In this document: piece after piece, positions 1 through 64,000 of the stretch | Layout of the letters: every line of letters starts with the position of its first letter | How positions within the stretch are numbered: the stretch's first letter is position 1 | Assembly (NCBI RefSeq): GCF_009363795.1 | Contig: NZ_CP045420.1 | Span: 787,001 to 851,000, forward strand | Reading direction: 5' to 3' | Length of the DNA stretch: 64,000 nucleotides | Source: Palleronia sp. THAF1 | GTDB lineage: Bacteria; Pseudomonadota; Alphaproteobacteria; Rhodobacterales; Rhodobacteraceae | Position numbers and translations under genes: made by a program | Notes under the pieces: generated by a model | The model's input: the letters and a program-made list of their open reading frames with translations, nothing else | What the model was told of the DNA's origin: nothing | Databases searched by the model: none

Positions 1-655
1 AGCCGGCCTGCTCGGGATCAGAGATGTGCATGTACTGCAGCGCGAAGGTGCCACAGTAGGTGCGCTTCACGATGTCCAGGATCTGGCGCAGCGTGGCGAC
101 TTCAAGGCCCAGCACCTTGTCGATGAAAATTTTGCGGTCCAGATCGGCCTCGGTGAAGCCGTAAGACTTGTAGTCGAGCTCTGCGTGGTAGTCCTTTTCC
201 CGCAGGCCCAGCGGGTCGAGATCGGCGATCAGGTGGCCGCGGATGCGGTAGGCGCGGATCAGCATCAGCGCGCGCACGGCGTCCAGAACGGCATTCCGGA
301 CCTGCGTTTCGCTGACCGCCGCTCCGGTGGACTTCGCCTTCTCCGCGATCTTCTCGGCGATCTGCTTGCCGTCGGCGCCAGCTTCGGGCGCGCTGGGCCA
401 TTGGCCGTCGAGCGCATGCGTTAGCTCGTCAGCGGGCTGCGGCGGCCAATCCGGGCGCGCCCAGCTGGGGCCTGCGGCCTCTGCCATGGCGGCGTCTCCG
501 GCCACGTCCATTTCGTCGAAGAAGGCGCGCCATTCGGCGTCGACCGATCCCGGATCCTCGGCGTAGCGCGCCTGCAGGTGCTCCAGATACTCGGCGTTGT
601 GGCCCTGCATGAAAGAGGACGCAGCGAAGCCGTCGTTGCCAGATTGGTCAGTCAT
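1..655 (-). CDS. sucA: 2-oxoglutarate dehydrogenase E1 component, N-terminal part
   Basis: This is the thiamine-diphosphate-dependent decarboxylase subunit of the 2-oxoglutarate dehydrogenase complex, which makes succinyl-CoA in the TCA cycle. About 218 residues are present and the rest lies beyond base 1. The start codon is the ATG at 653-655, giving an N-terminus MTDQSGNDGFAASSF. The typical E1o N-terminal region follows (HNAEYLEHLQARY, then WRAFFDEMD), and later YRIRGHLIADLDPLGL, which is characteristic of the family. It is the last gene seen of the minus-strand suc cluster, behind sucC, sucD and a DUF805 gene. Identification is secure; the catalytic part cannot be checked here. Confidence 0.95.
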   Translation of the reverse strand, partial: MTDQSGNDGFAASSFMQGHNAEYLEHLQARYAEDPGSVDAEWRAFFDEMDVAGDAAMAEAAGPSWARPDWPPQPADELTHALDGQWPSAPEAGADGKQIAEKIAEKAKSTGAAVSETQVRNAVLDAVRALMLIRAYRIRGHLIADLDPLGLREKDYHAELDYKSYGFTEADLDRKIFIDKVLGLEVATLRQILDIVKRTYCGTFALQYMHISDPEQAG

Positions 656-740
656 CGTGTCACCTCATGCGGGTTGGGTGCGTATGTGTTGCCGCAAGCC
701 TGTTCGGACAATGGGCGGAAATCAAGAATGGTGGGCCTGC

Positions 741-1268
741 TCATGCCTTGCCCTCCGGCACTGGGCCGTAGGCGTTTGCGGAAGGCTCGGTCGGGCGGGC
801 GAGCCACCAGATCACGATCAGCGGAGAGACGAAGAAGATGATCAGCGCGACTCCGATCACCAAGGCCGATCCGCCCGCGATCAAAGCGCCGAAGTCGCCG
901 GCGAGCAGCGGGGAGAAGCCGCCCAGAAGTCCGGCGAATGTGACGATCCCGACCATGACGATCATCGGATACAGAAGGAATAGGCCAGAGCGTCCGGTGT
1001 CATGCATGCGACGCCAACCTGCAGAGAGCGACGGGATCAGTACGATCAGGCCGAACAGCGATCCGATGGGGCCGTTGTTGCTGGCGACGACTGTGCCTTC
1101 GCCGGTCGCGACGACGTCGATCCCGAAGAGTGCCTGATCGATCAGCCCGGCGGCGAAACTGCCCAGGATGATGAACAGGATGAAATACCAATATTCCCTG
1201 CGCCGGGCGCGGCCCGAAAAGATGAGGTACTTCGAAAAGCACGTCCGGACGGCGGATGCGAAGGTCAT
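741..1268 (-). CDS. DUF805 family inner-membrane protein
   Basis: A protein of about 175 residues. It carries the DUF805 hallmarks: an N-terminal FSGRARRREYWYF motif, then hydrophobic segments (LFIILGSFAAGLI and SLFGLIVLIPSLSAG), the signature WRRMHDTGRSG, and further hydrophobic segments near the C-terminus. DUF805 proteins are small integral membrane proteins of unknown function. The ATG at 1268 is preferred to an upstream GTG at 1295, because the family motif begins just after it. It lies between sucD and sucA on the same strand, so it may be co-transcribed with TCA genes. That position is the only hint about its role. Confidence 0.8.
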   Translation of the reverse strand: MTFASAVRTCFSKYLIFSGRARRREYWYFILFIILGSFAAGLIDQALFGIDVVATGEGTVVASNNGPIGSLFGLIVLIPSLSAGWRRMHDTGRSGLFLLYPMIVMVGIVTFAGLLGGFSPLLAGDFGALIAGGSALVIGVALIIFFVSPLIVIWWLARPTEPSANAYGPVPEGKA

Positions 1269-1378
1269 CGGCACTGGCCGCGCCAAATGCGGCACGCCCG
1301 AAGCGCTGGGCGTTCGGGCTGCGGAAACTGGTTCGATTTTATCGAGCAGCGCATGGTCTGCGTCCGTAAGTCAAGGAA

Positions 1379-1402
1379 GGGGGCGCCCGATCGGGCACCC
1401 CC
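1379..1402 (-). terminator. hairpin downstream of sucD
   Basis: A perfect-looking hairpin has GGGGG and GCCC arms around a CGATCG-type centre, nine bases beyond the sucD stop codon. On the minus strand it is followed by a weakly T-rich stretch (CTTCCTTGACTT). It is probably a terminator or a processing hairpin that separates sucCD from the DUF805-sucA part. Confidence 0.5.
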
Positions 1403-1410
1403 GGTTGGTA

Positions 1411-2292
1411 TCAGCCAATGGCCTTCAAGACGGCTTCGCCCAGACCAGCGGGGCTGTCAGCGACCACGATGCCGGCTTCCTGCATCGCGGCGATCTTGCT
1501 GTCGGCGTCGCCTTTGCCACCGGCGACGATGGCGCCAGCGTGGCCCATGCGGCGGCCCGGAGGGGCGGTGCGACCGGCAATGAAGCCTGCGGTCGGCTTC
1601 CAGCGGCCCTTTTTCTTCTCGTCGGCGAGGAACTGAGCGGCTTCTTCTTCGGCCGATCCGCCGATTTCGCCGATCATGATGATGCTGTGCGTTTCATCGT
1701 CGGCCAGGAACCATTCCAGGACGTCGATATGCTCGGTGCCCTTGATCGGATCACCGCCGATACCGACGCATGTGGATTGGCCAAGGCCCACGTCGGTGGT
1801 CTGCTTGACGGCCTCATACGTCAGGGTGCCCGAACGAGACACAACGCCGACCGATCCACGCTTGTGGATGTGGCCGGGCATGATGCCGATCTTGCAGGCG
1901 TCGGGCGTGATGACACCGGGGCAGTTCGGCCCGATGAGAACGGTCTTCGATCCATTCAGTGCGCGCTTGACCTTCATCATGTCCAGCACCGGGATGCCTT
2001 CGGTGATGCAGCAGACCAGCGGGATCTCTGCGTCAATGGCTTCAAGGATCGAGTCGGCGGCGAAGGGGGGCGGCACGTAGATCACGGACGCATTCGCGCC
2101 GGTCTTGGCGACGGCTTCGTGGCAGCTGTCAAACACCGGCAGATCAAGGTGCTGTTGCCCGCCTTTGCCCGGCGTCACGCCACCCACCATCTTGGTGCCG
2201 TAGGCAATCGCCTGTTCGGAGTGGAACGTGCCTTGGCTTCCGGTAAAGCCCTGGCAGATCACCTTGGTGTTTTCGTCAACGAGAATGGCCAT
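1411..2292 (-). CDS. sucD: succinyl-CoA synthetase alpha subunit (ADP-forming)
   Basis: The 293-residue alpha subunit binds CoA and carries the phosphohistidine of succinyl-CoA ligase, which converts succinyl-CoA to succinate with substrate-level phosphorylation. Visible motifs are the CoA-binding loop [14 protein letters not shown] near residues 15-28, GPNCPGVI around 121-128, and RMGHAGAI with the catalytic histidine at about residue 251. A GGAG ribosome-binding site precedes the ATG. Length is normal for the family. It is separated from sucC by a small membrane-protein gene, which is not the usual direct sucC-sucD junction. Confidence 0.98.
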
Positions 2293-2323
2293 GTGTGGCT
2301 CCTGTAGTCGTGTCTTGCGCGGG

Positions 2324-2617
2324 TCAGAAAAGCTGTTCGCTTTCGTCCGCGGCCATGTCGAGAAGGCGGACGAGCACTAGGCCCGCGCCCATCATCAAAA
2401 GGGTGCGCCCGACCGAACCGGTCAGGTTCGACGGCAGCACCTTGGCGATGCCGTCGCGGGTGATGCGCGCCGCCCGTCGTGCTCCGCTGTCACGGTGCGC
2501 GACGTCGGGCTTGTCGGGCAGCGACAGCGCGTCGGGTTCGACCCGGCGCAGCAGCAGACCCGCACCGATCAGCGCGGCACCGATCAACATCGGAGAGGTC
2601 TCGGGTGCGATGCGCAT
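2324..2617 (-). CDS. small hypothetical membrane protein between sucC and sucD
   Basis: A 97-residue protein whose ATG overlaps the sucC stop codon (TGATG), so translation is probably coupled. Two short hydrophobic stretches are visible: [14 protein letters not shown] near residues 10-23 and [17 protein letters not shown] near 73-89. Between them lies a basic, charged region. The topology could be two membrane passes with a cytoplasmic loop. I do not recognise a family. Placement inside sucCD suggests a role tied to this enzyme or to membrane-associated TCA enzymes, but that is inference. Confidence 0.65.
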
Positions 2618-3810
2618 CAGCCTTTGACCGCTTTCACGATCTTCTCGGCTGCGTCGCCCAGATCGTCGGCGGCAATCACGTCAAGGCCGGAGTTCTCGAT
2701 GATCTCCTTGCCCTTTCCGACGTTCGTGCCTTCCAGTCGGACAACCAACGGCACCTGCAGGCCGACTTCCTTCACGGCGGCAACGATGCCTTCCGCGATC
2801 ACGTCGCAGCGCATGATGCCACCGAAGATGTTGACCAGGATACCTTTGACGTTCTGATCGCTCGTGATGATCTTGAACGCTTCGGTCACCTTTTCTTTCG
2901 TGGCGCCACCACCGACGTCCAAGAAGTTCGCAGGCTCGGAGCCCTTGAGCTTGATGATGTCCATCGTCGCCATGGCAAGGCCCGCGCCGTTAACCATGCA
3001 GCCGATTTCGCCGTCGAGCGCGATGTAGTTCAGGTCATACTTGCTGGCCTGAAGCTCTTTGGGGTCTTCTTCCGTTTCATCGCGCAGGGACGCGATGTCT
3101 TCATGGCGATACATGGCGTTGCCGTCGAAGCCGACCTTGGCGTCCAGCACCTTCAGGTTGCCTTCGGGCGTAACGATCAGCGGATTGATTTCCAGCTGTT
3201 CCATGTCCTTCTCGACGAAGGCTTGGTAGAAGATGCCCATCAGCTTGACGCACTGCTTGACCTGCTGGCCTTCAAGACCCAGCGCGAAGGCGACGCGGCG
3301 GCCATGGTAGGCCTGATAGCCGGTGGCAGGATCAACGTCGAAGGACATGATCTTGTCGGGCGTGTTCGCCGCGACCTCTTCGATGTCCATGCCGCCTTCG
3401 GTCGAGCAAACGAAGCTAATGCGGCTGGTCTGGCGGTCTACCAGAAGGGCCAGGTACAGCTCACGCGCGATGTCCGAACCGTCTTCGATGTAAATGCGGT
3501 TGACCTGCTTGCCCGAGGGGCCAGTCTGGTGCGTGACCAGCGTGCGGCCCAGCATCTTCTTGGCCTCGTCAGCGGCCTCTGCCACCGATTTGGCCAGACG
3601 AACCCCGCCCTTTTCGCCGGCGTCGGCTTCTTTGAAGCTGCCCTTGCCGCGACCGCCTGCGTGGATCTGAGCCTTCACGACCCACAGGGGGCCGTCCAAC
3701 TCTCCGGCGGCTGCCTTGGCGTTTTCCGCCTTGGTGACGATACGACCGTCGCTGACCGGCGCACCGTAATCGCGCAGCAAAGCCTTGGCCTGGTATTCGT
3801 GGATATTCAT
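2617..3810 (-). CDS. sucC: succinyl-CoA synthetase beta subunit
   Basis: The 397-residue ATP-grasp beta subunit pairs with SucD. It begins [16 protein letters not shown], typical of SucC. The nucleotide-binding region with AGGRGKG is near residue 53, and the C-terminal glycine-rich GGGATKEKV and [15 protein letters not shown] motifs are intact. A GGAG ribosome-binding site lies just upstream of the ATG. It is the first suc gene downstream of the paired GTGATCAC palindromes at 3914-3948, which probably control its transcription. Length and motifs are normal. Confidence 0.98.
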
Positions 3811-3913
3811 CTGGGACTCCGACTGGCTCCGTTCACGACTGACGTGCCAGTTAGCTGCACCATCGGCAATGAAAAGGACGTTAAGATCGGCGGATGGGCG
3901 CTAACAAACGCAT

Positions 3914-3948
3914 TTTGTGATCACACGCTGCGCGGCAGTGATCACAAA
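3914..3948 (-). promoter_or_regulatory. paired GTGATCAC operator upstream of sucC
   Basis: Two copies of the palindrome GTGATCAC lie at 3917-3924 and 3938-3945, 21 bp centre to centre. With their flanks they form a larger inverted repeat with 11-base arms (TTTGTGATCAC and GTGATCACAAA). The distal copy overlaps the TGA stop codon of the upstream gene, and the proximal copy ends 107 bases before the sucC ATG. The same pair with the same spacing precedes sdhC. This points to one regulator that binds two sites on the same DNA face. Its identity is not known from the sequence. Confidence 0.7.
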
Positions 3949-4859
3949 GGGGTGCCGTCCTTCAGGTGGATACGGATCTTTCGGCGCAGCTGCCGCAATT
4001 TCCAGTTGTCCACTTTCTCGCGATGGGCATCCAAAGCCTTCATGGCCAATGCGCCGTGCCCGCGTCGTGTCGCATCTTCGAGCATCGTCACGACCCATGG
4101 GATAGAGGCATGGCGCGCGCGCATCAGTTGGCTGAAACGCGCGGTGTCCAGCGATCCGTTCAAACCGGCTAGCGCCACTGGCTTCAGTACGTCCATCCGG
4201 TGCAGGGCGGGGGGCACCTTGTGGGTCAGGTAGGCTTGCGGCAGCAGACGCACGTTCGGCCCGGTCAGACGCGCGGCATGGGCGGCGTCCTCTGGAACGG
4301 TCGGGTCGTAGACGACCTGCACAACACTGGCCTCGGCGATCCCCTCCGCCGCATCTCGGTATGGGCCGGACCAGTCGGTGAAGCGACGCACGAAGCTGTA
4401 GCGGCCTTCGAAAGGGACCAGGTCATCGGCCAGAGAGGTCTGCGGCGCGAAGGCGAAGACCGTTGCCCCCGGGATCAACCGCGCGAAGGTCAGTGCGCCG
4501 AAGCCGCCCATGGACGCGCCATATAGACTGGTGGCGGGATATTGGGCGAACAGCCCATCGTTCGCGACCCGCTCCATTTCGGTGAAGAGGCTTGCGTCGC
4601 GGTACCAGTCCTTGCGCTTGGCCAGAACACCCAGAGCGCCCCATCCCTGCGCCCGGATCAGGGGCTCGCCGAAGATGCGGCGGGGGATCACGTCGACCGT
4701 GGCGAGGTTGTCGAACCCGATGACCAGTCGCTCCCTGCCGGGTAGATAGGCGAGCACATGATGCTCGGTCTCGCGCCAGAAGCCACCGCTGGCGTCGACG
4801 TCTTCGCGCAGCCGCTCGAACCCGGTGTCGTAGATGGGCACGTTCAGTCCGTCGGGCAT
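3942..4859 (-). CDS. alpha/beta-hydrolase-fold-like protein of unknown function
   Basis: A 305-residue cytoplasmic protein without a signal peptide. The strongest motif is YGASMGGFGALTFAR near residue 117. It resembles the G-x-S-x-G nucleophile elbow of alpha/beta hydrolases and suggests Ser as nucleophile. A possible catalytic His or Asp is not obvious. Its upstream neighbour on the same strand is a glycosyltransferase, so a surface-polysaccharide or glycan role is possible. Its stop codon lies inside the distal GTGATCAC operator of sucC. I would not assign a substrate. Confidence 0.7.
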   Translation of the reverse strand: MPDGLNVPIYDTGFERLREDVDASGGFWRETEHHVLAYLPGRERLVIGFDNLATVDVIPRRIFGEPLIRAQGWGALGVLAKRKDWYRDASLFTEMERVANDGLFAQYPATSLYGASMGGFGALTFARLIPGATVFAFAPQTSLADDLVPFEGRYSFVRRFTDWSGPYRDAAEGIAEASVVQVVYDPTVPEDAAHAARLTGPNVRLLPQAYLTHKVPPALHRMDVLKPVALAGLNGSLDTARFSQLMRARHASIPWVVTMLEDATRRGHGALAMKALDAHREKVDNWKLRQLRRKIRIHLKDGTPL

Positions 4860-4964
4860 CTGCGCTTTCCTTGCAAGTGCCCGGTTTCTAGCGCACCCGG
4901 CGCGTATCCGTCCATGCGTTTGCGCGCAACGGTTCAGGCGTCGCGCAAACTGACGACTGGAACG

Positions 4965-5795
4965 TCAACGGTGGAAGAACCGTCCACGGATCAGTGATGT
5001 CCTTGCGTGCAGAAACCCAAGAAGCCCGCGCTCGAACAGCGGCCTGACCCCGCGCGGGGTGCCGCCGAGCGTGCGGTCGGCGGCGATCAGGCGAGTCAGC
5101 TGGGCAGCGCCAGCGGGTCCCAGCAAATCGCGCGCGCTGGCCACCGGAGCCTTGTTCTTTCGAAAGCTGGCATGAAGGCGCGGCGAATGCAGGATGCGCG
5201 GAGCGGTGGTGTGGTCGGACATGACGTTCAGCGAGCGCAGTCCCATGAGGTTGTATTCTTCTGGGAGTGTGGCAATGCGCAGGTCGGAGTCGAACAGCAA
5301 CCGGCGGAGCATTGGCTGGTCGCGATTGAAATCGTCGGCGCGCAAAATCGCTACGACGTGATTCCAAAACGCGACCGTTGGATCCGAGCGTAGCGTGACG
5401 ATAACGCCGCTGTTGTATTGCGGGAAAGCGGCGGGCAGAGGCGCACGCCACGTTTCGGTCGCGTGCTCGGTATTGCGATAAGGATCGTGCGCCATGGCGA
5501 CGTCGAACCGATCCAGAACATCAAATGCATCCGTGGGATCAGCAACGACCAGCGTGTCTGCATCCAGATAAAGCGTACGTTCGAACCGGCTGTCGCGCAG
5601 GGCCGCGAACTTCGGACGGAAGAAGTCGTCGGGCAGGGTTTGGACGCGGTCGAAGGCGTCTTCGCTAGCGTTCGGCGTGTCGGTAAAGATATCGATGAGA
5701 AGATCGGGGCAAACCGCGCGAAGGGACCGGGCGGACTGTGCCGCAAGGGCTGTATAGTCCGGCCCGGTCGTCGCGTAGATGGCGCCCCGATCCAA
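4965..5795 (-). CDS. glycosyltransferase, GT8-like
   Basis: A 276-residue protein begins with IYATTGPDYTALAAQSARSLRAV, as in family 8 sugar-nucleotide transferases. The metal/nucleotide-binding DxD is seen in RTLYLDADTLVV near residue 98, followed by PQYNSGVIV and FNRDQPML, which fit the acceptor and sugar sites of GT8-like enzymes. The start is a TTG five bases after the mdh stop codon, so it is probably translated by coupling to mdh. It lies between mdh and the hydrolase-like gene on the minus strand. The sugar donor and acceptor are unknown. Confidence 0.7.
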   Translation of the reverse strand: MDRGAIYATTGPDYTALAAQSARSLRAVCPDLLIDIFTDTPNASEDAFDRVQTLPDDFFRPKFAALRDSRFERTLYLDADTLVVADPTDAFDVLDRFDVAMAHDPYRNTEHATETWRAPLPAAFPQYNSGVIVTLRSDPTVAFWNHVVAILRADDFNRDQPMLRRLLFDSDLRIATLPEEYNLMGLRSLNVMSDHTTAPRILHSPRLHASFRKNKAPVASARDLLGPAGAAQLTRLIAADRTLGGTPRGVRPLFERGLLGFLHARTSLIRGRFFHR

Positions 5796-5800
5796 AGGGA

Positions 5801-7727
<1,927 letters not shown>

Positions 7728-7854
7728 AACTCACTCCTAGACATTTTTGCGCGTCTCTCGCGCTCTGCCTGCACAATCGCCAGCCCGCTCAGTTGTTCCT
7801 GTCTCCTGCGCGAAATTTCGGCAAATAATGATCGGAACCTTTCGGAGAGCCGCC

Positions 7855-8610
7855 TTGGACCCCTTTTCCGTCCAGATCTACGCCGCAGCCATTCCTGCGG
7901 TTCTTGTCGCGGGTATATCGAAGGGAGGTTTCGGGTCGGGGGCCGCTTTCGCAGGTGCGGTGATCCTGGCGCTGGCCGTAGAGCCGCCGGTGGCCCTGGC
8001 CGTCATGTTGCCGCTGTTGATGGTCATGGATGTGACGGCGCTGCCCGCCTATTGGCGCAGATGGGATCCGGTGGCGGCAGTGGCGCTGTGCGCGGGGGCG
8101 GTGCCGGGTGTCATCGTGGCCGGGCTGGTGTTCCGCAGCGCCGATCCTGACACGCTGCGCATCCTGATCGGCGCGGTGGCGCTGGGGTTCGTGGCGTTTC
8201 AACTGGCGCGGCAGTCTGGGGTGCTGGACGTGTCCGGGCTGCCAGCGGGACGCGCGGCGGGCTGGTTCTGGGGTTGCGTGGCGGGGTTCACCAGCTTCGT
8301 CAGCCACGCAGGCGGGCCGCCCGCCGCCGTCTATCTGCTGTCGCGCGGCCTGACGAAAGAGACCTATCAGGCGACGACGGTCGTGGTCTTCTGGATCATC
8401 AACATGATGAAGATCGGCCCCTACGCATGGCTCGGGGCCTTTTCAGCCCAGACACTGTGGTTGGACCTGACGCTGATCCCGGTCGCTGTGGCCGGGATCG
8501 GCCTGGGTGTCTGGTTGCACCGGCGCGTGGCGTCGGAGTGGTATTTCCGTGTGACCTACGCGCTTTTGGTCGTGACGGGCACGAAACTGATCTGGGATGG
8601 GCTGGCCTAG
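7855..8610 (+). CDS. TauE/SafE family permease
   Basis: A membrane protein of about 251 residues with roughly seven or eight hydrophobic segments and the family signature VAGISKGGFGSGAAFAG near the N-terminus, then SFVSHAGGPPAAVYLL in the middle. These permeases export sulfite or sulfonate-related anions, or other small organic anions. The TTG at 7855 is preferred because GGAGAG lies five bases before it. In-frame upstream codons would add a hydrophilic stretch without family similarity. It is transcribed divergently from the PRC-barrel gene and its stop overlaps the end of the next, convergent gene by four bases. Substrate is unknown. Confidence 0.85.
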   Translation: MDPFSVQIYAAAIPAVLVAGISKGGFGSGAAFAGAVILALAVEPPVALAVMLPLLMVMDVTALPAYWRRWDPVAAVALCAGAVPGVIVAGLVFRSADPDTLRILIGAVALGFVAFQLARQSGVLDVSGLPAGRAAGWFWGCVAGFTSFVSHAGGPPAAVYLLSRGLTKETYQATTVVVFWIINMMKIGPYAWLGAFSAQTLWLDLTLIPVAVAGIGLGVWLHRRVASEWYFRVTYALLVVTGTKLIWDGLA

Positions 8611-8921
8611 GCCGGATCGCCCGTCAGGGCCGGCTCATCCACCGTCTCAAAATGCTCACCAGAGGCGACAAGGCAGCTGATGCCGTCGGGCCGGGTCATC
8701 ACGACGGTCCAGCTTCCGCCTTCCGATGCGAAGGTTTCCACCACGAACCCATTGCCTGCCAAGCCGATGCTGCGCCGGCTTTCACCGTATTTCTTCGCAA
8801 GGTGGGCCAGCACCACGTCGCGCGGGGCGCAGCGTGCGCCTTCGGCTTTCACGGGCAGGGTCGCAAGGGCGAGGGCGATGGAAAAGACGAGCAGCGCGAG
8901 TGTTACCATATTGCGGATCAT
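8607..8921 (-). CDS. small exported hypothetical protein
   Basis: A protein of about 104 residues with an N-terminal hydrophobic signal (MIRNMVTLALLVFSIALALATLPVKA) and a mature part with two cysteines (GARCAPRDVV and GISCLVAS). The two may form a disulfide in the periplasm. It could also begin at 8954, with 11 more residues. It resembles short periplasmic proteins seen in Rhodobacterales, but I recognise no characterised family. It overlaps the end of the convergent TauE-type gene by four bases. Confidence 0.7.
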   Translation of the reverse strand: MIRNMVTLALLVFSIALALATLPVKAEGARCAPRDVVLAHLAKKYGESRRSIGLAGNGFVVETFASEGGSWTVVMTRPDGISCLVASGEHFETVDEPALTGDPA

Positions 8922-9104
8922 CGGCGTGGCCTCCTGGGGCATGGATCGGATCATGCTCCAAGATCGGCTAAGATAGCGTTAATCACGTAAAGCCGCCGCG
9001 CGGTGGGCCGCCGTCTGCCGCAACGCGGCGAAAACGGGCTTGCGGGATCGTGCCGGGACGTGGCACTCCACGACACATTATTACCCACTCATGCGGAGGC
9101 GCGC

Positions 9105-9938
9105 ATGCGACCCTGGCGATCGGTTCTCTATATTCCCGGCTCTAAGGAGCGTGCGCTCGACAAGGCGCGCGGACTCGACGTCGATGCGATCATCTTCGAT
9201 CTGGAGGATGCGGTCGCCGTGGCCGAGAAGGACGCCGCGCGCGAAACCCTGTCGGCGGCGCTGCGCGGTGGGGGCTACGGCAGTCGCGCGCGCATCGTGC
9301 GGATCAACGGCTTCGATACGCCGTGGGGCGCCGACGATCTGGATGCGGTGGCAGAGCTGGAGCCTGACGCGATCTTGCTGCCCAAGGTGAACAGCGCGGA
9401 CGACATTCGCGCGCTGGACGGCAAGCTTCGGGGCGATACGCGCATCTGGGCGATGATGGAAACGACGCACGGCGTCTTCAATGCCGCCGAGATCGCCTTG
9501 GCTCCGAAGATGCAGGGCTTCGTTCTGGGCACCAACGATCTGGCCGCCGAGATCGGCTGCGAAACGGGCGGTGATCGATTGCCCCTGATGATGGCGATGC
9601 AGACCTGTCTGGCCGCCGCGCGCATGGGCGGAATCGCCTGTGTCGACGGCGTGTTCAACGCTTTCAAGGATGAAGGCGGTTTGCGTGCCGAATGCGAGCA
9701 GGGCCGCAGCTTGGGCATGGACGGCAAGACGCTGATCCACCCGGCGCAGGTCGCGATCTGCAACGAAGTCTTCACACCTTCGCCGGACAAGGTCGAGTTG
9801 GCGCGCCGCCAGATCGCAGCGTTCGAGGAGGCAGAGGCCAAGGGGCAGGGGGTTGCCGTTGTGGATGGCAAGATCGTCGAGAACCTGCACGTGGCAACAG
9901 CGCGCAAGACATTGGCGAAAGCGGGGGTGAACGCATGA
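9105..9938 (+). CDS. mcl2: HpcH/HpaI-CitE family enzyme, probable (3S)-malyl-CoA thioesterase
   Basis: A 277-residue member of the CitE-like branch of the HpcH/HpaI family. MRPWRSVLYIPGSKERALDKA, DAIIFDLEDAV and the acidic metal-binding residues in AMMETTHGVFNA and FVLGTNDLAAEIG are typical. In Rhodobacter sphaeroides the paralogue Mcl2 hydrolyses (3S)-malyl-CoA to malate beside the lyase Mcl1. The short length and the operon with mesaconyl-CoA hydratase favour Mcl2. A GGAGG at 9095-9099 sets the ATG at 9105. Its stop overlaps the next start (ATGA). A malyl-CoA lyase is the alternative. Confidence 0.8.
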   Translation: MRPWRSVLYIPGSKERALDKARGLDVDAIIFDLEDAVAVAEKDAARETLSAALRGGGYGSRARIVRINGFDTPWGADDLDAVAELEPDAILLPKVNSADDIRALDGKLRGDTRIWAMMETTHGVFNAAEIALAPKMQGFVLGTNDLAAEIGCETGGDRLPLMMAMQTCLAAARMGGIACVDGVFNAFKDEGGLRAECEQGRSLGMDGKTLIHPAQVAICNEVFTPSPDKVELARRQIAAFEEAEAKGQGVAVVDGKIVENLHVATARKTLAKAGVNA

Positions 9939-10489
9939 TCGTTCTAATCCTCGGCGTCGCCCTTTGGGTCGGCGCGCATCTGTTCAAACGCCTGGCCCCC
10001 GATGCGCGGGCGCGTCTGGGCAAACCGGGCAAGGGCGCGCTGGCCTTGGCGATCGTCGTTTCAATCGTTCTGATGGTCATCGGCTACCGCATGGCCGACG
10101 GCGCGGTGTTCTGGGGCCGCAGCCCCGCGATGGTGGGCATCAACAACCTGCTGATGGTCGTGGCCTTCTACATCTACGCGTCGGGCATGGCGAAGTCGCG
10201 GCGCAACTGGGTGGGGCATAAACTGCGCCACCCGCAGTTGATCGGCTTCAGCCTGTGGGCGTTCGCGCATCTGCTGGTGAACGGCGATGTGCCGTCTTTC
10301 ATCCTGTTCGGCGGCCTACTGATCTGGGCGCTGGCGGAAATGACGCTGATCAATCGCGCGCAGCCCGACTGGACGCCGGTGCCTTACGGCGGGAAGAAGA
10401 AAGAGATCTCGGTCGCGGTTATTACGGTGGTGATCGTCGTGATCGTGATGCTGATCCACAATTGGCTGGGCGTGCAGCCCTGGGGGTGA
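9935..10489 (+). CDS. NnrU family membrane protein
   Basis: A 184-residue integral membrane protein with five or so hydrophobic helices. It matches the NnrU/MAPEG-like pattern: RSPAMVGINNLLMVVAFYIYASG, KLRHPQLIGFSLWAFAHLLVNGD and LIWALAEMTLINR. NnrU was first met next to denitrification genes. Many homologues stand elsewhere and are of unknown function. Here it overlaps mcl2 by four bases (ATGA) and sits within the mcl2-mch operon, so it may be expressed with acetate assimilation. Its link to that pathway is unexplained. Confidence 0.8.
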   Translation: MIVLILGVALWVGAHLFKRLAPDARARLGKPGKGALALAIVVSIVLMVIGYRMADGAVFWGRSPAMVGINNLLMVVAFYIYASGMAKSRRNWVGHKLRHPQLIGFSLWAFAHLLVNGDVPSFILFGGLLIWALAEMTLINRAQPDWTPVPYGGKKKEISVAVITVVIVVIVMLIHNWLGVQPWG

Positions 10490-10493
10490 TGGG

Positions 10494-10694
10494 ATGATCT
10501 ACAGATTATTGACCGGCGATGATACGTCGGCCTTTTGCCATAAGGTGTCCGACGCTCTGGCGAAGGGGTGGGAGCTTTATGGCGATCCGTCCTACGCCTA
10601 CGATGCGCAGGCGGGCGTCATGCGCTGCGCGCAGGCCGTGGTGAAGCATGACCACGCGCCCTATGCGCCGGACATGAAGCTGGGCGCGCAATGA
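10494..10694 (+). CDS. DUF1737 family small protein
   Basis: A 66-residue protein starting MIYRLLTGDDTSAFCHKVSDAL, followed by KGWELYGDPSYAYD, which matches the short DUF1737 family. These proteins are cytoplasmic and have no known function. The gene begins four bases after the NnrU-like gene. Its own stop overlaps the mch start (ATGA), so it is translationally linked to mesaconyl-CoA hydratase. Confidence 0.85.
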   Translation: MIYRLLTGDDTSAFCHKVSDALAKGWELYGDPSYAYDAQAGVMRCAQAVVKHDHAPYAPDMKLGAQ

Positions 10695-11719
10695 GCAAGA
10701 CGAACGCAGGCTACTTCTTCGAGGATTACCGCGTCGGCCAAGTGATCCGCCATGCCGTCCCCCGCACCGTGGCAGAGGGCGAGCGCGCGCTGTACCACAT
10801 GCTCTACCCAGCGCGTCACGCGCTCTATTCGTCGGACGTGTTCGCCGCCGATTGCGGTTTGGAGTCCAGTCCGCTGGACGATCTGATCGCCTTTCACATC
10901 GTTTTCGGCAAAACGGTGCCGGACGTGTCGCTGAACGCCGTGGCCAACCTTGGCTACGCCGAGGGCCGATGGCTGGCCCCGGTTTGGCCGGGTGATACGT
11001 TGCGGTCCGAGTCGGAAGTGATCGGGTTGAAGCAGAACTCCAACGGTAAGTCCGGTGTCGTTTACGTGCGTACGACGGGCCTGAACCAGAATGACGAGCC
11101 GGTGCTTAGCTACGTGCGTTGGGTCATGGTGCGCAAACGCGATCTAGATGCGCCCGCGCCCGAAATGGTTGTGCCGGAGCTTGCAAAGACCGTTGCCGCA
11201 GGCGATCTGACCGTGCCGGGCGGCCTGGATTTCACCGACTACGACTTCGATCTGGCCGGAGAGCCGCACCGTTTGGGTGACTACAGGGTGGGTGAAGTCA
11301 TCGACCACGTGGACGGCGTCACCATCGAGGAAGCCGAGCACATGATGGCCACGCGGTTGTGGCAGAACACTGCGAAAGTGCATTTCGACGCGACCCACCG
11401 AGAGGATGGCAAGCGCTTGATCTACGGTGGGCACGTGATTTCTATGGCCCGGGCACTGTCATTCAACGGCTTGGCCAATGCACAGATGATCGTGGCGCTG
11501 AACGGTGGCGCGCATGCCAATCCGTGCTTCGCGGGCGACACGGTGCGCGCGTGGTCCGAAGTTCTGGATATCGCTGAAACCGATGCCCCCGGCGTCGGCG
11601 CGATCCGGCTGCGGCTGGTTGCGACCAAGGGCGCGGGCGAAGGGCTACGGGGCGAGGACGGCAAATATCTGCCACATGTGCTGCTCGACCTAGATTACTG
11701 GGCGTTGATGCCGGTGTGA
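10691..11719 (+). CDS. mch: mesaconyl-CoA hydratase (beta-methylmalyl-CoA dehydratase)
   Basis: A 342-residue protein made of two hot-dog (MaoC-like) halves. It converts mesaconyl-CoA to beta-methylmalyl-CoA in the ethylmalonyl-CoA pathway. N-terminal features are GYFFEDYRVGQVIRHAVPRTV and YPARHALYSSDVFA. The second half shows RLGDYRVGEVIDHVDGVTIEEAEH and GGHVISMARALSFNGL. Length agrees with characterised Mch (about 343). It is the last gene of the mcl2 operon, and its TGA lies within the distal GTGATCAC palindrome upstream of sdhC. Confidence 0.93.
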   Translation: MSKTNAGYFFEDYRVGQVIRHAVPRTVAEGERALYHMLYPARHALYSSDVFAADCGLESSPLDDLIAFHIVFGKTVPDVSLNAVANLGYAEGRWLAPVWPGDTLRSESEVIGLKQNSNGKSGVVYVRTTGLNQNDEPVLSYVRWVMVRKRDLDAPAPEMVVPELAKTVAAGDLTVPGGLDFTDYDFDLAGEPHRLGDYRVGEVIDHVDGVTIEEAEHMMATRLWQNTAKVHFDATHREDGKRLIYGGHVISMARALSFNGLANAQMIVALNGGAHANPCFAGDTVRAWSEVLDIAETDAPGVGAIRLRLVATKGAGEGLRGEDGKYLPHVLLDLDYWALMPV

Positions 11720-11744
11720 TCACTGCGCGGTCAACTGTGATCAC
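11716..11744 (+). promoter_or_regulatory. paired GTGATCAC operator upstream of sdhC
   Basis: GTGATCAC occurs at 11716-11723 and 11737-11744, again 21 bp centre to centre, as upstream of sucC. The distal copy overlaps the mch stop codon, and the proximal copy ends 135 bases before the sdhC ATG. Flanks TGTGATCACT and TGTGATCACA share the outer T. It is the likely operator of the sdh operon and part of a common TCA-cycle regulon with sucC. Confidence 0.7.
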
Positions 11745-11878
11745 AATTGCCATGTTAGCGCCTGCTGCGACACCGCGCGCGGCGTGTTGCCCGTGACACG
11801 CGCTCAAAAACCTTTAACTAGATTTCAACAGAACCCCGCCACAGACGGGGCCAGCCGACAGAAAGAGGGATCGCCGCC

Positions 11879-12262
11879 ATGGCAGACGTGAACCGGGGCA
11901 ACCGCCCACTTAGCCCGCACATCGGTATCTACCGTCCGCAATTGAACTCGATCACGTCGATCATGACGCGGATCACGGGCAATGCGCTGATCGTAGGCTC
12001 GCTGCTGATCACGTGGTGGCTGGTCGCCGCCGCCGCAGGTCCGGACGCTTTCGCGACCGCCGACGCGGTGTTGACCAGCTGGTTTGGCGATCTGATCATG
12101 TTCGGCTCGCTCTGGGCGCTGTGGTACCACCTGCTGGCCGGTCTGCGGCATCTTTACTGGGACACGGGACGCGGCTTCAATCTGGACCAAGTAGCCATTC
12201 TGGGCTGGGGCGTCATCGGCGGCTCTGTCGTGCTGACCATCCTGACCGTGCTGATCGTCTGA
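11879..12262 (+). CDS. sdhC: succinate dehydrogenase cytochrome b556 subunit
   Basis: A 127-residue membrane anchor of complex II with three transmembrane helices. The family start RPLSPHIGIYRPQLNSITSIMTRITG is present, and HLLAGLRHLYWDTG near residue 90 carries the haem-ligand histidine region. A GAGGGA site lies seven or so bases before the ATG. It opens the order sdhC-sdhD-sdhA-(three small genes)-sdhB. Confidence 0.95.
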   Translation: MADVNRGNRPLSPHIGIYRPQLNSITSIMTRITGNALIVGSLLITWWLVAAAAGPDAFATADAVLTSWFGDLIMFGSLWALWYHLLAGLRHLYWDTGRGFNLDQVAILGWGVIGGSVVLTILTVLIV

Positions 12263-12274
12263 AGGAGCGCATAG

Positions 12275-12646
12275 ATGTCTTATACTACCGCAAGAAAGCG
12301 CGCCGTCGGACTGGGATCGGCGAAATCCGGGACCGAGCATTACTGGAAGACGATCCAGTCCTCTGTCGGTCTGTTGATCCTTGTTCCGCTGTTCATCTTT
12401 ACCTTCGGCTCGATCCTTGGATCGTCGTATGAAGAGGTCATCGCCTACTATTCGCGCCCGTTCCCCGCCATCGTCGCCGCTTTGACGATCGCCGTGGGCT
12501 GGCTTCACTTCAAGAACGGCGCGCAGGTGCTGCTGGAAGACTACTTCCGCGGCATGACCTACAAGGTATCGCTGATCGTCGTTAACTGCATTTCCTACGC
12601 CGCCTTGGTCGCCGGGCTCTACGCCCTCGTCCGGCTGGCGCTGTAA
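12275..12646 (+). CDS. sdhD: succinate dehydrogenase hydrophobic anchor subunit
   Basis: A 123-residue anchor with three hydrophobic helices (about residues 34-52, 66-80 and 98-122). The motif [16 protein letters not shown] at the end of the second helix is typical of alphaproteobacterial SdhD; it takes part in haem and quinone binding with SdhC. It lies 12 bases after sdhC and 13 bases before sdhA. Confidence 0.95.
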
Positions 12647-12659
12647 GGGGGACACCAAG

Positions 12660-14462
12660 ATGGCTGCCTACGAATACAAGACACATAACTACGACGCGAT
12701 CGTCATCGGTGCGGGCGGGTCCGGCCTGCGGGCGACGCTGGGACTGGCCGAGCAAGGTCTGCGTACCGCTTGCGTGACCAAGGTGTTCCCGACCCGCTCG
12801 CACACTGTTGCGGCGCAGGGTGGCATTGCAGCCAGCCTTGGCAACATGGGCCCGGACCACTGGCAATGGCACATGTACGACACCATCAAGGGGTCGGACT
12901 GGCTGGGCGACATGGACGCGATGGAATACCTCGCGCAGGAAGCCCCCAAGGCCGTGTATGAGCTGGAGCACTATGGCGTGCCGTTCAGCCGCACCGAAGA
13001 GGGCAAGATCTACCAGCGCCCCTTTGGCGGCCACACGACGGAATTCGGCGAAGGCCCCCCGGTGCAGCGCACCTGCGCCGCCGCCGACCGCACGGGCCAC
13101 GCGATCCTGCACACGCTGTACGGTCAGTCGCTGAAGCAAAAGGCCGAGTTCTTCATCGAATACTTCGCCATCGACCTTCTGATGAGCGACGACGGCGTCT
13201 GTCAGGGCGTGCTGGCCTGGTGCCTCGAAGACGGCTCCATGCATGTGTTCAACGCCAAGCAGACGGTGCTGGCGACAGGCGGCTACGGTCGCGCCTACTT
13301 CAGTGCCACCAGCGCCCACACCTGCACCGGCGACGGCGGCGGCATGGTCGCGCGCGCCGGTCTGCCCTTGCAGGACATGGAGTTCGTGCAGTTCCACCCG
13401 ACCGGCATCTACGGCGCGGGCTGCCTGATCACCGAAGGCGCGCGGGGCGAGGGCGGTTACCTTACGAACTCTGAAGGCGAGCGGTTCATGGAGCGCTACG
13501 CGCCCACCTACAAGGACTTGGCCTCGCGTGATGTGGTCAGCCGCTGCATGACGATGGAAATCCGCGAAGGTCGCGGTGTCGGCAAGGACAGCGATCACAT
13601 CCACCTGCACCTGAACCACCTGCCGCCCGAAGCGCTGGCAGAACGGCTGCCGGGGATTTCCGAGTCCGCCAAGATCTTCGCCGGCGTCGACGTCACGAAA
13701 GAGCCGATCCCGGTGCTGCCGACGGTCCATTATAACATGGGCGGCATTCCGACGAACTACTGGGGCGAGGTCCTGTCTCCCACCGAATCCGACCCAGACC
13801 GCGTTGTGCCCGGCCTGATGGCCGTGGGAGAGGCTGGCTGCGCTTCGGTCCATGGCGCCAATCGCCTTGGCTCCAACTCGCTGATCGACCTTGTGGTTTT
13901 CGGTCGCGCTGCTGCCATCAAGGCAGGCGAAGTCGTGGACCGTGGCGCATCGCCCGCGCCGGTGAACACCGCGCAGGTCGAAAAGGCACTGGATCGCTTC
14001 GACGGCCTGCGTCACGCCAAGGGCGAAACCCCGACCGCTGAGCTGCGTGCTCAAATGCAAAAGGCGATGCAGGACGACGCTGCCGTCTTCCGCACAGACG
14101 AGACGCTCGCGCAGGGTGTCGAGAAGATGTACGATGTCGCCGGCAAGATGGACGATATCCAAGTCACGGATCGTTCGCTGATCTGGAACACCGACCTGAT
14201 GGAGACGCTGGAGCTGACGAACCTGATGCCCAACGCTCTGGCCACCATCGTGTCTGCCGAAGCGCGCAAGGAAAGCCGTGGGGCCCATGCCCACGAGGAC
14301 TATCCCGACCGCGACGACGAGAACTGGCGCGTTCACACCCTGGCGCGGGTTAACGGCAAGGTCGAGCTCGACTATCGCCCCGTCCACGTGAACCCGCTGT
14401 TGGGCCACAACGAAGGCGGTATCGACCTGGACAAGATCAAGCCGAAGGCGCGCGTGTATTAA
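12660..14462 (+). CDS. sdhA: succinate dehydrogenase flavoprotein subunit
   Basis: The 600-residue FAD subunit oxidises succinate to fumarate. The dinucleotide-binding motif [16 protein letters not shown] spans residues 16-30. [10 protein letters not shown], whose histidine (about residue 48) binds FAD covalently, follows. The capping and active-site motifs [16 protein letters not shown] and the C-terminal Glu/Arg region ([14 protein letters not shown]) are all intact. Length is normal. It feeds electrons to SdhB and links the cycle to the quinone pool. It also uses succinate derived from the succinyl-CoA output of the ethylmalonyl-CoA pathway. Confidence 0.98.
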
Positions 14463-14507
14463 CTGGCGGTCGCACGATCTGCGGCGCTAAGGGAAAGGAA
14501 CGATCCG

Positions 14508-14882
14508 ATGGTCCGACTGTCCACGATCTGTACGATTGCCACGCTGGCTGTGGCGCCGCTTGCGGCATCCGCTGGTGGCTATTCCGGCGCTCCGACCTGC
14601 GACGAACTTGCCGCTGCGGGTCAACTGCATGCAGGCGTGAGGTGCACGCGTGGCACCGGGGTCTATCAGGTCGAGGCGGCGCAGCCCGGCACGGTCGTGG
14701 ACGGTGTGATGGTTCAGCGACAGGGCTTTTTCTACACCCTGTTGCGCCACGTCCCGGCGACAGAGGTCGTGCGCGGCCGTCGCTGCCCTTATCCCCATCG
14801 CGCCTCTGACTCGGTGTTCTCTGGTGGTGCCGGTTACGTGATCAAGGATACCGTGAGGGCGCGCATCGGATGCGTCTATTGA
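14508..14882 (+). CDS. exported small protein within the sdh operon
   Basis: A 124-residue protein with a signal peptide (about residues 1-22, ending ASA) and a mature domain with four cysteines (PTCDELAAAG, VRCTRG, RRCPYP, IGCVY) that suggest two disulfides in the periplasm. I recognise no family. It lies 45 bases after sdhA with a purine-rich site (GGAAAGGAACG) and overlaps the next gene. Small exported genes between sdhA and sdhB are, as I recall, seen in other Rhodobacterales, so the arrangement may be conserved. The function is unknown. Confidence 0.7.
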   Translation: MVRLSTICTIATLAVAPLAASAGGYSGAPTCDELAAAGQLHAGVRCTRGTGVYQVEAAQPGTVVDGVMVQRQGFFYTLLRHVPATEVVRGRRCPYPHRASDSVFSGGAGYVIKDTVRARIGCVY

Positions 14883-15151
14883 TGTTTGCAGTCTCGATGG
14901 CCGCGGCTTCGGTCGCGGGGTGCGCCCGGCAATCCATGTCGCCTGAGCGGGCTGCGCTGATCTGTGCGGATCGTGCGAACCTTGCGGACCGTCCGCGCGG
15001 TCGCGTGGGGATCGGTGCGGGAAGCGGTGGCATATCCACGAATGTGGGTCTGACCGTCACGTCCGATTTCCTGCTGCGCCGTGATCCGCAGGACGTGTAT
15101 GACGCGTGCTTCATCGAAAAGACTGGCTTTCCGCCGATGGCTGCACGATGA
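14870..15151 (+). CDS. small lipoprotein within the sdh operon
   Basis: A 93-residue protein with a short hydrophobic signal and a lipobox SVAGC near residue 18, so it is a likely lipoprotein. The mature part holds a glycine-rich stretch (VGIGAGSGGIS) and ends with cysteine-containing DVYDACFIEKTG. It overlaps the preceding gene by 13 bases and the next by four (ATGA). I recognise no family. Confidence 0.65.
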   Translation: MRLLMFAVSMAAASVAGCARQSMSPERAALICADRANLADRPRGRVGIGAGSGGISTNVGLTVTSDFLLRRDPQDVYDACFIEKTGFPPMAAR

Positions 15152-15459
15152 AGGCGTTGGCGATCCTTCCGGTCTTGGCCCTGTCAGCCTGCGTGGTGCC
15201 CACGACGCAAGACATTACGCGCAACGCGGCGAAGTCCACGGTGAACCGCGTCGTCGTCAGCCGTTTTCCCGGTCTGCCGGTCGAGCCGTCGATTAACTGC
15301 ATCGTCGACAATGCGACGCAGGGAGAGATTCTGGGCCTTGCGTCCGACTCGGTCACTGGCCCGACAGAGGCCACGATCCAGACCGTTTTTTCCATCATCC
15401 GACGCCCGGCTACGGTGCAATGCCTTGCCACCAGAGGCGTCCCCGCCCTTTTGAACTAG
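15148..15459 (+). CDS. small lipoprotein within the sdh operon
   Basis: A protein of about 103 residues. The ATG at 15148 gives MKALAILPVLALSACVVPTTQ, a clear lipoprotein signal with lipobox LSAC. The mature part has two further cysteines (SINCIVDNAT and ATVQCLATRG). The start overlaps the previous stop (ATGA), and sdhB begins 18 bases after its stop, so it is translated as part of the sdh transcript. Function is unknown. Confidence 0.65.
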   Translation: MKALAILPVLALSACVVPTTQDITRNAAKSTVNRVVVSRFPGLPVEPSINCIVDNATQGEILGLASDSVTGPTEATIQTVFSIIRRPATVQCLATRGVPALLN

Positions 15460-15477
15460 TCCGAACCGGAGAGACCC

Positions 15478-16257
15478 ATGGTCGAACTCACGCTTCCCAA
15501 GAACTCGAAGATGCGCACTGGCAAGACCTGGCCTAAGCCCGACGGTGCGACGAATCTCAAGCAATTCGATATTTACCGCTGGAACCCAGACGACGGTGAG
15601 AACCCGCGCGTCGACACGTATTTCGTCGATCTCGATGGATGCGGCCCGATGATGTTGGACGCCCTGATCAAGATCAAGAACGAGATCGATCCCACGCTGT
15701 CGTTCCGACGCTCTTGCCGCGAGGGCATTTGCGGGTCCTGTGCGATGAACATCGACGGCGTGAATACGCTGGCCTGTATCTACGGCATCGACGAGGTGTC
15801 GGGCGTGGTGAAGGTCTATCCGCTGCCGCACATGCCGGTGGTGAAGGACCTGATTCCCGACCTGTCGCATTTCTACGCCCAGCACGAATCGGTCATGCCG
15901 TGGTTGGAGACGAAATCGAATGTTCCCTCGGACGAGTGGAAGCAATCGGTGGACGATCGCAAAAAGCTCGACGGTCTGTATGAATGCGTGATGTGCGCGT
16001 GCTGTTCGACGTCTTGCCCCAGCTATTGGTGGAACGGCGACAAGTATCTTGGACCGGCGGCTTTGCTGCACGCCTATCGCTGGATCGTGGACAGCCGTGA
16101 CGAGGCAACCGGAGAGCGGTTGGATGATCTGGAAGATCCGTTCAAGCTGTATCGCTGTCACACGATCATGAATTGCGCGCGGACCTGCCCGAAGGGCCTC
16201 AATCCCGCGAAGGCGATCATGGAAATCAAGAAGCTGATGATCGAACGCGCCGTCTAA
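15478..16257 (+). CDS. sdhB: succinate dehydrogenase iron-sulfur subunit
   Basis: A 259-residue electron-transfer subunit of complex II. The [2Fe-2S] cysteines are in [10 protein letters not shown] (about residues 79-88) and near residue 100. [16 protein letters not shown] and [11 protein letters not shown] hold the [4Fe-4S] and [3Fe-4S] ligands. A CCGGAGAG site lies just before the ATG. It ends the sdh operon and is followed by a strong terminator. Confidence 0.98.
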
Positions 16258-16276
16258 CGTATCAATTTGTCTCAAT

Positions 16277-16315
16277 AAAAAACGCCGCGCTCCCTAGAGG
16301 AACGCGGCGTTTTTT
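16277..16315. terminator. bidirectional terminator between sdhB and the H-NS gene
   Basis: The stem AACGCCGCG pairs with CGCGGCGTT, flanked by A-runs on the left and T-runs on the right. It can therefore act for sdhB on the plus strand and for the convergent H-NS gene on the minus strand. This is the clearest terminator in the window. Confidence 0.92.
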
Positions 16316-16329
16316 GTTGGAAAGACATA

Positions 16330-16641
16330 TCAGATTTCGAAGTCGGATGCGTCCTTGCCGTTGGCGATCGCTTCCTTGAACCACGCGGGCTGACGACCGC
16401 GGCCCGACCATGTCTGGCGCGGGTCTTCGGGATTGCGATACTTGGCTGGGTTCTTTTTGCCGGACTTCTTCTGCGTTGCGGTCAATTCATCCAGGCTGAA
16501 CCCCAATTCGCGAGCCGCTTTTTCGGCGGCGGCACGCGCCTCTGCTCGGCGGCGGTCATCAAGGCTGGCGATCGCGCGGTCGACATCCGCTTTCATCGCC
16601 AGCAATTCATCGCGGGACATATCTTCTAGGTTCTTGGCCAT
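16330..16641 (-). CDS. H-NS family histone-like protein (HvrA type)
   Basis: A 103-residue nucleoid protein. The N-terminal half (to about residue 50) is a charged coiled-coil oligomerisation region, starting MSRDELLAMKADVDRAIASLD. The C-terminal half carries the DNA-binding signature DPRQTWSGRGRQPAWFKEAI. This matches HvrA/Spb-type H-NS proteins of Rhodobacterales, which bind AT-rich DNA and can regulate light or redox genes. An 8-bp inverted repeat at 16691-16717 lies upstream of its start and may be an operator. Confidence 0.9.
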   Translation of the reverse strand: MAKNLEDMSRDELLAMKADVDRAIASLDDRRRAEARAAAEKAARELGFSLDELTATQKKSGKKNPAKYRNPEDPRQTWSGRGRQPAWFKEAIANGKDASDFEI

Positions 16642-16690
16642 TCCATACCTACGTTTGAACTATAGGCGCGCAATTGATGCCAAGTTTGGA

Positions 16691-16717
16691 AAGATTGCAA
16701 TAGCTGATCGCAATCTT
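16691..16717. repeat. inverted repeat between the H-NS gene and ecm
   Basis: AAGATTGC at 16691-16698 pairs with GCAATCTT at 16710-16717 across 11 bases. It lies 50-76 bases upstream of the H-NS start. On the plus strand it is followed by GATTTTT, but no plus-strand gene would use a terminator there. It may be an operator of the H-NS gene, or act at the end of the ecm transcript. Confidence 0.45.
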
Positions 16718-16755
16718 GATTTTTGAGGCAGCGATTACCTGCCCAAATAGACAGG

Positions 16756-18723
16756 TTATTGAGCCGCTACGGATTGAGGATCGGCAAGCGTAACGATATC
16801 CGCCATGATCCGGTTCATCTCGAAATCCTTTGGCGTATAGATACGTGCCACTCCTTTGCGGCGCAGCAATTCGGCATCTTCTTCCGGGATAATGCCACCG
16901 ACCAGAACCGGAATGTCCATGCCCTCGGCCCGCAATCGGTCCATCAAATCGCTGACCAGTGGGATATGGCTGCCGGACAGGATTGACAGGCCCAGCACAT
17001 GGGGCTGTTCCGCGCGGGCGCGTTCGACGATCTCTGCGGGGGTCAGGCGAATGCCTTCATAGCTGATCGCCATGCCGCAATCGCGGGCACGGGCGGCGAT
17101 CTGTTCGGCGCCGTTGGAATGGCCGTCCAGACCGGGTTTGCCGACCATGAAGGACAGCCGCCGCCCCAGCTTGGAAGAGACCGCGTCAACCTTCTCACGC
17201 AAGTCATCCAAATCCTGAGTCCGGTTCGACATGGCGGACGCCACGCCAGTCGGTCCTCGAAATTGTCCGAAAGCTTGGCGCAACACGTCGCCCCATTCGC
17301 CCGTTGTGACGCCTGCCTTCGCAGCCTCGATCGATGGCGGCATTATGTTGGTGCCGTCCTTCGCGGCCCGGCGCAGGGATGCCAGCGCCGCCTCCACGCG
17401 GGCGTCGTCACGCTTGGTTTTCCATTTCGACAGGCGCGCCAGCTGATCCGCCTCTGCCTTGGGATCGGCGACCATGATCGCTTCTGGTCCACTGGTCAGG
17501 GGCGAAGGCTCTCCGCTTTCGTAGCGGTTCACGCCGATCACCGTAGTGGTGCCGCCTTCGATTCCACTGATCCGGTCGGCGTTGGCTTCGACCAGCCGGG
17601 ATTTCATGTACTCGATGGCATTCACCGCACCGCCCATGGCGTCGATCTGCGCCAATTCAGCCAGCGCACCTTCTTTCAAATCGGCCACCTTTCGTTCGAT
17701 GGCGGGGTTGCCGTCGAAGAGGTCGTCATATTCCAGAAGGTCCGTCTCGAACGCGAGGATCTGTTGCATCCGCAGAGACCATTGCTGATCCCAGGGGCGG
17801 GGCAGTCCCAAAGCTTCATTCCAAGCGGGCAATTGCACGGCACGGGCGCGCGCGTTCTTCGATAGGGTGACGGCCAGCATCTCTATCAGGATGCGGTAGA
17901 CGTTATTCTCTGGTTGCTGCTCGGTCAGGCCAAGGCTGTTCACCTGCACGCCATACCGGAAGCGACGGTAGCGCGCGTCTTCGACTCCGTAGCGGTCGCG
18001 GCAGATATCGTCCCACAGGTCGACGAAGGCGCGCATCTTGCACAGTTCTGTCACGAAGCGGATGCCCGCGTTCACGAAGAAGCTGATGCGGCCGACCATT
18101 TCGGGGAAATCTTCTGGTGCCACCTTGTCCTTCAAGTCATCGAGCACGGCGGTGGCGGTGGCCAAGGCGTAGGCCAGTTCCTGCTGCGGCGTCGCGCCGG
18201 CTTCTTGCAGGTGGTAGGAACACACGTTCATCGGGTTCCATTTGGGCAGATGCTGCCGGGTGTAGGCAGCCACGTCTGTGATCATGCGCAGGCTTGGCGC
18301 GGGCGGGCAGATGTAGGTGCCGCGCGACAGGTATTCCTTGATAATGTCGTTCTGCACGGTGCCCTGCAGCGCCGAGATATCCGCGCCCTGTTCCTCTGCT
18401 ACCGCGATGTAGAGCGACAGCAGCCACGGCGCCGTGGCGTTGATCGTCATCGAGGTGTTCATCTGGTCCAGCGGAATGTCTACGAAAAGCGCGCGCATGT
18501 CGCCCAGATGCGCGACCGGCACGCCGACCTTGCCGACCTCGCCCTTCGCCAATTCGTGGTCACTGTCGTAGCCGGTCTGAGTGGGCAGATCGAAGGCGAC
18601 GGACAGGCCGGTCTGCCCCTTGGCCAGATTGCCGCGATATAGCGCATTGGACGCTGCGGCGGTGGAGTGGCCGGCGTAGGTGCGAAAGAGCCAGGGCTTG
18701 TCTCTTTGGGGCGTGTCGGTCAT
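16756..18723 (-). CDS. ecm: (2R)-ethylmalonyl-CoA mutase
   Basis: A 655-residue adenosylcobalamin-dependent mutase that converts (2R)-ethylmalonyl-CoA to methylsuccinyl-CoA. N-terminal motifs are KPWLFRTYAGHSTAAASNALYR-like and TGLSVAFDLPTQTGYDSDH. The cobalamin-binding domain near the C-terminus shows KPGLDGHSNGAEQIA, the DxHxxG motif, and later GGIIPEEDAELL. Ecm is shorter than methylmalonyl-CoA mutase (over 700), which together with ccr nearby supports this assignment. The start at 18723 is chosen over an in-frame codon at 18738 because MTDTPQRDKPW is the usual N-terminus. Confidence 0.93.
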   Translation of the reverse strand: MTDTPQRDKPWLFRTYAGHSTAAASNALYRGNLAKGQTGLSVAFDLPTQTGYDSDHELAKGEVGKVGVPVAHLGDMRALFVDIPLDQMNTSMTINATAPWLLSLYIAVAEEQGADISALQGTVQNDIIKEYLSRGTYICPPAPSLRMITDVAAYTRQHLPKWNPMNVCSYHLQEAGATPQQELAYALATATAVLDDLKDKVAPEDFPEMVGRISFFVNAGIRFVTELCKMRAFVDLWDDICRDRYGVEDARYRRFRYGVQVNSLGLTEQQPENNVYRILIEMLAVTLSKNARARAVQLPAWNEALGLPRPWDQQWSLRMQQILAFETDLLEYDDLFDGNPAIERKVADLKEGALAELAQIDAMGGAVNAIEYMKSRLVEANADRISGIEGGTTTVIGVNRYESGEPSPLTSGPEAIMVADPKAEADQLARLSKWKTKRDDARVEAALASLRRAAKDGTNIMPPSIEAAKAGVTTGEWGDVLRQAFGQFRGPTGVASAMSNRTQDLDDLREKVDAVSSKLGRRLSFMVGKPGLDGHSNGAEQIAARARDCGMAISYEGIRLTPAEIVERARAEQPHVLGLSILSGSHIPLVSDLMDRLRAEGMDIPVLVGGIIPEEDAELLRRKGVARIYTPKDFEMNRIMADIVTLADPQSVAAQ

Positions 18724-18761
18724 TGCGGGACTTTCCAAAACTTCGCTTTACGCTGGTCTAT

Positions 18762-18778
18762 ACGCAACAATCTTGCGT
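18762..18778. promoter_or_regulatory. inverted repeat in the ecm/acyltransferase divergent promoter
   Basis: ACGCAA and TTGCGT form a perfect 6-5-6 inverted repeat 39 bases upstream of the ecm start and 89 bases upstream of the acyltransferase start. It is a candidate operator. A related ATTGCAAT lies at 20275-20282, upstream of ccr. Whether one regulator of the ethylmalonyl-CoA pathway (RamB- or CcrR-like) binds both is inference. Confidence 0.4.
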
Positions 18779-18866
18779 GTCCAGATGCTGCATGTGCGAA
18801 AGGGCGGCAAGGCTCGGATCATGTGAGGCTTCCCCCAAAGCGGTCTTTGCGGCAAGGCTGTCAGCC

Positions 18867-20249
18867 ATGTTCGACACCGTGACCCTTCCTGTATGGCTTT
18901 TTGCACTGATCATCCTGTTCGCAGCGGTGACCGCGCTGAGCCATGTGTTCATCCCGCCGGTTCGCTGGTTCCTGCGGCGGCGGCTGGAGCGGGCGGTGAC
19001 CCGCCTGAACGAGCGTCTGACGGTCCCGATCCACCCGCTGAAGCTGTTGCGGCGGCAGGACATGATCTTGCGTCTCTCCTACGATCCGGTGGTGCTGGAG
19101 GCCGTGGCCCAGCACGCACGGGAAGAGGGCATCCGCGAAGACGTGGCCCATTCCACCGCCAAACGCTATGCCCGCGAGATCGTGCCGTCGTTCAGCGCGA
19201 CCGCCTACTTCGGCTTTGCCACGCGTGTCGCGCGCTGGCTGTCGACGCGGTTGTACGACGTGCATGTCACGCGCGCTGAAGGGGGCGAGACACGTCCAGA
19301 CGAAACGGTGGTCTTCGTGATGAACCACCGCTCGAACATGGATTACGTGCTGGTGACCTATCTGGCCGCCGACCGATCCGCCCTGTCCTACGCGGTGGGC
19401 GAATGGGCGCGCATCTGGCCGATCTCGCGGCTGCTGCGGGGGATGGGGGCCTATTTTATCCGGCGCCGCTCACGCAATCCGCTCTATCGTCGGGTTCTGG
19501 CGCGTTACGTGCAGATCGCGACGGCAGGTGGCGTGGCGCAGGCGATTTTCCCCGAGGGCGGGCTAAGCCTGAACGGCGCGGTCGGCCCAGCCAAGCTGGG
19601 GTTGTTCAGCTACATCGTCGACGGCTACGTGGAAAACGGGCGCGAGATTGCCTTCGTGCCGGTGTCGCTGAACTACGACCGGGTGTTAGAGGACAACATC
19701 CTCGTCTCTGCCGACCGTGCCGGGAATCGACGCTTCCGGGGATCCTTCGTGACCGGATCGGCCTTCGTATTGCGCTGGTTGTGGCGGAGGATGACCGGCA
19801 AGGTGCGACGCTTCGGCGTGGCCGCCGTCAGCTTCGGCGCCCCCATCCGGCTCAGCGATTTCGGCGCGACGCCGGATACCAAGGCTCTGGCGCGGCAGGT
19901 CATGGGTGCGATCGCTGCGAACGTGCCGGTGTTGGCCGCGCCCATGGTGGCGGCGTCCGTGCTGGGCGGGGCCCGGACGCGCGATACGGTCGTGGCCGAT
20001 GTGGCGCGGATGCGAACCGAGCTGGAGGCGCGCGGTGTCCCGGTCTGCATTCCCGAGGAGCAGACAGAGGATGCCGTGGACCGCGCGCTGTCTCTTTATG
20101 TGTTGCGCCACGTGCTGACCCTGACGGACGGGCAGATCGCGCTTTTGGATCGCAGTGAGACGATCCTGCCGTTCTACGCGGCCTCGGTACCAGAATTGAA
20201 TGCTGCGGCGCAGGAAGTTCGGCCCGAACCCGACGTCACCGGGACATAA
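18867..20249 (+). CDS. glycerol-phosphate/lysophosphatidate acyltransferase family protein
   Basis: A protein of about 460 residues with an N-terminal hydrophobic anchor (LPVWLFALIILFAAVTALS). A PlsB/PlsC-type acyltransferase domain follows: VVFVMNHRSNMDYVLVTYLA (the HX4D catalytic motif) around residue 154, GAYFIRRRSRNPLYRR, and AIFPEGGLSLNG. The ATG at 18867 is chosen. The frame is open 48 codons further upstream, but that part spans the ecm promoter region. It should make phospholipid precursors at the inner membrane. Its position between ecm and ccr may be conserved in related genomes, from memory. The acceptor is uncertain. Confidence 0.8.
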   Translation: MFDTVTLPVWLFALIILFAAVTALSHVFIPPVRWFLRRRLERAVTRLNERLTVPIHPLKLLRRQDMILRLSYDPVVLEAVAQHAREEGIREDVAHSTAKRYAREIVPSFSATAYFGFATRVARWLSTRLYDVHVTRAEGGETRPDETVVFVMNHRSNMDYVLVTYLAADRSALSYAVGEWARIWPISRLLRGMGAYFIRRRSRNPLYRRVLARYVQIATAGGVAQAIFPEGGLSLNGAVGPAKLGLFSYIVDGYVENGREIAFVPVSLNYDRVLEDNILVSADRAGNRRFRGSFVTGSAFVLRWLWRRMTGKVRRFGVAAVSFGAPIRLSDFGATPDTKALARQVMGAIAANVPVLAAPMVAASVLGGARTRDTVVADVARMRTELEARGVPVCIPEEQTEDAVDRALSLYVLRHVLTLTDGQIALLDRSETILPFYAASVPELNAAAQEVRPEPDVTGT

Positions 20250-20290
20250 AGTTACAAAATCGGGCCTTAGGTCTATTGCAATGTTTCGCG

Positions 20291-20313
20291 GTCCCCCGTA
20301 ATTCGGTGGGGAC
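20291..20313 (+). promoter_or_regulatory. leader hairpin upstream of ccr
   Basis: GTCCCC at 20291-20296 pairs with GGGGAC at 20308-20313 around an 11-base loop. It lies about 40 bases before the ccr start and just after an ATTGCAAT palindrome at 20275-20282. No T-run follows, so a role in mRNA stability or protein binding is more likely than termination. Confidence 0.35.
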
Positions 20314-20351
20314 AATTCACGCCGCACTGCGGCGCGCGATGAAGGAGTGCG

Positions 20352-21632
20352 ATGGCCATGGCTGCAGATACTATGACGGCAACCGCCGAGAAGGACCTTT
20401 ACGACGTGGGTGAAATCCCGCCGCTGGGCCATGTGCCCGCGCAGATGCACGCCTGGGCGATCCGGCGTGAGCGGCACGGCGAGCCGGAGGAGTCGTTCCA
20501 GCTTGAAACCGTCGCGACACCGCGCCCCGACAGCCACGAGGTTCTGGTTCTCGTGATGGCCGCAGGCATCAACTACAACGGCGTCTGGGCAGGTCTTGGT
20601 ATTCCAATCAGTCCGTTCGACGTGCACGGTGCGGACTTCCATATCGCCGGATCGGACGCGTCCGGGATCGTCTGGGCCGTGGGCGACAAGGTGAAGACCT
20701 GGAAGGTCGGCGACGAGGTCGTGATCCACTGCAACCAGGACGACGGCGACGACGCCGAGTGTAACGGCGGCGACCCGATGTTCTCGCCCACGCAGCGCAT
20801 CTGGGGCTATGAGACGCCCGACGGCAGCTTCGCGCAGTTCACCTGCGTGCAGGCCCAGCAGCTAATGCCGCGCCCCAAGCACCTGACGTGGGAAGAATCG
20901 GCCTGCTACACGCTGACGCTGGCCACCGCCTACCGGATGCTGTTCGGCCACCACCCGCATGAGCTGAAGCCAGGCCAGAACGTGCTGGTCTGGGGTGCGT
21001 CCGGCGGTCTGGGATCCTACGCAATCCAGTTGGCGAACACCGCTGGCGCGAACGCGATTGGCGTGATCTCGGAAGAGGACAAGCGCGACTTCGTCATGGG
21101 GTTGGGCGCGAAAGGCGTTATCAACCGCAAGGACTTCAACTGCTGGGGTCAGATGCCGACGGTGAACACCGACGAATACAAGGCGTGGTTCGGCGAGGTA
21201 CGCAAGTTCGGCAAGGCGATCTGGGACATTACCGGCAAGGGCATCAATGTCGACATGGTGTTCGAGCACCCCGGTGAGGCAACATTTCCTGTGTCCACCT
21301 TCGTCGTGAAGAAGGGCGGTATGGTCGTGATCTGCGCCGGCACCACCGGCTACAACCTGACAATGGACGCACGCTATGTCTGGATGCACCAAAAGCGCAT
21401 CCAAGGCTCGCACTTTGCGCATCTCAAGCAGGCGGCCAGCGCCAACCAGCTGATGGTCGAACGCCGCCTCGATCCCTGCATGTCAGAAGTGTTCGAATGG
21501 GATCAGATCCCAGCGGCCCACACCAAGATGCGCAAGAACGAACACAAGCCGGGCAACATGGCCTGCCTTGTCTCGGCGCCGAAAACCGGACTGCGCACCA
21601 TCGAGGACGCGATAGAGGCGCGCCGCGGCTGA
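20352..21632 (+). CDS. ccr: crotonyl-CoA carboxylase/reductase
   Basis: A 426-residue medium-chain dehydrogenase/reductase that carboxylates crotonyl-CoA reductively to (2S)-ethylmalonyl-CoA with NADPH. It is the committed enzyme of the ethylmalonyl-CoA pathway. Supporting motifs are EIPPLGHVPAQMHAWAIR at the N-terminus, AGINYNGVWAGLG, FHIAGSDASGIVW, QRIWGYETPDGSFAQF, the nucleotide-binding VWGASGGLGSYAIQLA, and the CO2-pocket region around NCWGQMP. GAAGGAG lies just before the ATG. Length agrees with characterised Ccr. Confidence 0.97.
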   Translation: MAMAADTMTATAEKDLYDVGEIPPLGHVPAQMHAWAIRRERHGEPEESFQLETVATPRPDSHEVLVLVMAAGINYNGVWAGLGIPISPFDVHGADFHIAGSDASGIVWAVGDKVKTWKVGDEVVIHCNQDDGDDAECNGGDPMFSPTQRIWGYETPDGSFAQFTCVQAQQLMPRPKHLTWEESACYTLTLATAYRMLFGHHPHELKPGQNVLVWGASGGLGSYAIQLANTAGANAIGVISEEDKRDFVMGLGAKGVINRKDFNCWGQMPTVNTDEYKAWFGEVRKFGKAIWDITGKGINVDMVFEHPGEATFPVSTFVVKKGGMVVICAGTTGYNLTMDARYVWMHQKRIQGSHFAHLKQAASANQLMVERRLDPCMSEVFEWDQIPAAHTKMRKNEHKPGNMACLVSAPKTGLRTIEDAIEARRG

Positions 21633-21661
21633 CGCGCCTCCTCAAAACTGAATTGAAGCGC

Positions 21662-21688
21662 AACGGCCCGCCCTTCGGTGGGCCGTTT
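21662..21688 (+). terminator. rho-independent terminator after ccr
   Basis: A stem of AACGGCCC type arms around CTTCGG with a short T-run (GTTTTG) lies about 30 bases after the ccr stop codon. Confidence 0.85.
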
Positions 21689-21800
21689 TGCATTCAGCAC
21701 TCCCCACATATGGTGAGGCGACTTTCAATGAGCCTGGTATAGTCTGGATTTTGAAGACGCTGAGTAAGATTTTGTTAACCTTTCCTCTGAAAGTTGTCTC

Positions 21801-22010
21801 ATGGAACGTGAATGGATGGTGCAGGTCCTCAAGGACCTTCGGGCTTTTGCTGAACTGAACGGGATGCAGTCACTTGCTCAGAAACTCGACGAGGCAAGCG
21901 ACGTGGCCGACCGGACCCTGCGGGTGACGGACGAGCCGAAAGGTATGGGACACAGGCGATATGGCGCGGAGCCGAGAAGCACTGATAGAGAAGTTAGGCG
22001 CGATCACTGA
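21801..22010 (+). CDS. small conserved protein upstream of luxR
   Basis: A 69-residue protein starting MEREWMVQVLKDLRAFAELNG, followed by MQSLAQKLDEASDVAD, predicted helical in its first 45 residues. I recall similar short ORFs directly upstream of luxR-luxI pairs in roseobacters. The last part reads into the luxR start region and overlaps it by 50 bases, so the C-terminal 17 residues are unusual and may not be under selection. The function is unknown; a role in quorum-sensing control is inferred from position. Confidence 0.65.
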   Translation: MEREWMVQVLKDLRAFAELNGMQSLAQKLDEASDVADRTLRVTDEPKGMGHRRYGAEPRSTDREVRRDH

Positions 22011-22674
22011 TCGGCGCGCGCTTGCGGATGCCATCTCGGGTCTGACCGAAGACTTCGAGACGGATCACGTTGTCTATCACTCTGTCAGTCACATAGGCGA
22101 GGAATTTGCCGCAGCGACGTACTCGCCCGAATGGCAAGATCACTATGAGGACGCAGGCCTGACGCGGATTGATCCAGTGGTCCGAGGGTGTCTGCAAAGC
22201 TACGGCCCGGTGCACTGGGAACAACTGGATTGGGACGCTTCTGTCGCGGCCAGCATGATGTCGGACGCCATCGATGCGGGCGTTGGGAATCAAGGTCTTT
22301 CCCTTCCGATCCGGGGGCCGGACGGCCAGTTTGCCGTATTCACCCTCAGCCATCGCACCAACGATGGCGCGTGGCAGCGACAGATGCAGGACCTTATGTC
22401 CGATGCGATCCTCGTGTCGCATTTCCTGAACCAGAAGGCGCTGGAACTGGTGGATGGGGCCGGAGGTCACATCGTCGGTCAACTGTCGCCGCGGGAAAGC
22501 GATGTGCTGTCGCTTTTGGCCGTTGGGCAAACGCGCAGTCAGGCGGCTGACACCCTTGGCATCTCTCCCCATACCGCACGCGTTTATATCGAAAGCGCGC
22601 GCCGCAAGGTCGGTGCGATGAACACGTTGCACGCCGTTGCGCGTGCGCAGTCACTGGGTCTTCTGTCGCTGTAA
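21961..22674 (+). CDS. luxR: LuxR-type quorum-sensing transcriptional regulator
   Basis: A 237-residue regulator. The N-terminal autoinducer-binding domain (about residues 20-165) shows EWQDHYEDAGLTRIDPVV, with the conserved Trp, Tyr, Asp-Pro residues, and the GLSLPIRGPDGQFAV strand. The C-terminal GerE helix-turn-helix (about 175-235) shows LSPRESDVLSLLAVGQT and LGISPHTARVYIESARRKV. It should bind an acyl-homoserine lactone made by the adjacent luxI. I find no convincing 20-bp lux box upstream of luxI. Confidence 0.93.
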   Translation: MARSREALIEKLGAITDRRALADAISGLTEDFETDHVVYHSVSHIGEEFAAATYSPEWQDHYEDAGLTRIDPVVRGCLQSYGPVHWEQLDWDASVAASMMSDAIDAGVGNQGLSLPIRGPDGQFAVFTLSHRTNDGAWQRQMQDLMSDAILVSHFLNQKALELVDGAGGHIVGQLSPRESDVLSLLAVGQTRSQAADTLGISPHTARVYIESARRKVGAMNTLHAVARAQSLGLLSL

Positions 22675-22685
22675 CTTCGCGTTAA

Positions 22686-22711
22686 CCCCGGCGCGCGCCT
22701 CGTTGCCGGGG
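22686..22711 (+). repeat. hairpin between luxR and luxI
   Basis: CCCCGGC at 22686-22692 pairs with GCCGGGG at 22705-22711 around a 12-base loop. No T-run follows. It lies 12 bases after the luxR stop and could act as an attenuator or mRNA-stability element that sets luxI expression relative to luxR. Confidence 0.45.
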
Positions 22712-22759
22712 CGCTTACCCCCACACCCCCAGTCTGCCCCCATCCAAACGGGGGCAAAC

Positions 22760-23338
22760 ATGATCCACATTTTCGACGGGGCAGAGATCAATCGCCGCCC
22801 GGCACTGCGCGACGACATGTTTCGGGACCGCGCTACGCAATTCGTTGAACGCAATGGCTGGAATATCAACGTCGATGCGTCGGGTCGCGAGATCGACCAA
22901 TACGACCCTCTCGGTCCAACTTATATCGTCAGTGCCGACGGTGATCGACACTTGGGTTCGCTTCGATTGCTACCCACCACGGGCCGCACGATGCTGGCAG
23001 AGATTTTCCCTGACATCGCACCCCCGAACATGGCCCGTCCCGGCTGGGTCGAATGCACGCGCTACTGTATCGCGCCGGGTGCGCCGCGCCATGTTTCGGC
23101 GGCGCTGTTCCTCGCCACGCTAGAGCTGGGTTTGCAGCGCGGGTGGCACGGCTCGCTAGGGGTCTACGACCTGCGGATGATGCGCATCTACGCCCGTCTG
23201 GGCACGCCCGGTCGGATGCTGGGACAGCGCGGCACGGGCCGGGACGCGATTTGCGTTGGCGAATGGCGGTTCTTGCCGCATCTGGTCGATGTTCTGGCAC
23301 GCCGCGCTGGAGATGAGCGGATCATGCGGGCCGCCTGA
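22760..23338 (+). CDS. luxI: acyl-homoserine-lactone synthase
   Basis: A 192-residue autoinducer synthase that makes an acyl-homoserine lactone from S-adenosylmethionine and acyl-ACP or acyl-CoA. The catalytic set is visible: RDRATQFVERNGWN near residues 21-34, EIDQYDPLGP (conserved Glu, Asp, Asp), LGSLRLLPTTGRTML, and the Glu and Arg in WVECTRYCIAP. The ATG at 22760 has no strong ribosome-binding site. The upstream in-frame codon at 22637 lies inside luxR and is rejected. Chain length of the signal cannot be told from sequence. Confidence 0.93.
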   Translation: MIHIFDGAEINRRPALRDDMFRDRATQFVERNGWNINVDASGREIDQYDPLGPTYIVSADGDRHLGSLRLLPTTGRTMLAEIFPDIAPPNMARPGWVECTRYCIAPGAPRHVSAALFLATLELGLQRGWHGSLGVYDLRMMRIYARLGTPGRMLGQRGTGRDAICVGEWRFLPHLVDVLARRAGDERIMRAA

Positions 23339-23374
23339 CCTTTCGGGCGTCGGGCGGACCCGCTAGAAGGCGGC

Positions 23375-24916
23375 ATGACCGAGACCCTTCCCACCCTGTC
23401 AGAAGACCAAGCCCGCGCCGAAGCACGTGTCATCGACATGCTGCGTGGTGCGGGCATCGATCTGGAGGAGGGTCGGATCACGCCGCTGTCTGAGGGCAAA
23501 TCACAGGTTATGGCCGTCACCGGCAAGGCGGGGTCGGGCAAGACGTTGCTGATGGCCGCGCTTTACCGCGCCATGAAAGAGGCGGGCGTCGAGATCGTGT
23601 CGGGCGACTACGAATCCCGTCGCAAGAAAGACCGGCGCACGCTGGCGATCCTTGCGCCCACGAACAAGGCGGCAAGTGTTCTGCGCAACCGTGGCGTGCC
23701 GGCGACCACGATCCACCGCATCCTCTATACGCCAGTCTATGCGCCGGAATACGAGCGTATCGCCGAATGGCTGTCCGGGCAGGGAGAGCGGCCGGAGATC
23801 GAGGTCGAAGGCCTGACCGATGAGGCGCTGGACCGCGCATATGCTGCGTTTCAACAGATGAACTCGATCCCGGCGGCACTGGCGACCGCCGGTTTGCGGG
23901 GGTCTGACTTCATTACCGGCTGGAAGCGCCGCGAAGAGCCGCTGGATATCGGGATGGTCGACGAATCGTCGATGCTGGATAAGAAACAATTCGAGGATTT
24001 GCAGGAGATTTTCCCCTCTCTGCTGCTATTCGGCGATCCGGCCCAGCTTGCCCCCGTGCAACAGTCCGGCGAAATGGTTTTCGATCGCCTGCCCGAAGGC
24101 CGCGTTGCGAACTTGTCCCGCGTTCACAGGCAAGACGCCGACAGTCCGATCCTCGATCTCGCGCACGCCTTGGCTGATCCGGACCTGACCTTCGAAGCGT
24201 TCGAGCGGATGGTGTCGGAGGCGTCCGCCAAGGATGATCGCGTCGTGACGGCAGGGCGGGTCGAGGCGGCTAAGATGGCGCGCAGCCCCGTTCTGGTCTG
24301 GCGCAACGCCACCCGCATCCGCCTGATCCACGCCTTCCGCAACGCCTATGGCGCCCCCGCCGATGCGCTGCTGCCGGGCGAGCCGCTGATTTGCGACGGA
24401 ATCGAACTGCCTCTGAAGCACCGCAAGAAGCGCATCGACCTTGAAGCGCGCGGCCTGATCAAAGGCGCTCAGGTCATCTACATGGGGCCGGGATCGAAGC
24501 CCGGTTTCAGCAAGATGCACGTGGTCGGCGCCCCCGATCCGCGGGTGAACGTGGCCAGTATCGTCAAGATCGAGATGCCGGACGAGGAAGAGCCGTTCAT
24601 CCCCTTCGCCGCGCGCATGGGGGCCACGTTCCTGCACGGTGCGGCTTGCACGATCCACAAGGCGCAAGGCTCACAATGGCCAGAGGTTCAGGTCTTCGCA
24701 GACGATATCCGCATCGCCGCGCGCATGGGCCGGAACGAGGCTGGACAGCCCTTGTGGAAGAGGCTGGCCTATGTGGCGATCACGCGCGCCGAGGAACGGT
24801 TGTTCTGGGTCCAGCGCGCCATGCTCGCCCGCCCGACAGAGGCGCTGACCACCGACGATCTGCCCAGCACGCCGCAGCCGCTGAAGCTGGAAACCTCTAG
24901 TTCTGAAGATACCTGA
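23375..24916 (+). CDS. RecD-like superfamily 1 DNA helicase
   Basis: A 513-residue ATPase/helicase. The Walker A motif TGKAGSGKT is at residues 49-57, Walker B is GMVDESSML near residue 195, then LLLFGDPAQLAPVQQ and VANLSRVHRQ. The C-terminal UvrD-like part ends HGAACTIHKAQGSQW and YVAITRAEERLFWV. It probably acts in DNA repair or recombination, but no nuclease domain or RecBCD partner is present. It follows luxI by 36 bases, perhaps by chance. Its end overlaps the convergent TIGR02186 gene by 20 bases. Confidence 0.85.
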   Translation: MTETLPTLSEDQARAEARVIDMLRGAGIDLEEGRITPLSEGKSQVMAVTGKAGSGKTLLMAALYRAMKEAGVEIVSGDYESRRKKDRRTLAILAPTNKAASVLRNRGVPATTIHRILYTPVYAPEYERIAEWLSGQGERPEIEVEGLTDEALDRAYAAFQQMNSIPAALATAGLRGSDFITGWKRREEPLDIGMVDESSMLDKKQFEDLQEIFPSLLLFGDPAQLAPVQQSGEMVFDRLPEGRVANLSRVHRQDADSPILDLAHALADPDLTFEAFERMVSEASAKDDRVVTAGRVEAAKMARSPVLVWRNATRIRLIHAFRNAYGAPADALLPGEPLICDGIELPLKHRKKRIDLEARGLIKGAQVIYMGPGSKPGFSKMHVVGAPDPRVNVASIVKIEMPDEEEPFIPFAARMGATFLHGAACTIHKAQGSQWPEVQVFADDIRIAARMGRNEAGQPLWKRLAYVAITRAEERLFWVQRAMLARPTEALTTDDLPSTPQPLKLETSSSEDT

Positions 24917-25643
24917 ACGCCGCCGACGCGCTCCACCCGGCCGCGATGGCGATGGCCAGCGACATCAGCGCGTAAAGCAGCGCCTGCTCATGCGCCATGC
25001 CGTACAGGAATTTCTCCAGCCCGACCTTCTCGACGTAGATCGTTTCTGACGCCTGCGACACGACTTGTCCGTCGCGCGTCAAAAACAGGCGCGCGGTGTA
25101 AATTCCGTCCACAAGGTTGGCAGGGAGTTCAACAGAGGTGTCGAACAGCGTGTCTTGTCGCAGGGTCACGGCATTCTGGTTCACTTGATAGAGGTCCGCC
25201 TCTTCGCGGATGCGGACCACGGCATCGGTGAAATTGGACCCGTCCTGGACCCCAAGACCGACTGACCGGATGGCCCGGTTGATGGTGATGCCGTGGCGCA
25301 GGTCAGCGGTTTGCGTCAGCACAAGGCTTAGCGGGCCGGTGGTGTTCACTGCATAAAAGCTTGGGGCCGCGTCGATCCTGACGCCTTCGGTGTTGATCCA
25401 GATCGGTCCGACGCGGGACTTGCGGCGCACCGTCAGCGGCGTTTTCGGACCTTCGACGGTGATGATGATGTTCAGGTCGCCCGGACCCAATGGGCCAGTG
25501 CGCTTGATCGCGCCGAAGATCAGGATCTCGGACCCGTCGAAATTGGCGCTGATATTGATGCGGCTTGTGGAAAGCCCGGCCACGAGGTCCTGCGCCTTTG
25601 CGGGCAGGGCCAGCGCCATCAGAAGAAGCACCCAGCGGATCAT
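24897..25643 (-). CDS. TIGR02186 family membrane-anchored protein
   Basis: A 248-residue protein with an N-terminal signal peptide (about 1-17), a long exported region with beta-strand character (about 20-210) and a C-terminal transmembrane helix (LLYALMSLAIAIAAGW, about 222-238). This matches the alphaproteobacterial TIGR02186 family, often next to a TauE/SafE permease, as here. It overlaps the permease gene by four bases. Function is not known; a periplasmic partner of the permease is likely. Confidence 0.8.
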   Translation of the reverse strand: MIRWVLLLMALALPAKAQDLVAGLSTSRINISANFDGSEILIFGAIKRTGPLGPGDLNIIITVEGPKTPLTVRRKSRVGPIWINTEGVRIDAAPSFYAVNTTGPLSLVLTQTADLRHGITINRAIRSVGLGVQDGSNFTDAVVRIREEADLYQVNQNAVTLRQDTLFDTSVELPANLVDGIYTARLFLTRDGQVVSQASETIYVEKVGLEKFLYGMAHEQALLYALMSLAIAIAAGWSASAAFRYLQN

Positions 25644-26545
25644 GCGGCACCGATGGAATAAAGCTCGGCCGGGCGCAGCAGCAGATCCAGACCCAGCTTG
25701 CCGCAGACCGCCAGCACAAGGATTGCGAGCGCGATGCGCAACTGTTCAGCGCGCAGATAGGTGCCCAGCTTTGCCCCGAATTGCGCGCCGACCACGCCGC
25801 CGACGATCAGCATGACGGCAAGCAACAGGTCCACCGTGTAGTTGGTGGTAGCGTGCAGGATCGTGGTAAAGGCGGTGACGAAGATGATCTGGAACAGCGA
25901 GGTGCCGATGACGACCTTGGTGGGCATCCCCAATAGATAGATCATCGCAGGCACCATGATGAACCCGCCGCCGACGCCCATGATCGCCGCCAATACGCCG
26001 ACCAGAAGGCCGACCAATAGCGGCGGAAACACCGAGATATACAGGCCCGAGGTGCGGAACTTCATCTTCACCGGCAGCGCATGGACCCAGTTGTGCTTGC
26101 GCCGCGGCGCGCGTTTGCCGGACCGGGTATTGCGGATTGCGTTCAGGCTTTCCACGAACATCAGGGCGCCGATGATCCCCAGGAACAGCACATAGGATAG
26201 ACGCACCAGAAGATCGACCTGGCCGAGCTCTCGCAGCAGGTTGAACACCCAGATGCCAAGGGCAGCGCCGATCAGGCCGCCGACCAGCAGCACGGTTCCC
26301 ATGCGGAAATCCACGGTCTTGCGGCGCACATGCGCCAGCAGCGCGGAAAAGGACGCGGCGACGATCTGGCTGGCAGAGGTGGCAACGGCGACGGCAGGCG
26401 GGATGCCTACGAAGAACAGCAGTGGCGTGATCAGGAACCCGCCGCCCACGCCGAACAGCCCCGACAGCAGACCTACGACACCGCCCAGTCCCAGCAGAAG
26501 GAACAGGTTCACCGACACCTCGGCGATGGGCAGGTAGACTTGCAC
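25640..26545 (-). CDS. TauE/SafE family permease
   Basis: A membrane protein of about 301 residues with eight or so helices. It has the twin signatures GLLSGLFGVGGGFLITPLLFF near the N-terminus and GVLAAIMGVGGGFIMVPAMIYL in the second half, typical of sulfite exporter-type permeases. The GTG at 26545 is chosen, with AGAGGT upstream. It gives the usual start (V/M)QVYLPIAEVSVN. The in-frame codon at 26608 would add 21 residues without similarity. Coupled translation with the TIGR02186 gene (ATGA) suggests a two-part transporter. Substrate is unknown. Confidence 0.85.
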   Translation of the reverse strand: MQVYLPIAEVSVNLFLLLGLGGVVGLLSGLFGVGGGFLITPLLFFVGIPPAVAVATSASQIVAASFSALLAHVRRKTVDFRMGTVLLVGGLIGAALGIWVFNLLRELGQVDLLVRLSYVLFLGIIGALMFVESLNAIRNTRSGKRAPRRKHNWVHALPVKMKFRTSGLYISVFPPLLVGLLVGVLAAIMGVGGGFIMVPAMIYLLGMPTKVVIGTSLFQIIFVTAFTTILHATTNYTVDLLLAVMLIVGGVVGAQFGAKLGTYLRAEQLRIALAILVLAVCGKLGLDLLLRPAELYSIGAA

Positions 26546-26614
26546 CGGCGCGTACCTCTGTTCAGTTGCCCGCCGCCAGCCCATCGGCCTCGTTTGCGGG
26601 GTAGTCAAGCCACG

Positions 26615-27421
26615 CTACAACGCGGGCAGCGCCGCGCGAAGGATCGTTTCCAGCTTGTTCGCCCCCAGCGGGGCCATTTCCTTGGTGTGCGCATGGCCGA
26701 TCTGCTCGTCCGACATGCCGGCGGCCATGTTCGTGATCGCCGAAATCGCGGCAACCCGAAGGCCAAGGAACCGCGCCAAGATCACCTCTGGCACCGTCGA
26801 CATGCCGACCGCATCCGCGCCCAGCATCTTGATCGCTCGGATCTCGGCGGGCGTTTCGAACGAGGGGCCAGAATACCACGCGTAGACGCCTTCGTGCAGG
26901 TCGGTGCCGGTGTCCTTCGCGGCCTGCGCGAGCGTCGCGCGCAAAGTCGGATCGTAGGCGTCCGTCATCGGTACGAAACGATCGTCCGTCGGCTCTCCGA
27001 TCAGGGGGTTCAGGCCAGAGAAATTGATGTGATCCGTCAGCAGCATGACGGACCCGGTAGGCATATCGGGCTGCATCGACCCAGCGGCGTTCGTAGCCAG
27101 CAGGGTCTTAGCGCCAAGGGCAGCCAACACTTCCAGCGGAAACCGCATCGCGGCGGCGTTGCCCTGCTCGTAGTAATGCGCGCGGCCGCCCAGAACGGCG
27201 ACGCGCCGCCCCTCCAGCGTCCCGAGAACCAGCTTCGGCGTATGCCCAGAAACACCAGCGTGCGGAAAGCCGGTTAGGTCGTCATAGGGGATTGCGGTGC
27301 CGTCGACCTTTTCGGACAGGTGCCCAAGGCCCGAGCCTAGGATCATCCCGAACTCGACCGGCGCGCTGCCCGCACGCTCTTGGATGGTTTGCGCGAGATC
27401 GCGCGCCGCTTGACTGATCAT
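26615..27421 (-). CDS. punA: purine nucleoside phosphorylase
   Basis: A 268-residue trimeric-type purine nucleoside phosphorylase that splits inosine, guanosine or related nucleosides with phosphate. Motifs are MILGSGLGHL (about 26-35), VLGGRAHYYEQG, LLATNAAGSMQ, and YAWYSGPSFETPAEIRAIKMLGADAVGMSTVPEVILA-like, with a late ITNMAAGMS. It lies two bases downstream of the nucleoside ABC transporter permease gene, so uptake and cleavage of nucleosides are linked. Confidence 0.95.
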   Translation of the reverse strand: MISQAARDLAQTIQERAGSAPVEFGMILGSGLGHLSEKVDGTAIPYDDLTGFPHAGVSGHTPKLVLGTLEGRRVAVLGGRAHYYEQGNAAAMRFPLEVLAALGAKTLLATNAAGSMQPDMPTGSVMLLTDHINFSGLNPLIGEPTDDRFVPMTDAYDPTLRATLAQAAKDTGTDLHEGVYAWYSGPSFETPAEIRAIKMLGADAVGMSTVPEVILARFLGLRVAAISAITNMAAGMSDEQIGHAHTKEMAPLGANKLETILRAALPAL

Positions 27422-27422
27422 G

Positions 27423-28388
27423 CTAGCGCTCCTTCACGTAGGGTTCGCCGCCCGCGCGGGGCGGCGTGGCACGGCCCACGAAACCCGCCAAAATCACGAC
27501 TGTCAGGATGTAGGGCAGGGCAAGGACGAAAGCATTGGGGATTTCGATGATGCCGAAATCGAGAGTCGAATAGCGGTTCGATACGGCCTGCAGGAACCCG
27601 AACAGAAGGCAGGCGAACAACGCATACCAAGGGCGCCATTTCGCGAAGATCAGCGCCGCCAAAGCGATGAACCCACGTCCTGCCGTCATGTCGCGGGTGA
27701 ACCCGGCGGCCAGTCCGGTGGCAAGATATGCGCCCGCCAAGCCGCACAATAGCCCGCAGATCAGCACCGCTGCATAGCGCAACCGCACCACCGACACGCC
27801 TGCCGTATCCACCGCGCCGGGGTTCTCGCCCACCGCGCGCAGACGTAGGCCGAAGCGGGTGCGGAACAGCACCCACCACGTCGCAGGAACGGCCAGCAGG
27901 CCGACGTAGACAAGGATCGTATGCCCCGACAGCGCGTCGGCGTAGAACGGTCCGATGATGGGGATACTGGCGATCTGGTCGGCAAACGGCAGGTCCACCG
28001 GGCCGAAGCGTGATGCTCCGAAGAGCGATGGCGTGCGGCTGCCTTGGTTGAACCAATCCTGCGCAATCAGCACGGTCATGCCTGCGGCCAGGAAGTTGAT
28101 CGCAACGCCGGAAATCAGTTGGTCCCCACGGAAGGTGATCGACGCGACGCCGTGGATCAACGCAAAGACCATCGAGGCTGCAATCCCGGCACCGAGGCCC
28201 AGCCAAACGTTACCCGTCTGCGCCGCGACGGCGGCCGAAAAGAACGCCGCAACCAGCATCTTCCCCTCAAGGCCGATGTCGAAGACGCCTGCGCGCTCAC
28301 TGAACAGCCCGGCAAGGCAGGCTAGCAGTAGCGGCGTGGCGAGGCGGATCGTCGAGTCGAGGATCGGGATGATGTCGATGAAACCCAT
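27423..28388 (-). CDS. nucleoside ABC transporter permease (BMP type, second permease)
   Basis: A 321-residue permease with about nine hydrophobic segments. The start MGFIDIIPILDSTIRLATPLLLACLAG and LFSERAGVFDIGLEGKML are typical of the YufQ/NupQ branch, and VGENPGAVDTAGVSV is the loop that contacts the ATPase. It follows the other permease gene by three bases and precedes punA by one base. Confidence 0.9.
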   Translation of the reverse strand: MGFIDIIPILDSTIRLATPLLLACLAGLFSERAGVFDIGLEGKMLVAAFFSAAVAAQTGNVWLGLGAGIAASMVFALIHGVASITFRGDQLISGVAINFLAAGMTVLIAQDWFNQGSRTPSLFGASRFGPVDLPFADQIASIPIIGPFYADALSGHTILVYVGLLAVPATWWVLFRTRFGLRLRAVGENPGAVDTAGVSVVRLRYAAVLICGLLCGLAGAYLATGLAAGFTRDMTAGRGFIALAALIFAKWRPWYALFACLLFGFLQAVSNRYSTLDFGIIEIPNAFVLALPYILTVVILAGFVGRATPPRAGGEPYVKER

Positions 28389-28391
28389 GAT

Positions 28392-29501
28392 CTACTCCGC
28401 CGCCACGCCGGGTTTGGGCTGCTTTCGGAACCGCAGAAAGGCGCTTTCCAGCGGACGCCGCACCATGCCGTCGAGTGCTCCGGTGAACAGGATCACGAGC
28501 GCTTGGATCACCACAACCATCTCACGCGGGACGCTGGTTTCAAATTCCAGTTCTGCTCCGCCCTGATACAGCGCGCCGAACAGGATCGCGGCGATCAGCA
28601 CGCCCACCGGGTGCGAACGGCCCATGAGTGCCACGGCGATACCCACGAAACCCGCGCCGAGCACGTTGTCCTGAATCAACCGCTCCTGCTCTCCCATCAC
28701 CGCGTTGATCGCCATCAATCCGGCCAGCGCGCCGGAGATCAGCATGGCGATCATTGTTATCTTGGTGGGGGAAATTCCGGCGTATCGTGCTGCGGGTTCA
28801 GAATGACCGAAGGCGCGGATCTCATAGCCAAGCCGGGTGCGCCAGAGCAGCAGCCATAGGCCCCAACATGCGAAAAGTGCAACTATGAAGCTGATGTTCA
28901 GGGGGGTGCGCGCGAAGGAAAGCCCGAAAAGTCCAAATACCGCCTGCGCGTCCGGCAGCCGTGCGCCTTCTGGGAATCGAGCGGTTTCGGGCGCCATGGA
29001 CCCCGGAACCTTCAGCGTTTCCACCAGTAGATAGACCAGCAGCGCAGACGCGATGAAGTTGAACATGATTGTGGTGATAACGATGTGGCTGCCGCGCTTG
29101 GCCTGCAAGTAGGCCGGGATCGCGGCCCAGGCTGCACCGAACACCGCTCCGCCCACGATCGCCGCGGGCAGGGCTAGTGTCCAATGCGGCCACGGCACCA
29201 TCAGGCAGACCAGCGCCACGCCAAGGCTGCCCAGTTGCGCCTGACCCTCTCCGCCAATGTTGAACAAGCGTGCGTGGAAGGCGATGGCGACGGCGAGCCC
29301 TGTGAAGACGAAGTTCGTCGCGTAATACAGGGTATAACCCCAGCCGTAGGTCGAGCCTACGGCCCCGTTCACCATGATCTGCAACGCGTTCAACGGGTTC
29401 TCGCCGATGAAGGCGACGACGATGCCCGATACGATCAGCGCGAGTGCCAGGTTGATCGCGGGGATCAGCGCGATGTCGGCCCATTTCGGTAGCTTATCCA
29501 T
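28392..29501 (-). CDS. nucleoside ABC transporter permease (BMP type, first permease)
   Basis: A 369-residue permease. The ATG at 29501 overlaps the stop of the ATPase gene (TAATG) and gives MDKLPKWADIALIPAIN. Motifs are ARLFNIGGEGQAQLGSLG and IRAFGHSEPAARYAGIS, the ATPase contact loop. The in-frame upstream extension to 29894 overlaps the ATPase gene and is rejected. It forms the membrane channel with the smaller permease. Confidence 0.9.
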   Translation of the reverse strand: MDKLPKWADIALIPAINLALALIVSGIVVAFIGENPLNALQIMVNGAVGSTYGWGYTLYYATNFVFTGLAVAIAFHARLFNIGGEGQAQLGSLGVALVCLMVPWPHWTLALPAAIVGGAVFGAAWAAIPAYLQAKRGSHIVITTIMFNFIASALLVYLLVETLKVPGSMAPETARFPEGARLPDAQAVFGLFGLSFARTPLNISFIVALFACWGLWLLLWRTRLGYEIRAFGHSEPAARYAGISPTKITMIAMLISGALAGLMAINAVMGEQERLIQDNVLGAGFVGIAVALMGRSHPVGVLIAAILFGALYQGGAELEFETSVPREMVVVIQALVILFTGALDGMVRRPLESAFLRFRKQPKPGVAAE

Positions 29502-31087
29502 TAGCCCACCTTCCCGCTGGCACCCGCCAGGTTCGACTCGATCTCTTCCACGGAATGGTCGGTGTCCGTATCCGTGATCCCGGCCATCAATAGTCCCAGT
29601 TCGCGTTCGTTCGTTTGGTCGGGCAGACGTTCGCCCATGATCCGCCCGTCGAACATCACCGCGATCCGGTCGGACAGAGAGAAGATCTCGTCCAGTTCGA
29701 CAGACACCAGCAAGATCGCCTTGCCCTGATCGCGCAGGGCGACGATCTGCTCGTGGATGAACTCGATCGCACCGATATCGACGCCGCGCGTGGGCTGACC
29801 AACCAAAAGCAGGTCGGGCTCCCTCTCCAACTCGCGGGCGATGACGATCTTCTGCTGGTTGCCGCCAGAGAAGTTCTTGGCGGTCTGCCAGCAATCCGTC
29901 GGGCGGACGTCGAATTTCTCTATCTTGGCGCGCGCGTCTTCGCGCAATGCGTCGTTGTTCATAAGGATGCCGCGGTTGTAGCGCGCGTCATCGTGGTAGC
30001 CGAAGCCGACGTTTTCCCAAGCGTGGAAGTCCATGATCAGGCCTTCACGCTGGCGATCTTCCGGCACATGGCCGATGCCGCGCTTGCGGCGGGTGCGGGC
30101 GTCGGATTTCAGACCGGTAAGGTCCAGAGGCTCGCCGTTCAGCAATACCTCGCCTTTGCCCTCGCGCATGCCGCCTAGCACTTCGAGCAACTCGGACTGC
30201 CCGTTTCCGGCCACGCCCGCGACGCCCAGGATTTCGCCGGCTTTGACCTTTAGCGATATTCCCCGCAGCCGCTGGACGCCGGATGCGTCCGTTACTTGCA
30301 GATTTCGAACATCAAGGACCGTGTCGCCAGTCCGTGCCGCGGCCTTGTCGACGCGCAGCAGAACCTTGCGACCGACCATCAGCTCGGCCAGATCCTCTGG
30401 GCTGGTTTCGGCGGTCTTCACCGTAGCCGTCATCTCGCCGCGGCGCATGACGGATACGCTGTCTGTGACGTCCATGATCTCGCGCAGCTTGTGGGTGATC
30501 AGAATGACCGTCTTGCCTTCGGATTTCAGCCCTTCAAGGATTCGGAAGAGGTGGTCGGCTTCGGTCGGCGTCAGCACGCCGGTCGGTTCGTCCAGGATCA
30601 GGATGTCGGCGCGGCGATAGAGCGCTTTCAGGATCTCCACCCGCTGCTGCATGCCGACGCCGAGGTTCTCGATCTTGGCGTCCGGGTCAACGTGCAGCTC
30701 ATATTCTTCGGATAGCTGCTTCAGCAGGGTGCGCGCCTTGGCGAGCGATGTGTTCAGCAACGCGCCTTCTTCGGCACCCAGCACGATGTTTTCGAGAACG
30801 GTAAAGTTCTGCACCAGCTTGAAATGCTGGAACACCATTCCGATACCGGCGCGGATCGCCGCTTGGCTGTCGGTGATTTCTACCTTCTTGCCGCGCACGA
30901 AAACCTCGCCCGCGTCAGCTTTGTAGAAGCCGTACAGAATAGACATCAGCGTGGACTTGCCCGCGCCGTTCTCGCCGATGATGCCGTGGATCGTGCCCGG
31001 CATCACCGCAAGATCGATGTCTTTATTCGCCTTTACGGGGCCAAAAGACTTCGAGATGCCTTTGAGTTCGATGGCCGGTGCGGTCAT
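29501..31087 (-). CDS. nucleoside ABC transporter ATP-binding protein (two ABC domains)
   Basis: A 528-residue protein with two ATPase domains. The first has GENGAGKSTLMSILYG near residue 40 and a degenerate signature (LGVGMQQRVEILKAL); the second has GVAGNGQSELLEVLGG and LSG-like FSGGNQQKIVIARELE. The order matches the BMP/YufO family that imports nucleosides or riboflavin-like compounds. The ATG at 31087 is chosen because MTAPAIELKGISKSFG is the usual start. Confidence 0.92.
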   Translation of the reverse strand: MTAPAIELKGISKSFGPVKANKDIDLAVMPGTIHGIIGENGAGKSTLMSILYGFYKADAGEVFVRGKKVEITDSQAAIRAGIGMVFQHFKLVQNFTVLENIVLGAEEGALLNTSLAKARTLLKQLSEEYELHVDPDAKIENLGVGMQQRVEILKALYRRADILILDEPTGVLTPTEADHLFRILEGLKSEGKTVILITHKLREIMDVTDSVSVMRRGEMTATVKTAETSPEDLAELMVGRKVLLRVDKAAARTGDTVLDVRNLQVTDASGVQRLRGISLKVKAGEILGVAGVAGNGQSELLEVLGGMREGKGEVLLNGEPLDLTGLKSDARTRRKRGIGHVPEDRQREGLIMDFHAWENVGFGYHDDARYNRGILMNNDALREDARAKIEKFDVRPTDCWQTAKNFSGGNQQKIVIARELEREPDLLLVGQPTRGVDIGAIEFIHEQIVALRDQGKAILLVSVELDEIFSLSDRIAVMFDGRIMGERLPDQTNERELGLLMAGITDTDTDHSVEEIESNLAGASGKVG

Positions 31088-31108
31088 GCGCGCCTCATCA
31101 AATGGAAT

Positions 31109-31132
31109 GGCGGGCCCCGGATGGGACCCGCC
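31109..31132 (-). repeat. hairpin between the BMP-type binding-protein gene and the ATPase gene
   Basis: GGCGGG at 31109-31114 pairs with CCCGCC at 31127-31132, and an inner CCC/GGG pair tightens the loop. Such hairpins after the binding-protein gene commonly protect its mRNA and reduce readthrough into the ATPase and permease genes. Confidence 0.55.
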
Positions 31133-31150
31133 GGTCATGCTATTGCCAGA

Positions 31151-32152
<1,002 letters not shown>

Positions 32153-32290
32153 CGGGGTCTCCCTGAATGTAGGTTCGAGGCGCTTCGGCCCCTTGTCGAT
32201 GTGCCGATAAGGAAGGAGGCAGCCCAAGGAATCAAGGGAGGTCGCGGGGGAAAGCGCGCGATTGACGGGCGCGCGCCCGATTTTCAGGCG

Positions 32291-32698
32291 CTAAATCGTG
32301 CAGGCCATGGTGATCGCGTCCTGTGGCGGGCGGCTTTCCGTATAGTAAGCGCGGCGCAGGCCGGTCTGTGTGTATCCCGTTGCGGTATATAGCGCACGGG
32401 CGGCGTGGTTCTCTGCGGCAACCTCCAGATGGCAAATCGTGGCGTTCTGGTTGCGCAGTGCTTGGTGAAAGGCCGTCAGGATCGCGCGGGCGTGGCCCTG
32501 CCGCTGATGGTTTGGGTGGACCGCGATGGTGAGCAATTCTGCTTCATCCAGAGTAATGCGGCCAATTGCAAAGCCTTGGGGGCGCGTGATCTCTATCGCG
32601 CCGGGCATCAGGCGGAGCGCGCCGATCTCATGCGCCTGCCACGGACGCGGCACCTGCATCGCGGCAGCGTGGATCGCGGCGAGGTCGGCGTTGGTCAT
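32291..32698 (-). CDS. rimI: ribosomal-protein-alanine N-acetyltransferase-like GNAT protein
   Basis: A 135-residue GNAT enzyme with the acetyl-CoA loop LTIAVHPNHQRQGHARAIL near residues 58-75 and LEVAAENHAARALYTATGYTQTGLRRAYYTE, which is typical of RimI. The ATG at 32698 overlaps the tsaB stop codon (ATGA). The tsaB-rimI pairing is widespread and supports this call. The frame extends upstream without similarity. Confidence 0.85.
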   Translation of the reverse strand: MTNADLAAIHAAAMQVPRPWQAHEIGALRLMPGAIEITRPQGFAIGRITLDEAELLTIAVHPNHQRQGHARAILTAFHQALRNQNATICHLEVAAENHAARALYTATGYTQTGLRRAYYTESRPPQDAITMACTI

Positions 32699-33318
32699 AC
32701 GACAGGGGGAACAGGGCGCGCCGGGGCGGCGTCTGGCGCGCGGATGTATAGGGGCGCGGGGCGGGGGCCTTCGACGCGGTCGGCAGCGACCAAGGCGATG
32801 GCGTCGGGTAGCGGGTGTGCGGGGTCTGCGGCAAGGCCATCGCATGCTGCGGCGAGCGTATCCGCCGCGAAGCCGATGCAGCGCGCGCCACGCGGCAGGT
32901 CGGGAAGCGCGTCGAGATTTGCCAGGATCGGTTCTTTGTCGTCGATCCCTAGATAGACCTTGCCAGCCCGCGCATCGACGGATGTGACGACGGGACCGTT
33001 CGTCCCGTGCGTCAAGGCTTCCAGCGACGACACGCCGATGGCGGGGATACGCAGCCCCAGCGCCAGTCCGCGAGCTGCGGCGACCGAAATACGGATGCCG
33101 GTGAAATTGCCCGGCCCGATGCCGACGCCGATGCGGGTCAGGTCTGACCAGTCGAGGTCTGCATCGCGCAGCACCTCTTGCAACAGCGGGATCAGCCGTT
33201 CGGCCTGACCGCGTGTCATGTCCTCATGCGCTTGCGCAACGATCCGACCGCCCGACAGCAAAGCGGCCGCGCAATGCGCGGCCGATGTGTCGAAGGCGAG
33301 GATCGTTTCGTCAGGCAA
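32695..33318 (-). CDS. tsaB: tRNA threonylcarbamoyladenosine biosynthesis protein TsaB
   Basis: A 207-residue ASKHA-fold protein of the t6A tRNA modification complex. It has the typical ILAFDTSAAHCAAALL start, TRGQAERLIPLLQEVL and GVGIGPGNFTGIRISVAAARGLAL motifs. The start is a TTG at 33318 that overlaps the nfu stop by eight bases, so its translation depends on the gene before it. It lacks the ATPase partner here, as expected, since TsaD and TsaE are encoded elsewhere. Confidence 0.92.
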   Translation of the reverse strand: MPDETILAFDTSAAHCAAALLSGGRIVAQAHEDMTRGQAERLIPLLQEVLRDADLDWSDLTRIGVGIGPGNFTGIRISVAAARGLALGLRIPAIGVSSLEALTHGTNGPVVTSVDARAGKVYLGIDDKEPILANLDALPDLPRGARCIGFAADTLAAACDGLAADPAHPLPDAIALVAADRVEGPRPAPLYIRAPDAAPARPVPPVV

Positions 33319-33871
33319 CCGGGCGTACTTCCACGACTTCGGGGATGTAGTGGCGCAGCAGGTTCTCGATCCCCATCTTCAGCGTCAGCGTGGAAGACGG
33401 GCAACCGGCGCAGGCGCCCTGCATGTGCAGGTAGACGACGCCCTTGTCGAAGCCGTGGAACGTGATGTCACCGCCGTCCTGTGCCACGGCGGGGCGCACG
33501 CGGCTGTCGAGCAATTCCTTGATCTGGCCGACGATTTCGCCGTCCGGTCCGGTGTGCTCGGCGTGGCCACCGGCTTGCTGAGCCTCACCGGCCATGACGG
33601 GTTGACCGGACTGGAAATGCTCCATGATCGCACCAAGGATGGCGGGCTTCACGTGGTCCCAATCGACCGAGTCGGCCTTGGTTACGGTCACGAAATCGGT
33701 GCCGAAGAAAACGCCGGTGGTGCCGTCGACCGCGAAGATGCGGGCGGCAAGGGGTGAGGTGTCGGCCGTCTCGGCACTGGGGAAATCGGCAGTTCCGGCG
33801 TCCAGCACGGTCTGGCCGGGCAGGAACTTCAGCGTTGCCGGATTTGGCGTGGATTCGGTCTGGATGAACAT
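33311..33871 (-). CDS. NfuA-type iron-sulfur cluster carrier protein
   Basis: A 186-residue protein with an Nfu N-terminal domain (MFIQTESTPNPATLKFLPG, about 1-90) and a NifU C-terminal domain. The C-terminal cluster ligands are the CxxC in MQGACAGCPSSTLTLKMGIE near residue 155. These proteins deliver [4Fe-4S] clusters to target enzymes. It is the first gene of the nfu-tsaB-rimI overlapping group. Confidence 0.93.
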   Translation of the reverse strand: MFIQTESTPNPATLKFLPGQTVLDAGTADFPSAETADTSPLAARIFAVDGTTGVFFGTDFVTVTKADSVDWDHVKPAILGAIMEHFQSGQPVMAGEAQQAGGHAEHTGPDGEIVGQIKELLDSRVRPAVAQDGGDITFHGFDKGVVYLHMQGACAGCPSSTLTLKMGIENLLRHYIPEVVEVRPVA

Positions 33872-33941
33872 GCGCGGCGCTCCTGAGTGGGTAGTGCCGA
33901 TATGCGAAGGGCGGGCCCGGGTGTCAAGGTTTGGAACGATT

Positions 33942-34658
33942 CTAAACTAGCCCGAGACGGGTGGCGGCGATCAGCAATCCGAACAGGATCGGTTGGTGCA
34001 ACAGGTAGATGATCAGGCTGTGCCGTCCCATCCGCGCCAACAGGTCCGTCGCCATGGCGCTGCGCGGCAGCGGCAGGACACGCCGCGCGGCCACACCCAG
34101 CAGGACCGGAGCGAACCAAGGGAAGATCGGCTCGTAATCGAAGGTGGGGCCGGGCGTTGGGTCAAGGCCGATGGGGTAAAGGAGGGGGCTGGAAAAGACC
34201 TCTGACTGCCAGACTTGTGGCAGGATCAGGATGACGGCGGCGGTCAGGACGATGGCCCAGGTCGGCGCGCGCAGAAACGGCAGGGCCAGCACCGAGAACA
34301 GCGCGATGGCGTGCAGAATACCGAACCAAACGGGGTAGGGCATCGCGGCCCATGTGCCGACCGTGACCAGCGCCGCAGCACCCGCGACCATGGCCAGACG
34401 GCGCAGGAAGGCATCGCGGTTCACGCCGCTGGTGCTGGCCAAGGCCAGCGACAGCCCGGCGAGGAACAGGAACGAGCCTGCGATGGAAATGGCGAAGGCC
34501 CGCCAGTGCGGTGCACCGCCGACATTCCACGGGGTCAGTCCGAACAACGACAGATCGAAGCAGAAGTGGTAGACGATCATCGCGCAAAGGGCGATGCCGC
34601 GCGCCCGGTCGATCCAGGCGACGCGCTGCGGTGCTGTGGCCGCCATCGGGGCTGCCAT
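33942..34658 (-). CDS. DUF1624/heparan-alpha-glucosaminide N-acetyltransferase-like membrane protein
   Basis: A protein of about 238 residues with seven or so hydrophobic helices. It begins RVAWIDRARGIALCAMIVYHFCFDLS, close to the DUF1624 acyltransferase signature, and ends GRHSLIIYLLHQPILFGLLIA, also typical. The ATG at 34658 overlaps the uspA stop (TGATG). An in-frame extension to 34901 lies within uspA and is rejected. It may acylate a cell-surface sugar, but this is family-level inference. Confidence 0.8.
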   Translation of the reverse strand: MAAPMAATAPQRVAWIDRARGIALCAMIVYHFCFDLSLFGLTPWNVGGAPHWRAFAISIAGSFLFLAGLSLALASTSGVNRDAFLRRLAMVAGAAALVTVGTWAAMPYPVWFGILHAIALFSVLALPFLRAPTWAIVLTAAVILILPQVWQSEVFSSPLLYPIGLDPTPGPTFDYEPIFPWFAPVLLGVAARRVLPLPRSAMATDLLARMGRHSLIIYLLHQPILFGLLIAATRLGLV

Positions 34659-35110
34659 CAGGTGATCGCCTCCAGCTCGTCCTTCGACAAGCCGCCTGGC
34701 ACGATTGTCAGGGGAATGGGCAGCCCGCCCGCCCCCTTCGACAGGTGGCTGACCAGAGGGCCGGGGCCGCCGTCGTCGCCCGCGCCGAGAACCAGCACGC
34801 CGATTTCGGGATCGTCCTTGATCTGCGCCATGATCTGGGCGACCGACTCGCCTTCGCGGATTACCAGCTCTGGATCGACGCTCTGACGGTCGCGCATCCA
34901 CTTGGCGAAGACCTCATAGTGGGCCTCGATCCGCTCACGCGCCTCTTCGCGCATCAGGGTGCCGACACCCAGCCAATGGTTGAACTCTTCGGGCGGAATC
35001 ACCGACAGGATCGTGACGCTGCCACCCGTCTTTGCCGCACGCATAGCCGCATAACGCATGGCGTTCAGACATTCGCGGCTGTCGTCGAGGATCACAAGGA
35101 ACTTGCGCAT
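34658..35110 (-). CDS. universal stress protein
   Basis: A 150-residue UspA-domain protein beginning MRKFLVILDDSRECLNAMRYAAMRA. The C-terminal nucleotide-binding stretch is LGAGDDGGPGPLVSHLSKGAGGLPIPLTIV (the usual G-2x-G-9x-G pattern is only partly kept). It probably acts in stress physiology. It is followed by, and coupled to, the DUF1624-like gene. Confidence 0.85.
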   Translation of the reverse strand: MRKFLVILDDSRECLNAMRYAAMRAAKTGGSVTILSVIPPEEFNHWLGVGTLMREEARERIEAHYEVFAKWMRDRQSVDPELVIREGESVAQIMAQIKDDPEIGVLVLGAGDDGGPGPLVSHLSKGAGGLPIPLTIVPGGLSKDELEAIT

Positions 35111-35190
35111 TTCGAGGCCTCCTACGGGGCGATGATGTTGGAGGGGGCCGCCTGTGTCCAGTAGCGGGCGAGGGGCCAGCCACTCGCGCT

Positions 35191-35217
35191 CCCTGAGGTA
35201 TTTGCCGAACGATGAAG
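35191..35217 (-). repeat. intergenic repeat element, minus orientation
   Basis: Read on the minus strand this is CTTCATCGTTC, three variable bases, AAATACCTC, then AGGG. It begins five bases beyond the stop codon of the class IV aminotransferase gene. On the minus strand it is followed by a short hairpin (GCGAG with CTCGC, at 35168-35187). An almost identical copy lies directly after argD at 52050-52076. Confidence 0.6.
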
Positions 35218-35222
35218 GGGCG

Positions 35223-36080
35223 TCAGGTCGCGCGCGCCCAGTCCCAGTAAAGCTTGCGGGCGCGGGATGCGACGGGACCGGGCCGGTAGGTCACATCGTC
35301 GAAGGCCGTGACTGGCGTGATCTTGGACATGTTGCCGGTGATGAAGACTTCATCGGCGGCACGGACCTGATCGAAGGTGATGACGTCTTCGCGCACGTCG
35401 TGCCCGTCGCGGCGCAGCAGGTCGATGTGGCGCGCACGGGTAATGCCCGCAAGGAAGGTGCCGTTGGGGATTGGCGTGCGGACCACGCCGTCCTTGACGA
35501 TGAAGACATTGGCGGTGGCCGTTTCGGCCACGTTGCCCACCGGGTCGGCGACCAGAGCGTTGCCGAAGCCCTTGTCCTGGGCCTCGCGCAGCATTCGCGC
35601 GTTGTTGGGGTAGAGGCAGCCCGCTTTCGCGTTGGTCACGTTCGTCTCCAACGTGGGGCGGTGGAAACGGGTGGTCGTCAGCGTCGTGGTCGCGTCGTCC
35701 GGGGCCAGCGCAATGCATTCAAGCGAGACGGCGAAGGCCGTGGTGGACCCGGGGCCGATTGCGCCGGGGCCACCGTCGACGGCCCAGTACATCGGTCGGA
35801 TGTAGATGGCGGCGTCGTCTGGATAGAGCGCGAGGCCCTCGTGGATCAGTTTCACCATCGCGTCGCTATCGACCGTCGGCGATAGGCCCAAGGCCGTTGC
35901 AGACTGGTTCAAGCGCGCGCAGTGCAGGTCCAGATCGGGGGCGACGCCGTGGGCGTAGCGCGCCCCGTCGAACACGTTTGAACCGAGCCATGCCCCGTGA
36001 TCCGCCGCCCGGATGAGGGGCGGATCGCCCTCGTGCCAGGTGCCGTTATGATAGGTGCGGATGTGCGTTCCGATGGCCAT
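35223..36080 (-). CDS. branched-chain amino-acid aminotransferase family (class IV)
   Basis: A 285-residue PLP-dependent class IV aminotransferase. RTYHNGTWHEGDPPLIRAADHGAWLG and FDGARYAHG match IlvE-like proteins. The PLP lysine is in TNVTNAKAGCLYPNN at about residue 152, and NVAETATANVFIVKDG is conserved. A GGAG site precedes the ATG at 36080; the in-frame codon at 36110 is less likely. It probably makes or uses branched-chain amino acids. A D-amino-acid or aminodeoxychorismate-lyase type role is not excluded. Confidence 0.85.
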   Translation of the reverse strand: MAIGTHIRTYHNGTWHEGDPPLIRAADHGAWLGSNVFDGARYAHGVAPDLDLHCARLNQSATALGLSPTVDSDAMVKLIHEGLALYPDDAAIYIRPMYWAVDGGPGAIGPGSTTAFAVSLECIALAPDDATTTLTTTRFHRPTLETNVTNAKAGCLYPNNARMLREAQDKGFGNALVADPVGNVAETATANVFIVKDGVVRTPIPNGTFLAGITRARHIDLLRRDGHDVREDVITFDQVRAADEVFITGNMSKITPVTAFDDVTYRPGPVASRARKLYWDWARAT

Positions 36081-36256
36081 GGGGATCTCCTTTGCGCCGG
36101 ACGTAACCATGGGGCGCGGGCGTGGTCCAGCTTTGAAGGACTGGACGTGCTAGGGTCGCCGGCCGGCTTCAGAGCGTCTTGGCATGTGCGCCGACGCGGC
36201 CCCTTTTCACTTCGGAGCGCTATGGTTAGCCTTCGCTCAAAGCGGAGGATTCAGAT

Positions 36257-37423
36257 ATGGCAGCAGACGATCCGATCGTGATCGCGGGCGCCGCGCGCAC
36301 GCCGATGGGCGGCTTCATGGGGGCACTGTCAGGCGTGTCGGCCCCCGATCTGGGCGCCGTCGCGATCCGCGCGGCGCTGGAGCGGGCGGGCGTTGCGCCC
36401 GGCAAGGTGGACGAGGCGATCATGGGCTGCGTGCTGCCCGCCGGATTGGGACAGGCCCCTGCGCGGCAGGCGGCATTGGGCGCGGGACTGCCAGAGTCGG
36501 TGCCCTGCGCCACGCTGAACAAGGTCTGCGGGTCGGGCATGAAGGCGGCGATGATGGCGCATGACGCGCTGGCCGTGGGAAGCGCCGATCTGGTCGTCGC
36601 GGGCGGCATGGAGTCGATGTCGAACGCGCCCTACCTGATGCAGAAGGCCCGGCGCGGTTTTCGCGCGGGCCACCAGCAGGTGATGGACCACATGTTCCTC
36701 GACGGTTTGGAGGACGCGTATGACAAGGGTCGCGCCATGGGCACCTTCGCCGAGGATTGTGCCGAGGCCTACCAGTTCACCCGCGATGCGCAGGACGCCT
36801 ACGCCATCGAGTCTCTGAACCGTGCCAAACGCGCGATCGACGCGGGCGCTTTTGATGCCGAGACGGTGGCCGTGGGCGATGTCGCGCTAGACGAACAGCC
36901 CGGCCGCGCCAAGCCAGAGAAGATCCCGCAGCTCAAGCCCGCCTTTCGCGAGGGCGGAACGGTGACAGCGGCGAACAGCTCTTCGATCAGCGACGGGGCG
37001 GCGGCACTGGTTTTGACGCGGATGAGCGTGGCGGAACGCGAGGGGCTGACGCCCTTGGCTGCCATTAGGGGCCATGCGGGTCACGCGCAGGCGCCGAATC
37101 TTTTTACCACCGCGCCCATCGACGCCGTGCGCAAGCTGATGGATCGCACGGGCTGGGCGACTGGCGACGTGGATCTGTGGGAGGTGAACGAGGCTTTCGC
37201 CGTCGTTGCGATGGCGGCGATGCGAGACCTGGACCTGGACCACGACAGGCTGAACGTGAACGGCGGGGCCTGCGCGCTGGGCCATCCCATCGGCTGCTCG
37301 GGCGCGCGGATCATCGTGACCTTATTGCACGCGATGGCTGCTCGGGATGCGCGGAAGGGTGTCGCCGCGATCTGCATCGGCGGTGGCGAAGCGACGGCCA
37401 TCGCGGTGGAGCGTCTGACATGA
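36257..37423 (+). CDS. acetyl-CoA C-acyltransferase (thiolase)
   Basis: A 388-residue thiolase. The acylated cysteine is in NKVCGSGMKAAMMAH at about residue 91. GGMESMSNAPYL, NVNGGACALGHPIGCSGARI and the C-terminal CIGGGEATA, with the catalytic histidine and cysteine, are present. GGAGGATTCAG precedes the ATG. It starts a three-gene overlapping operon with a dehydrogenase and an acyl-CoA dehydrogenase, which suggests fatty-acid or branched-chain acyl-CoA oxidation. A role in polyhydroxybutyrate synthesis is less likely in this context. Confidence 0.93.
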   Translation: MAADDPIVIAGAARTPMGGFMGALSGVSAPDLGAVAIRAALERAGVAPGKVDEAIMGCVLPAGLGQAPARQAALGAGLPESVPCATLNKVCGSGMKAAMMAHDALAVGSADLVVAGGMESMSNAPYLMQKARRGFRAGHQQVMDHMFLDGLEDAYDKGRAMGTFAEDCAEAYQFTRDAQDAYAIESLNRAKRAIDAGAFDAETVAVGDVALDEQPGRAKPEKIPQLKPAFREGGTVTAANSSSISDGAAALVLTRMSVAEREGLTPLAAIRGHAGHAQAPNLFTTAPIDAVRKLMDRTGWATGDVDLWEVNEAFAVVAMAAMRDLDLDHDRLNVNGGACALGHPIGCSGARIIVTLLHAMAARDARKGVAAICIGGGEATAIAVERLT

Positions 37424-38178
37424 GGATCGACGGACAGGCGGCGATCGTCACAGGCGGTGCGTCGGGCCTTGGGGGCGCGACGGCGGCGCGGCTGGCAGAG
37501 CAGGGTGCCAAGGTGGCGATCTTCGACATGGATGCCGAGCGCGGTCAGGCCCATGCCGATGCCATCGGTGCGGCGTTCATTGCCGTCAATGTGACGGATG
37601 AGGCGGCAGTGGGTGAGGCCATCGCACAGGCCGAAGAGGCCCACGGAATCGCGCGGATCGTCGTGAATTGTGCTGGCATCGGCCCGCCGGGCAAGGTGGT
37701 GGACCGCGAAGGCGCGCCGCTGTCGCTGGCCGCATTCCGCAAGGTGATCGACATCAACCTGATCGGCACGTTCAACGTGCTCAGCCAAGCCGCCGCGCGC
37801 ATGGTCGGCACGCGGGAGGGCGATGAAGGGGGTGTCATCATCAACACCGCCTCTGTCGCGGCCTTCGACGGGCAGATCGGCCAACCGGCCTACGCCGCAT
37901 CAAAGGGGGGCGTGGTCAGCATGACCCTGCCCATCGCGCGCGAGTTCGCCCGCCACGGCATCCGCGTCATGGCCATTGCCCCCGGCCTTTTTCTGACACC
38001 CCTGCTGGAATCTCTGCCGCAAGAAGCGCAGGATAGCCTTGGCGCGCAGGTGCCCTATCCGAACCGGCTAGGCGACCCTGACGAATTCGCGATGCTTGTG
38101 CAGTCCATTACCGAGAACCCCATGCTGAACGGAGAGGTCATACGCCTCGACGGAGCGATAAGGATGGCCCCGAAATGA
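37420..38178 (+). CDS. SDR family 3-hydroxyacyl-CoA dehydrogenase-like protein
   Basis: A 252-residue short-chain dehydrogenase. The nucleotide-binding GGASGLGGATAARLAEQG is at about residues 12-29, VNCAGIGPPGK contains the NAG-type motif, and the active-site Tyr and Lys are in PAYAASKGGV. EGGVIINTASVAAFDGQIGQPAYAASK is close to type 2 3-hydroxyacyl-CoA dehydrogenases (HSD17B10-like). It overlaps the thiolase stop and the next start by four bases each. It probably performs the NAD-dependent oxidation before thiolysis. Confidence 0.88.
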   Translation: MRIDGQAAIVTGGASGLGGATAARLAEQGAKVAIFDMDAERGQAHADAIGAAFIAVNVTDEAAVGEAIAQAEEAHGIARIVVNCAGIGPPGKVVDREGAPLSLAAFRKVIDINLIGTFNVLSQAAARMVGTREGDEGGVIINTASVAAFDGQIGQPAYAASKGGVVSMTLPIAREFARHGIRVMAIAPGLFLTPLLESLPQEAQDSLGAQVPYPNRLGDPDEFAMLVQSITENPMLNGEVIRLDGAIRMAPK

Positions 38179-39371
38179 CCCCACTCGACCAGATTACCGG
38201 CCTGTCGGATCAGGCGCGCGACATTGCCGACCGGGTAGAACACTTCGTGCGAAACACCGTCATCCCGATGGAGAAGGACGCGCGTCAGGATGGGCATGGC
38301 CCGTCGGACGAACTGGTGGATGAGATCCGTGATCTAGCCCGCGATCAGGGCCTTCTGACGCCGCACATCAAGGACGACGGCACGCCGTTCACACACCGCG
38401 AGACGACGGCGATTCTGATCCGTTCTGGCCTGTCCACGCTGGGGATGCTGGGCCTGAACACCTCTGCCCCCGACGAGGGCAACATCTACCTGCTGCACAA
38501 GGTCGGCTCGCCTGAACTCAAAGAGCGGTTCCTCAAGCCAATGGTGGACGGGCGCGCACGCTCTGCCTTCTTCATGACCGAACCGGCCGATTGGGGCGGG
38601 GCAGGCTCTGACCCGATGATGATGAAGACGACCTGCAAGGCCGATGGCAACCACTGGGTCGTGAACGGGCGTAAGACCTACATCACCGGCGTCGATGGGG
38701 CGAAGGTCGGCATCGTCATGGCGAAGGCCGAAGAAGGCGCCTGCATGTTCTTGGTGGACCTGCCGGACCCCGCGATCAAGATCGTGCGCAAGCTGGATAC
38801 CATCGACAGCAGCTTGCCCGGTGGCCACTGCGAGATCGAGATCGACAACCTTCGCATCCCCGCGGATCAGATGCTGGGAGAGCCGGGAGAGGGGTTCAAA
38901 TATGCGCAGGTCCGTCTGGCCCCTGCACGCCTGACCCACTGCATGCGCTGGCTGGGGGCCTGCTATCGCAGTCAGGAAATCGCAACGAATTATACCTGCC
39001 GACGCCACGCTTTCGGCAAGCCGCTGATCGAGCACGAAGGCGTTGGTTTCCAACTGGCCGAGAATAGGATCGATCTGCAGCAAGCCGAATTGATGACCTT
39101 CTGGTGCGCCGATGTGCTGGACCGGGGCGAGCGTGGCACGACCGAGTCGTCGATGACCAAGGTCGCCGTCAGCGAGGCGCTGATGCGTGTGGCTGACCGC
39201 TGCGTGCAGGTGATGGGAGGGCAAGGAGTGACCGGCGACACGCCCGTCGAACGCATCTTCCGCGAGATCCGCGCCTTCCGGATCTACGATGGTCCGACAG
39301 AGGTTCATAAGTGGTCTCTGTCGAAGAAGATCCAGCGCGACTGGCAGAAGATGCAGGATTCGACGACCTGA
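38175..39371 (+). CDS. acyl-CoA dehydrogenase family protein
   Basis: A 398-residue flavoprotein of the ACAD10/11-like branch. ARSAFFMTEPADWGGAGSDPMMM and WVVNGRKTYITG are the FAD-contacting regions, and the C-terminal VMGGQGVTGDTPVERIFREIRAFRIYDGPTEVH holds the usual QxxGGxG motif and the arginine-rich end. It ends the thiolase-SDR-ACAD operon and would catalyse the first oxidation of an acyl-CoA. No enoyl-CoA hydratase gene is adjacent, so the operon relies on one elsewhere. Confidence 0.9.
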   Translation: MTPLDQITGLSDQARDIADRVEHFVRNTVIPMEKDARQDGHGPSDELVDEIRDLARDQGLLTPHIKDDGTPFTHRETTAILIRSGLSTLGMLGLNTSAPDEGNIYLLHKVGSPELKERFLKPMVDGRARSAFFMTEPADWGGAGSDPMMMKTTCKADGNHWVVNGRKTYITGVDGAKVGIVMAKAEEGACMFLVDLPDPAIKIVRKLDTIDSSLPGGHCEIEIDNLRIPADQMLGEPGEGFKYAQVRLAPARLTHCMRWLGACYRSQEIATNYTCRRHAFGKPLIEHEGVGFQLAENRIDLQQAELMTFWCADVLDRGERGTTESSMTKVAVSEALMRVADRCVQVMGGQGVTGDTPVERIFREIRAFRIYDGPTEVHKWSLSKKIQRDWQKMQDSTT

Positions 39372-39498
39372 ATTGTAGGGACGTGTTTACTATTCTAATA
39401 TGTTTACCTTCTAAAAATATGCTATTTTACAAAGGCTTAGGGATCTAAATCCGAGTCCGAGCCTTAAAGGTGAATTTGCAAACGCATTTATCCGGCGC
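39372..39498 (+). promoter_or_regulatory. AT-rich promoter region of the RTX-type gene
   Basis: This 127-base stretch is clearly richer in A and T than its surroundings. It holds a direct repeat TGTTTAC at 39384-39390 and 39401-39407 (17 bp apart). It also holds a hairpin with arms AAGGCT at 39432-39437 and AGCCTT at 39460-39465. Such AT-rich DNA is a plausible target for H-NS-type proteins. No clear sigma-70 promoter hexamers are visible. Confidence 0.4.
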
Positions 39499-41730
39499 TT
39501 GTCTGCCTCAATCGGGGCACGGCTTGGCTTTGCGCGCCTGCGACTCTGCATCTCGAAGCAGTTCCGGGATCGCGACGTGCAGATCATCAGTCACCTCCAG
39601 ACGTTCCATACGCGCCACACGTTCGATCTGAACGTCCGTTTGTGCGAAGGCTCCGGCGGGATTGTCGCATGGTCGCCGACCCAAAATTTCGCGCTTACGC
39701 TGCGGTCCAACGATACCACTCAGGCGACGGTCGATGCCGACACGCTGTTCAGCTTCCGTATCGACGGTGACCGCAAGCGCATCGACAATGCGGATGTTGA
39801 CCGGCTGATGCAAACCACCGGCACATCCAACACGTCAGAGACCTTCTACGACCGCGAGGCCGGGACGCTCTACAGCGCGATAGAGATCGTGTCGGTCACG
39901 CTGAACGGCCAAAGCTACGTGATCGCCGCCGATGGGGCGGCAGGGGCGATCACGACCTATGAAGTCACCTCAACGGGCGGTTGGACCACGCGTGAAACCA
40001 TCCGAGACGACGCATCCAGTGGCTTCAGCGGCGTGTCGGCGATGGCAACGGTCGAAATGGCCGATGCGGCTTACGTCGTGACGGCGTCAGCTTCAGAAAA
40101 TGCGATCTCGGTCTTCGGGCTGACTGAAGGCGGTGCGTTGGCGCCTGTGTCGACGCTGTCGATGGCAGACGGTCTGCCAATCGCCAACCCGAACGACGTG
40201 CAGATCGTGCAGGGCGCGGGGGGTACGTTCATCATCGTTGCTGCTGCTGGGTCAGACTCGCTGACGGCGCTAAAGCTCAACGCCCAGGGCGGCATCAGCT
40301 TCACCGATCAGATCATGGACAGCCAAGACACCCGCTTCGATGCGACGGTCGCGATGGATTGGATCACCCGTGACGGGCGCATCTTCGGCGCGGTGGCCGG
40401 GGCCGATGGGGGCGTCAGCGTGATTGAACTGCTACCATCGGGCCGCTTCATAGTGCTGTCGACGATAGAGGATACGACAGAAATCGGCCTCACCGGAGTG
40501 ACGGACCTTCTGTTGCAGGTGACGGCCACGGGTCTGGAACTGACCACCATCAGCGCCAGTGAAGAAAGCCTGTCGACCTTCGCGATCACCGTCTCCGGTG
40601 GTATCGTGCAGGTGCAGGGCGGAAAGGCCGAGGGCACCAACGCGGATGACCTGTTGTTCGGCGGCGACGGGAGCGACAGTCTTGTCGGAAACGGCGGCGC
40701 GGACGTGCTGGTGGACGGCGCGGGCGTGGACACCATGCGCGGCGGCGCTGGCAGCGATCTGTTTGTGCTGGACGCGGATGGAGAGATTGATCGCATCTAC
40801 GACTTCAACACTGAAGAGGATCGGCTCGACCTGTCGGCCTGGGGCATGCTGTATTCCGTGGATCAATTGACGATAAAGGGACGCTCGAACGGTGCGCTGA
40901 TCTACTTCGGCGATGAAATCCTGCACATCGTCAGCCACGATGGTCGCCGCCTGTCGGCGCTCGATTTCTTCGACGCGATGATATTGAACGCTCAGCACGT
41001 CACCGTCTGGGAGCCGTTGAGCGATGGGCCGGAAGACGTGCAGGGCCTAGATATGACGGGTACGGCGGGCGCGGACACGCTGGTGGGAGGTTCGGGTGAC
41101 GACACTGTCACTGCCTTGGGCGGCGACGATATCATCTTCGTCACCGGCGGGGATGACAGCATCGACGGAGGTGCAGGCCGGGACACGTTGACGGCGCAGG
41201 ACGTCCAATTTGGGGTGACGCTGCAACTGGGCGCAGGCATTGCCGGGGTCGAAGATCTGATCGGCTCGGGTTTCGACGATCAACTGACCGGTGATAGCGT
41301 CGGCAACCTGCTCGATGGTGGGGCCGGGAACGATGTGCTGAACGGTGGCGGCGGCGCGGATACGCTGATCGGCGGTGCCGGAGCAGACGCATTCGATGGC
41401 GGGGCCGGGATCGACTGGGTCAGCTACGCGGATCAGACAGCGGACCTGTCTGCCGATCTGTCCGGGACCACGCCGGGCACTGGTGTGGCGGCAGGCGACA
41501 CCTTCGTGTTCGTCGAAAACTTGCTTGGGGGCAGCGGCAATGACACGTTGATCGGAAACGGTGCGGACAATGAATTGATCGGCGGTGCAGGCGACGATCT
41601 TCTTCAAGGGGGTTCGGGTGACGACACTTTGATCGGTGGCGAAGGCGACGACGTTCTCGATGGCGGGGAGGGCGACGATTTGATCATTGCCGGTGACGTC
41701 GATCCAGCGATCCTTGAGCTATTCCTTTAG
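39499..41730 (+). CDS. RTX-type calcium-binding protein with propeller-like N-terminal domain
   Basis: A protein of up to 743 residues. The N-terminal 370 residues look like repeated beta-propeller blades (for example YVIAADGAAGAITTYEV, AYVVTASASENAISVF and FIIVAAAGSDSLTALKL). Then come four clusters of RTX nonapeptides (about residues 375-430, 515-560, 590-640 and 675-735; such as GGAGDDLLQGGSGDDTLIGG). The C-terminus is short and hydrophobic (ILELFL), as in type I secreted proteins. No type I secretion genes are nearby. The start is uncertain: a TTG at 39499 or a GTG at 39577. Confidence 0.8.
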   Translation: MSASIGARLGFARLRLCISKQFRDRDVQIISHLQTFHTRHTFDLNVRLCEGSGGIVAWSPTQNFALTLRSNDTTQATVDADTLFSFRIDGDRKRIDNADVDRLMQTTGTSNTSETFYDREAGTLYSAIEIVSVTLNGQSYVIAADGAAGAITTYEVTSTGGWTTRETIRDDASSGFSGVSAMATVEMADAAYVVTASASENAISVFGLTEGGALAPVSTLSMADGLPIANPNDVQIVQGAGGTFIIVAAAGSDSLTALKLNAQGGISFTDQIMDSQDTRFDATVAMDWITRDGRIFGAVAGADGGVSVIELLPSGRFIVLSTIEDTTEIGLTGVTDLLLQVTATGLELTTISASEESLSTFAITVSGGIVQVQGGKAEGTNADDLLFGGDGSDSLVGNGGADVLVDGAGVDTMRGGAGSDLFVLDADGEIDRIYDFNTEEDRLDLSAWGMLYSVDQLTIKGRSNGALIYFGDEILHIVSHDGRRLSALDFFDAMILNAQHVTVWEPLSDGPEDVQGLDMTGTAGADTLVGGSGDDTVTALGGDDIIFVTGGDDSIDGGAGRDTLTAQDVQFGVTLQLGAGIAGVEDLIGSGFDDQLTGDSVGNLLDGGAGNDVLNGGGGADTLIGGAGADAFDGGAGIDWVSYADQTADLSADLSGTTPGTGVAAGDTFVFVENLLGGSGNDTLIGNGADNELIGGAGDDLLQGGSGDDTLIGGEGDDVLDGGEGDDLIIAGDVDPAILELFL

Positions 41731-41733
41731 TCG

Positions 41734-41904
41734 CTACCGCGTCGGCAGTGCCGCGCAATGCGCTCCGCTGGCTACCGACCCTGACCCAAGCGCCAGAAGG
41801 GGAGGTTGGGCGTAGATGTCGGGAGGCTCGGACGCGGCCAGGTCGAAGGCCAGTAGACCGACCATCAGGACGGCGACGATCGAAGCGGTCAGTTTGCGTG
41901 TCAC
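41734..41904 (-). CDS. small exported protein next to the YeeE permease gene
   Basis: A 56-residue protein starting at a GTG with GGAGGA a few bases upstream. Residues 1-25 form a signal or anchor (LTASIVAVLMVGLLAFDLAA), followed by a short proline-rich part and a cysteine near the C-terminus (GAHCAALPTR). It overlaps nothing and begins just downstream of the YeeE gene, so it is probably co-expressed. Function is unknown. Confidence 0.55.
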   Translation of the reverse strand: MTRKLTASIVAVLMVGLLAFDLAASEPPDIYAQPPLLALGSGSVASGAHCAALPTR

Positions 41905-41908
41905 AACG

Positions 41909-43036
41909 CTATCCTCCCAATCCAAGGCGCGGGCGCAGCTTTACACCGACGGCAGAGCCAAGGAACGCTGCGCCGAACCAGGCCCAACCGTGTAGCGATC
42001 CGGTGGAGATGCCGGAGAAGAAGGCCCCGACGTTGCAGCCGAACGCCAACCGCGAGGAATAACCCAACGCGAAGCCCGCGACGATGGCCGTGATCCACGA
42101 CTTCAGCGGGTAGGACGGCAGCTTTGCCCCGAAGCCCGCGCGCCAGGCTGTCACGATGAACGCGCCGCCGATGATGCCGATGTTGGTGAGTGACGTCACA
42201 TCCGTCAGCAGGCTTTGTGCGATGCGGTCCTGGTTCGACGGCAAAGACCAGAAGGCCGATGCGTCTGTCGATGCGCCGATGGCCGTGGCACCCTTCGCGG
42301 CCCACAAGCCAAGTCCATAGACCACGCCCCAAGGCTGGCCCGCGACGATCAGGTTCAGGATCGCGAAAGCCGCCAGCAGGGCTGCGGCGATCACGTAGCG
42401 CTTGGGAATCGATCGGTATTCCCGGGGGGCCAACCACAGCACGAACAGTGCGACGGCGAGCAGTCCGACCAGCGTGATCGCCAGCCCGGATGTGCCTTCC
42501 AGCGCCACTACGGGCAGCGCGCCAAGATTCGTCCACCACACCAGATTGAACGCCCCTGCGAAGGAGCCGAGCGCGAAGAATGGCAGCGCAAGCAGCCCGA
42601 TGGGATTGCCGGAGCCTGCATTCACCAAGGTGCCCGATCCGCAGCCCATCACCAGCTGCATCGCCGCGCCGAAGACGAAGGCGCCCCCGACCATGGCGAA
42701 ACCGATGGGGGCGTGGGCGCCCAACAACTCATCGCCCGCCGTCGCCAGCAGCGGAAACGCGACGACCGCGACCAATCCGATAGACAGCAGGTGCCCTAAA
42801 AGCCCATCGGGATTGCGGTCCACGATCATGCGTCGCCACGGACCCGCAAAGCCGAAGCGCAGGCCTTCCAGCGTGATGCCGAAGCCCATGCCGATCAGGA
42901 TCAGCACGCCATAACGCGCGCCCGCCAGCGCGGCGACGGCTAGCGCGAAGGCCAACGCCGCCCCGATCAGGGCGGCGCGAGTCAGCGTCGATGCAGATTG
43001 CGATGCGGGCGGGGCCGCGGTCTCGATATTGGCCAT
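41909..43036 (-). CDS. YeeE/YedE family (TsuA-like) thiosulfate transporter
   Basis: A 375-residue membrane protein with ten or so helices and two sulf_transp halves. Each half carries a conserved cysteine: MGCGSGTLVNAGSG near residue 129 and LAFGCNVGAFFSGIS near residue 345. In thiosulfate permeases of the TsuA type these cysteines line the transport path. The adjacent periplasmic rhodanese supports a thiosulfate or sulfur-compound substrate. It begins 20 bases after the rhodanese stop codon. Confidence 0.9.
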   Translation of the reverse strand: MANIETAAPPASQSASTLTRAALIGAALAFALAVAALAGARYGVLILIGMGFGITLEGLRFGFAGPWRRMIVDRNPDGLLGHLLSIGLVAVVAFPLLATAGDELLGAHAPIGFAMVGGAFVFGAAMQLVMGCGSGTLVNAGSGNPIGLLALPFFALGSFAGAFNLVWWTNLGALPVVALEGTSGLAITLVGLLAVALFVLWLAPREYRSIPKRYVIAAALLAAFAILNLIVAGQPWGVVYGLGLWAAKGATAIGASTDASAFWSLPSNQDRIAQSLLTDVTSLTNIGIIGGAFIVTAWRAGFGAKLPSYPLKSWITAIVAGFALGYSSRLAFGCNVGAFFSGISTGSLHGWAWFGAAFLGSAVGVKLRPRLGLGG

Positions 43037-43055
43037 CGCGCGGCCCTTTCGTCGC

Positions 43056-43979
43056 TTAGAATATACCGGTGACCTGACGCCATAGCATCGTCAGTGGGCC
43101 GGGGACGTTCATCATCTCGCCGCCCGCATTGGACCAGCCGACGACGCTTTCAGGATACAGCTTCACATCCTCAAGGCCAGCCAGTTCCGATAGGGCGAAC
43201 CAGTTGGTCGCCGCCCAGTGGCCGGTGTTGCAGAACGAAATGATGCTGTCCGCGTCACTGAGCCCTTCAGCGCTGGCCAAAGATTGCGCAGCCGAGGCGT
43301 CGATGATCGTCGGGCCGTCAGAGAACCAGCTTGCGTGCTCGAAGTATTCCGACTGGGGCAGGGTGCCCGGCTTGGCGGCAGCCGCGTGCGCGTCTTTACC
43401 TGCCCAGAAGCTTTCGGGCCGCGCGTCCAGCAAGAGGCCGTCGCCGTCGATGCTGGCCTGCACGTCTTCACGGCTGGCGGTCCACTGGTCGTTCCAGGTG
43501 ACCTCCATGTCGCTAGTGTCGATCTGCGGCGCGGTGTCGGTCAGGTCGAATCCGGCCTCTTCCCAAGCGGCAAGGCCGCCGTTCAGGATCGAGATGTCCT
43601 GGAACCCGCTGGACTTCAGCGTCCAATAAACGCGTGCGGCCGCCCCGAAATCGGTGACGCTTTCGCCCGCATAGCTGACGACGATGCGGTCATCGGCCTC
43701 AAGGCCCAGATCACGGTAGACCTGTTGCAGATCTTCAACCGGGACAAGTTGACCGGGGTTTTCGGCGGGGCCACGGAACAGGCCGTAGGGAGCATTCGCA
43801 GCGCCATTGAGGTGACCGCCCGCGAAGGCGTCTTCCGCGCGAATGTCCAGCACGCGCACATCGTCCAGCGTGCCGTTCAGCTCTTCGGCAGAGACAAGCG
43901 GACCGCTTTGCGCGGCGGCGAAAGTTGCGGTGGCAGCGACGAGCGTCGCACCGAGAAGGGGGGTAGCGAAATTGCGCAT
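43056..43979 (-). CDS. periplasmic thiosulfate sulfurtransferase (rhodanese)
   Basis: A 307-residue exported protein with a signal peptide (ATLVAATATFAAA, about 1-22) and two rhodanese domains. The catalytic cysteine is in SIISFCNTGHWAATNWFAL near residue 255. The N-terminal domain lacks a matching cysteine, so only the second is active. The ATG at 43979 is chosen because it gives the signal peptide. It should transfer sulfur from thiosulfate in the periplasm, coupled to the YeeE permease. Confidence 0.92.
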   Translation of the reverse strand: MRNFATPLLGATLVAATATFAAAQSGPLVSAEELNGTLDDVRVLDIRAEDAFAGGHLNGAANAPYGLFRGPAENPGQLVPVEDLQQVYRDLGLEADDRIVVSYAGESVTDFGAAARVYWTLKSSGFQDISILNGGLAAWEEAGFDLTDTAPQIDTSDMEVTWNDQWTASREDVQASIDGDGLLLDARPESFWAGKDAHAAAAKPGTLPQSEYFEHASWFSDGPTIIDASAAQSLASAEGLSDADSIISFCNTGHWAATNWFALSELAGLEDVKLYPESVVGWSNAGGEMMNVPGPLTMLWRQVTGIF

Positions 43980-44062
43980 GGGTCTGACCTCCGGTAATCC
44001 AAGCCTGTCATCTGGACGAAATTCGTTCCGATGCAAGACCCGGTTGCGGGAGGCGGGCGGAA

Positions 44063-44097
44063 AAACGTTCCGCAGTAGGATAATCCGCGGAACGTTT
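44063..44097 (-). terminator. rho-independent terminator of the frc-like operon
   Basis: An 11-bp perfect stem (AAACGTTCCGC with GCGGAACGTTT) and a 13-base loop are followed on the minus strand by a T-run. It lies about 70 bases after the stop of the sugar ABC ATPase gene. Confidence 0.8.
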
Positions 44098-44167
44098 GTC
44101 TTGAGAGAACCGGTCAGAGCGGGCAACGGACCCATCGCCGATTACCGCGCTGAAACTCCGTCCCTGA

Positions 44168-44944
44168 TTACGCCGCGACCGGCTCTGGCTCTTTCGCGCC
44201 GGTCATGTAGGCCACCGCGTCGGACATGGTGTGCTCTTTCGGGTCGAGCACGCACAGGCGTTTGCCCAATCGGTGAACGTGGATGCGATCCGCAACCTCG
44301 AACACGTGGGGCATGTTGTGGCTGATCAAGATGATCGGAATGCCTCGGCTACGCACGTCCTGAATGAGTTCCAGCACACGGCGGCTTTCCTTCACGCCGA
44401 GGGCGGCGGTCGGCTCGTCAAGAATGATGACTTTCGATCCAAAGGCGGCTGCGCGGGCCACGGCCACGCCTTGGCGCTGACCGCCCGAAAGCGTCTCGAC
44501 CGCCTGATCGATGTTCTGGATCGTCATCAGTCCCAGGTCGCTTAGCTTTTGCCGCGCAAAATCCCGCATCGCCGCCTTGTCCAGCTGACGGAACACTTTG
44601 CCCATGATACCCGGTTTGCGGATCTCGCGCCCCATGAACATGTTGTCGGCGATGGACAGGGCAGGAGACATGGCCAGCGTTTGATACACCGTCTCGATCC
44701 CTGCCTCGCGCGCTGCGATAGGACCGTCGAAGCGGATGCGCTCACCGTTCAGGAAGATCTCTCCCGCATCGGGTTGCACCGCGCCGGACAGCGCCTTGAT
44801 CAGCGACGACTTGCCCGCGCCGTTGTCGCCGATGACGGCAAGGACTTCGCCCGGATACAACTCGAAGTCGCAGTGATCGAGCGCGGTGACGCGTCCATAG
44901 CGCTTCACCAGGTTTTTTGCGGACAGGATGGGTTGCTGGGTCAT
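44168..44944 (-). CDS. frcA: sugar ABC transporter ATP-binding protein (FrcA-like)
   Basis: A 258-residue single-domain ATPase. Walker A GDNGAGKSSLIKALSG is near residue 37, the signature LSGGQRQGVAVARAAAF is in place, and Walker B is VIILDEPTAALG. The length and the start MTQQPILSAKNLVKRYG match FrcA, which drives fructose uptake in Rhizobiales and Rhodobacterales. It overlaps the permease gene by four bases. The substrate (fructose, ribose or mannose) is inferred from the family. Confidence 0.88.
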   Translation of the reverse strand: MTQQPILSAKNLVKRYGRVTALDHCDFELYPGEVLAVIGDNGAGKSSLIKALSGAVQPDAGEIFLNGERIRFDGPIAAREAGIETVYQTLAMSPALSIADNMFMGREIRKPGIMGKVFRQLDKAAMRDFARQKLSDLGLMTIQNIDQAVETLSGGQRQGVAVARAAAFGSKVIILDEPTAALGVKESRRVLELIQDVRSRGIPIILISHNMPHVFEVADRIHVHRLGKRLCVLDPKEHTMSDAVAYMTGAKEPEPVAA

Positions 44945-46005
44945 GCCGATACCTTTCTGATCCACTGGTCCACCGCGACGGCGGCGATGATAAGCGCGCC
45001 GATCAGCAGATACGTCCATTGCGCGTCCGCGCCTGCCATGCGCAGGCCCATTTCGAACACGCCGACGATCAGCGCGCCAAGGAACATGCCGACGATGGTG
45101 CCGCGCCCGCCGAATAGGGAAATGCCTCCAATGACGACCGCCGTGATGGCCTGAATGTTTCCCAGCACGCCGGTAGAGGCGGACGGCGAGACCGACCCGA
45201 AACGTCCGATCATCACCCAGCCCGCGATGGCGCAGAAGAAACCCGCCAGCGCGTAGACCTGGATGATCTGTTTCGAGGTGTTCACTCCAGCAAGTTGCGC
45301 CGCTTCCAGGTCATCGCCGATGGCGTAGACGTGTCTTCCCCAAGCGGTGGCGCGCAGGATGTAGGCCACCACGGCCACCAGCACGAGCAGCAGGACCACC
45401 GCGAAGGTCACGCGCGCGCCGAAGATTTCGAACCGCGATCCCCAGAACAGCAGGCTGGGCGCCTCTGCTTGTAGGTCCTGGTTCCGGATCGTCTCGTTCG
45501 CGGAGAAGATGTAGTTGGTGGCAAGGAAAATCTGCCACGTGCCCAGAGTCGTGATGAAGGGCGGGATCCGCAGTTTCGCGACAAGGATGCCGTTCAACGC
45601 GCCCATCAAAGTGCCTGCCATCAAGCCCAAGGCGATGGCAGCGGTGGGCGGGACGCCGTAGCGGAAGGTCAGTTGCCCCATAAGCACCGAGCTTAGAACC
45701 GCCATGGCGCCGACCGACAGGTCGATCCCGGCGGTCAGGATGATCAGGCCTTGCGCGATGCCAAGGATGCCGACGATGCCGATCTGCTGGAAGATTACCG
45801 ACAGCGTGCTGACGCGCCAGAAGTTGGGGTTCAGGAAGCCGAACACGATGACGGCCACGACCAGCACCAGAAGCGGTACGATGGCCGGATGCGAATGCAG
45901 CGCCGAATGCAGACGGCCGAAGATACCGGTATGTTCCTGCTCGAACTCGGCCAGCGAGTCCGCCTTGCCGCCCCGGGTGTTCTGTTCGTAATCGCTATCG
46001 GTCAC
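44941..46005 (-). CDS. frcC: sugar ABC transporter permease (FrcC-like)
   Basis: A 354-residue permease with about nine hydrophobic helices from residue 40 on. GLIILTAGIDLSVGAMAVLSSVLMGQ and GDDLEAAQLAGVNTSKQIIQVYAL are typical of the RbsC/FrcC branch. The start is a GTG at 46005 with GGAGGAGGG upstream; the in-frame codon at 46140 lies over the binding-protein gene end and is rejected. Confidence 0.88.
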   Translation of the reverse strand: MTDSDYEQNTRGGKADSLAEFEQEHTGIFGRLHSALHSHPAIVPLLVLVVAVIVFGFLNPNFWRVSTLSVIFQQIGIVGILGIAQGLIILTAGIDLSVGAMAVLSSVLMGQLTFRYGVPPTAAIALGLMAGTLMGALNGILVAKLRIPPFITTLGTWQIFLATNYIFSANETIRNQDLQAEAPSLLFWGSRFEIFGARVTFAVVLLLVLVAVVAYILRATAWGRHVYAIGDDLEAAQLAGVNTSKQIIQVYALAGFFCAIAGWVMIGRFGSVSPSASTGVLGNIQAITAVVIGGISLFGGRGTIVGMFLGALIVGVFEMGLRMAGADAQWTYLLIGALIIAAVAVDQWIRKVSA

Positions 46006-46029
46006 TGGTTCCCTCCTCCCAAAGATTGA

Positions 46030-46053
46030 AGGGGCGGCGTAATAGCCGCCCCT
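46030..46053 (-). repeat. hairpin between the sugar-binding protein and permease genes
   Basis: AGGGGCGGC at 46030-46038 pairs with GCCGCCCCT at 46045-46053 around six bases. It lies after the stop of the binding-protein gene. Such hairpins stabilise the upstream mRNA and lower readthrough into the permease gene. Confidence 0.65.
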
Positions 46054-46075
46054 CCGGTCGTCTCGGCTTAGGCGA

Positions 46076-47098
46076 TTAGCCCCAGCATAGCTCCAGACCT
46101 TCTTCGACCGAGATCGACTCGACGCCGTCGACCGGCGCATCCGTCACCAGACGGACGCCGGTGTCGGTGAAGTCCTTGCCTTCGGTCGGCTCGGGGACGG
46201 TGCCGTCTTCTGCGAAGGCCGCGATGGCCTCGATGCCCAGCGATGCCATATCCAGCGGGTACTGCTGCGCGGTGGCGCCGATCACGCCTTCGGCGACGTT
46301 CTGGACGCCGGGGCAGCCACCGTCGACGGACACGATCAGGGCGTCATTGCCCATGTCCTGAAGCGCGCCGTAGGCACCGGCGGCGGCAGGCTCGTTGATG
46401 GTGTAGACGACGTTGATGTCGGGGTCCTGCGCCAGCAGGTTTTCCATCGCGGTGCGTCCGCCTTCCTCGTTACCGGCGGTCACATCGTTGCCGACGATAC
46501 GGTCGTCGTCTTCATCGCCGTTCACGTTGGGATCGGCCAGATCGATGCCAAAGCCCGACAGGAAGCCTTGGTCGCGCAGCACGCCGACGGTGGGCTGGCT
46601 GACGGCCAGGTCCAGCAGGGCGATCTTGGCGTTGGCGGCTTCGTCGCCCAGCGTGGCGGCAGCCCACTGACCGATCAGTTCGCCGGCCAGGAAGTTGTCG
46701 GTCGCGAAGGTGGCGTGGGCGGCGTCGATCGGGTTCAGCGGCGTGTCGAGTGCGATCACCAGCAGACCCGCTTCCTTCGCGGCTTCGACCGACGGCACGA
46801 TGGCAGAGGTGTCGGAGGCGGTGATCAGGATGCCCGAGGCACCGTCGGCGATGCAGGTCTCAATGGCGGCGACCTGCGTTTCGTTGTCACCGTCGACCTT
46901 GCCGGCAAAGGTTTTCAGCTCGATGCCCAGTTCGTCTGCCTTGGCCTGCGCACCTTCCTTCATCTTCACGAAAAAGGGATTGGTGTCCGTCTTGGTGATG
47001 AGGCAGGCGGAGGTGCCTTCGTGCGCGGCAGCGTTTGCCATGGAACCGAAGGCAACAAGTGCGGTTGCGCCCAGAAGAGCGGTTTTCAAGTAAGTCAT
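46076..47098 (-). CDS. frcB: sugar ABC transporter substrate-binding protein (FrcB-like)
   Basis: A 340-residue periplasmic protein with a signal peptide (about 1-24, ending ANA). [52 protein letters not shown] and [10 protein letters not shown] fit type I sugar-binding proteins of the FrcB/RbsB family. The C-terminus holds a cysteine (LELCWG) that could pair with the N-terminal ACL. It is divergent from the ROK regulator gene, which should control it. Confidence 0.9.
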
Positions 47099-47177
47099 GG
47101 TTTCCTCCCAAAGAATGATCCGGGCGGGTTGGCCCCGCCACAAGCCGACTGTGTCGTCGTGCCGCCGTTAACGCAAT

Positions 47178-47266
47178 CAAAGATACGAACGAGGGTCAAG
47201 GCAATAAATCATCTTTGTTTAACAACCAGGGGGGTTGCCAAGGTCAGGTTTGTAAAGTTGATTTAC
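47178..47266. promoter_or_regulatory. candidate operators between frcB and the ROK regulator gene
   Basis: Two inverted repeats lie in the 214-base divergent region. CAAAGAT at 47178-47184 and ATCTTTG at 47211-47217 are arms 33 bp apart. GTAAA at 47252-47256 and TTTAC at 47262-47266 form a 5-5-5 palindrome nearer the ROK start. The first faces frcB and the second the regulator gene, so autoregulation plus control of the transporter is plausible. Confidence 0.45.
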
Positions 47267-47312
47267 TTATTAGTCGCGACAATTGGAAGCGCACCCATCT
47301 GAGGCACAGTGA

Positions 47313-48512
47313 ATGAACAAGTCCCATCTTAGTAATGGATCCCAGGATACCGCCACCGCTTTGATGCGTGGAACGAACCAGACTGGTGTGCGCGACCACA
47401 ACGAGCGTCTTGTGATGTCGATCCTGCGCCGCGATGGCGCGCTGTCGAAAGCAGAGATCGCGCGTTTGACAGGTCTGTCCGCGCAGACCGTTTCGGTTAT
47501 CATGCGAGAGCTGGAAGCCGAAGAAATGCTGGTCCGGGGCGCGCCTCGACGCGGCAAGGTAGGCCAGCCGTCCGTTCCCATGAGCCTGAACCCGGACGGC
47601 GCGTATTTCCACGGCCTGTTGGTCGGGCGTCGCTGGGTCGATCATGTACTTGTCGATATGAACGGAGAGATTCGTAGCAAGACGCGGAAATCCTACGAAA
47701 AGCCGGATTTCGACGACGTCCTGGCGTTCTGCCAGACTGCAATTGACGAGTCGGTTCAAGAGTTGCCGGAAGAACGGCGATCGCGGGTGCAGGGCGTCGG
47801 CCTCGCCATACCTTTCGGCATCTGGGAGTGGGCGGATGCCTTCGGCGCGGCGCAGGAAGACCTGATGGATTGGCGCGACCGGGATTTCGCGACCGAACTC
47901 GGTCAGATGATCGGAACGGACGTCATCGTCCAGAACGATGCGTCAGCCGCCTGCGGGGCCGAGCTTGTCTTCGGCACCTCGCCCGATCTGCCCGACCTCT
48001 TCATGCATATGTTCATCGGTTACTTCATCGGTGGCGGTCTGGTAATCGACAATCGCCTGTATACCGGTCCGTCCGGCAACGCAGGCGCCATCGGGTCGAT
48101 GCCGGTGATCAATGCCAGCGGCAAGGTTGCGCAGTTGCTGGACCTTGCGTCGCTTCATGGTTTGTCCAGCCGGGTGATCGCCGCCGACAAGGACCAAAGC
48201 TACATGTTCGAAAGCCCGCTGGAGTGGGGGCAACTGGAAGATGAAGTTTCGGACTGGATCGCGGAGCTCGCGCCAGCCTTGGCGCAGGCCATCGCGACGA
48301 CAGTCTCCTTGATCGACGTGCCGGTCGTGATGATCGACGGTCACTTGCCTGATACCGTGCGCCACCGGATCGTCGACGCGGTAGAACGCGCGATGAAGGA
48401 CACGGATTTCGCCGGTCTTGAGCGCCCGCAAATCCGCGCGGGAACCATCGGACCGGATGCACGGTCTTTGGGCGCCGCTTCCTTGCCATTGGCCGCGAAA
48501 TTCTTGGTCTAA
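47313..48512 (+). CDS. ROK family transcriptional regulator (probable sugar regulator)
   Basis: A 399-residue protein with an N-terminal MarR-like helix-turn-helix (about 25-85: NERLVMSILRRDGALSKAEIARLTGLSAQTVSVIM) and a C-terminal ROK domain. The sugar-kinase-like region is seen in AIPFGIW and FIGYFIGGGLVIDNRLYTGPSGNAGAIGSMP. The cysteine-rich zinc motif of ROK kinases is missing, as in many repressors. Divergent to the frc-like operon, it probably represses that transporter and responds to its sugar or phosphate. Confidence 0.88.
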   Translation: MNKSHLSNGSQDTATALMRGTNQTGVRDHNERLVMSILRRDGALSKAEIARLTGLSAQTVSVIMRELEAEEMLVRGAPRRGKVGQPSVPMSLNPDGAYFHGLLVGRRWVDHVLVDMNGEIRSKTRKSYEKPDFDDVLAFCQTAIDESVQELPEERRSRVQGVGLAIPFGIWEWADAFGAAQEDLMDWRDRDFATELGQMIGTDVIVQNDASAACGAELVFGTSPDLPDLFMHMFIGYFIGGGLVIDNRLYTGPSGNAGAIGSMPVINASGKVAQLLDLASLHGLSSRVIAADKDQSYMFESPLEWGQLEDEVSDWIAELAPALAQAIATTVSLIDVPVVMIDGHLPDTVRHRIVDAVERAMKDTDFAGLERPQIRAGTIGPDARSLGAASLPLAAKFLV

Positions 48513-49177
48513 CCAAGGTGGCGCGCTTCTAGCTTACGCAACTGCCGACCCTGCACGTCGAAGTTCGCAGGGTCGAGCCACGCCTCGTATTGCGGCCGCA
48601 AGACGCCCCAGTCTTCGTCCGTCATCGCGAACCAAGCGGTGTCGCGGCTTTCGCCTTTGACGACCATGTGGTTGCGGAAAATACCCTCGAACGCGAAGCC
48701 GAAGCGCAGGGCGGCCGAGCGCGAGGGCGCGTTCGCCGCGTTGCACTTCCACTCGAACCGCCGGTAGCCCAGATCGAAAATCTGCCGGGCGGCCAGATAC
48801 AGCGCCTCGGTCGCGACGCGGCTGCGCGCCATGCCGGGGCCCCAGTGGATATGGCCGATCTCGGCGGTGCCATGCTCCGGCGTGATACGCAACAGGGATT
48901 GCCGTCCGACAGCCCGGCCGGTGGCGCGGTCGATCACGGCGAAGAACAGCGGATCGCTGCTTGCCGCCGCCCACGCCAGCCAGTCACCGAAGGCGAGGCG
49001 CGTGTCGGGCACCAAATCCGGCAGAAAGCGGTGCCGCGCTTCTGCATCCCCCGTCGTCGCGGCGTCGAACAGATCGTCGCCATGCCGCGCAGGATCGATC
49101 GGTTCAAGCCGGGCGTAAGCCCCGCCCGCCTCTGCCCGGTCGGGCAGGGGGCGCGGGGTCCAGCCCGACAGGTTCAC
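48509..49177 (-). CDS. GNAT family N-acetyltransferase (RimJ/RimL-like)
   Basis: A 222-residue acetyltransferase. The acetyl-CoA loop is seen in IGHIHWGPGMARSRVATEALYLAARQIFDLGYRRFEWKCNAANAPSRSAALRFGFAFEGIFRNH. This organisation resembles RimJ/RimL-type N-acetyltransferases. The N-terminal region MNLSGWTPRPLPDR is usual for this group. Its stop overlaps the convergent ROK gene by four bases and its start overlaps the gcrA stop. Substrate is unknown. Confidence 0.82.
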   Translation of the reverse strand: MNLSGWTPRPLPDRAEAGGAYARLEPIDPARHGDDLFDAATTGDAEARHRFLPDLVPDTRLAFGDWLAWAAASSDPLFFAVIDRATGRAVGRQSLLRITPEHGTAEIGHIHWGPGMARSRVATEALYLAARQIFDLGYRRFEWKCNAANAPSRSAALRFGFAFEGIFRNHMVVKGESRDTAWFAMTDEDWGVLRPQYEAWLDPANFDVQGRQLRKLEARHLG

Positions 49178-49740
49178 CGGCGGCGGTCGCGGCGTGCGGA
49201 CATGGGTTGGAACGCAACGCCCACGTGGGCCTCGCAGTAGGGCTTGCCGGCCTGAACGCCCAGACCGCAGAACCAGAAATTCTCGCCCGCCGGGTCACCG
49301 ATGGGCCATTTGCAGGTCCGCTCGGTCAGCTCCATCAGGGACAGTTTCTTCGATCCCTTCTCGACCTCACGCACAGTCTCCAGCGCTTCGGCGCTGATCT
49401 CGTTCGCGGACGGCTGCGGCGGCAACGGCTGACCGGCGGGCACGATCTGGCGGCGGGCCGGAACCGGAGCGGCCTCTTCCTCTTCCTCGTCGTCGTCCTC
49501 TGCAGCAACCTCGACGGCTGGTGCGGCCTCGATCACCGGCTCGGGCTCGGGCGAGGCGGCAGCAGCGGCTGCCGTTTCGACCTCGGCGTCGGTGGGGCGG
49601 TTCGACAGGCCAAGGCGGTGCACCTTGCCGATCACGGCGTTGCGGGTCACGCCGCCCAGCTCTTTCGCGATCTGGCTGGCGGACTGGCCTTCGTTCCACA
49701 TCTTCTTCAGCGTCTCGACGCGCTCGTCGGTCCAGGACAT
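49174..49740 (-). CDS. gcrA: GcrA cell-cycle regulator
   Basis: A 188-residue protein. The N-terminal DNA-binding part MSWTDERVETLKKMWNEGQSASQIAKELGGVTRNAVIGKVHRLGL is nearly diagnostic of GcrA, which works with sigma-70 and methylated GANTC sites in alphaproteobacteria. A low-complexity Ala-, Glu- and Pro-rich linker follows (about 55-110). The C-terminal domain ends CKWPIGDPAGENFWFCGLGVQAGKPYCEAHVGVAFQP. Family length is about 170-190, so it is normal. Confidence 0.95.
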   Translation of the reverse strand: MSWTDERVETLKKMWNEGQSASQIAKELGGVTRNAVIGKVHRLGLSNRPTDAEVETAAAAAASPEPEPVIEAAPAVEVAAEDDDEEEEEAAPVPARRQIVPAGQPLPPQPSANEISAEALETVREVEKGSKKLSLMELTERTCKWPIGDPAGENFWFCGLGVQAGKPYCEAHVGVAFQPMSARRDRRR

Positions 49741-49846
49741 ATGGCTTCCTTCGGGGCAGGGCGACGCGCACGCCGCTTGAGAAATTCGTCAGGGTCCTAT
49801 TCTAGTCACCCGACCGCCCGATACAACCTTTCACCGGAGAACCCAT

Positions 49847-50695
49847 ATGACCGATACCACAGACGGATCGGGCAAAAGCGCCGCGATCCATGCCCGCGGC
49901 GACGGACAAATGGGTGTGCGCCGCTTCGGCGCGTGGAACTGGATGGGTCTGCGCACCCTGGCCGAGCGGGAGTGCCGCCGCTTCCTGGCGATCTGGGCGC
50001 AGACCGTCATGGGGCCGCTAATCAACGCCGGGTTGTTCCTCGCCGTCTTCGCCATCGCCATCGGCCCAACGCGCGGAGACATCATGGGTGTGGCCTACGT
50101 GCAGTTTATGGCGCCGGGCCTGATGATGATGACGGTGATCCAGAACAGCTTCGGCAACACCTCGTCGTCCCTGCTGGCCGCCAAGGTCGGCGGCAACATC
50201 GTCGACACGCTGATGCCACCGCTGTCGCCGTTAGAGATCACGCTGGGCTATCTGGCGGGCGGCATCGCGCGCGGGTTGTTGGTGGCGGTGGTCATCGCCG
50301 CCGTCATGGTGCTGGTCCTTCGGACCGGCCTGGCGCACCCCTTCGTGCTGCTGGCCTATATCGTGGTCGGCGCGGCGATGATGGGCGCGCTGGGGATCCT
50401 TGCGGGCATCTGGGCCAACAAGTTCGACCAGATGGGCGCGATCAACAACTTCATCATCACGCCGCTGTCGTTCCTGTCAGGCACCTTCTACTCGATCCAG
50501 GCACTGCCCGCGCCGCTGACCGCAGCCAGCCATTTCAACCCGTTCTTCTACCTGATCGACGGCGCGCGTTACGGCACGTTGGGGGTGTCCGACGCCTCTC
50601 CGCTGCTGGGCTTCACGGTCTGTCTGGTCGTAACGCTGGCGCTGTGCGTGCTGGCGTGGACATGGTTCCGCTCAGGCTACCGCTTGAAATCATGA
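49847..50695 (+). CDS. ABC-2 type transporter permease
   Basis: A 282-residue permease with about six hydrophobic helices after a polar N-terminus of 35 residues. RTLAERECRRFLAIWAQTVMGPLIN and QFMAPGLMMMTVIQNSFGNTSSSLL match the ABC-2 export permeases, and LTAASHFNPFFYLIDGARYG is the usual C-terminal motif. No ATPase gene is adjacent, so the ATP-binding partner must be elsewhere. A role in exporting a polysaccharide or drug is possible but cannot be told apart. Confidence 0.85.
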   Translation: MTDTTDGSGKSAAIHARGDGQMGVRRFGAWNWMGLRTLAERECRRFLAIWAQTVMGPLINAGLFLAVFAIAIGPTRGDIMGVAYVQFMAPGLMMMTVIQNSFGNTSSSLLAAKVGGNIVDTLMPPLSPLEITLGYLAGGIARGLLVAVVIAAVMVLVLRTGLAHPFVLLAYIVVGAAMMGALGILAGIWANKFDQMGAINNFIITPLSFLSGTFYSIQALPAPLTAASHFNPFFYLIDGARYGTLGVSDASPLLGFTVCLVVTLALCVLAWTWFRSGYRLKS

Positions 50696-50814
50696 TGGAC
50701 AGGCGCGCGGCGGTGACGTAACGACACCGCCATGATACGCCGCATCGCATCCCTTCGACGCCGACGCTGACCCTTCCGGGTCGCGCTTGCCTGCGCGTGC
50801 CATCCCTCCACCGA

Positions 50815-50843
50815 TTGACAGGCCAGCGGCAACTTGCCACGCA
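50815..50843 (+). promoter_or_regulatory. candidate argD promoter
   Basis: A perfect TTGACA -35 hexamer is at 50815-50820 and a weak -10 candidate (CACGCA, near 50838) lies 17 bases on. The argD start is at 50874. The intergenic region before it (50696-50814) holds a small hairpin GACCC/GGGTC at 50769-50782, which may end the preceding transcript. Confidence 0.35.
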
Positions 50844-50873
50844 TTGGCCTTCGCGTTTCCCAAGGACAAAGCC

Positions 50874-52049
50874 ATGATTCCCGCGATCCTTCCGACGTAC
50901 AACCGCGCTCCCCTGACATTCGTCAAAGGCGAAGGCACCTGGCTGTGGACGGATGAAGGCACGCGATACCTGGACCTGGGCGCGGGCATCGCCGTCAACG
51001 CGCTGGGCCATGCGCACCCCGAATTGGTCAAGGCGCTGACGGATCAGGCGGCGCAGCTGTGGCACGTGTCGAACCTGTATGACATCCCGCTGCAGCAACG
51101 GTTGGCCGATCTGTTGGTCGACAACAGCTTCGCGGACACGGTGTTCTTCACGAACTCCGGTACCGAATCCTGTGAGCTGGCGCTTAAGATGGCCCGTAAA
51201 TACTGGGCGGCGAAGGGTCAGGATCGGACGCAGATAATCACCTTTTCCGGCTCTTTCCACGGCCGCTCCACCGGGGCTATCGCCGCAGCGGGGTCCGAGA
51301 AGATGACGGCGGGCTTCGGCCCTCTCATGCCCGGCTTCACCCACCTGCAATGGGGTGACCACGACGCCCTGCGCGCCGCACTGACCGACCAGACCGCCGC
51401 TGTGCTGGTCGAGCCGATCCAGGGCGAGGGTGGCATCCGCACAATGCCCGACGCCTGCCTCAAGGGGCTGCGGGACCTGTGCGATCAGACCGGTGCGCTG
51501 ATGATTCTGGATGAAGTGCAGTGCGGCATGGGCCGGACTGGCAAGCTTTTCGCGCACGAATGGGCGGGCGTGACGCCGGACATCATGATGGTCGCGAAAG
51601 GGATCGGCGGGGGTTTCCCCCTTGGCGCGGTCATGGCCACCGAGAACGCCGCACAGGGCATGACGGCGGGCACCCACGGCTCTACCTACGGCGGCAACCC
51701 TTTGGCCTGTGCCGTGGGCGCACGCGTGATGGAGTTGATGACAGACCCCGCGTTCCTTCCCCGCGTCGATCAGGCGGGGGGGCGGTTGCGGCAGGGGCTG
51801 GAAGGCCTCGTCGCCAGCCATCCCACGATCTTCGCCGCCGTACGCGGGCAAGGGTTGATGCTAGGCCTCGAATGCCGGGCCACGAATACAGAGATCGTGG
51901 CTCAGGGGTATGCTCAGCACATCCTGACGGTCCCTGCCGCCGAAAACGTCGTGCGATTGCTGCCGCCGCTGACCATCGCCGACGACGAAATCGCAGAGGC
52001 TTTGAATCGCCTCGACGCCGCCGCCGTGGCCCTTGAAAAAGCGGCATAG
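50874..52049 (+). CDS. argD: acetylornithine/succinyldiaminopimelate aminotransferase
   Basis: A 391-residue class III PLP aminotransferase of arginine (and possibly lysine) synthesis. It begins MIPAILPTYNRAPLTFVKGEGTWLW, has FFTNSGTESCELALKMAR, LDEVQCGMGRTGKLFAHEW and the PLP lysine in MVAKGIGGGFPLG at about residue 242. The ATG at 50874 is chosen; the in-frame codon at 50787 lies upstream without similarity. argF follows 68 bases later, with the intergenic repeat element between them. Confidence 0.95.
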   Translation: MIPAILPTYNRAPLTFVKGEGTWLWTDEGTRYLDLGAGIAVNALGHAHPELVKALTDQAAQLWHVSNLYDIPLQQRLADLLVDNSFADTVFFTNSGTESCELALKMARKYWAAKGQDRTQIITFSGSFHGRSTGAIAAAGSEKMTAGFGPLMPGFTHLQWGDHDALRAALTDQTAAVLVEPIQGEGGIRTMPDACLKGLRDLCDQTGALMILDEVQCGMGRTGKLFAHEWAGVTPDIMMVAKGIGGGFPLGAVMATENAAQGMTAGTHGSTYGGNPLACAVGARVMELMTDPAFLPRVDQAGGRLRQGLEGLVASHPTIFAAVRGQGLMLGLECRATNTEIVAQGYAQHILTVPAAENVVRLLPPLTIADDEIAEALNRLDAAAVALEKAA

Positions 52050-52094
52050 CTTCATCGTTCTAAAAATACCTCGGGGTCCGGGGCAGCGCCCCGG
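52050..52094 (+). repeat. intergenic repeat element with hairpin, plus orientation
   Basis: Directly after the argD stop codon the sequence reads CTTCATCGTTC, three bases, AAATACCTC, then GGGG. It is followed by a strong hairpin (CCGGGGC at 52078-52084 with GCCCCGG at 52088-52094). The first 27 bases match the minus-strand copy at 35191-35217 except for the three variable bases and one purine. Similar post-stop sequences are, as I recall, frequent in Rhodobacteraceae. Confidence 0.65.
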
Positions 52095-52117
52095 ATTTCG
52101 GCCAAATCGGACAATCC

Positions 52118-53023
52118 ATGACCCATTTCCTAGACATTCACAAAACCGACACCGCCGACCTGCGCGCCATCATCGACGCCGCGCGCGCCATGAAGGACAG
52201 CCGGAACGGATGCCCCAAGGCCGCGCCCGATGACGAACAGCCCTTGGCCGGGCACATGGTCGCGCTGATCTTCGAAAAGCCATCCACCCGCACGCGCGTC
52301 AGCTTCGACGTGGGCGTGCGGCAGATGGGCGGGCAGACGCTGGTTTTGTCGGGTGCCGACATGCAGCTTGGACATGGCGAGACCATCGCCGACACCGCCC
52401 GCGTCATGTCGCGCTACGTCGATCTCATCATGATCCGCACGTTCGAAGAAGCGACCCTGTTGGAGATGGCCGAACACGCCACGGTGCCGGTCATCAACGG
52501 TCTGACCAATCGCACGCATCCCTGCCAGATCATGGCCGATATTATGACGTATGAGGAACATCGCGGCCCCATCGCAGGCAAGAAGGTCGTGTGGTCCGGC
52601 GACGGAAACAACGTCTTCGCCAGCTTCGCCCATGCCGCGCAGCAGTTCGGGTTCGACCTGACCTTCACCGGCCCAAAGCCGCTGGATCCGGAGCCGGAGC
52701 TGCACGATCTGATCACCATCGAACGCGACCCGCAGAAGGCCGTCGAAGGCGCGGACCTTGTCGTCACCGACACATGGGTGTCCATGCACGACCCCCAATC
52801 CGCCCGCGAACGCCGCCATAACCAACTGCGCGGCTACCAGGTCAACGCCGAGCTGATGGCCCGCGCAAACGAGGGCGCGCTGTTCATGCACTGCCTACCT
52901 GCCCACCGCGACGACGAGGTCACGTCAGAGGTCATGGACGGCCCGGCGTCCGTCATCTGGGACGAGGCCGAGAACCGGCTGCACGCCCAGAAAGCGATCA
53001 TGCGGCATTGTCTGGGGAAGTAG
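52118..53023 (+). CDS. argF: ornithine carbamoyltransferase
   Basis: A 301-residue enzyme that makes citrulline from ornithine and carbamoyl phosphate. The carbamoyl-phosphate site is [14 protein letters not shown] around residue 54, followed by [18 protein letters not shown] (HPCQ motif). The ornithine loop is [10 protein letters not shown], and the C-terminal cysteine motif is [13 protein letters not shown]. All key residues are intact. It follows argD in the arginine pathway. Confidence 0.97.
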
Positions 53024-53072
53024 AAAGACCCTAGCGGCGGAGCCAAGAACGAAGGGCAGTGCCCTGGTCCGA

Positions 53073-53137
53073 GGGGTGGGCGTAAGCGCCCGCCCCGTGG
53101 GGGCGGATCGGGCGCTGCCCGGTGGTGCCCACCGGGC
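53073..53137. repeat. two hairpins between argF and glnD
   Basis: This stretch lies in the 189-base gap between the convergent argF and glnD genes. One hairpin is GGGGTGGGCG at 53073-53082 with CGCCCGCCCC at 53087-53096. A second has a 9-bp stem, GCCCGGTGG at 53117-53125 with CCACCGGGC at 53129-53137. Neither has a long T-run, so they are more likely to act as structural ends of both transcripts than as classical terminators. Confidence 0.5.
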
Positions 53138-53212
53138 GGGACTTGAATTCGACTTGCCGCCTGCAATGATCCGAGGCAGATCTGAAACTAATTCATCCGC
53201 GCCAAAACAGTC

Positions 53213-55999
53213 TTACCCCCGCGCCCGCTTCGCCCCCGCGTCGATCGCCTCGCGCAGCTTCTTCTCCAGCGCCTTCTGCTTGGACTCGGTGTAGATCTTC
53301 AGGCCGAACATGTCCTTCACGTAGAACGTATCTACGACCTGCGCGCCGTAGGTGGCGATGACTGCACTCGCGATAGAGATGTTCGAGGCCGCCAGCACCC
53401 GCGTCAGGTCGTGCAGCAGGCCGGGGCGGTCACGTGTGTCGACCTCGATGATGGTGTAGATCTCGGACCCTTCGTTGTCGAAGGCGATGCTGGTCGGCAC
53501 GCGGAAGTCGCGCTCGCGCTTCTTCATCTTGTCGCGGCTTTCCATCGCGTCGCGGGCGATCACTTCGCCCTTCAGCGTCTGGTCGATCATCTTCTTCAGA
53601 CGTTCGTGGCGATAGGGGTCGTAAGGATGACCGTCGGCGTCCTGCACCCAGAAGACCGCCGTCGCATAGCCGTCCTTCGACGTGTAGGTCCGCGCATCCA
53701 CCGTGTTCGCCCCCACCAGCGCTAGCGCACCGGCCAGCCGGGTGAAGATGCCCGGATGATCCACCATGGCAAAGCACACGCGGGTGGCGTCGCGGTCCAC
53801 GTCGTCGGTGATGTCGATGCGGATCTGGTTGTCCTCGATCCCGCGCAGCAGCGTGGCGAAAGCGGTGTGCGAGGCGATGCCAAGGCCCTGCCAATAGGGC
53901 GGATAGTGGCGTGCCGTTTCCGTACGGACATCCTTGGCAGGCCAATCCGACAGGGCGGCGCGCAAAGCCGCCTTGGCCTCGTTTCCCCGGTTCTCGCGGT
54001 TCAGCGCTTCCAGCCCGTTCTCCAAGGCGAACGCCGTCTCGCGGTGCAGCGTGCGCAGAAGTTGGGCTTTCCAGTTGTTCCAGGTGCCGGGACCAACGCC
54101 GCGAATGTCACAAACGGTCAGCACCGTCAGCAGGTCCAGCCGCTTCTTGGTGCGCACCGCCTTGGCGAAATCGCGAATCGTGCGGGGGTCCGACAGGTCG
54201 CGCTTTTGCGCCATGTCGGACATCAGCAGGTGATAGCGCACCAGCCATTCCACCGTCTCGGTATCGTTGCGCGACATGCCGAGGCGCGGGCAGACCTTTC
54301 GGGCGATCCGCGCGCCGAGCACCGCGTGATCCTCGTCCCGCCCCTTGCCAATGTCATGCAACAGCAAAGCGGTATACAGCACCTTGCGGGGCAGCCCCTT
54401 CACGATGTCAGTGGACAGTGGCAGATCGTCCGAATGCGCACCCGCCTCGATCTCGGCCAGTGTGCGGATGCACTGGATGGTGTGCTCGTCCACCGTGTAA
54501 TGGTGATACATGTTGAACTGCATCATCGCGACGATGGGTTCGAACTCTGGCAGGAAGGCGGCCAGCACGCCCAACTCGTTCATCCGGCGCAGCGCGCGGT
54601 CGGGGTTCCCGTGCTTCAACAACAGGTCGTAGAAGATGCGGATGGCTTCGGGGTCGCGGCGCACCTCGTCGTCGATCCGCTTCAAATTCGCCGCGATAAG
54701 ACGCATCGCGTCGGGGTGCAGCAACAGTCCGGTGCGCAGCGCCTCGTCGAAGATGTGCAGCAGCGTCACGGGCTTGGCCAGCGCAGCGTCCGGGTCTTCG
54801 AACGCCAGCCGCCCCTGCTTCATCGCATAGCCGGGCCGCGCGCGCTTGCGGCGGCGGAAGAAGCCCACCAGCGCAGGCTCGCGCTTCTTGTGGTCCGCCT
54901 CCAGCGCGGTCAGCAGGATGCGCGTCAACTCACCCACGCGGGTGGCATGGCGGAAGTAGTCCTGCATGAAGATCTCGACCGCGCGGCGGCCTTTGCCGTC
55001 CGCGTAGCCCATGCGCTCGGCCACACCGACCTGCATGTCGAAGGTCAGCTGATCCTGCCCGCGCCCCGCGATCAGGTGGAGATGGCACCGCACGGCCAGC
55101 AGGAAGCTTTCGGCCTTCACGAAGCTTTCGAACTCGTCCGCGGTGTAGGTGCCTTTTTCCACCAGATCGGCCACATCGGGCACGTGGTTCACGTATTTCG
55201 CGATCCAGAACAGCGTTTGCAGATCGCGTAACCCGCCCTTGCCCTCTTTCACGTTCGGCTCGACCACGTAGCGCTGGCCACCCTGCTTGGTGTGACGCGT
55301 GCTGCGCTCGTCCAGCTTGGCGGTGATGAACTCTGCCTCGGTCCCGGTGAACAGGTCGCGCCACAGGGTGGTGTCCAGATCGTCGGCGACAGTCTCTTCG
55401 CCGCACAGAAAGCGGTTCTCCAGAAGGGCGGTGCGGATCGTAATGTCTTCTCGCCCCAGCCGAACGCATTCGGGGATGGTGCGGGACGCGTGGCCGACCT
55501 TCATCTTCAGGTCCCACAGAACATACAGCATCGTCTCGATCACGCTTTGCGCGCGGTCCGTCAGCTTGCGGGGACTCAGGAACAGCAAGTCCACGTCCGA
55601 GAATGGCGCCATCTCCGCGCGCCCGTAGCCCCCGACGGCGAACACGGCGAGCGGCTCTGTGCCGTCGAACGGGTCGGGGTGCAGGTGTTGAGACACGATG
55701 GCGAACGCCGTCTCGACCAGCCGATCGGTCAGCCAGGAATAGGCGGACACCGTGGCGCGTGCCTCAAGCGGGGCGTCGGTGAAGGCGGCGGCGATGGCCT
55801 TTCGCCCGCTGTCCTGCGCCGCGCGAAGATGCGAGACCAGCGCCTGCTGCAAGGCGTCGGGATCGTCCACGCCTGCCTCTGCATGGATCGCGGCGCGGAT
55901 GGCGGGCGCATCAAATAGAACCGCCGCCGGAACGATCAGCTCCGGCGGCAGGCGGTGTCCGTCGTCTGGGCCTTGCGCCTTAGAAACCGGCACGACCAA
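53213..55999 (-). CDS. glnD: bifunctional PII uridylyltransferase/uridylyl-removing enzyme
   Basis: A 928-residue nitrogen sensor that uridylylates and deuridylylates PII proteins according to glutamine level. The nucleotidyltransferase domain shows AVGGYGRAEMAPFSDVDLLFL near residue 130. The HD hydrolase domain shows LLHDIGKGRDEDHAVLGARIA near 550. Two ACT domains are at the C-terminus (VCFAMVDHPGIFTRLAGALAL and IIEVDTRDRPGLLHDLTRVLA). The start is uncertain: TTG at 55999 or GTG at 55993, both overlapping the end of the upstream lipoprotein gene. Length is normal. Confidence 0.93.
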   Translation of the reverse strand: MVVPVSKAQGPDDGHRLPPELIVPAAVLFDAPAIRAAIHAEAGVDDPDALQQALVSHLRAAQDSGRKAIAAAFTDAPLEARATVSAYSWLTDRLVETAFAIVSQHLHPDPFDGTEPLAVFAVGGYGRAEMAPFSDVDLLFLSPRKLTDRAQSVIETMLYVLWDLKMKVGHASRTIPECVRLGREDITIRTALLENRFLCGEETVADDLDTTLWRDLFTGTEAEFITAKLDERSTRHTKQGGQRYVVEPNVKEGKGGLRDLQTLFWIAKYVNHVPDVADLVEKGTYTADEFESFVKAESFLLAVRCHLHLIAGRGQDQLTFDMQVGVAERMGYADGKGRRAVEIFMQDYFRHATRVGELTRILLTALEADHKKREPALVGFFRRRKRARPGYAMKQGRLAFEDPDAALAKPVTLLHIFDEALRTGLLLHPDAMRLIAANLKRIDDEVRRDPEAIRIFYDLLLKHGNPDRALRRMNELGVLAAFLPEFEPIVAMMQFNMYHHYTVDEHTIQCIRTLAEIEAGAHSDDLPLSTDIVKGLPRKVLYTALLLHDIGKGRDEDHAVLGARIARKVCPRLGMSRNDTETVEWLVRYHLLMSDMAQKRDLSDPRTIRDFAKAVRTKKRLDLLTVLTVCDIRGVGPGTWNNWKAQLLRTLHRETAFALENGLEALNRENRGNEAKAALRAALSDWPAKDVRTETARHYPPYWQGLGIASHTAFATLLRGIEDNQIRIDITDDVDRDATRVCFAMVDHPGIFTRLAGALALVGANTVDARTYTSKDGYATAVFWVQDADGHPYDPYRHERLKKMIDQTLKGEVIARDAMESRDKMKKRERDFRVPTSIAFDNEGSEIYTIIEVDTRDRPGLLHDLTRVLAASNISIASAVIATYGAQVVDTFYVKDMFGLKIYTESKQKALEKKLREAIDAGAKRARG

Positions 56000-57149
56000 A
56001 GCCGTTCGGGGCCGGATCCAGGATCACGACCTGACCGTTTTGCACCTGTGCCACGGCCAATGCACGCTCGTTCGTACCATTGGCGCGCAGACGGAACGGG
56101 CCGGATGCACCTTGGAAGCCCGCGTTCTGCGTCAGCGCAGAGGCCGACAGCGCGTCGTTCCGGCCAGAAGCGACAAGGCTACCGATCGCCTGTACCGCGT
56201 CGAAGGCAAGACCCGCCAGCGGATGCGGGGCCGCGCCATAGGCCGCGCGATACTGGCTTTCGAACGCGGCACTGGCGTTTTGGTTGGGCAGGGCGAACAG
56301 CCCACCCTGAAGCCCCGGCAATTCCAAGGCTTGCGGCAGCGCGTTCCAACGCGTCAGGCCCAGATATTGGGTTTGCGCCGGGCTGACACCGTTTTCGGGC
56401 AGGGTGGTCGCGATCAATGGCAGGTCGCTATCGACATTGGCGGTCAGGAAAACGGCGGAGGCGCCGGATGCGGTGATCGCCTGCGCGATGCGCGGACCCG
56501 CGCTACTGATGCCCTGTTGGGACAGCGGATAGGACTGAACCGTGGCGACCGGCAGACCGGCGGAACTGGCGGCGCGCGCAATGGCGTCGCGTCCGGCGAT
56601 GCCGCTCACATCCTCGGAGTGAACGATGGCCACCGAACTGCGACCCTGACGCTTGGCGAAGGTCGCCAGACGGGTCGCCGTGTTGTCGAAGGTCTGGCCC
56701 AGAACGAAGACGTTGCCGCCCGCGACCGCGACGTTGTTGGAAAACGACAGCACGTTGATGTTTTGGCCGGACACGACGGGCGTGATGGCACTGATGGATT
56801 GCGAGAACAGCGGCCCCACGATGATCTGCGCGCCCTCGGACACGGCGCGCGTGGCGGCTGCGTTCGCACCCGATGGCGTGCCGGCGGTGTCATAGACCCG
56901 AAGATCAATCTGCGCACCCTGCACCGATCCAGCGGCCAACCGCGCGGCATTTTCAAGCGAAGCCGCGACAGCGCCAGCGCCCCCGTCCGAGCGCGGCACC
57001 AGAAGCGCCACCGGCACGGGCTGCGAGCGATCAACCTGCGGACCGGACGCCCCGCCAGAGTTGACGCCGGGGATGGTCACACAGGCGGAAAGGGTTGCAA
57101 CAAGCGCCAGAGCAGCCGGCTTGCGAAGAGCGGTGAGAAAGGCGAACAT
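55980..57149 (-). CDS. penicillin-binding protein activator-like lipoprotein
   Basis: A 389-residue lipoprotein with lipobox SACVTIPG near residue 21. The mature part has the periplasmic-binding-protein fold of the LpoA/Leu-Ile-Val-binding type: PVALLVPRSDGGAGAVAASLENAARLA, ARVYDTAGT-like and IVGPLFSQSISAITPVV. The ATG at 57149 gives the lipoprotein signal. LpoA-type proteins activate penicillin-binding proteins. It is divergent from rsmI, as in many genomes. A role as a solute-binding protein is the alternative. Confidence 0.85.
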   Translation of the reverse strand: MFAFLTALRKPAALALVATLSACVTIPGVNSGGASGPQVDRSQPVPVALLVPRSDGGAGAVAASLENAARLAAGSVQGAQIDLRVYDTAGTPSGANAAATRAVSEGAQIIVGPLFSQSISAITPVVSGQNINVLSFSNNVAVAGGNVFVLGQTFDNTATRLATFAKRQGRSSVAIVHSEDVSGIAGRDAIARAASSAGLPVATVQSYPLSQQGISSAGPRIAQAITASGASAVFLTANVDSDLPLIATTLPENGVSPAQTQYLGLTRWNALPQALELPGLQGGLFALPNQNASAAFESQYRAAYGAAPHPLAGLAFDAVQAIGSLVASGRNDALSASALTQNAGFQGASGPFRLRANGTNERALAVAQVQNGQVVILDPAPNGFGRAGF

Positions 57150-57236
57150 CGGGCGATCCCTGCAGAAAAATGGATAGCCCGGTTCTATGGAAGCCCACCG
57201 CCCCTGTAAATCGAAAGCGGGCCGGAGGCGGGGGAT

Positions 57237-58091
57237 TTGAGCGGTCTCGCGCCCGGCCTTCACCTTGTGGCCACGCCCATCGGCACCGCGCGCGACATCA
57301 CGCTGCGTGCGCTCGACACGTTGCGCGATGCGGATGTCTTGGCCGCAGAGGACACGCGCACCTTGCGCCATTTGATGGAAATCCACGGCATCCCGCTGAA
57401 TGGGCGGACCGTCATCGCCTACCACGATCACAACGGCGCCCGGGTGCGGCCACGCTTGTTGCAGGCCATGGCAGAGGGGAAATCGGTGGCCTATGCGTCG
57501 GATGCAGGCACACCGTTGGTGGCCGATCCCGGCTTCGATTTGGCCCGCGCTGCGCGGGAAGAGGGGCTCGGCGTGACGGCAGCCCCTGGCGCATCGGCGG
57601 TGCTGGCGGCCTTGAGCCTTGCTGGCCTGCCGACCGATCGGTTCTTGTTCGCGGGCTTCCTGCCCGCCCAGAAAGGCGCCCGCCGCGCGGTGCTGTCAGA
57701 GTTGGGTCAGGTGCCTGCGACGGTGGTTTTCTTCGAGTCGGCGAAGCGATGTTCACCAAGTCTTAGGGAAATACTGGAATTATGGGGGGATAGGCAGGCA
57801 AGCTTGTGCCGGGAACTGACGAAGCGATTCGAAGAAGTGCGCACCGGATCGCTATCGGAATTGATTGCCGGTGTGGATGCCGACCCGCCGCGTGGTGAGA
57901 TCGTGCTCGTCATCGACCGCGACCGCGCGGAAGTCGGCGCAGATAGGGTAGAAGACGCGTTGAGACAGGCTTTGAAAACGATGAGTGTGAAGGACGCGGC
58001 AAAGGTCGTCTCCGAGGCCGTCGGCGCGCCGCGCCGCGACATCTATCAGATGGCTCTGGACCTGTCCCGACAAGGGAGCGATGGCGCATGA
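57237..58091 (+). CDS. rsmI: 16S rRNA (cytidine-1402-2'-O)-methyltransferase
   Basis: A 284-residue tetrapyrrole-methylase-fold enzyme that 2'-O-methylates C1402 of 16S rRNA. HLVATPIGTARDITLRALDTLRDADVLAAEDTRTLRHLM and YASDAGTPLVADPGFDLARAA are diagnostic. It starts with TTG preceded by GGAGG. It overlaps yraN by four bases, the usual rsmI-yraN arrangement. Confidence 0.95.
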   Translation: MSGLAPGLHLVATPIGTARDITLRALDTLRDADVLAAEDTRTLRHLMEIHGIPLNGRTVIAYHDHNGARVRPRLLQAMAEGKSVAYASDAGTPLVADPGFDLARAAREEGLGVTAAPGASAVLAALSLAGLPTDRFLFAGFLPAQKGARRAVLSELGQVPATVVFFESAKRCSPSLREILELWGDRQASLCRELTKRFEEVRTGSLSELIAGVDADPPRGEIVLVIDRDRAEVGADRVEDALRQALKTMSVKDAAKVVSEAVGAPRRDIYQMALDLSRQGSDGA

Positions 58092-58594
58092 CCTTTGCAG
58101 TTGATCAGCTTTGCTTCGATTTGGCGCTGGCTGACGCCCCGGTGCCGGAGCGTCGAATCCGCAAGGGGCGGTCTGCTACTGCAACAACGGGGCAGAAGTC
58201 CTTCCGGCTTGAATCACCCGTGCATTCGCGGGCCGCACGTCAGGCACGAGGTGCCGTTTCTTATCAAGCCGGTCTGGCGGCCGAAGACCAGGTCGCGCGC
58301 GCATATACGCGCAAGGGTGCGGATCTGATCGCAGAGCGTTGGCGCGGCAAGGGTGGTGAGATCGATCTTGTTCTGCGGGATCGAACCGGCTTGATCTTCG
58401 TCGAAGTGAAGCGCGCGCGCACCCATGATGCTGCCGTGGCTCGGGTCACGGCCCAGCAAGTCGCCCGCCTGTATGCTGCCGCCGAAGAATACGTGGGCAC
58501 GACCCATCCCGGCCAAATGCCCGATATGCGGTTCGACGTAGCGACAGTCGACGCGACGGGCGAAATCGCGATCCGACCCAACGCCTTCGCTTGA
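58088..58594 (+). CDS. YraN family endonuclease-like protein
   Basis: A 168-residue protein. The UPF0102 (YraN) domain covers about residues 55-165: YQAGLAAEDQVARAYTRKGADLIAERWRGKGGEIDLVLRDRTGLIFVEVKRA, with the nuclease-like Asp and EVK motif. Typical YraN proteins have about 120 residues, so a 48-residue N-terminal extension is extra. It starts with DQLCFDLALAD. Holliday-junction-resolvase-like activity is inferred from the fold. Confidence 0.85.
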   Translation: MTFAVDQLCFDLALADAPVPERRIRKGRSATATTGQKSFRLESPVHSRAARQARGAVSYQAGLAAEDQVARAYTRKGADLIAERWRGKGGEIDLVLRDRTGLIFVEVKRARTHDAAVARVTAQQVARLYAAAEEYVGTTHPGQMPDMRFDVATVDATGEIAIRPNAFA

Positions 58595-58657
58595 TCGCGC
58601 CTTGTCGCCACCGCGTTCGAGCGGCATGTAATGGGAAACCCATACCCGGAGTTCACC

Positions 58658-59608
58658 ATGCCGCTGACCGTCGCCTTCCAGATGGACCCGATCCAGAACG
58701 TCGATATCGATGCCGACAGCAGCTTTAGGTTGGCAGAAGCGGCCCAGGCTCGGGGGCACCGGCTTTTCGTCTATACACCGGATCAGCTGACTTGGGCAGA
58801 AGGCGTGATGCGAGCGCGTGGGCAGACATTGTCCGTGCGCCGCGAAAAAGGCGATCACGCGACCCTGGGTCCCGCCGAGGACCTTTTTCTATCGGATATG
58901 GACGTCATCTGGCTGCGGCAGGACCCGCCGTTCGACATGGGATATATCACGACGACCCATCTTTTGGATCGGATCGCCGACACCACGCTCGTCGTCAACG
59001 ATCCGACGTGGGTACGAAATTACCCCGAAAAGCTGCTCGTTCTTCAGTTCCCCGACCTGATCCCGCCCACGTTGATTTCGCGCGATCTGGAGCAGTTGCG
59101 CGCCTTCAAGGCAGAGCACGGCGACGTCATCGTCAAGCCGCTTTACGGTAACGGCGGCGCAGGCGTTTTCCGGCTGCGCGCCGAGGACGGCAACCTTGCT
59201 TCGCTGCATGAGCTGTTTGCTGGCATCAACAACGAGCCGCTGATCGCCCAGAAGTTTCTGCCGGCCGTCTCGAAGGGCGACAAGCGGATCATCTTGGTTG
59301 ATGGAGAGCCCGTCGGCGCCATCAATCGGGTTCCTCAGAAAGGCGAGACGCGGTCGAACATGCATGTGGGCGGCACGGCTAAGAAGGCCGAGCTGACAGA
59401 TCGCGACCGTGAGATTTGCGCCGCCATCGGCCCGCTTCTGCGCGAGAAGGGCCAAGTGTTCGTCGGCATCGATGTGATCGGTGACTACCTGACCGAGATC
59501 AACCTGACCTCTCCCACCGGTATCCAAGAGATGGAGCGGTTCGACGGAACGGACATCGCAGGGCGCATCTGGGAGGCCATCGAAGCGCGGATCGACGCGC
59601 GCGGCTAG
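58658..59608 (+). CDS. gshB: glutathione synthase
   Basis: A 316-residue ATP-grasp ligase that joins gamma-glutamylcysteine and glycine. [46 protein letters not shown] and [15 protein letters not shown] are typical, and the C-terminal [15 protein letters not shown] closes the active site. The ATG at 58658 follows GGAG; an in-frame codon at 58631 is not needed. The stop overlaps the convergent yifB gene by four bases. Confidence 0.96.
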
Positions 59609-61116
59609 GTCTTGGTCGACACCAATCGGTAGCTCAACGCCTCGGCGATGTGCGGGGCGCCGACGTGCGCGTCGCCGTCAAGATCCGCGATCGTCCGTGC
59701 CACCCGCAGGACCCGGTGGTAGCCGCGCGCGGTCAGTCCGAAACGGTCGGCGGCTTTCAGCAGCATTTCTTTGCCTTCCGCATCGGGCGCCGCGGCTTCG
59801 TCGAGCAAAGCGCCCGCCATGTCCGCGTTCACCGTGACCTTCGGATGCGCTGCAAAGCGTTGTGCCTGAACATCCCGCGCCGCCGCTACCCTTGCTGCGA
59901 CCGTGACTGAACTATCGCCCGCTGGAGGCAGATCGAGGTCTGCGAATGACACGGGCGGCACCTCTACCCGCAGATCGAATCGATCCATCAATGGACCCGA
60001 GATGCGGCCCAGGTAGTCGTCTCCGCAGATCGGTGCGCGCGCGCAGGCGCGTGCGGGTTCTGTCATGTAGCCGCACCGGCAGGGGTTCGCGGCGGCGATC
60101 AGCAGAAAGCGGCAGGGGTAGCGGACGTGGGCATTGGCGCGCGCGATCACGACCTCGCCCGACTCGATGGGCTGGCGCAGGGTCTCCAAGACGGGACGCG
60201 CGAATTCGGGAAACTCGTCCATGAACAGTACGCCGTTGTGAGCCATGCTGATCTGGCCGGGCTTGGCCCGCTTGCCGCCGCCAACGATCGCGGCCATCGA
60301 CGCGGTGTGGTGAGGCTCTTGGAAGGGCCTCTGTCGGGTCAGCCCACCCTCGTCGATAAGCCCCGCGAGCGAGTGGATCATCGAAGTTTCCAGCGCTTCC
60401 CGCGGAGAGAGGGGCGGCAAGAGCCCCGGCAGCCGCCGCGCCAGCATGGATTTTCCCGAACCCGGTGTACCGATGTACAGCACGTGGTGCCGACCGGCGG
60501 CGGCAATCTCCAGCGCGCGTTTACCGCGCTCCTGTCCGCGTACGTCGCGCAGGTCGGGGATGTCTTGAGCAGGTGTCACCTCTCCGGGTTCGGCAGGGAT
60601 CAAGGGCGTCTGGCCGGTGAAGTGCGCAATCGCGTCGCGTAGGCTGGCGGGGGCAAGGACGCGTGCGTCGCCGACCCAGGCGGCCTCTGCCCCGCAGGCT
60701 TTGGGGCACATCAGGGCGCGGTGCTCGGTGGCGGCGTGCATCGCCGAGGGCAGGGCTCCCAGCACCGGAAGGATCGAACCGTCCAGCGACAGTTCCCCCA
60801 ATGCTGTGACGCCCTCGACCGCTTCGTGCGGCAAAATTTCGATGGCGGCCAGCAACGCTAGTGCGATGGGCAAGTCGAAGTGAGAACCTTCCTTTGGCAG
60901 ATCGGCAGGCGACAGGTTCACCACGATACGCTTCGACGGTAGCGCGATGGACAGGGCCGACAGGGCCGCGCGGACCCGGTCGCGCGCCTCTGAAACGGCC
61001 TTGTCGGGAAGTCCGACGATGGCAAAAGCGGGCAGACCGGGCGCGACGGCGCATTGCACCTCGACCTCTCGGGTGTCTGTGCCTTCGAAGGCGACGGTAT
61101 AGGCGCGGGCGGTCAT
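59605..61116 (-). CDS. YifB family Mg-chelatase-like AAA ATPase
   Basis: A 503-residue ComM/YifB protein. An N-terminal S5-like domain with [23 protein letters not shown] (residues 30-52) precedes the AAA ATPase domain, with the Walker [22 protein letters not shown] near residue 216 and [23 protein letters not shown] as Walker [16 protein letters not shown] and the C-terminal helical bundle complete it. These proteins act as helicase-like motors in DNA uptake and recombination. It is a single gene here. Confidence 0.93.
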
Positions 61117-61164
61117 GGTTAACCGCTACCCGCGTGGGGCTTTAAGAAAGGTTAACGATCGCAG

Positions 61165-61875
61165 CTATTCTGGACCGGGCCATGCCACGCGCGGGTAGTT
61201 GCGGTGGTACACGGTCTCGTGCCGATCCTCGCCTTTGTTCAGTCCCAAAGCACGCCACCGCATAAACGCCGGATCGGAAAGGTGCTGCGCGACGTAGGCC
61301 GCCGCGCGATCCCCGACCAATAGGCCATAGCCCGCGACGCGCGCCGCGACGGGCGCAAAAAACGCGTCGGCCACGGAATAGTCGCCCGCGAGCCACGGCC
61401 CTCCGGATCTGTCCAACGCGTCCGCCCAGATTTCTTCCAAGAGGGCCAGATCGGCGGCCAATGCGTCGTCCACAGGAACGTCGCTGTAGGCCACGCGCAG
61501 GGCCATGGGGCATTGGTTGCGCAGCGCGACAAAGCCTGCGTGCATTTCTGATGCCAGCGACCGTGCCAGACCACGCAACACTGGTTCACACGGCCAAAGC
61601 GCCGCGTCCGGAAAGCGATCCGCCAATTCCTCTGCGATGGCGAGACTTTCGCGCACTTCCGTCCCGTCATCGCACAGCAGGAACGGCACGGTGCGCGCTG
61701 GTGGGTGGCCGATCTGCTCGGTCAGCGTTGGTTCGGAGTAGAAAGTGACCCACTCGATCCGGACGGGCAGGTCGAAACGATCGATCAGAAGGCCGATGCG
61801 CATGGACCAGGATGAATAGGCGGGCTCGGCCAGCGTCAGGGTGTGCATGGGCTGAAAATACTGCGATTCGAGCAT
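61165..61875 (-). CDS. glutathione S-transferase family protein
   Basis: A 236-residue protein. The N-terminal thioredoxin-like part has AYSSWSMRIGLLIDRFDLPV (a Ser-rather-than-Cys active site) and ARTVPFLLCDDGTEVRESLAIAEELADRF, which binds glutathione. The C-terminal helical domain shows GGPWLAGDYSVADAFFAPVAARV. The ATG at 61875 is chosen. A start at 61848 also gives a whole domain but lacks a clear ribosome-binding site. It may use glutathione from the adjacent gshB. Confidence 0.85.
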   Translation of the reverse strand: MLESQYFQPMHTLTLAEPAYSSWSMRIGLLIDRFDLPVRIEWVTFYSEPTLTEQIGHPPARTVPFLLCDDGTEVRESLAIAEELADRFPDAALWPCEPVLRGLARSLASEMHAGFVALRNQCPMALRVAYSDVPVDDALAADLALLEEIWADALDRSGGPWLAGDYSVADAFFAPVAARVAGYGLLVGDRAAAYVAQHLSDPAFMRWRALGLNKGEDRHETVYHRNYPRVAWPGPE

Positions 61876-62062
61876 ACAGGTCCAATTCCGTTTTGTGACG
61901 CGCCTTATGTCTCGCGGGGATGGCGCTAGGACGGATTATTCCCATTGCAACGATTTGTTGGGAACTTTCGTGCGGGACGCCGCCTTAGTGTTTCGAAAGC
62001 GCAAGACAAGACGCTGTAAATGCACTGCTTGCGAATGGCCGAACCAGTCTGGGGAGACACAC

Positions 62063-62941
62063 ATGGCTTTCGACGGATTTTCAGATCAAACGCTGTCGCG
62101 CCGCGCTATGCAGGCCGAATTGCTGGACGCAGAAACCGAGCTGCGACTGGCCTATGCGTGGCGGGATGAGCGTGACGAAGCCGCGTTGCACCGCCTGATC
62201 ACCGCTTACATGCGTCTCGCCATTTCCATGGCCGCCAAGTTCAAGCGCTACGGCGCGCCGATGAACGACTTGATCCAAGAGGCCGGTCTTGGCCTTATGA
62301 AGGCCGCTGATAAGTTCGATCCCGACCGGGGCGTGCGTTTTTCGACCTACGCGGTCTGGTGGATCAAGGCGTCGATCCAAGATTACGTCATGCGGAATTG
62401 GTCCATGGTGCGGACCGGCTCGACCAGCAGTCAAAAGTCACTGTTTTTCAACATGCGCCGCGTTCAGGCCCGGTTGGAGCGTGAAGCCGCCGCTTCGGGC
62501 GAGCGTCTGGACCGCCACAAGATGCGTGAGATGATTTCTAAGGAAGTCGGCGTGCCGCTGCATGACGTCGAGATGATGGAAGGCCGTCTGGCCGGGTCCG
62601 ATTTCTCGCTGAACGCCACTCAATCGACCGAGGACGAAGGCCGCCAGTGGATCGACGCCTTGGAGGACGACAGTGCGCAGGCAGATGAGACCGTCACTCA
62701 TGCCAAGGACACCGACACGCTACGGCTGTGGCTCGTCGAGGCGATGGGCCAGTTGAACGAGCGTGAGCGGTTCATCGTGCGAGAGCGCAAGCTGCGCGAA
62801 CAACCCCGTACGCTTGAAAGCCTTGGTACCGAGCTCGGCCTGTCGAAAGAGCGGGTGCGTCAGCTGGAGGCAGCCGCCTTTGGCAAGATGCGCAAAGCGC
62901 TTGAAACGCAGTCATCAGAGGTCCACAACTTCTTGGTGTGA
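62063..62941 (+). CDS. rpoH: RNA polymerase sigma-32 factor, RpoHII type
   Basis: A 292-residue alternative sigma factor. Region 2 shows HRLITAYMRLAISMAAKFKRYGAPMNDLIQEAGLGLMKAADKFDPDRGVRFSTYAVWWIKASIQDYVMRNW-like text spanning about residues 48-115, and region 4 has LNERERFIVRERKLREQPRTLESLGTELGLSKERVRQLEAAAFGKM-like sequence. The N-terminus MAFDGFSDQTLSRRAMQAELLDAE is closer to RpoHII of Rhodobacter, which responds to singlet oxygen, than to RpoHI. GGGGAG precedes the ATG at 62063. Confidence 0.9.
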   Translation: MAFDGFSDQTLSRRAMQAELLDAETELRLAYAWRDERDEAALHRLITAYMRLAISMAAKFKRYGAPMNDLIQEAGLGLMKAADKFDPDRGVRFSTYAVWWIKASIQDYVMRNWSMVRTGSTSSQKSLFFNMRRVQARLEREAAASGERLDRHKMREMISKEVGVPLHDVEMMEGRLAGSDFSLNATQSTEDEGRQWIDALEDDSAQADETVTHAKDTDTLRLWLVEAMGQLNERERFIVRERKLREQPRTLESLGTELGLSKERVRQLEAAAFGKMRKALETQSSEVHNFLV

Positions 62942-63741
62942 GACATACAACCACAATTTCCCTCGTGATCGGTGCCGCCTTCTGGGCGGCGTCGTCCGTT
63001 CTGGCCGCTTCGGTCGACGCCGTGCCTTTGGACGCGGCTGTTGTCGTGATGGGCGAAGCGCATGACAACCCAACCCACCATTTGAACCAAGCCGCATGGA
63101 TCGAGCGCATGCAGCCCGCCGCCGTTGTCTTCGAGATGCTACCGGCAGAGCTTGGTCCCGTCGCGACGAAAGGCGCTGGCGACGCAGCTGACGTGCTGGG
63201 CTCGGCCCTGCGCTGGGAAGAGCGTGGCTGGCCCGATTTCGCCATCTATGCACCTGTGTTCGACGCCGCGGCGGGCGCGATGATCGTCGGCGGCGAGGCA
63301 CCGCGCGAAACAGTTGCGGCTGCGGCGAACGGGGGCGCTTGGGCGGCGTTCGGAGCCGAAGACAGCTTCGGCCTGTCTGCCGATCTGCCCGCGCCGGAAC
63401 TGGAGGCGCGCGCCGCCTTGCAAGACGCAGCCCATTGCGGGCTGCTGCCCCAAGAAATGCTGCCCGGCATGGTCGAAGCACAACGCCTACGCGATGCATG
63501 GCTGGCGCAGGCGGTACTGGACGCGCTGAGCGAGACCGGCGGCCCGGTCGCTGTCATCACCGGCAACGGGCACGCCCGCACCGATTGGGGCGTGCCGGCC
63601 TTGCTGGCGGCCGCACGGCCCGAATTACCGGTAATCTCCGTCGGACAATTCGCTGAACCCGACGGCGCCGCGCCCTACGATCATATCGTGGTCAGCCCGG
63701 ACACCGACACGGATGGGGACCCCTGTGCGGCACTTCGGTAA
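62938..63741 (+). CDS. ChaN family (haem-binding uptake-like) protein
   Basis: A 267-residue exported protein. The start is a GTG that overlaps the rpoH stop codon (GTGA). A signal peptide covers about residues 1-23. The ChaN/Tiki-like fold is indicated by AVVVMGEAHDNPTHHLNQAAWIERMQPAAVVFEML and VAVITGNGHARTDWGVPALLA. These proteins bind haem or act as TIKI-like peptidases. Its tight coupling to rpoH suggests an envelope or iron stress role. Confidence 0.78.
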   Translation: MRHTTTISLVIGAAFWAASSVLAASVDAVPLDAAVVVMGEAHDNPTHHLNQAAWIERMQPAAVVFEMLPAELGPVATKGAGDAADVLGSALRWEERGWPDFAIYAPVFDAAAGAMIVGGEAPRETVAAAANGGAWAAFGAEDSFGLSADLPAPELEARAALQDAAHCGLLPQEMLPGMVEAQRLRDAWLAQAVLDALSETGGPVAVITGNGHARTDWGVPALLAAARPELPVISVGQFAEPDGAAPYDHIVVSPDTDTDGDPCAALR

Positions 63742-63783
63742 GCACGGTTGCCGCCCTGTGGCTGCGGCCCTAGGGTCCGGCGC

Positions 63784-64000
63784 ATGTTGAATGGCAAGCG
63801 TATCCTTCTGATCGTCGGCGGCGGCATCGCGGCCTACAAGGTGCTCGACCTGATCCGCCGCATCGGACGGGCAGGGGGGCATGTCACCCCGGTCTTGACC
63901 CGCGCGGGGTCCGAGTTCGTGACGCCGCTATCGCTGTCCGCTCTGGCCGGCGAAAAGGTCTATACCGACTTATGGGACCTGACGGACGAGGCCGAAATGG
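63784..64000 (+). CDS. coaBC: CoaBC (phosphopantothenoylcysteine synthetase/decarboxylase), N-terminal part
   Basis: The first 72 codons of the bifunctional enzyme of coenzyme A synthesis are present; the rest lies beyond base 64000. MLNGKRILLIVGGGIAAYKVLDLIRRI and HVTPVLTRAGSEFVTPLSLSALAGEKVYTDLWDL are the typical flavoprotein decarboxylase start. The ATG is at 63784. The ligase domain cannot be seen. Confidence 0.9.
   Translation, partial: MLNGKRILLIVGGGIAAYKVLDLIRRIGRAGGHVTPVLTRAGSEFVTPLSLSALAGEKVYTDLWDLTDEAEM

Follow-up and report, generated by a model that had tools for sequence, protein, structure and literature searches.

The window analysed here, a stretch of 64,000 nt from the genome of Palleronia sp. 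THAF1, contains the sdh operon and the first genes of a presumed suc operon. All genes of the suc operon lie on one strand; sucC and sucD are in the window, followed by sucA, sucB and lpd beyond it, the latter three names being our own assignment, which matches a homologous gene order for sucA only. The window also carries an mcl2-like gene (9003-9938). The features are as follows.

1411..2292, minus strand: sucD (NCBIfam)
2617..3810, minus strand: sucC, which opens the presumed suc operon (NCBIfam)
3914..3948, minus strand: predicted AkgR-type double operator upstream of sucC, TTT-GTGATCAC-N13-GTGATCAC-AAA (exact pair and family consensus)
3917..3924, no strand: GTGATCAC copy proximal to sucC; pair edge to sucC start codon, 106 bp
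3938..3945, no strand: GTGATCAC copy distal to sucC, holding the stop codon of ORF 3942-4859(-)
11713..11747, plus strand: predicted AkgR-type double operator upstream of sdhC (exact pair)
11716..11723, no strand: GTGATCAC copy distal to sdhC, in which ORF 10691-11719(+), a mesaconyl-CoA hydratase-like gene (mch), has its stop codon
11737..11744, no strand: GTGATCAC copy proximal to sdhC; pair edge to sdhC start codon, 134 bp
11793..11820, plus strand: candidate sdhC core promoter, with -35 box GTGACA (11793-11798), 16 bp, and putative -10 box TAACTA (11815-11820)
11879..12262, plus strand: sdhC, which opens the sdh operon (NCBIfam)
12275..16257, plus strand: sdhD, sdhA and sdhB, the last two separated by small ORFs (NCBIfam and ORF list)

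Paired palindromes in the window and in the genome

It was found that GTGATCAC occurs in the window in four exact copies, which form two pairs with 13 bp between the copies and 21 bp from centre to centre. This agreed with the initial annotation, which had described the two 21-bp pairs before sucC and sdhC and no fifth exact copy. It had also placed a stop codon inside each distal copy, and this was confirmed: TGA at 11717-11719 ends ORF 10691-11719(+), and TCA at 3942-3944 complements the TGA of ORF 3942-4859(-). The overlap was rejected as a functional feature; the distance from the end of mch to the pair ranges from ∼12 bp to >1 kb among relatives, and because of this variation, and because the motif itself contains TGA, the overlap is regarded as incidental. 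A link to acetate assimilation had been suggested as well, and found no support. No GTGATCAC was present before the mcl2-like gene or before the genes at 16756-18738(-) and 20352-21632(+), which we take to be meaA and ccr, all four copies in the window being accounted for by the two pairs.

When the window was shuffled with its dinucleotides preserved, the mean number of copies was 1.21, and at least four copies were obtained in 4 of 100 shuffles. The copy number alone is therefore weak evidence, and it is the pairing that constitutes the signal. The whole genome contains 49 copies of GTGATCAC, compared with ∼63 expected by scaling up the window shuffles. Pairs with a 13-bp spacer were found only twice genome-wide, both times in the window, and the reversed-pattern control gave none. 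By a rough reading of context from codon composition, 36 of the 45 copies besides the pairs were clearly coding; this survey for a wider regulon outside the window covered exact copies. A T before and an A after the palindrome were seen in none of the nine other copies that were not clearly coding, and in 3 of the 36 coding ones. From the coding location of 36/45 copies and the lack of flanked copies among the nine, it would follow that the genome holds only four good AkgR sites. The initial annotation would have withdrawn its reading if single copies proved frequent within genes or if relatives lacked the pairs. Single copies are indeed common and mostly within genes, which is harmless as they are unpaired; the pairs are present in most relatives sampled.

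Conservation of the pairs and co-occurrence with AkgR

Nearly the same strictly spaced pairs recur in most sampled genera of Rhodobacteraceae. In 295 family genomes (294 genera), GTGATCAC pairs with a spacer of 0-30 bp were present in 267, and the reversed control gave 1/295. Examination of 152 loci with spacers of 12-13 bp placed 147 before sucC (75) or sdhC (72), and one more before sucA, so that the conservation before suc and sdh anticipated by the initial annotation was strongly borne out. The pair spacing was rigid at 20-21 bp, with occasional in-register triples, and in genomes with one pair the sdhC pair was often degenerate or lost. In a class-wide sample of 385 genomes (reversed control 2/385), pairs were found in all five genomes of the same family. 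Among the 380 genomes outside it, 24 had at least one pair whose copies lay 0-30 bp apart; these spacings were scattered, and two of the 24 had 12-13 bp.

An akgR orthologue was located at G000:C1:779163-779831, 7 kb before the window, where it adjoins the suc operon; it and the lpd-like gene that closes this operon are convergently oriented. Its product (P0001) matches the Pfam models FCD with 69.4 bits (cut-off 24.3) and GntR with 46.1 bits (cut-off 27), the N-terminal GntR helix-turn-helix and the C-terminal FCD domain placing it in the FCD subfamily of the GntR family. In Cereibacter johrii, the AkgR of which is 74% identical, the gene order is akgR-sdhB-A-D-C-[pair]-mch-mcl2-mdh-[pair]-sucC-D-A. 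Exactly one orthologue-level match, 68-78% identical, was found in each of 12 named genomes.

Across the 295 genomes, pair and AkgR were both present in 260 and both absent in 23, while AkgR alone occurred in 5 and the pair alone in 7 (Fisher p 1.7e-23). Two of the five genomes with AkgR alone had a pair with one mismatch, and the other three had no true sucC in the assembly. Among the genomes with the pair alone, G096 and G264 (both 77% complete) and G256 (93%) had no AkgR match at E 1e-20; G019 (91% complete), G033 (74%), G114 (100%) and G273 (73%) had weak matches only. On the SucC tree the rows without AkgR required 10 label changes, 3 of which were forced by well-supported branches; in the AkgR-less genomes the promoters examined were those of sucC. 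The operators and akgR have mostly been gained or lost together, and repeatedly so.

In the accessible part of PMC6365646, GTGATCAC is listed among the AkgR sites and AkgR is called a transcriptional activator, and in that of PMC4344238 the GntR factor RSP_0981 is predicted for suc and sdh. We consider both pairs to be operators of AkgR, a GntR/FCD-family activator of the suc and sdh operons, with a probability of about 0.87. This sequence-based assignment draws on the published palindrome (a secondary citation), the position before suc and sdh, the joint presence and absence with akgR, and the orthologue in the expected neighbourhood, for which the near relative C. johrii stood in for Rhodobacter sphaeroides. 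The seven genomes with the pair alone speak against it, as do the frequent decay or loss of the sdhC pair in genomes with one pair and the missing akgR self-site in THAF1, G066 and C. johrii (see below). A single GntR-type regulator for both genes had been proposed initially, with AkgR as one of two names offered, and the orthologue, the published site and the co-occurrence now favour that name. The other name, CceR, was rejected as owner of the site, as by inspection the GTGATCAC sites do not fit [A/G/T]GTT-N6-8-AAC[A/C/T]; LysR- and MarR-type proteins were set aside once AkgR had been found.

Promoter geometry, the akgR self-site and rival readings

In the family alignment, [GC]TGAC started 57-61 bp past the pair in 57 of 72 sdhC promoters, compared with 48 bp in THAF1, and was not found in that range in 7 of the 72. 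Where a -35 box could be recognised in sdhC promoters, the pair lay ∼48-79 bp upstream of it, with one case of perhaps 40 bp. The exceptional sdhC promoters gave p values of 0.002, 0.010 and 0.06 for helical periods of 10.0, 10.5 and 11.0 bp, respectively; as these come from nine positions in eight promoters tested post hoc, helical phasing to the pair is suggestive only. Unlike sdhC, the 75 sucC promoters showed no single -35 or -10 box that stood out. TT[TAG]A[AC] had 27 occurrences 44-48 bp past the pair in these promoters, a count made with no control, and no convincing box was seen at that distance in the THAF1 sucC promoter.

The pattern GT-N4-AC is of the GntR type, and each GTGATCAC would be a twofold-symmetric site for one AkgR dimer. 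Two dimers 21 bp apart, that is two helical turns, would occupy the same side of the helix, where their binding is probably cooperative. At THAF1 sdhC they would sit ∼87 and 108 bp upstream of the estimated start, and ∼98 and 119 bp upstream of it in relatives with the common box. From there AkgR may contact RNA polymerase and activate suc and sdh together, which would turn on the segment of the TCA cycle from 2-oxoglutarate to fumarate.

At 30 of 42 orthologue loci, a single GTGATCAC overlapped the core promoter of akgR; this site was absent in THAF1, its congener G066 and C. johrii. Tentatively, at somewhat less than even odds, AkgR might be a two-way switch. Palindromes in pairs, or at times in in-register triples, with two helical turns from one to the next, would assemble AkgR dimers that activate sucC and sdhC from a set distance upstream of the core promoter, possibly in helical phase with it, and a single palindrome centred ∼21 bp after the -35 start, over the -10 region, would shut down the apparently leaderless promoter of akgR itself. 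THAF1 would be without this second arm. The repressing position of the single site, together with the fact that many GntR regulators are repressors, could also suggest that AkgR represses sucC and sdhC from the pairs. We regard this as improbable, since a pair so far upstream of the sdhC -35 box is more typical of activators and AkgR is described as one in the accessible part of PMC6365646.

It appears more doubtful still that the pairs are bound by another GntR/FCD regulator with which AkgR simply co-occurs. THAF1 has six further FCD-domain loci (8 domain matches in all), and an AkgR paralogue, 35-41% identical, is present in 9 of the 12 named relatives; against this stand the one orthologue-level match per genome, the same palindrome in the promoter of akgR itself and the tie between GTGATCAC and AkgR in PMC6365646. 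Both half-sites of a CRP/FNR-type target (TGTGA...TCACA) can be read within TGTGATCACA. In CRP/FNR operators 4-6 bp lie between the half-sites (TGTGA-N6-TCACA for CRP), whereas by inspection those seen here abut and do not form such an operator. A CRP/FNR protein would also leave unexplained the two-copy layout with 21-bp spacing and the joint presence and absence with a GntR gene, and we give it very little weight. Chance, or a conserved structural repeat that binds no protein, is barely credible: single copies are no commoner than chance predicts, yet the pairs are kept across genera, in contrast to the reversed control, and come and go with akgR.

Comparison with known systems

The THAF1 sites share their palindrome (PMC6365646) and predicted target operons (PMC4344238) with the AkgR (RSP_0981) regulon of R. 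sphaeroides, as far as the accessible parts of these papers go. The regulator is orthologous and the neighbourhood is the same, as seen in the near relative C. johrii. Compared with C. johrii, the suc-sdh block of THAF1 is inverted relative to akgR, and like C. johrii THAF1 lacks the akgR self-site carried by most relatives. In the available part of PMC6365646, GTGATCAC is also the proposed site of the GntR-like PS417_07240 (deoxyribonate catabolism, Pseudomonas simiae), 32% identical to AkgR; its target genes are different, and it has one palindrome at -47 to -40 and no pair. In R. sphaeroides, sdh is also a predicted target of the LacI-family regulator CceR (RSP_1663), the motif of which, given above, is unlike GTGATCAC (PMC4344238, part available).

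The literature searched, which did not include the primary AkgR paper (Imam et al. 2015), yielded no description of the 21-bp pairing, and we do not claim it as unreported. Three points may be new: the rigid 20-21 bp pair, which now and then becomes a triple; the constant distance, possibly in helical phase, that separates it from the sdhC -35 box; and the single GTGATCAC over the akgR core promoter. For THAF1, a likely regulator and the exact predicted operators of a central TCA segment can be named, and the pair arrangement is a family-wide trait. Activation is less common than repression in the GntR/FCD family, and the rigid pair at a fixed distance from the -35 box offers a simple, testable model for a member acting as an activator. 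By sequence, the closest solved structure to AkgR is McbR (PDB 4p9f), presumably from E. coli, with an E value of 2.2e-17.

Palindrome pairs in the window and across the family

An exact search of the window found four copies of GTGATCAC in total, arranged as two pairs with 21 bp from centre to centre. The window sequence and the gene identification placed one pair upstream of sucC and the other upstream of sdhC. The copy number was mildly unusual on its own, as 4 of 100 shuffles reached four. Across the 3.34 Mb genome 49 copies were found, and the two window pairs were the only pairs with a 13-bp spacer between the copies, while the control (the palindrome sequence reversed) gave 0. When the contexts of all 45 other copies were read, 36 were found within clearly coding sequence. 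A T before and an A after the palindrome were seen in 3 of these 36 and in 0 of the 9 copies that were not clearly coding.

In a family sample of 295 genomes from 294 genera, a pair with a spacer of 0–30 bp was present in 267 genomes, and the reversed pattern in 1. In a class-wide draw of 385 genomes, all 5 from the same family carried pairs. Some pair was also found in 24 of the 380 others, with scattered spacings (12–13 bp in 2 of these); the reversed control occurred in 2 of the 385, one of which was matched 42 times. Thirty family genomes picked for at least three pairs were searched again at spacers of 12–13 bp only, which left exactly two pairs in 24 and three in 6; hence the extra pairs at other spacings look mostly like noise. 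A third copy of GTGATCAC in register, 21 bp further out, was observed before sucC in three genera (G135, G191 and G285; loci L245, L256 and L267:17609-17658).

We read 155 loci around listed pairs, a subset of all pairs with well over a third from the genomes picked for at least three pairs. The spacer was 12–13 bp in 152 loci, and neither sucC nor sdhC adjoined the 3 loci with other spacers. Among the 152 pairs, 75 were followed by sucC (66 with 13 bp, 9 with 12 bp), 72 by sdhC (66 and 6, respectively) and 1 by sucA. Other pairs in this spacer class were located as follows:

L291:601-629 (genome G042): 13-bp spacer, upstream of a class II fumarase-like gene, seen only as a gene fragment
L203: 12–13 bp spacer, upstream of a queuosine-precursor transporter gene
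L246: 12–13 bp spacer, within a Mur-ligase gene
L342: 12–13 bp spacer, between a polyamine-binding-protein-like gene and an unnamed ORF

Judged from the fumarase-like gene, AkgR control in G042 seems to reach one TCA step further.

Exactly one pair (0–30 bp spacer) was found in 44 of the 295 family genomes, and 30 of these were examined for pairs before both genes. At the set threshold sucC was found in 27 of the 30, with an exact pair in 26, the remaining locus being cut off. The sdhC gene was found in 29; its pair was exact in 1, differed from the motif at one or two bases in 15 and at three or more in 13, several of these 13 being no better than chance. G066, the only further member of the window's genus among the sampled genomes, was a one-pair genome whose sdhC pair had two mismatches.

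Two pairs from another family of the class lie upstream of TonB-dependent receptor genes, at L268:9808-9837 (G308, 14-bp spacer) and L075:992-1020 (G440, 13-bp spacer). A GntR/FCD gene adjoins the pair in both genomes, and the G308 protein is 32% identical to AkgR. Beyond the window's family, AkgR-like proteins may thus act through the same paired operator on different genes.

Joint presence of the pairs and AkgR

A GntR/FCD gene (P0001; Pfam) is located 7 kb ahead of the window and converges with the lpd-like gene that closes the suc operon. The PufL of Cereibacter johrii is identical to the R. sphaeroides PufL query sequence. In this species the AkgR protein is 74% identical to P0001 and the order is akgR-sdhB-A-D-C-[pair]-mch-mcl2-mdh-[pair]-sucC-D-A (L266). 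This order fits the RSP numbering, in which AkgR is RSP_0981. A passage of PMC4344238 gives the GntR factor RSP_0981 as a predicted regulator of suc and sdh. In contrast, the suc-sdh block in the window genome (G000:C1, ~779–803 kb) is inverted relative to akgR. Of 80 named loci, 12 were chosen for an orthologue check, and each of the 12 genomes had one AkgR orthologue (68–78% identical) and at least one pair.

With an orthologue cut of E 1e-60, 260 of the 295 family genomes had both AkgR and a pair, 23 had neither, 5 had AkgR only and 7 had a pair only (Fisher p 1.7e-23, genomes treated as independent). With the alternative cut of E 1e-20 the corresponding numbers were 264, 15, 13 and 3 (p 4.5e-15, on the same treatment). 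Two of the AkgR-only genomes (G040 and G291) had a one-mismatch pair at the right place, and a true sucC was not seen in the assemblies of the other three (G147, G155 and G166), where the best match reached 52% identity or there was no match at all. A true sucC was present in 20 of the 23 genomes with neither, and in 18 of these 20 the sequence before it had at least 5 mismatches in 16. G157 had 4, perhaps a relic, and G017 had 3 in a different-looking sequence. Pairs without any AkgR match at E 1e-20 were found in G096, G264 (both 77% complete) and G256 (93%), and with weak matches only in G033 (74%), G273 (73%), G019 (91%) and G114 (100%). On a poorly resolved SucC tree of 63 rows, 20 of them labelled AkgR-less, this label required 10 changes, 3 of which were forced by well-supported branches, compared with 17.3 for shuffled labels. 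These changes may be gains or losses.

The activator role of AkgR in R. sphaeroides and the palindrome motif are taken from a passage of PMC6365646, which cites Imam et al. 2015. The sites, their spacing and conservation, the orthology and the joint presence with AkgR were observed directly. AkgR dimers would occupy both palindromes on the same helix face and would jointly activate the suc and sdh operons, spanning 2-oxoglutarate to fumarate; we infer that the dimers cooperate and contact RNA polymerase. The system is the known AkgR regulon in one more species, and the architecture of its paired operators may not have been described before.

Promoter layout around the pairs

The bases flanking 132 pairs with 13-bp spacers were preferentially TTT before (64–87% per base) and AAA after (77–91%). 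The central spacer bases were 68% A/T, compared with 47% downstream; contrary to this preference, both window spacers were G+C-rich.

In 57 of the 72 sdhC promoters, [GC]TGAC started 57–61 bp after the pair (shuffles: average 0.73, maximum 4). It looks like a –35 box, and –10-like hexamers followed it in a scan that permitted gaps of 16–18 bp only. Eight further promoters had it at 48 (twice, once in the window), 68, 69, 71, 78, 79, and 40 or 76 bp, positions consistent with ~10-bp steps (post hoc test with a period of 10.5 bp, p 0.010). In 7 of the 72 it was absent from the range searched. For sucC the median distance from pair to start codon was 110 bp (75 loci), and the promoter signal was weak.

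Several other motifs were observed. In relatives, 49 of 75 sucC promoters carried GGGAC, often inside ACGGGACAG, in the last 25 bp ahead of the start codon, compared with 8 of 72 for sdhC; it could be either a variant ribosome-binding site or a site of regulation. GCGCCAAAA was found in 13 of the 72 sdhC promoters of relatives, mostly 23–24 bp after the pair, and TTGCGCCAA in 8, 21–22 bp after it (shuffles average ≤0.1 for each). The window contains TGTTAGCGCC beside both pairs:

3897-3906, minus strand: TGTTAGCGCC, 10 bp downstream of the sucC pair
11753-11762, plus strand: TGTTAGCGCC, 8 bp downstream of the sdhC pair

GTTAGCG or CGCTAAC was present in 6 of 75 sucC promoters (0.9 in shuffles) and in 7 of 72 for sdhC (1.2 in shuffles). 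The TGTTAGCGCC/GTTAGCG element is possibly one half of the site for another regulator, for example CceR.

A single palindrome before akgR

Forty-two akgR orthologue loci were inspected, namely the 30 best matches of the family search and the 12 chosen named genomes. A single GTGATCAC was located just upstream of akgR in 30 of them (e.g. L047, L063 and L070), and not found among these loci in the window's genome, its congener or C. johrii. TTGAC started exactly 18 bp upstream of the palindrome in 27 of the 30, so that GTGATCAC overlies the expected –10 region. Such a placement would suit a repressor, and autorepression is probable. The ATG followed closely, by ~15 bp at most in the rows inspected, which suggests that the akgR mRNA is leaderless. 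In G187, two copies of GTGATCAC were observed 13 bp apart before akgR.
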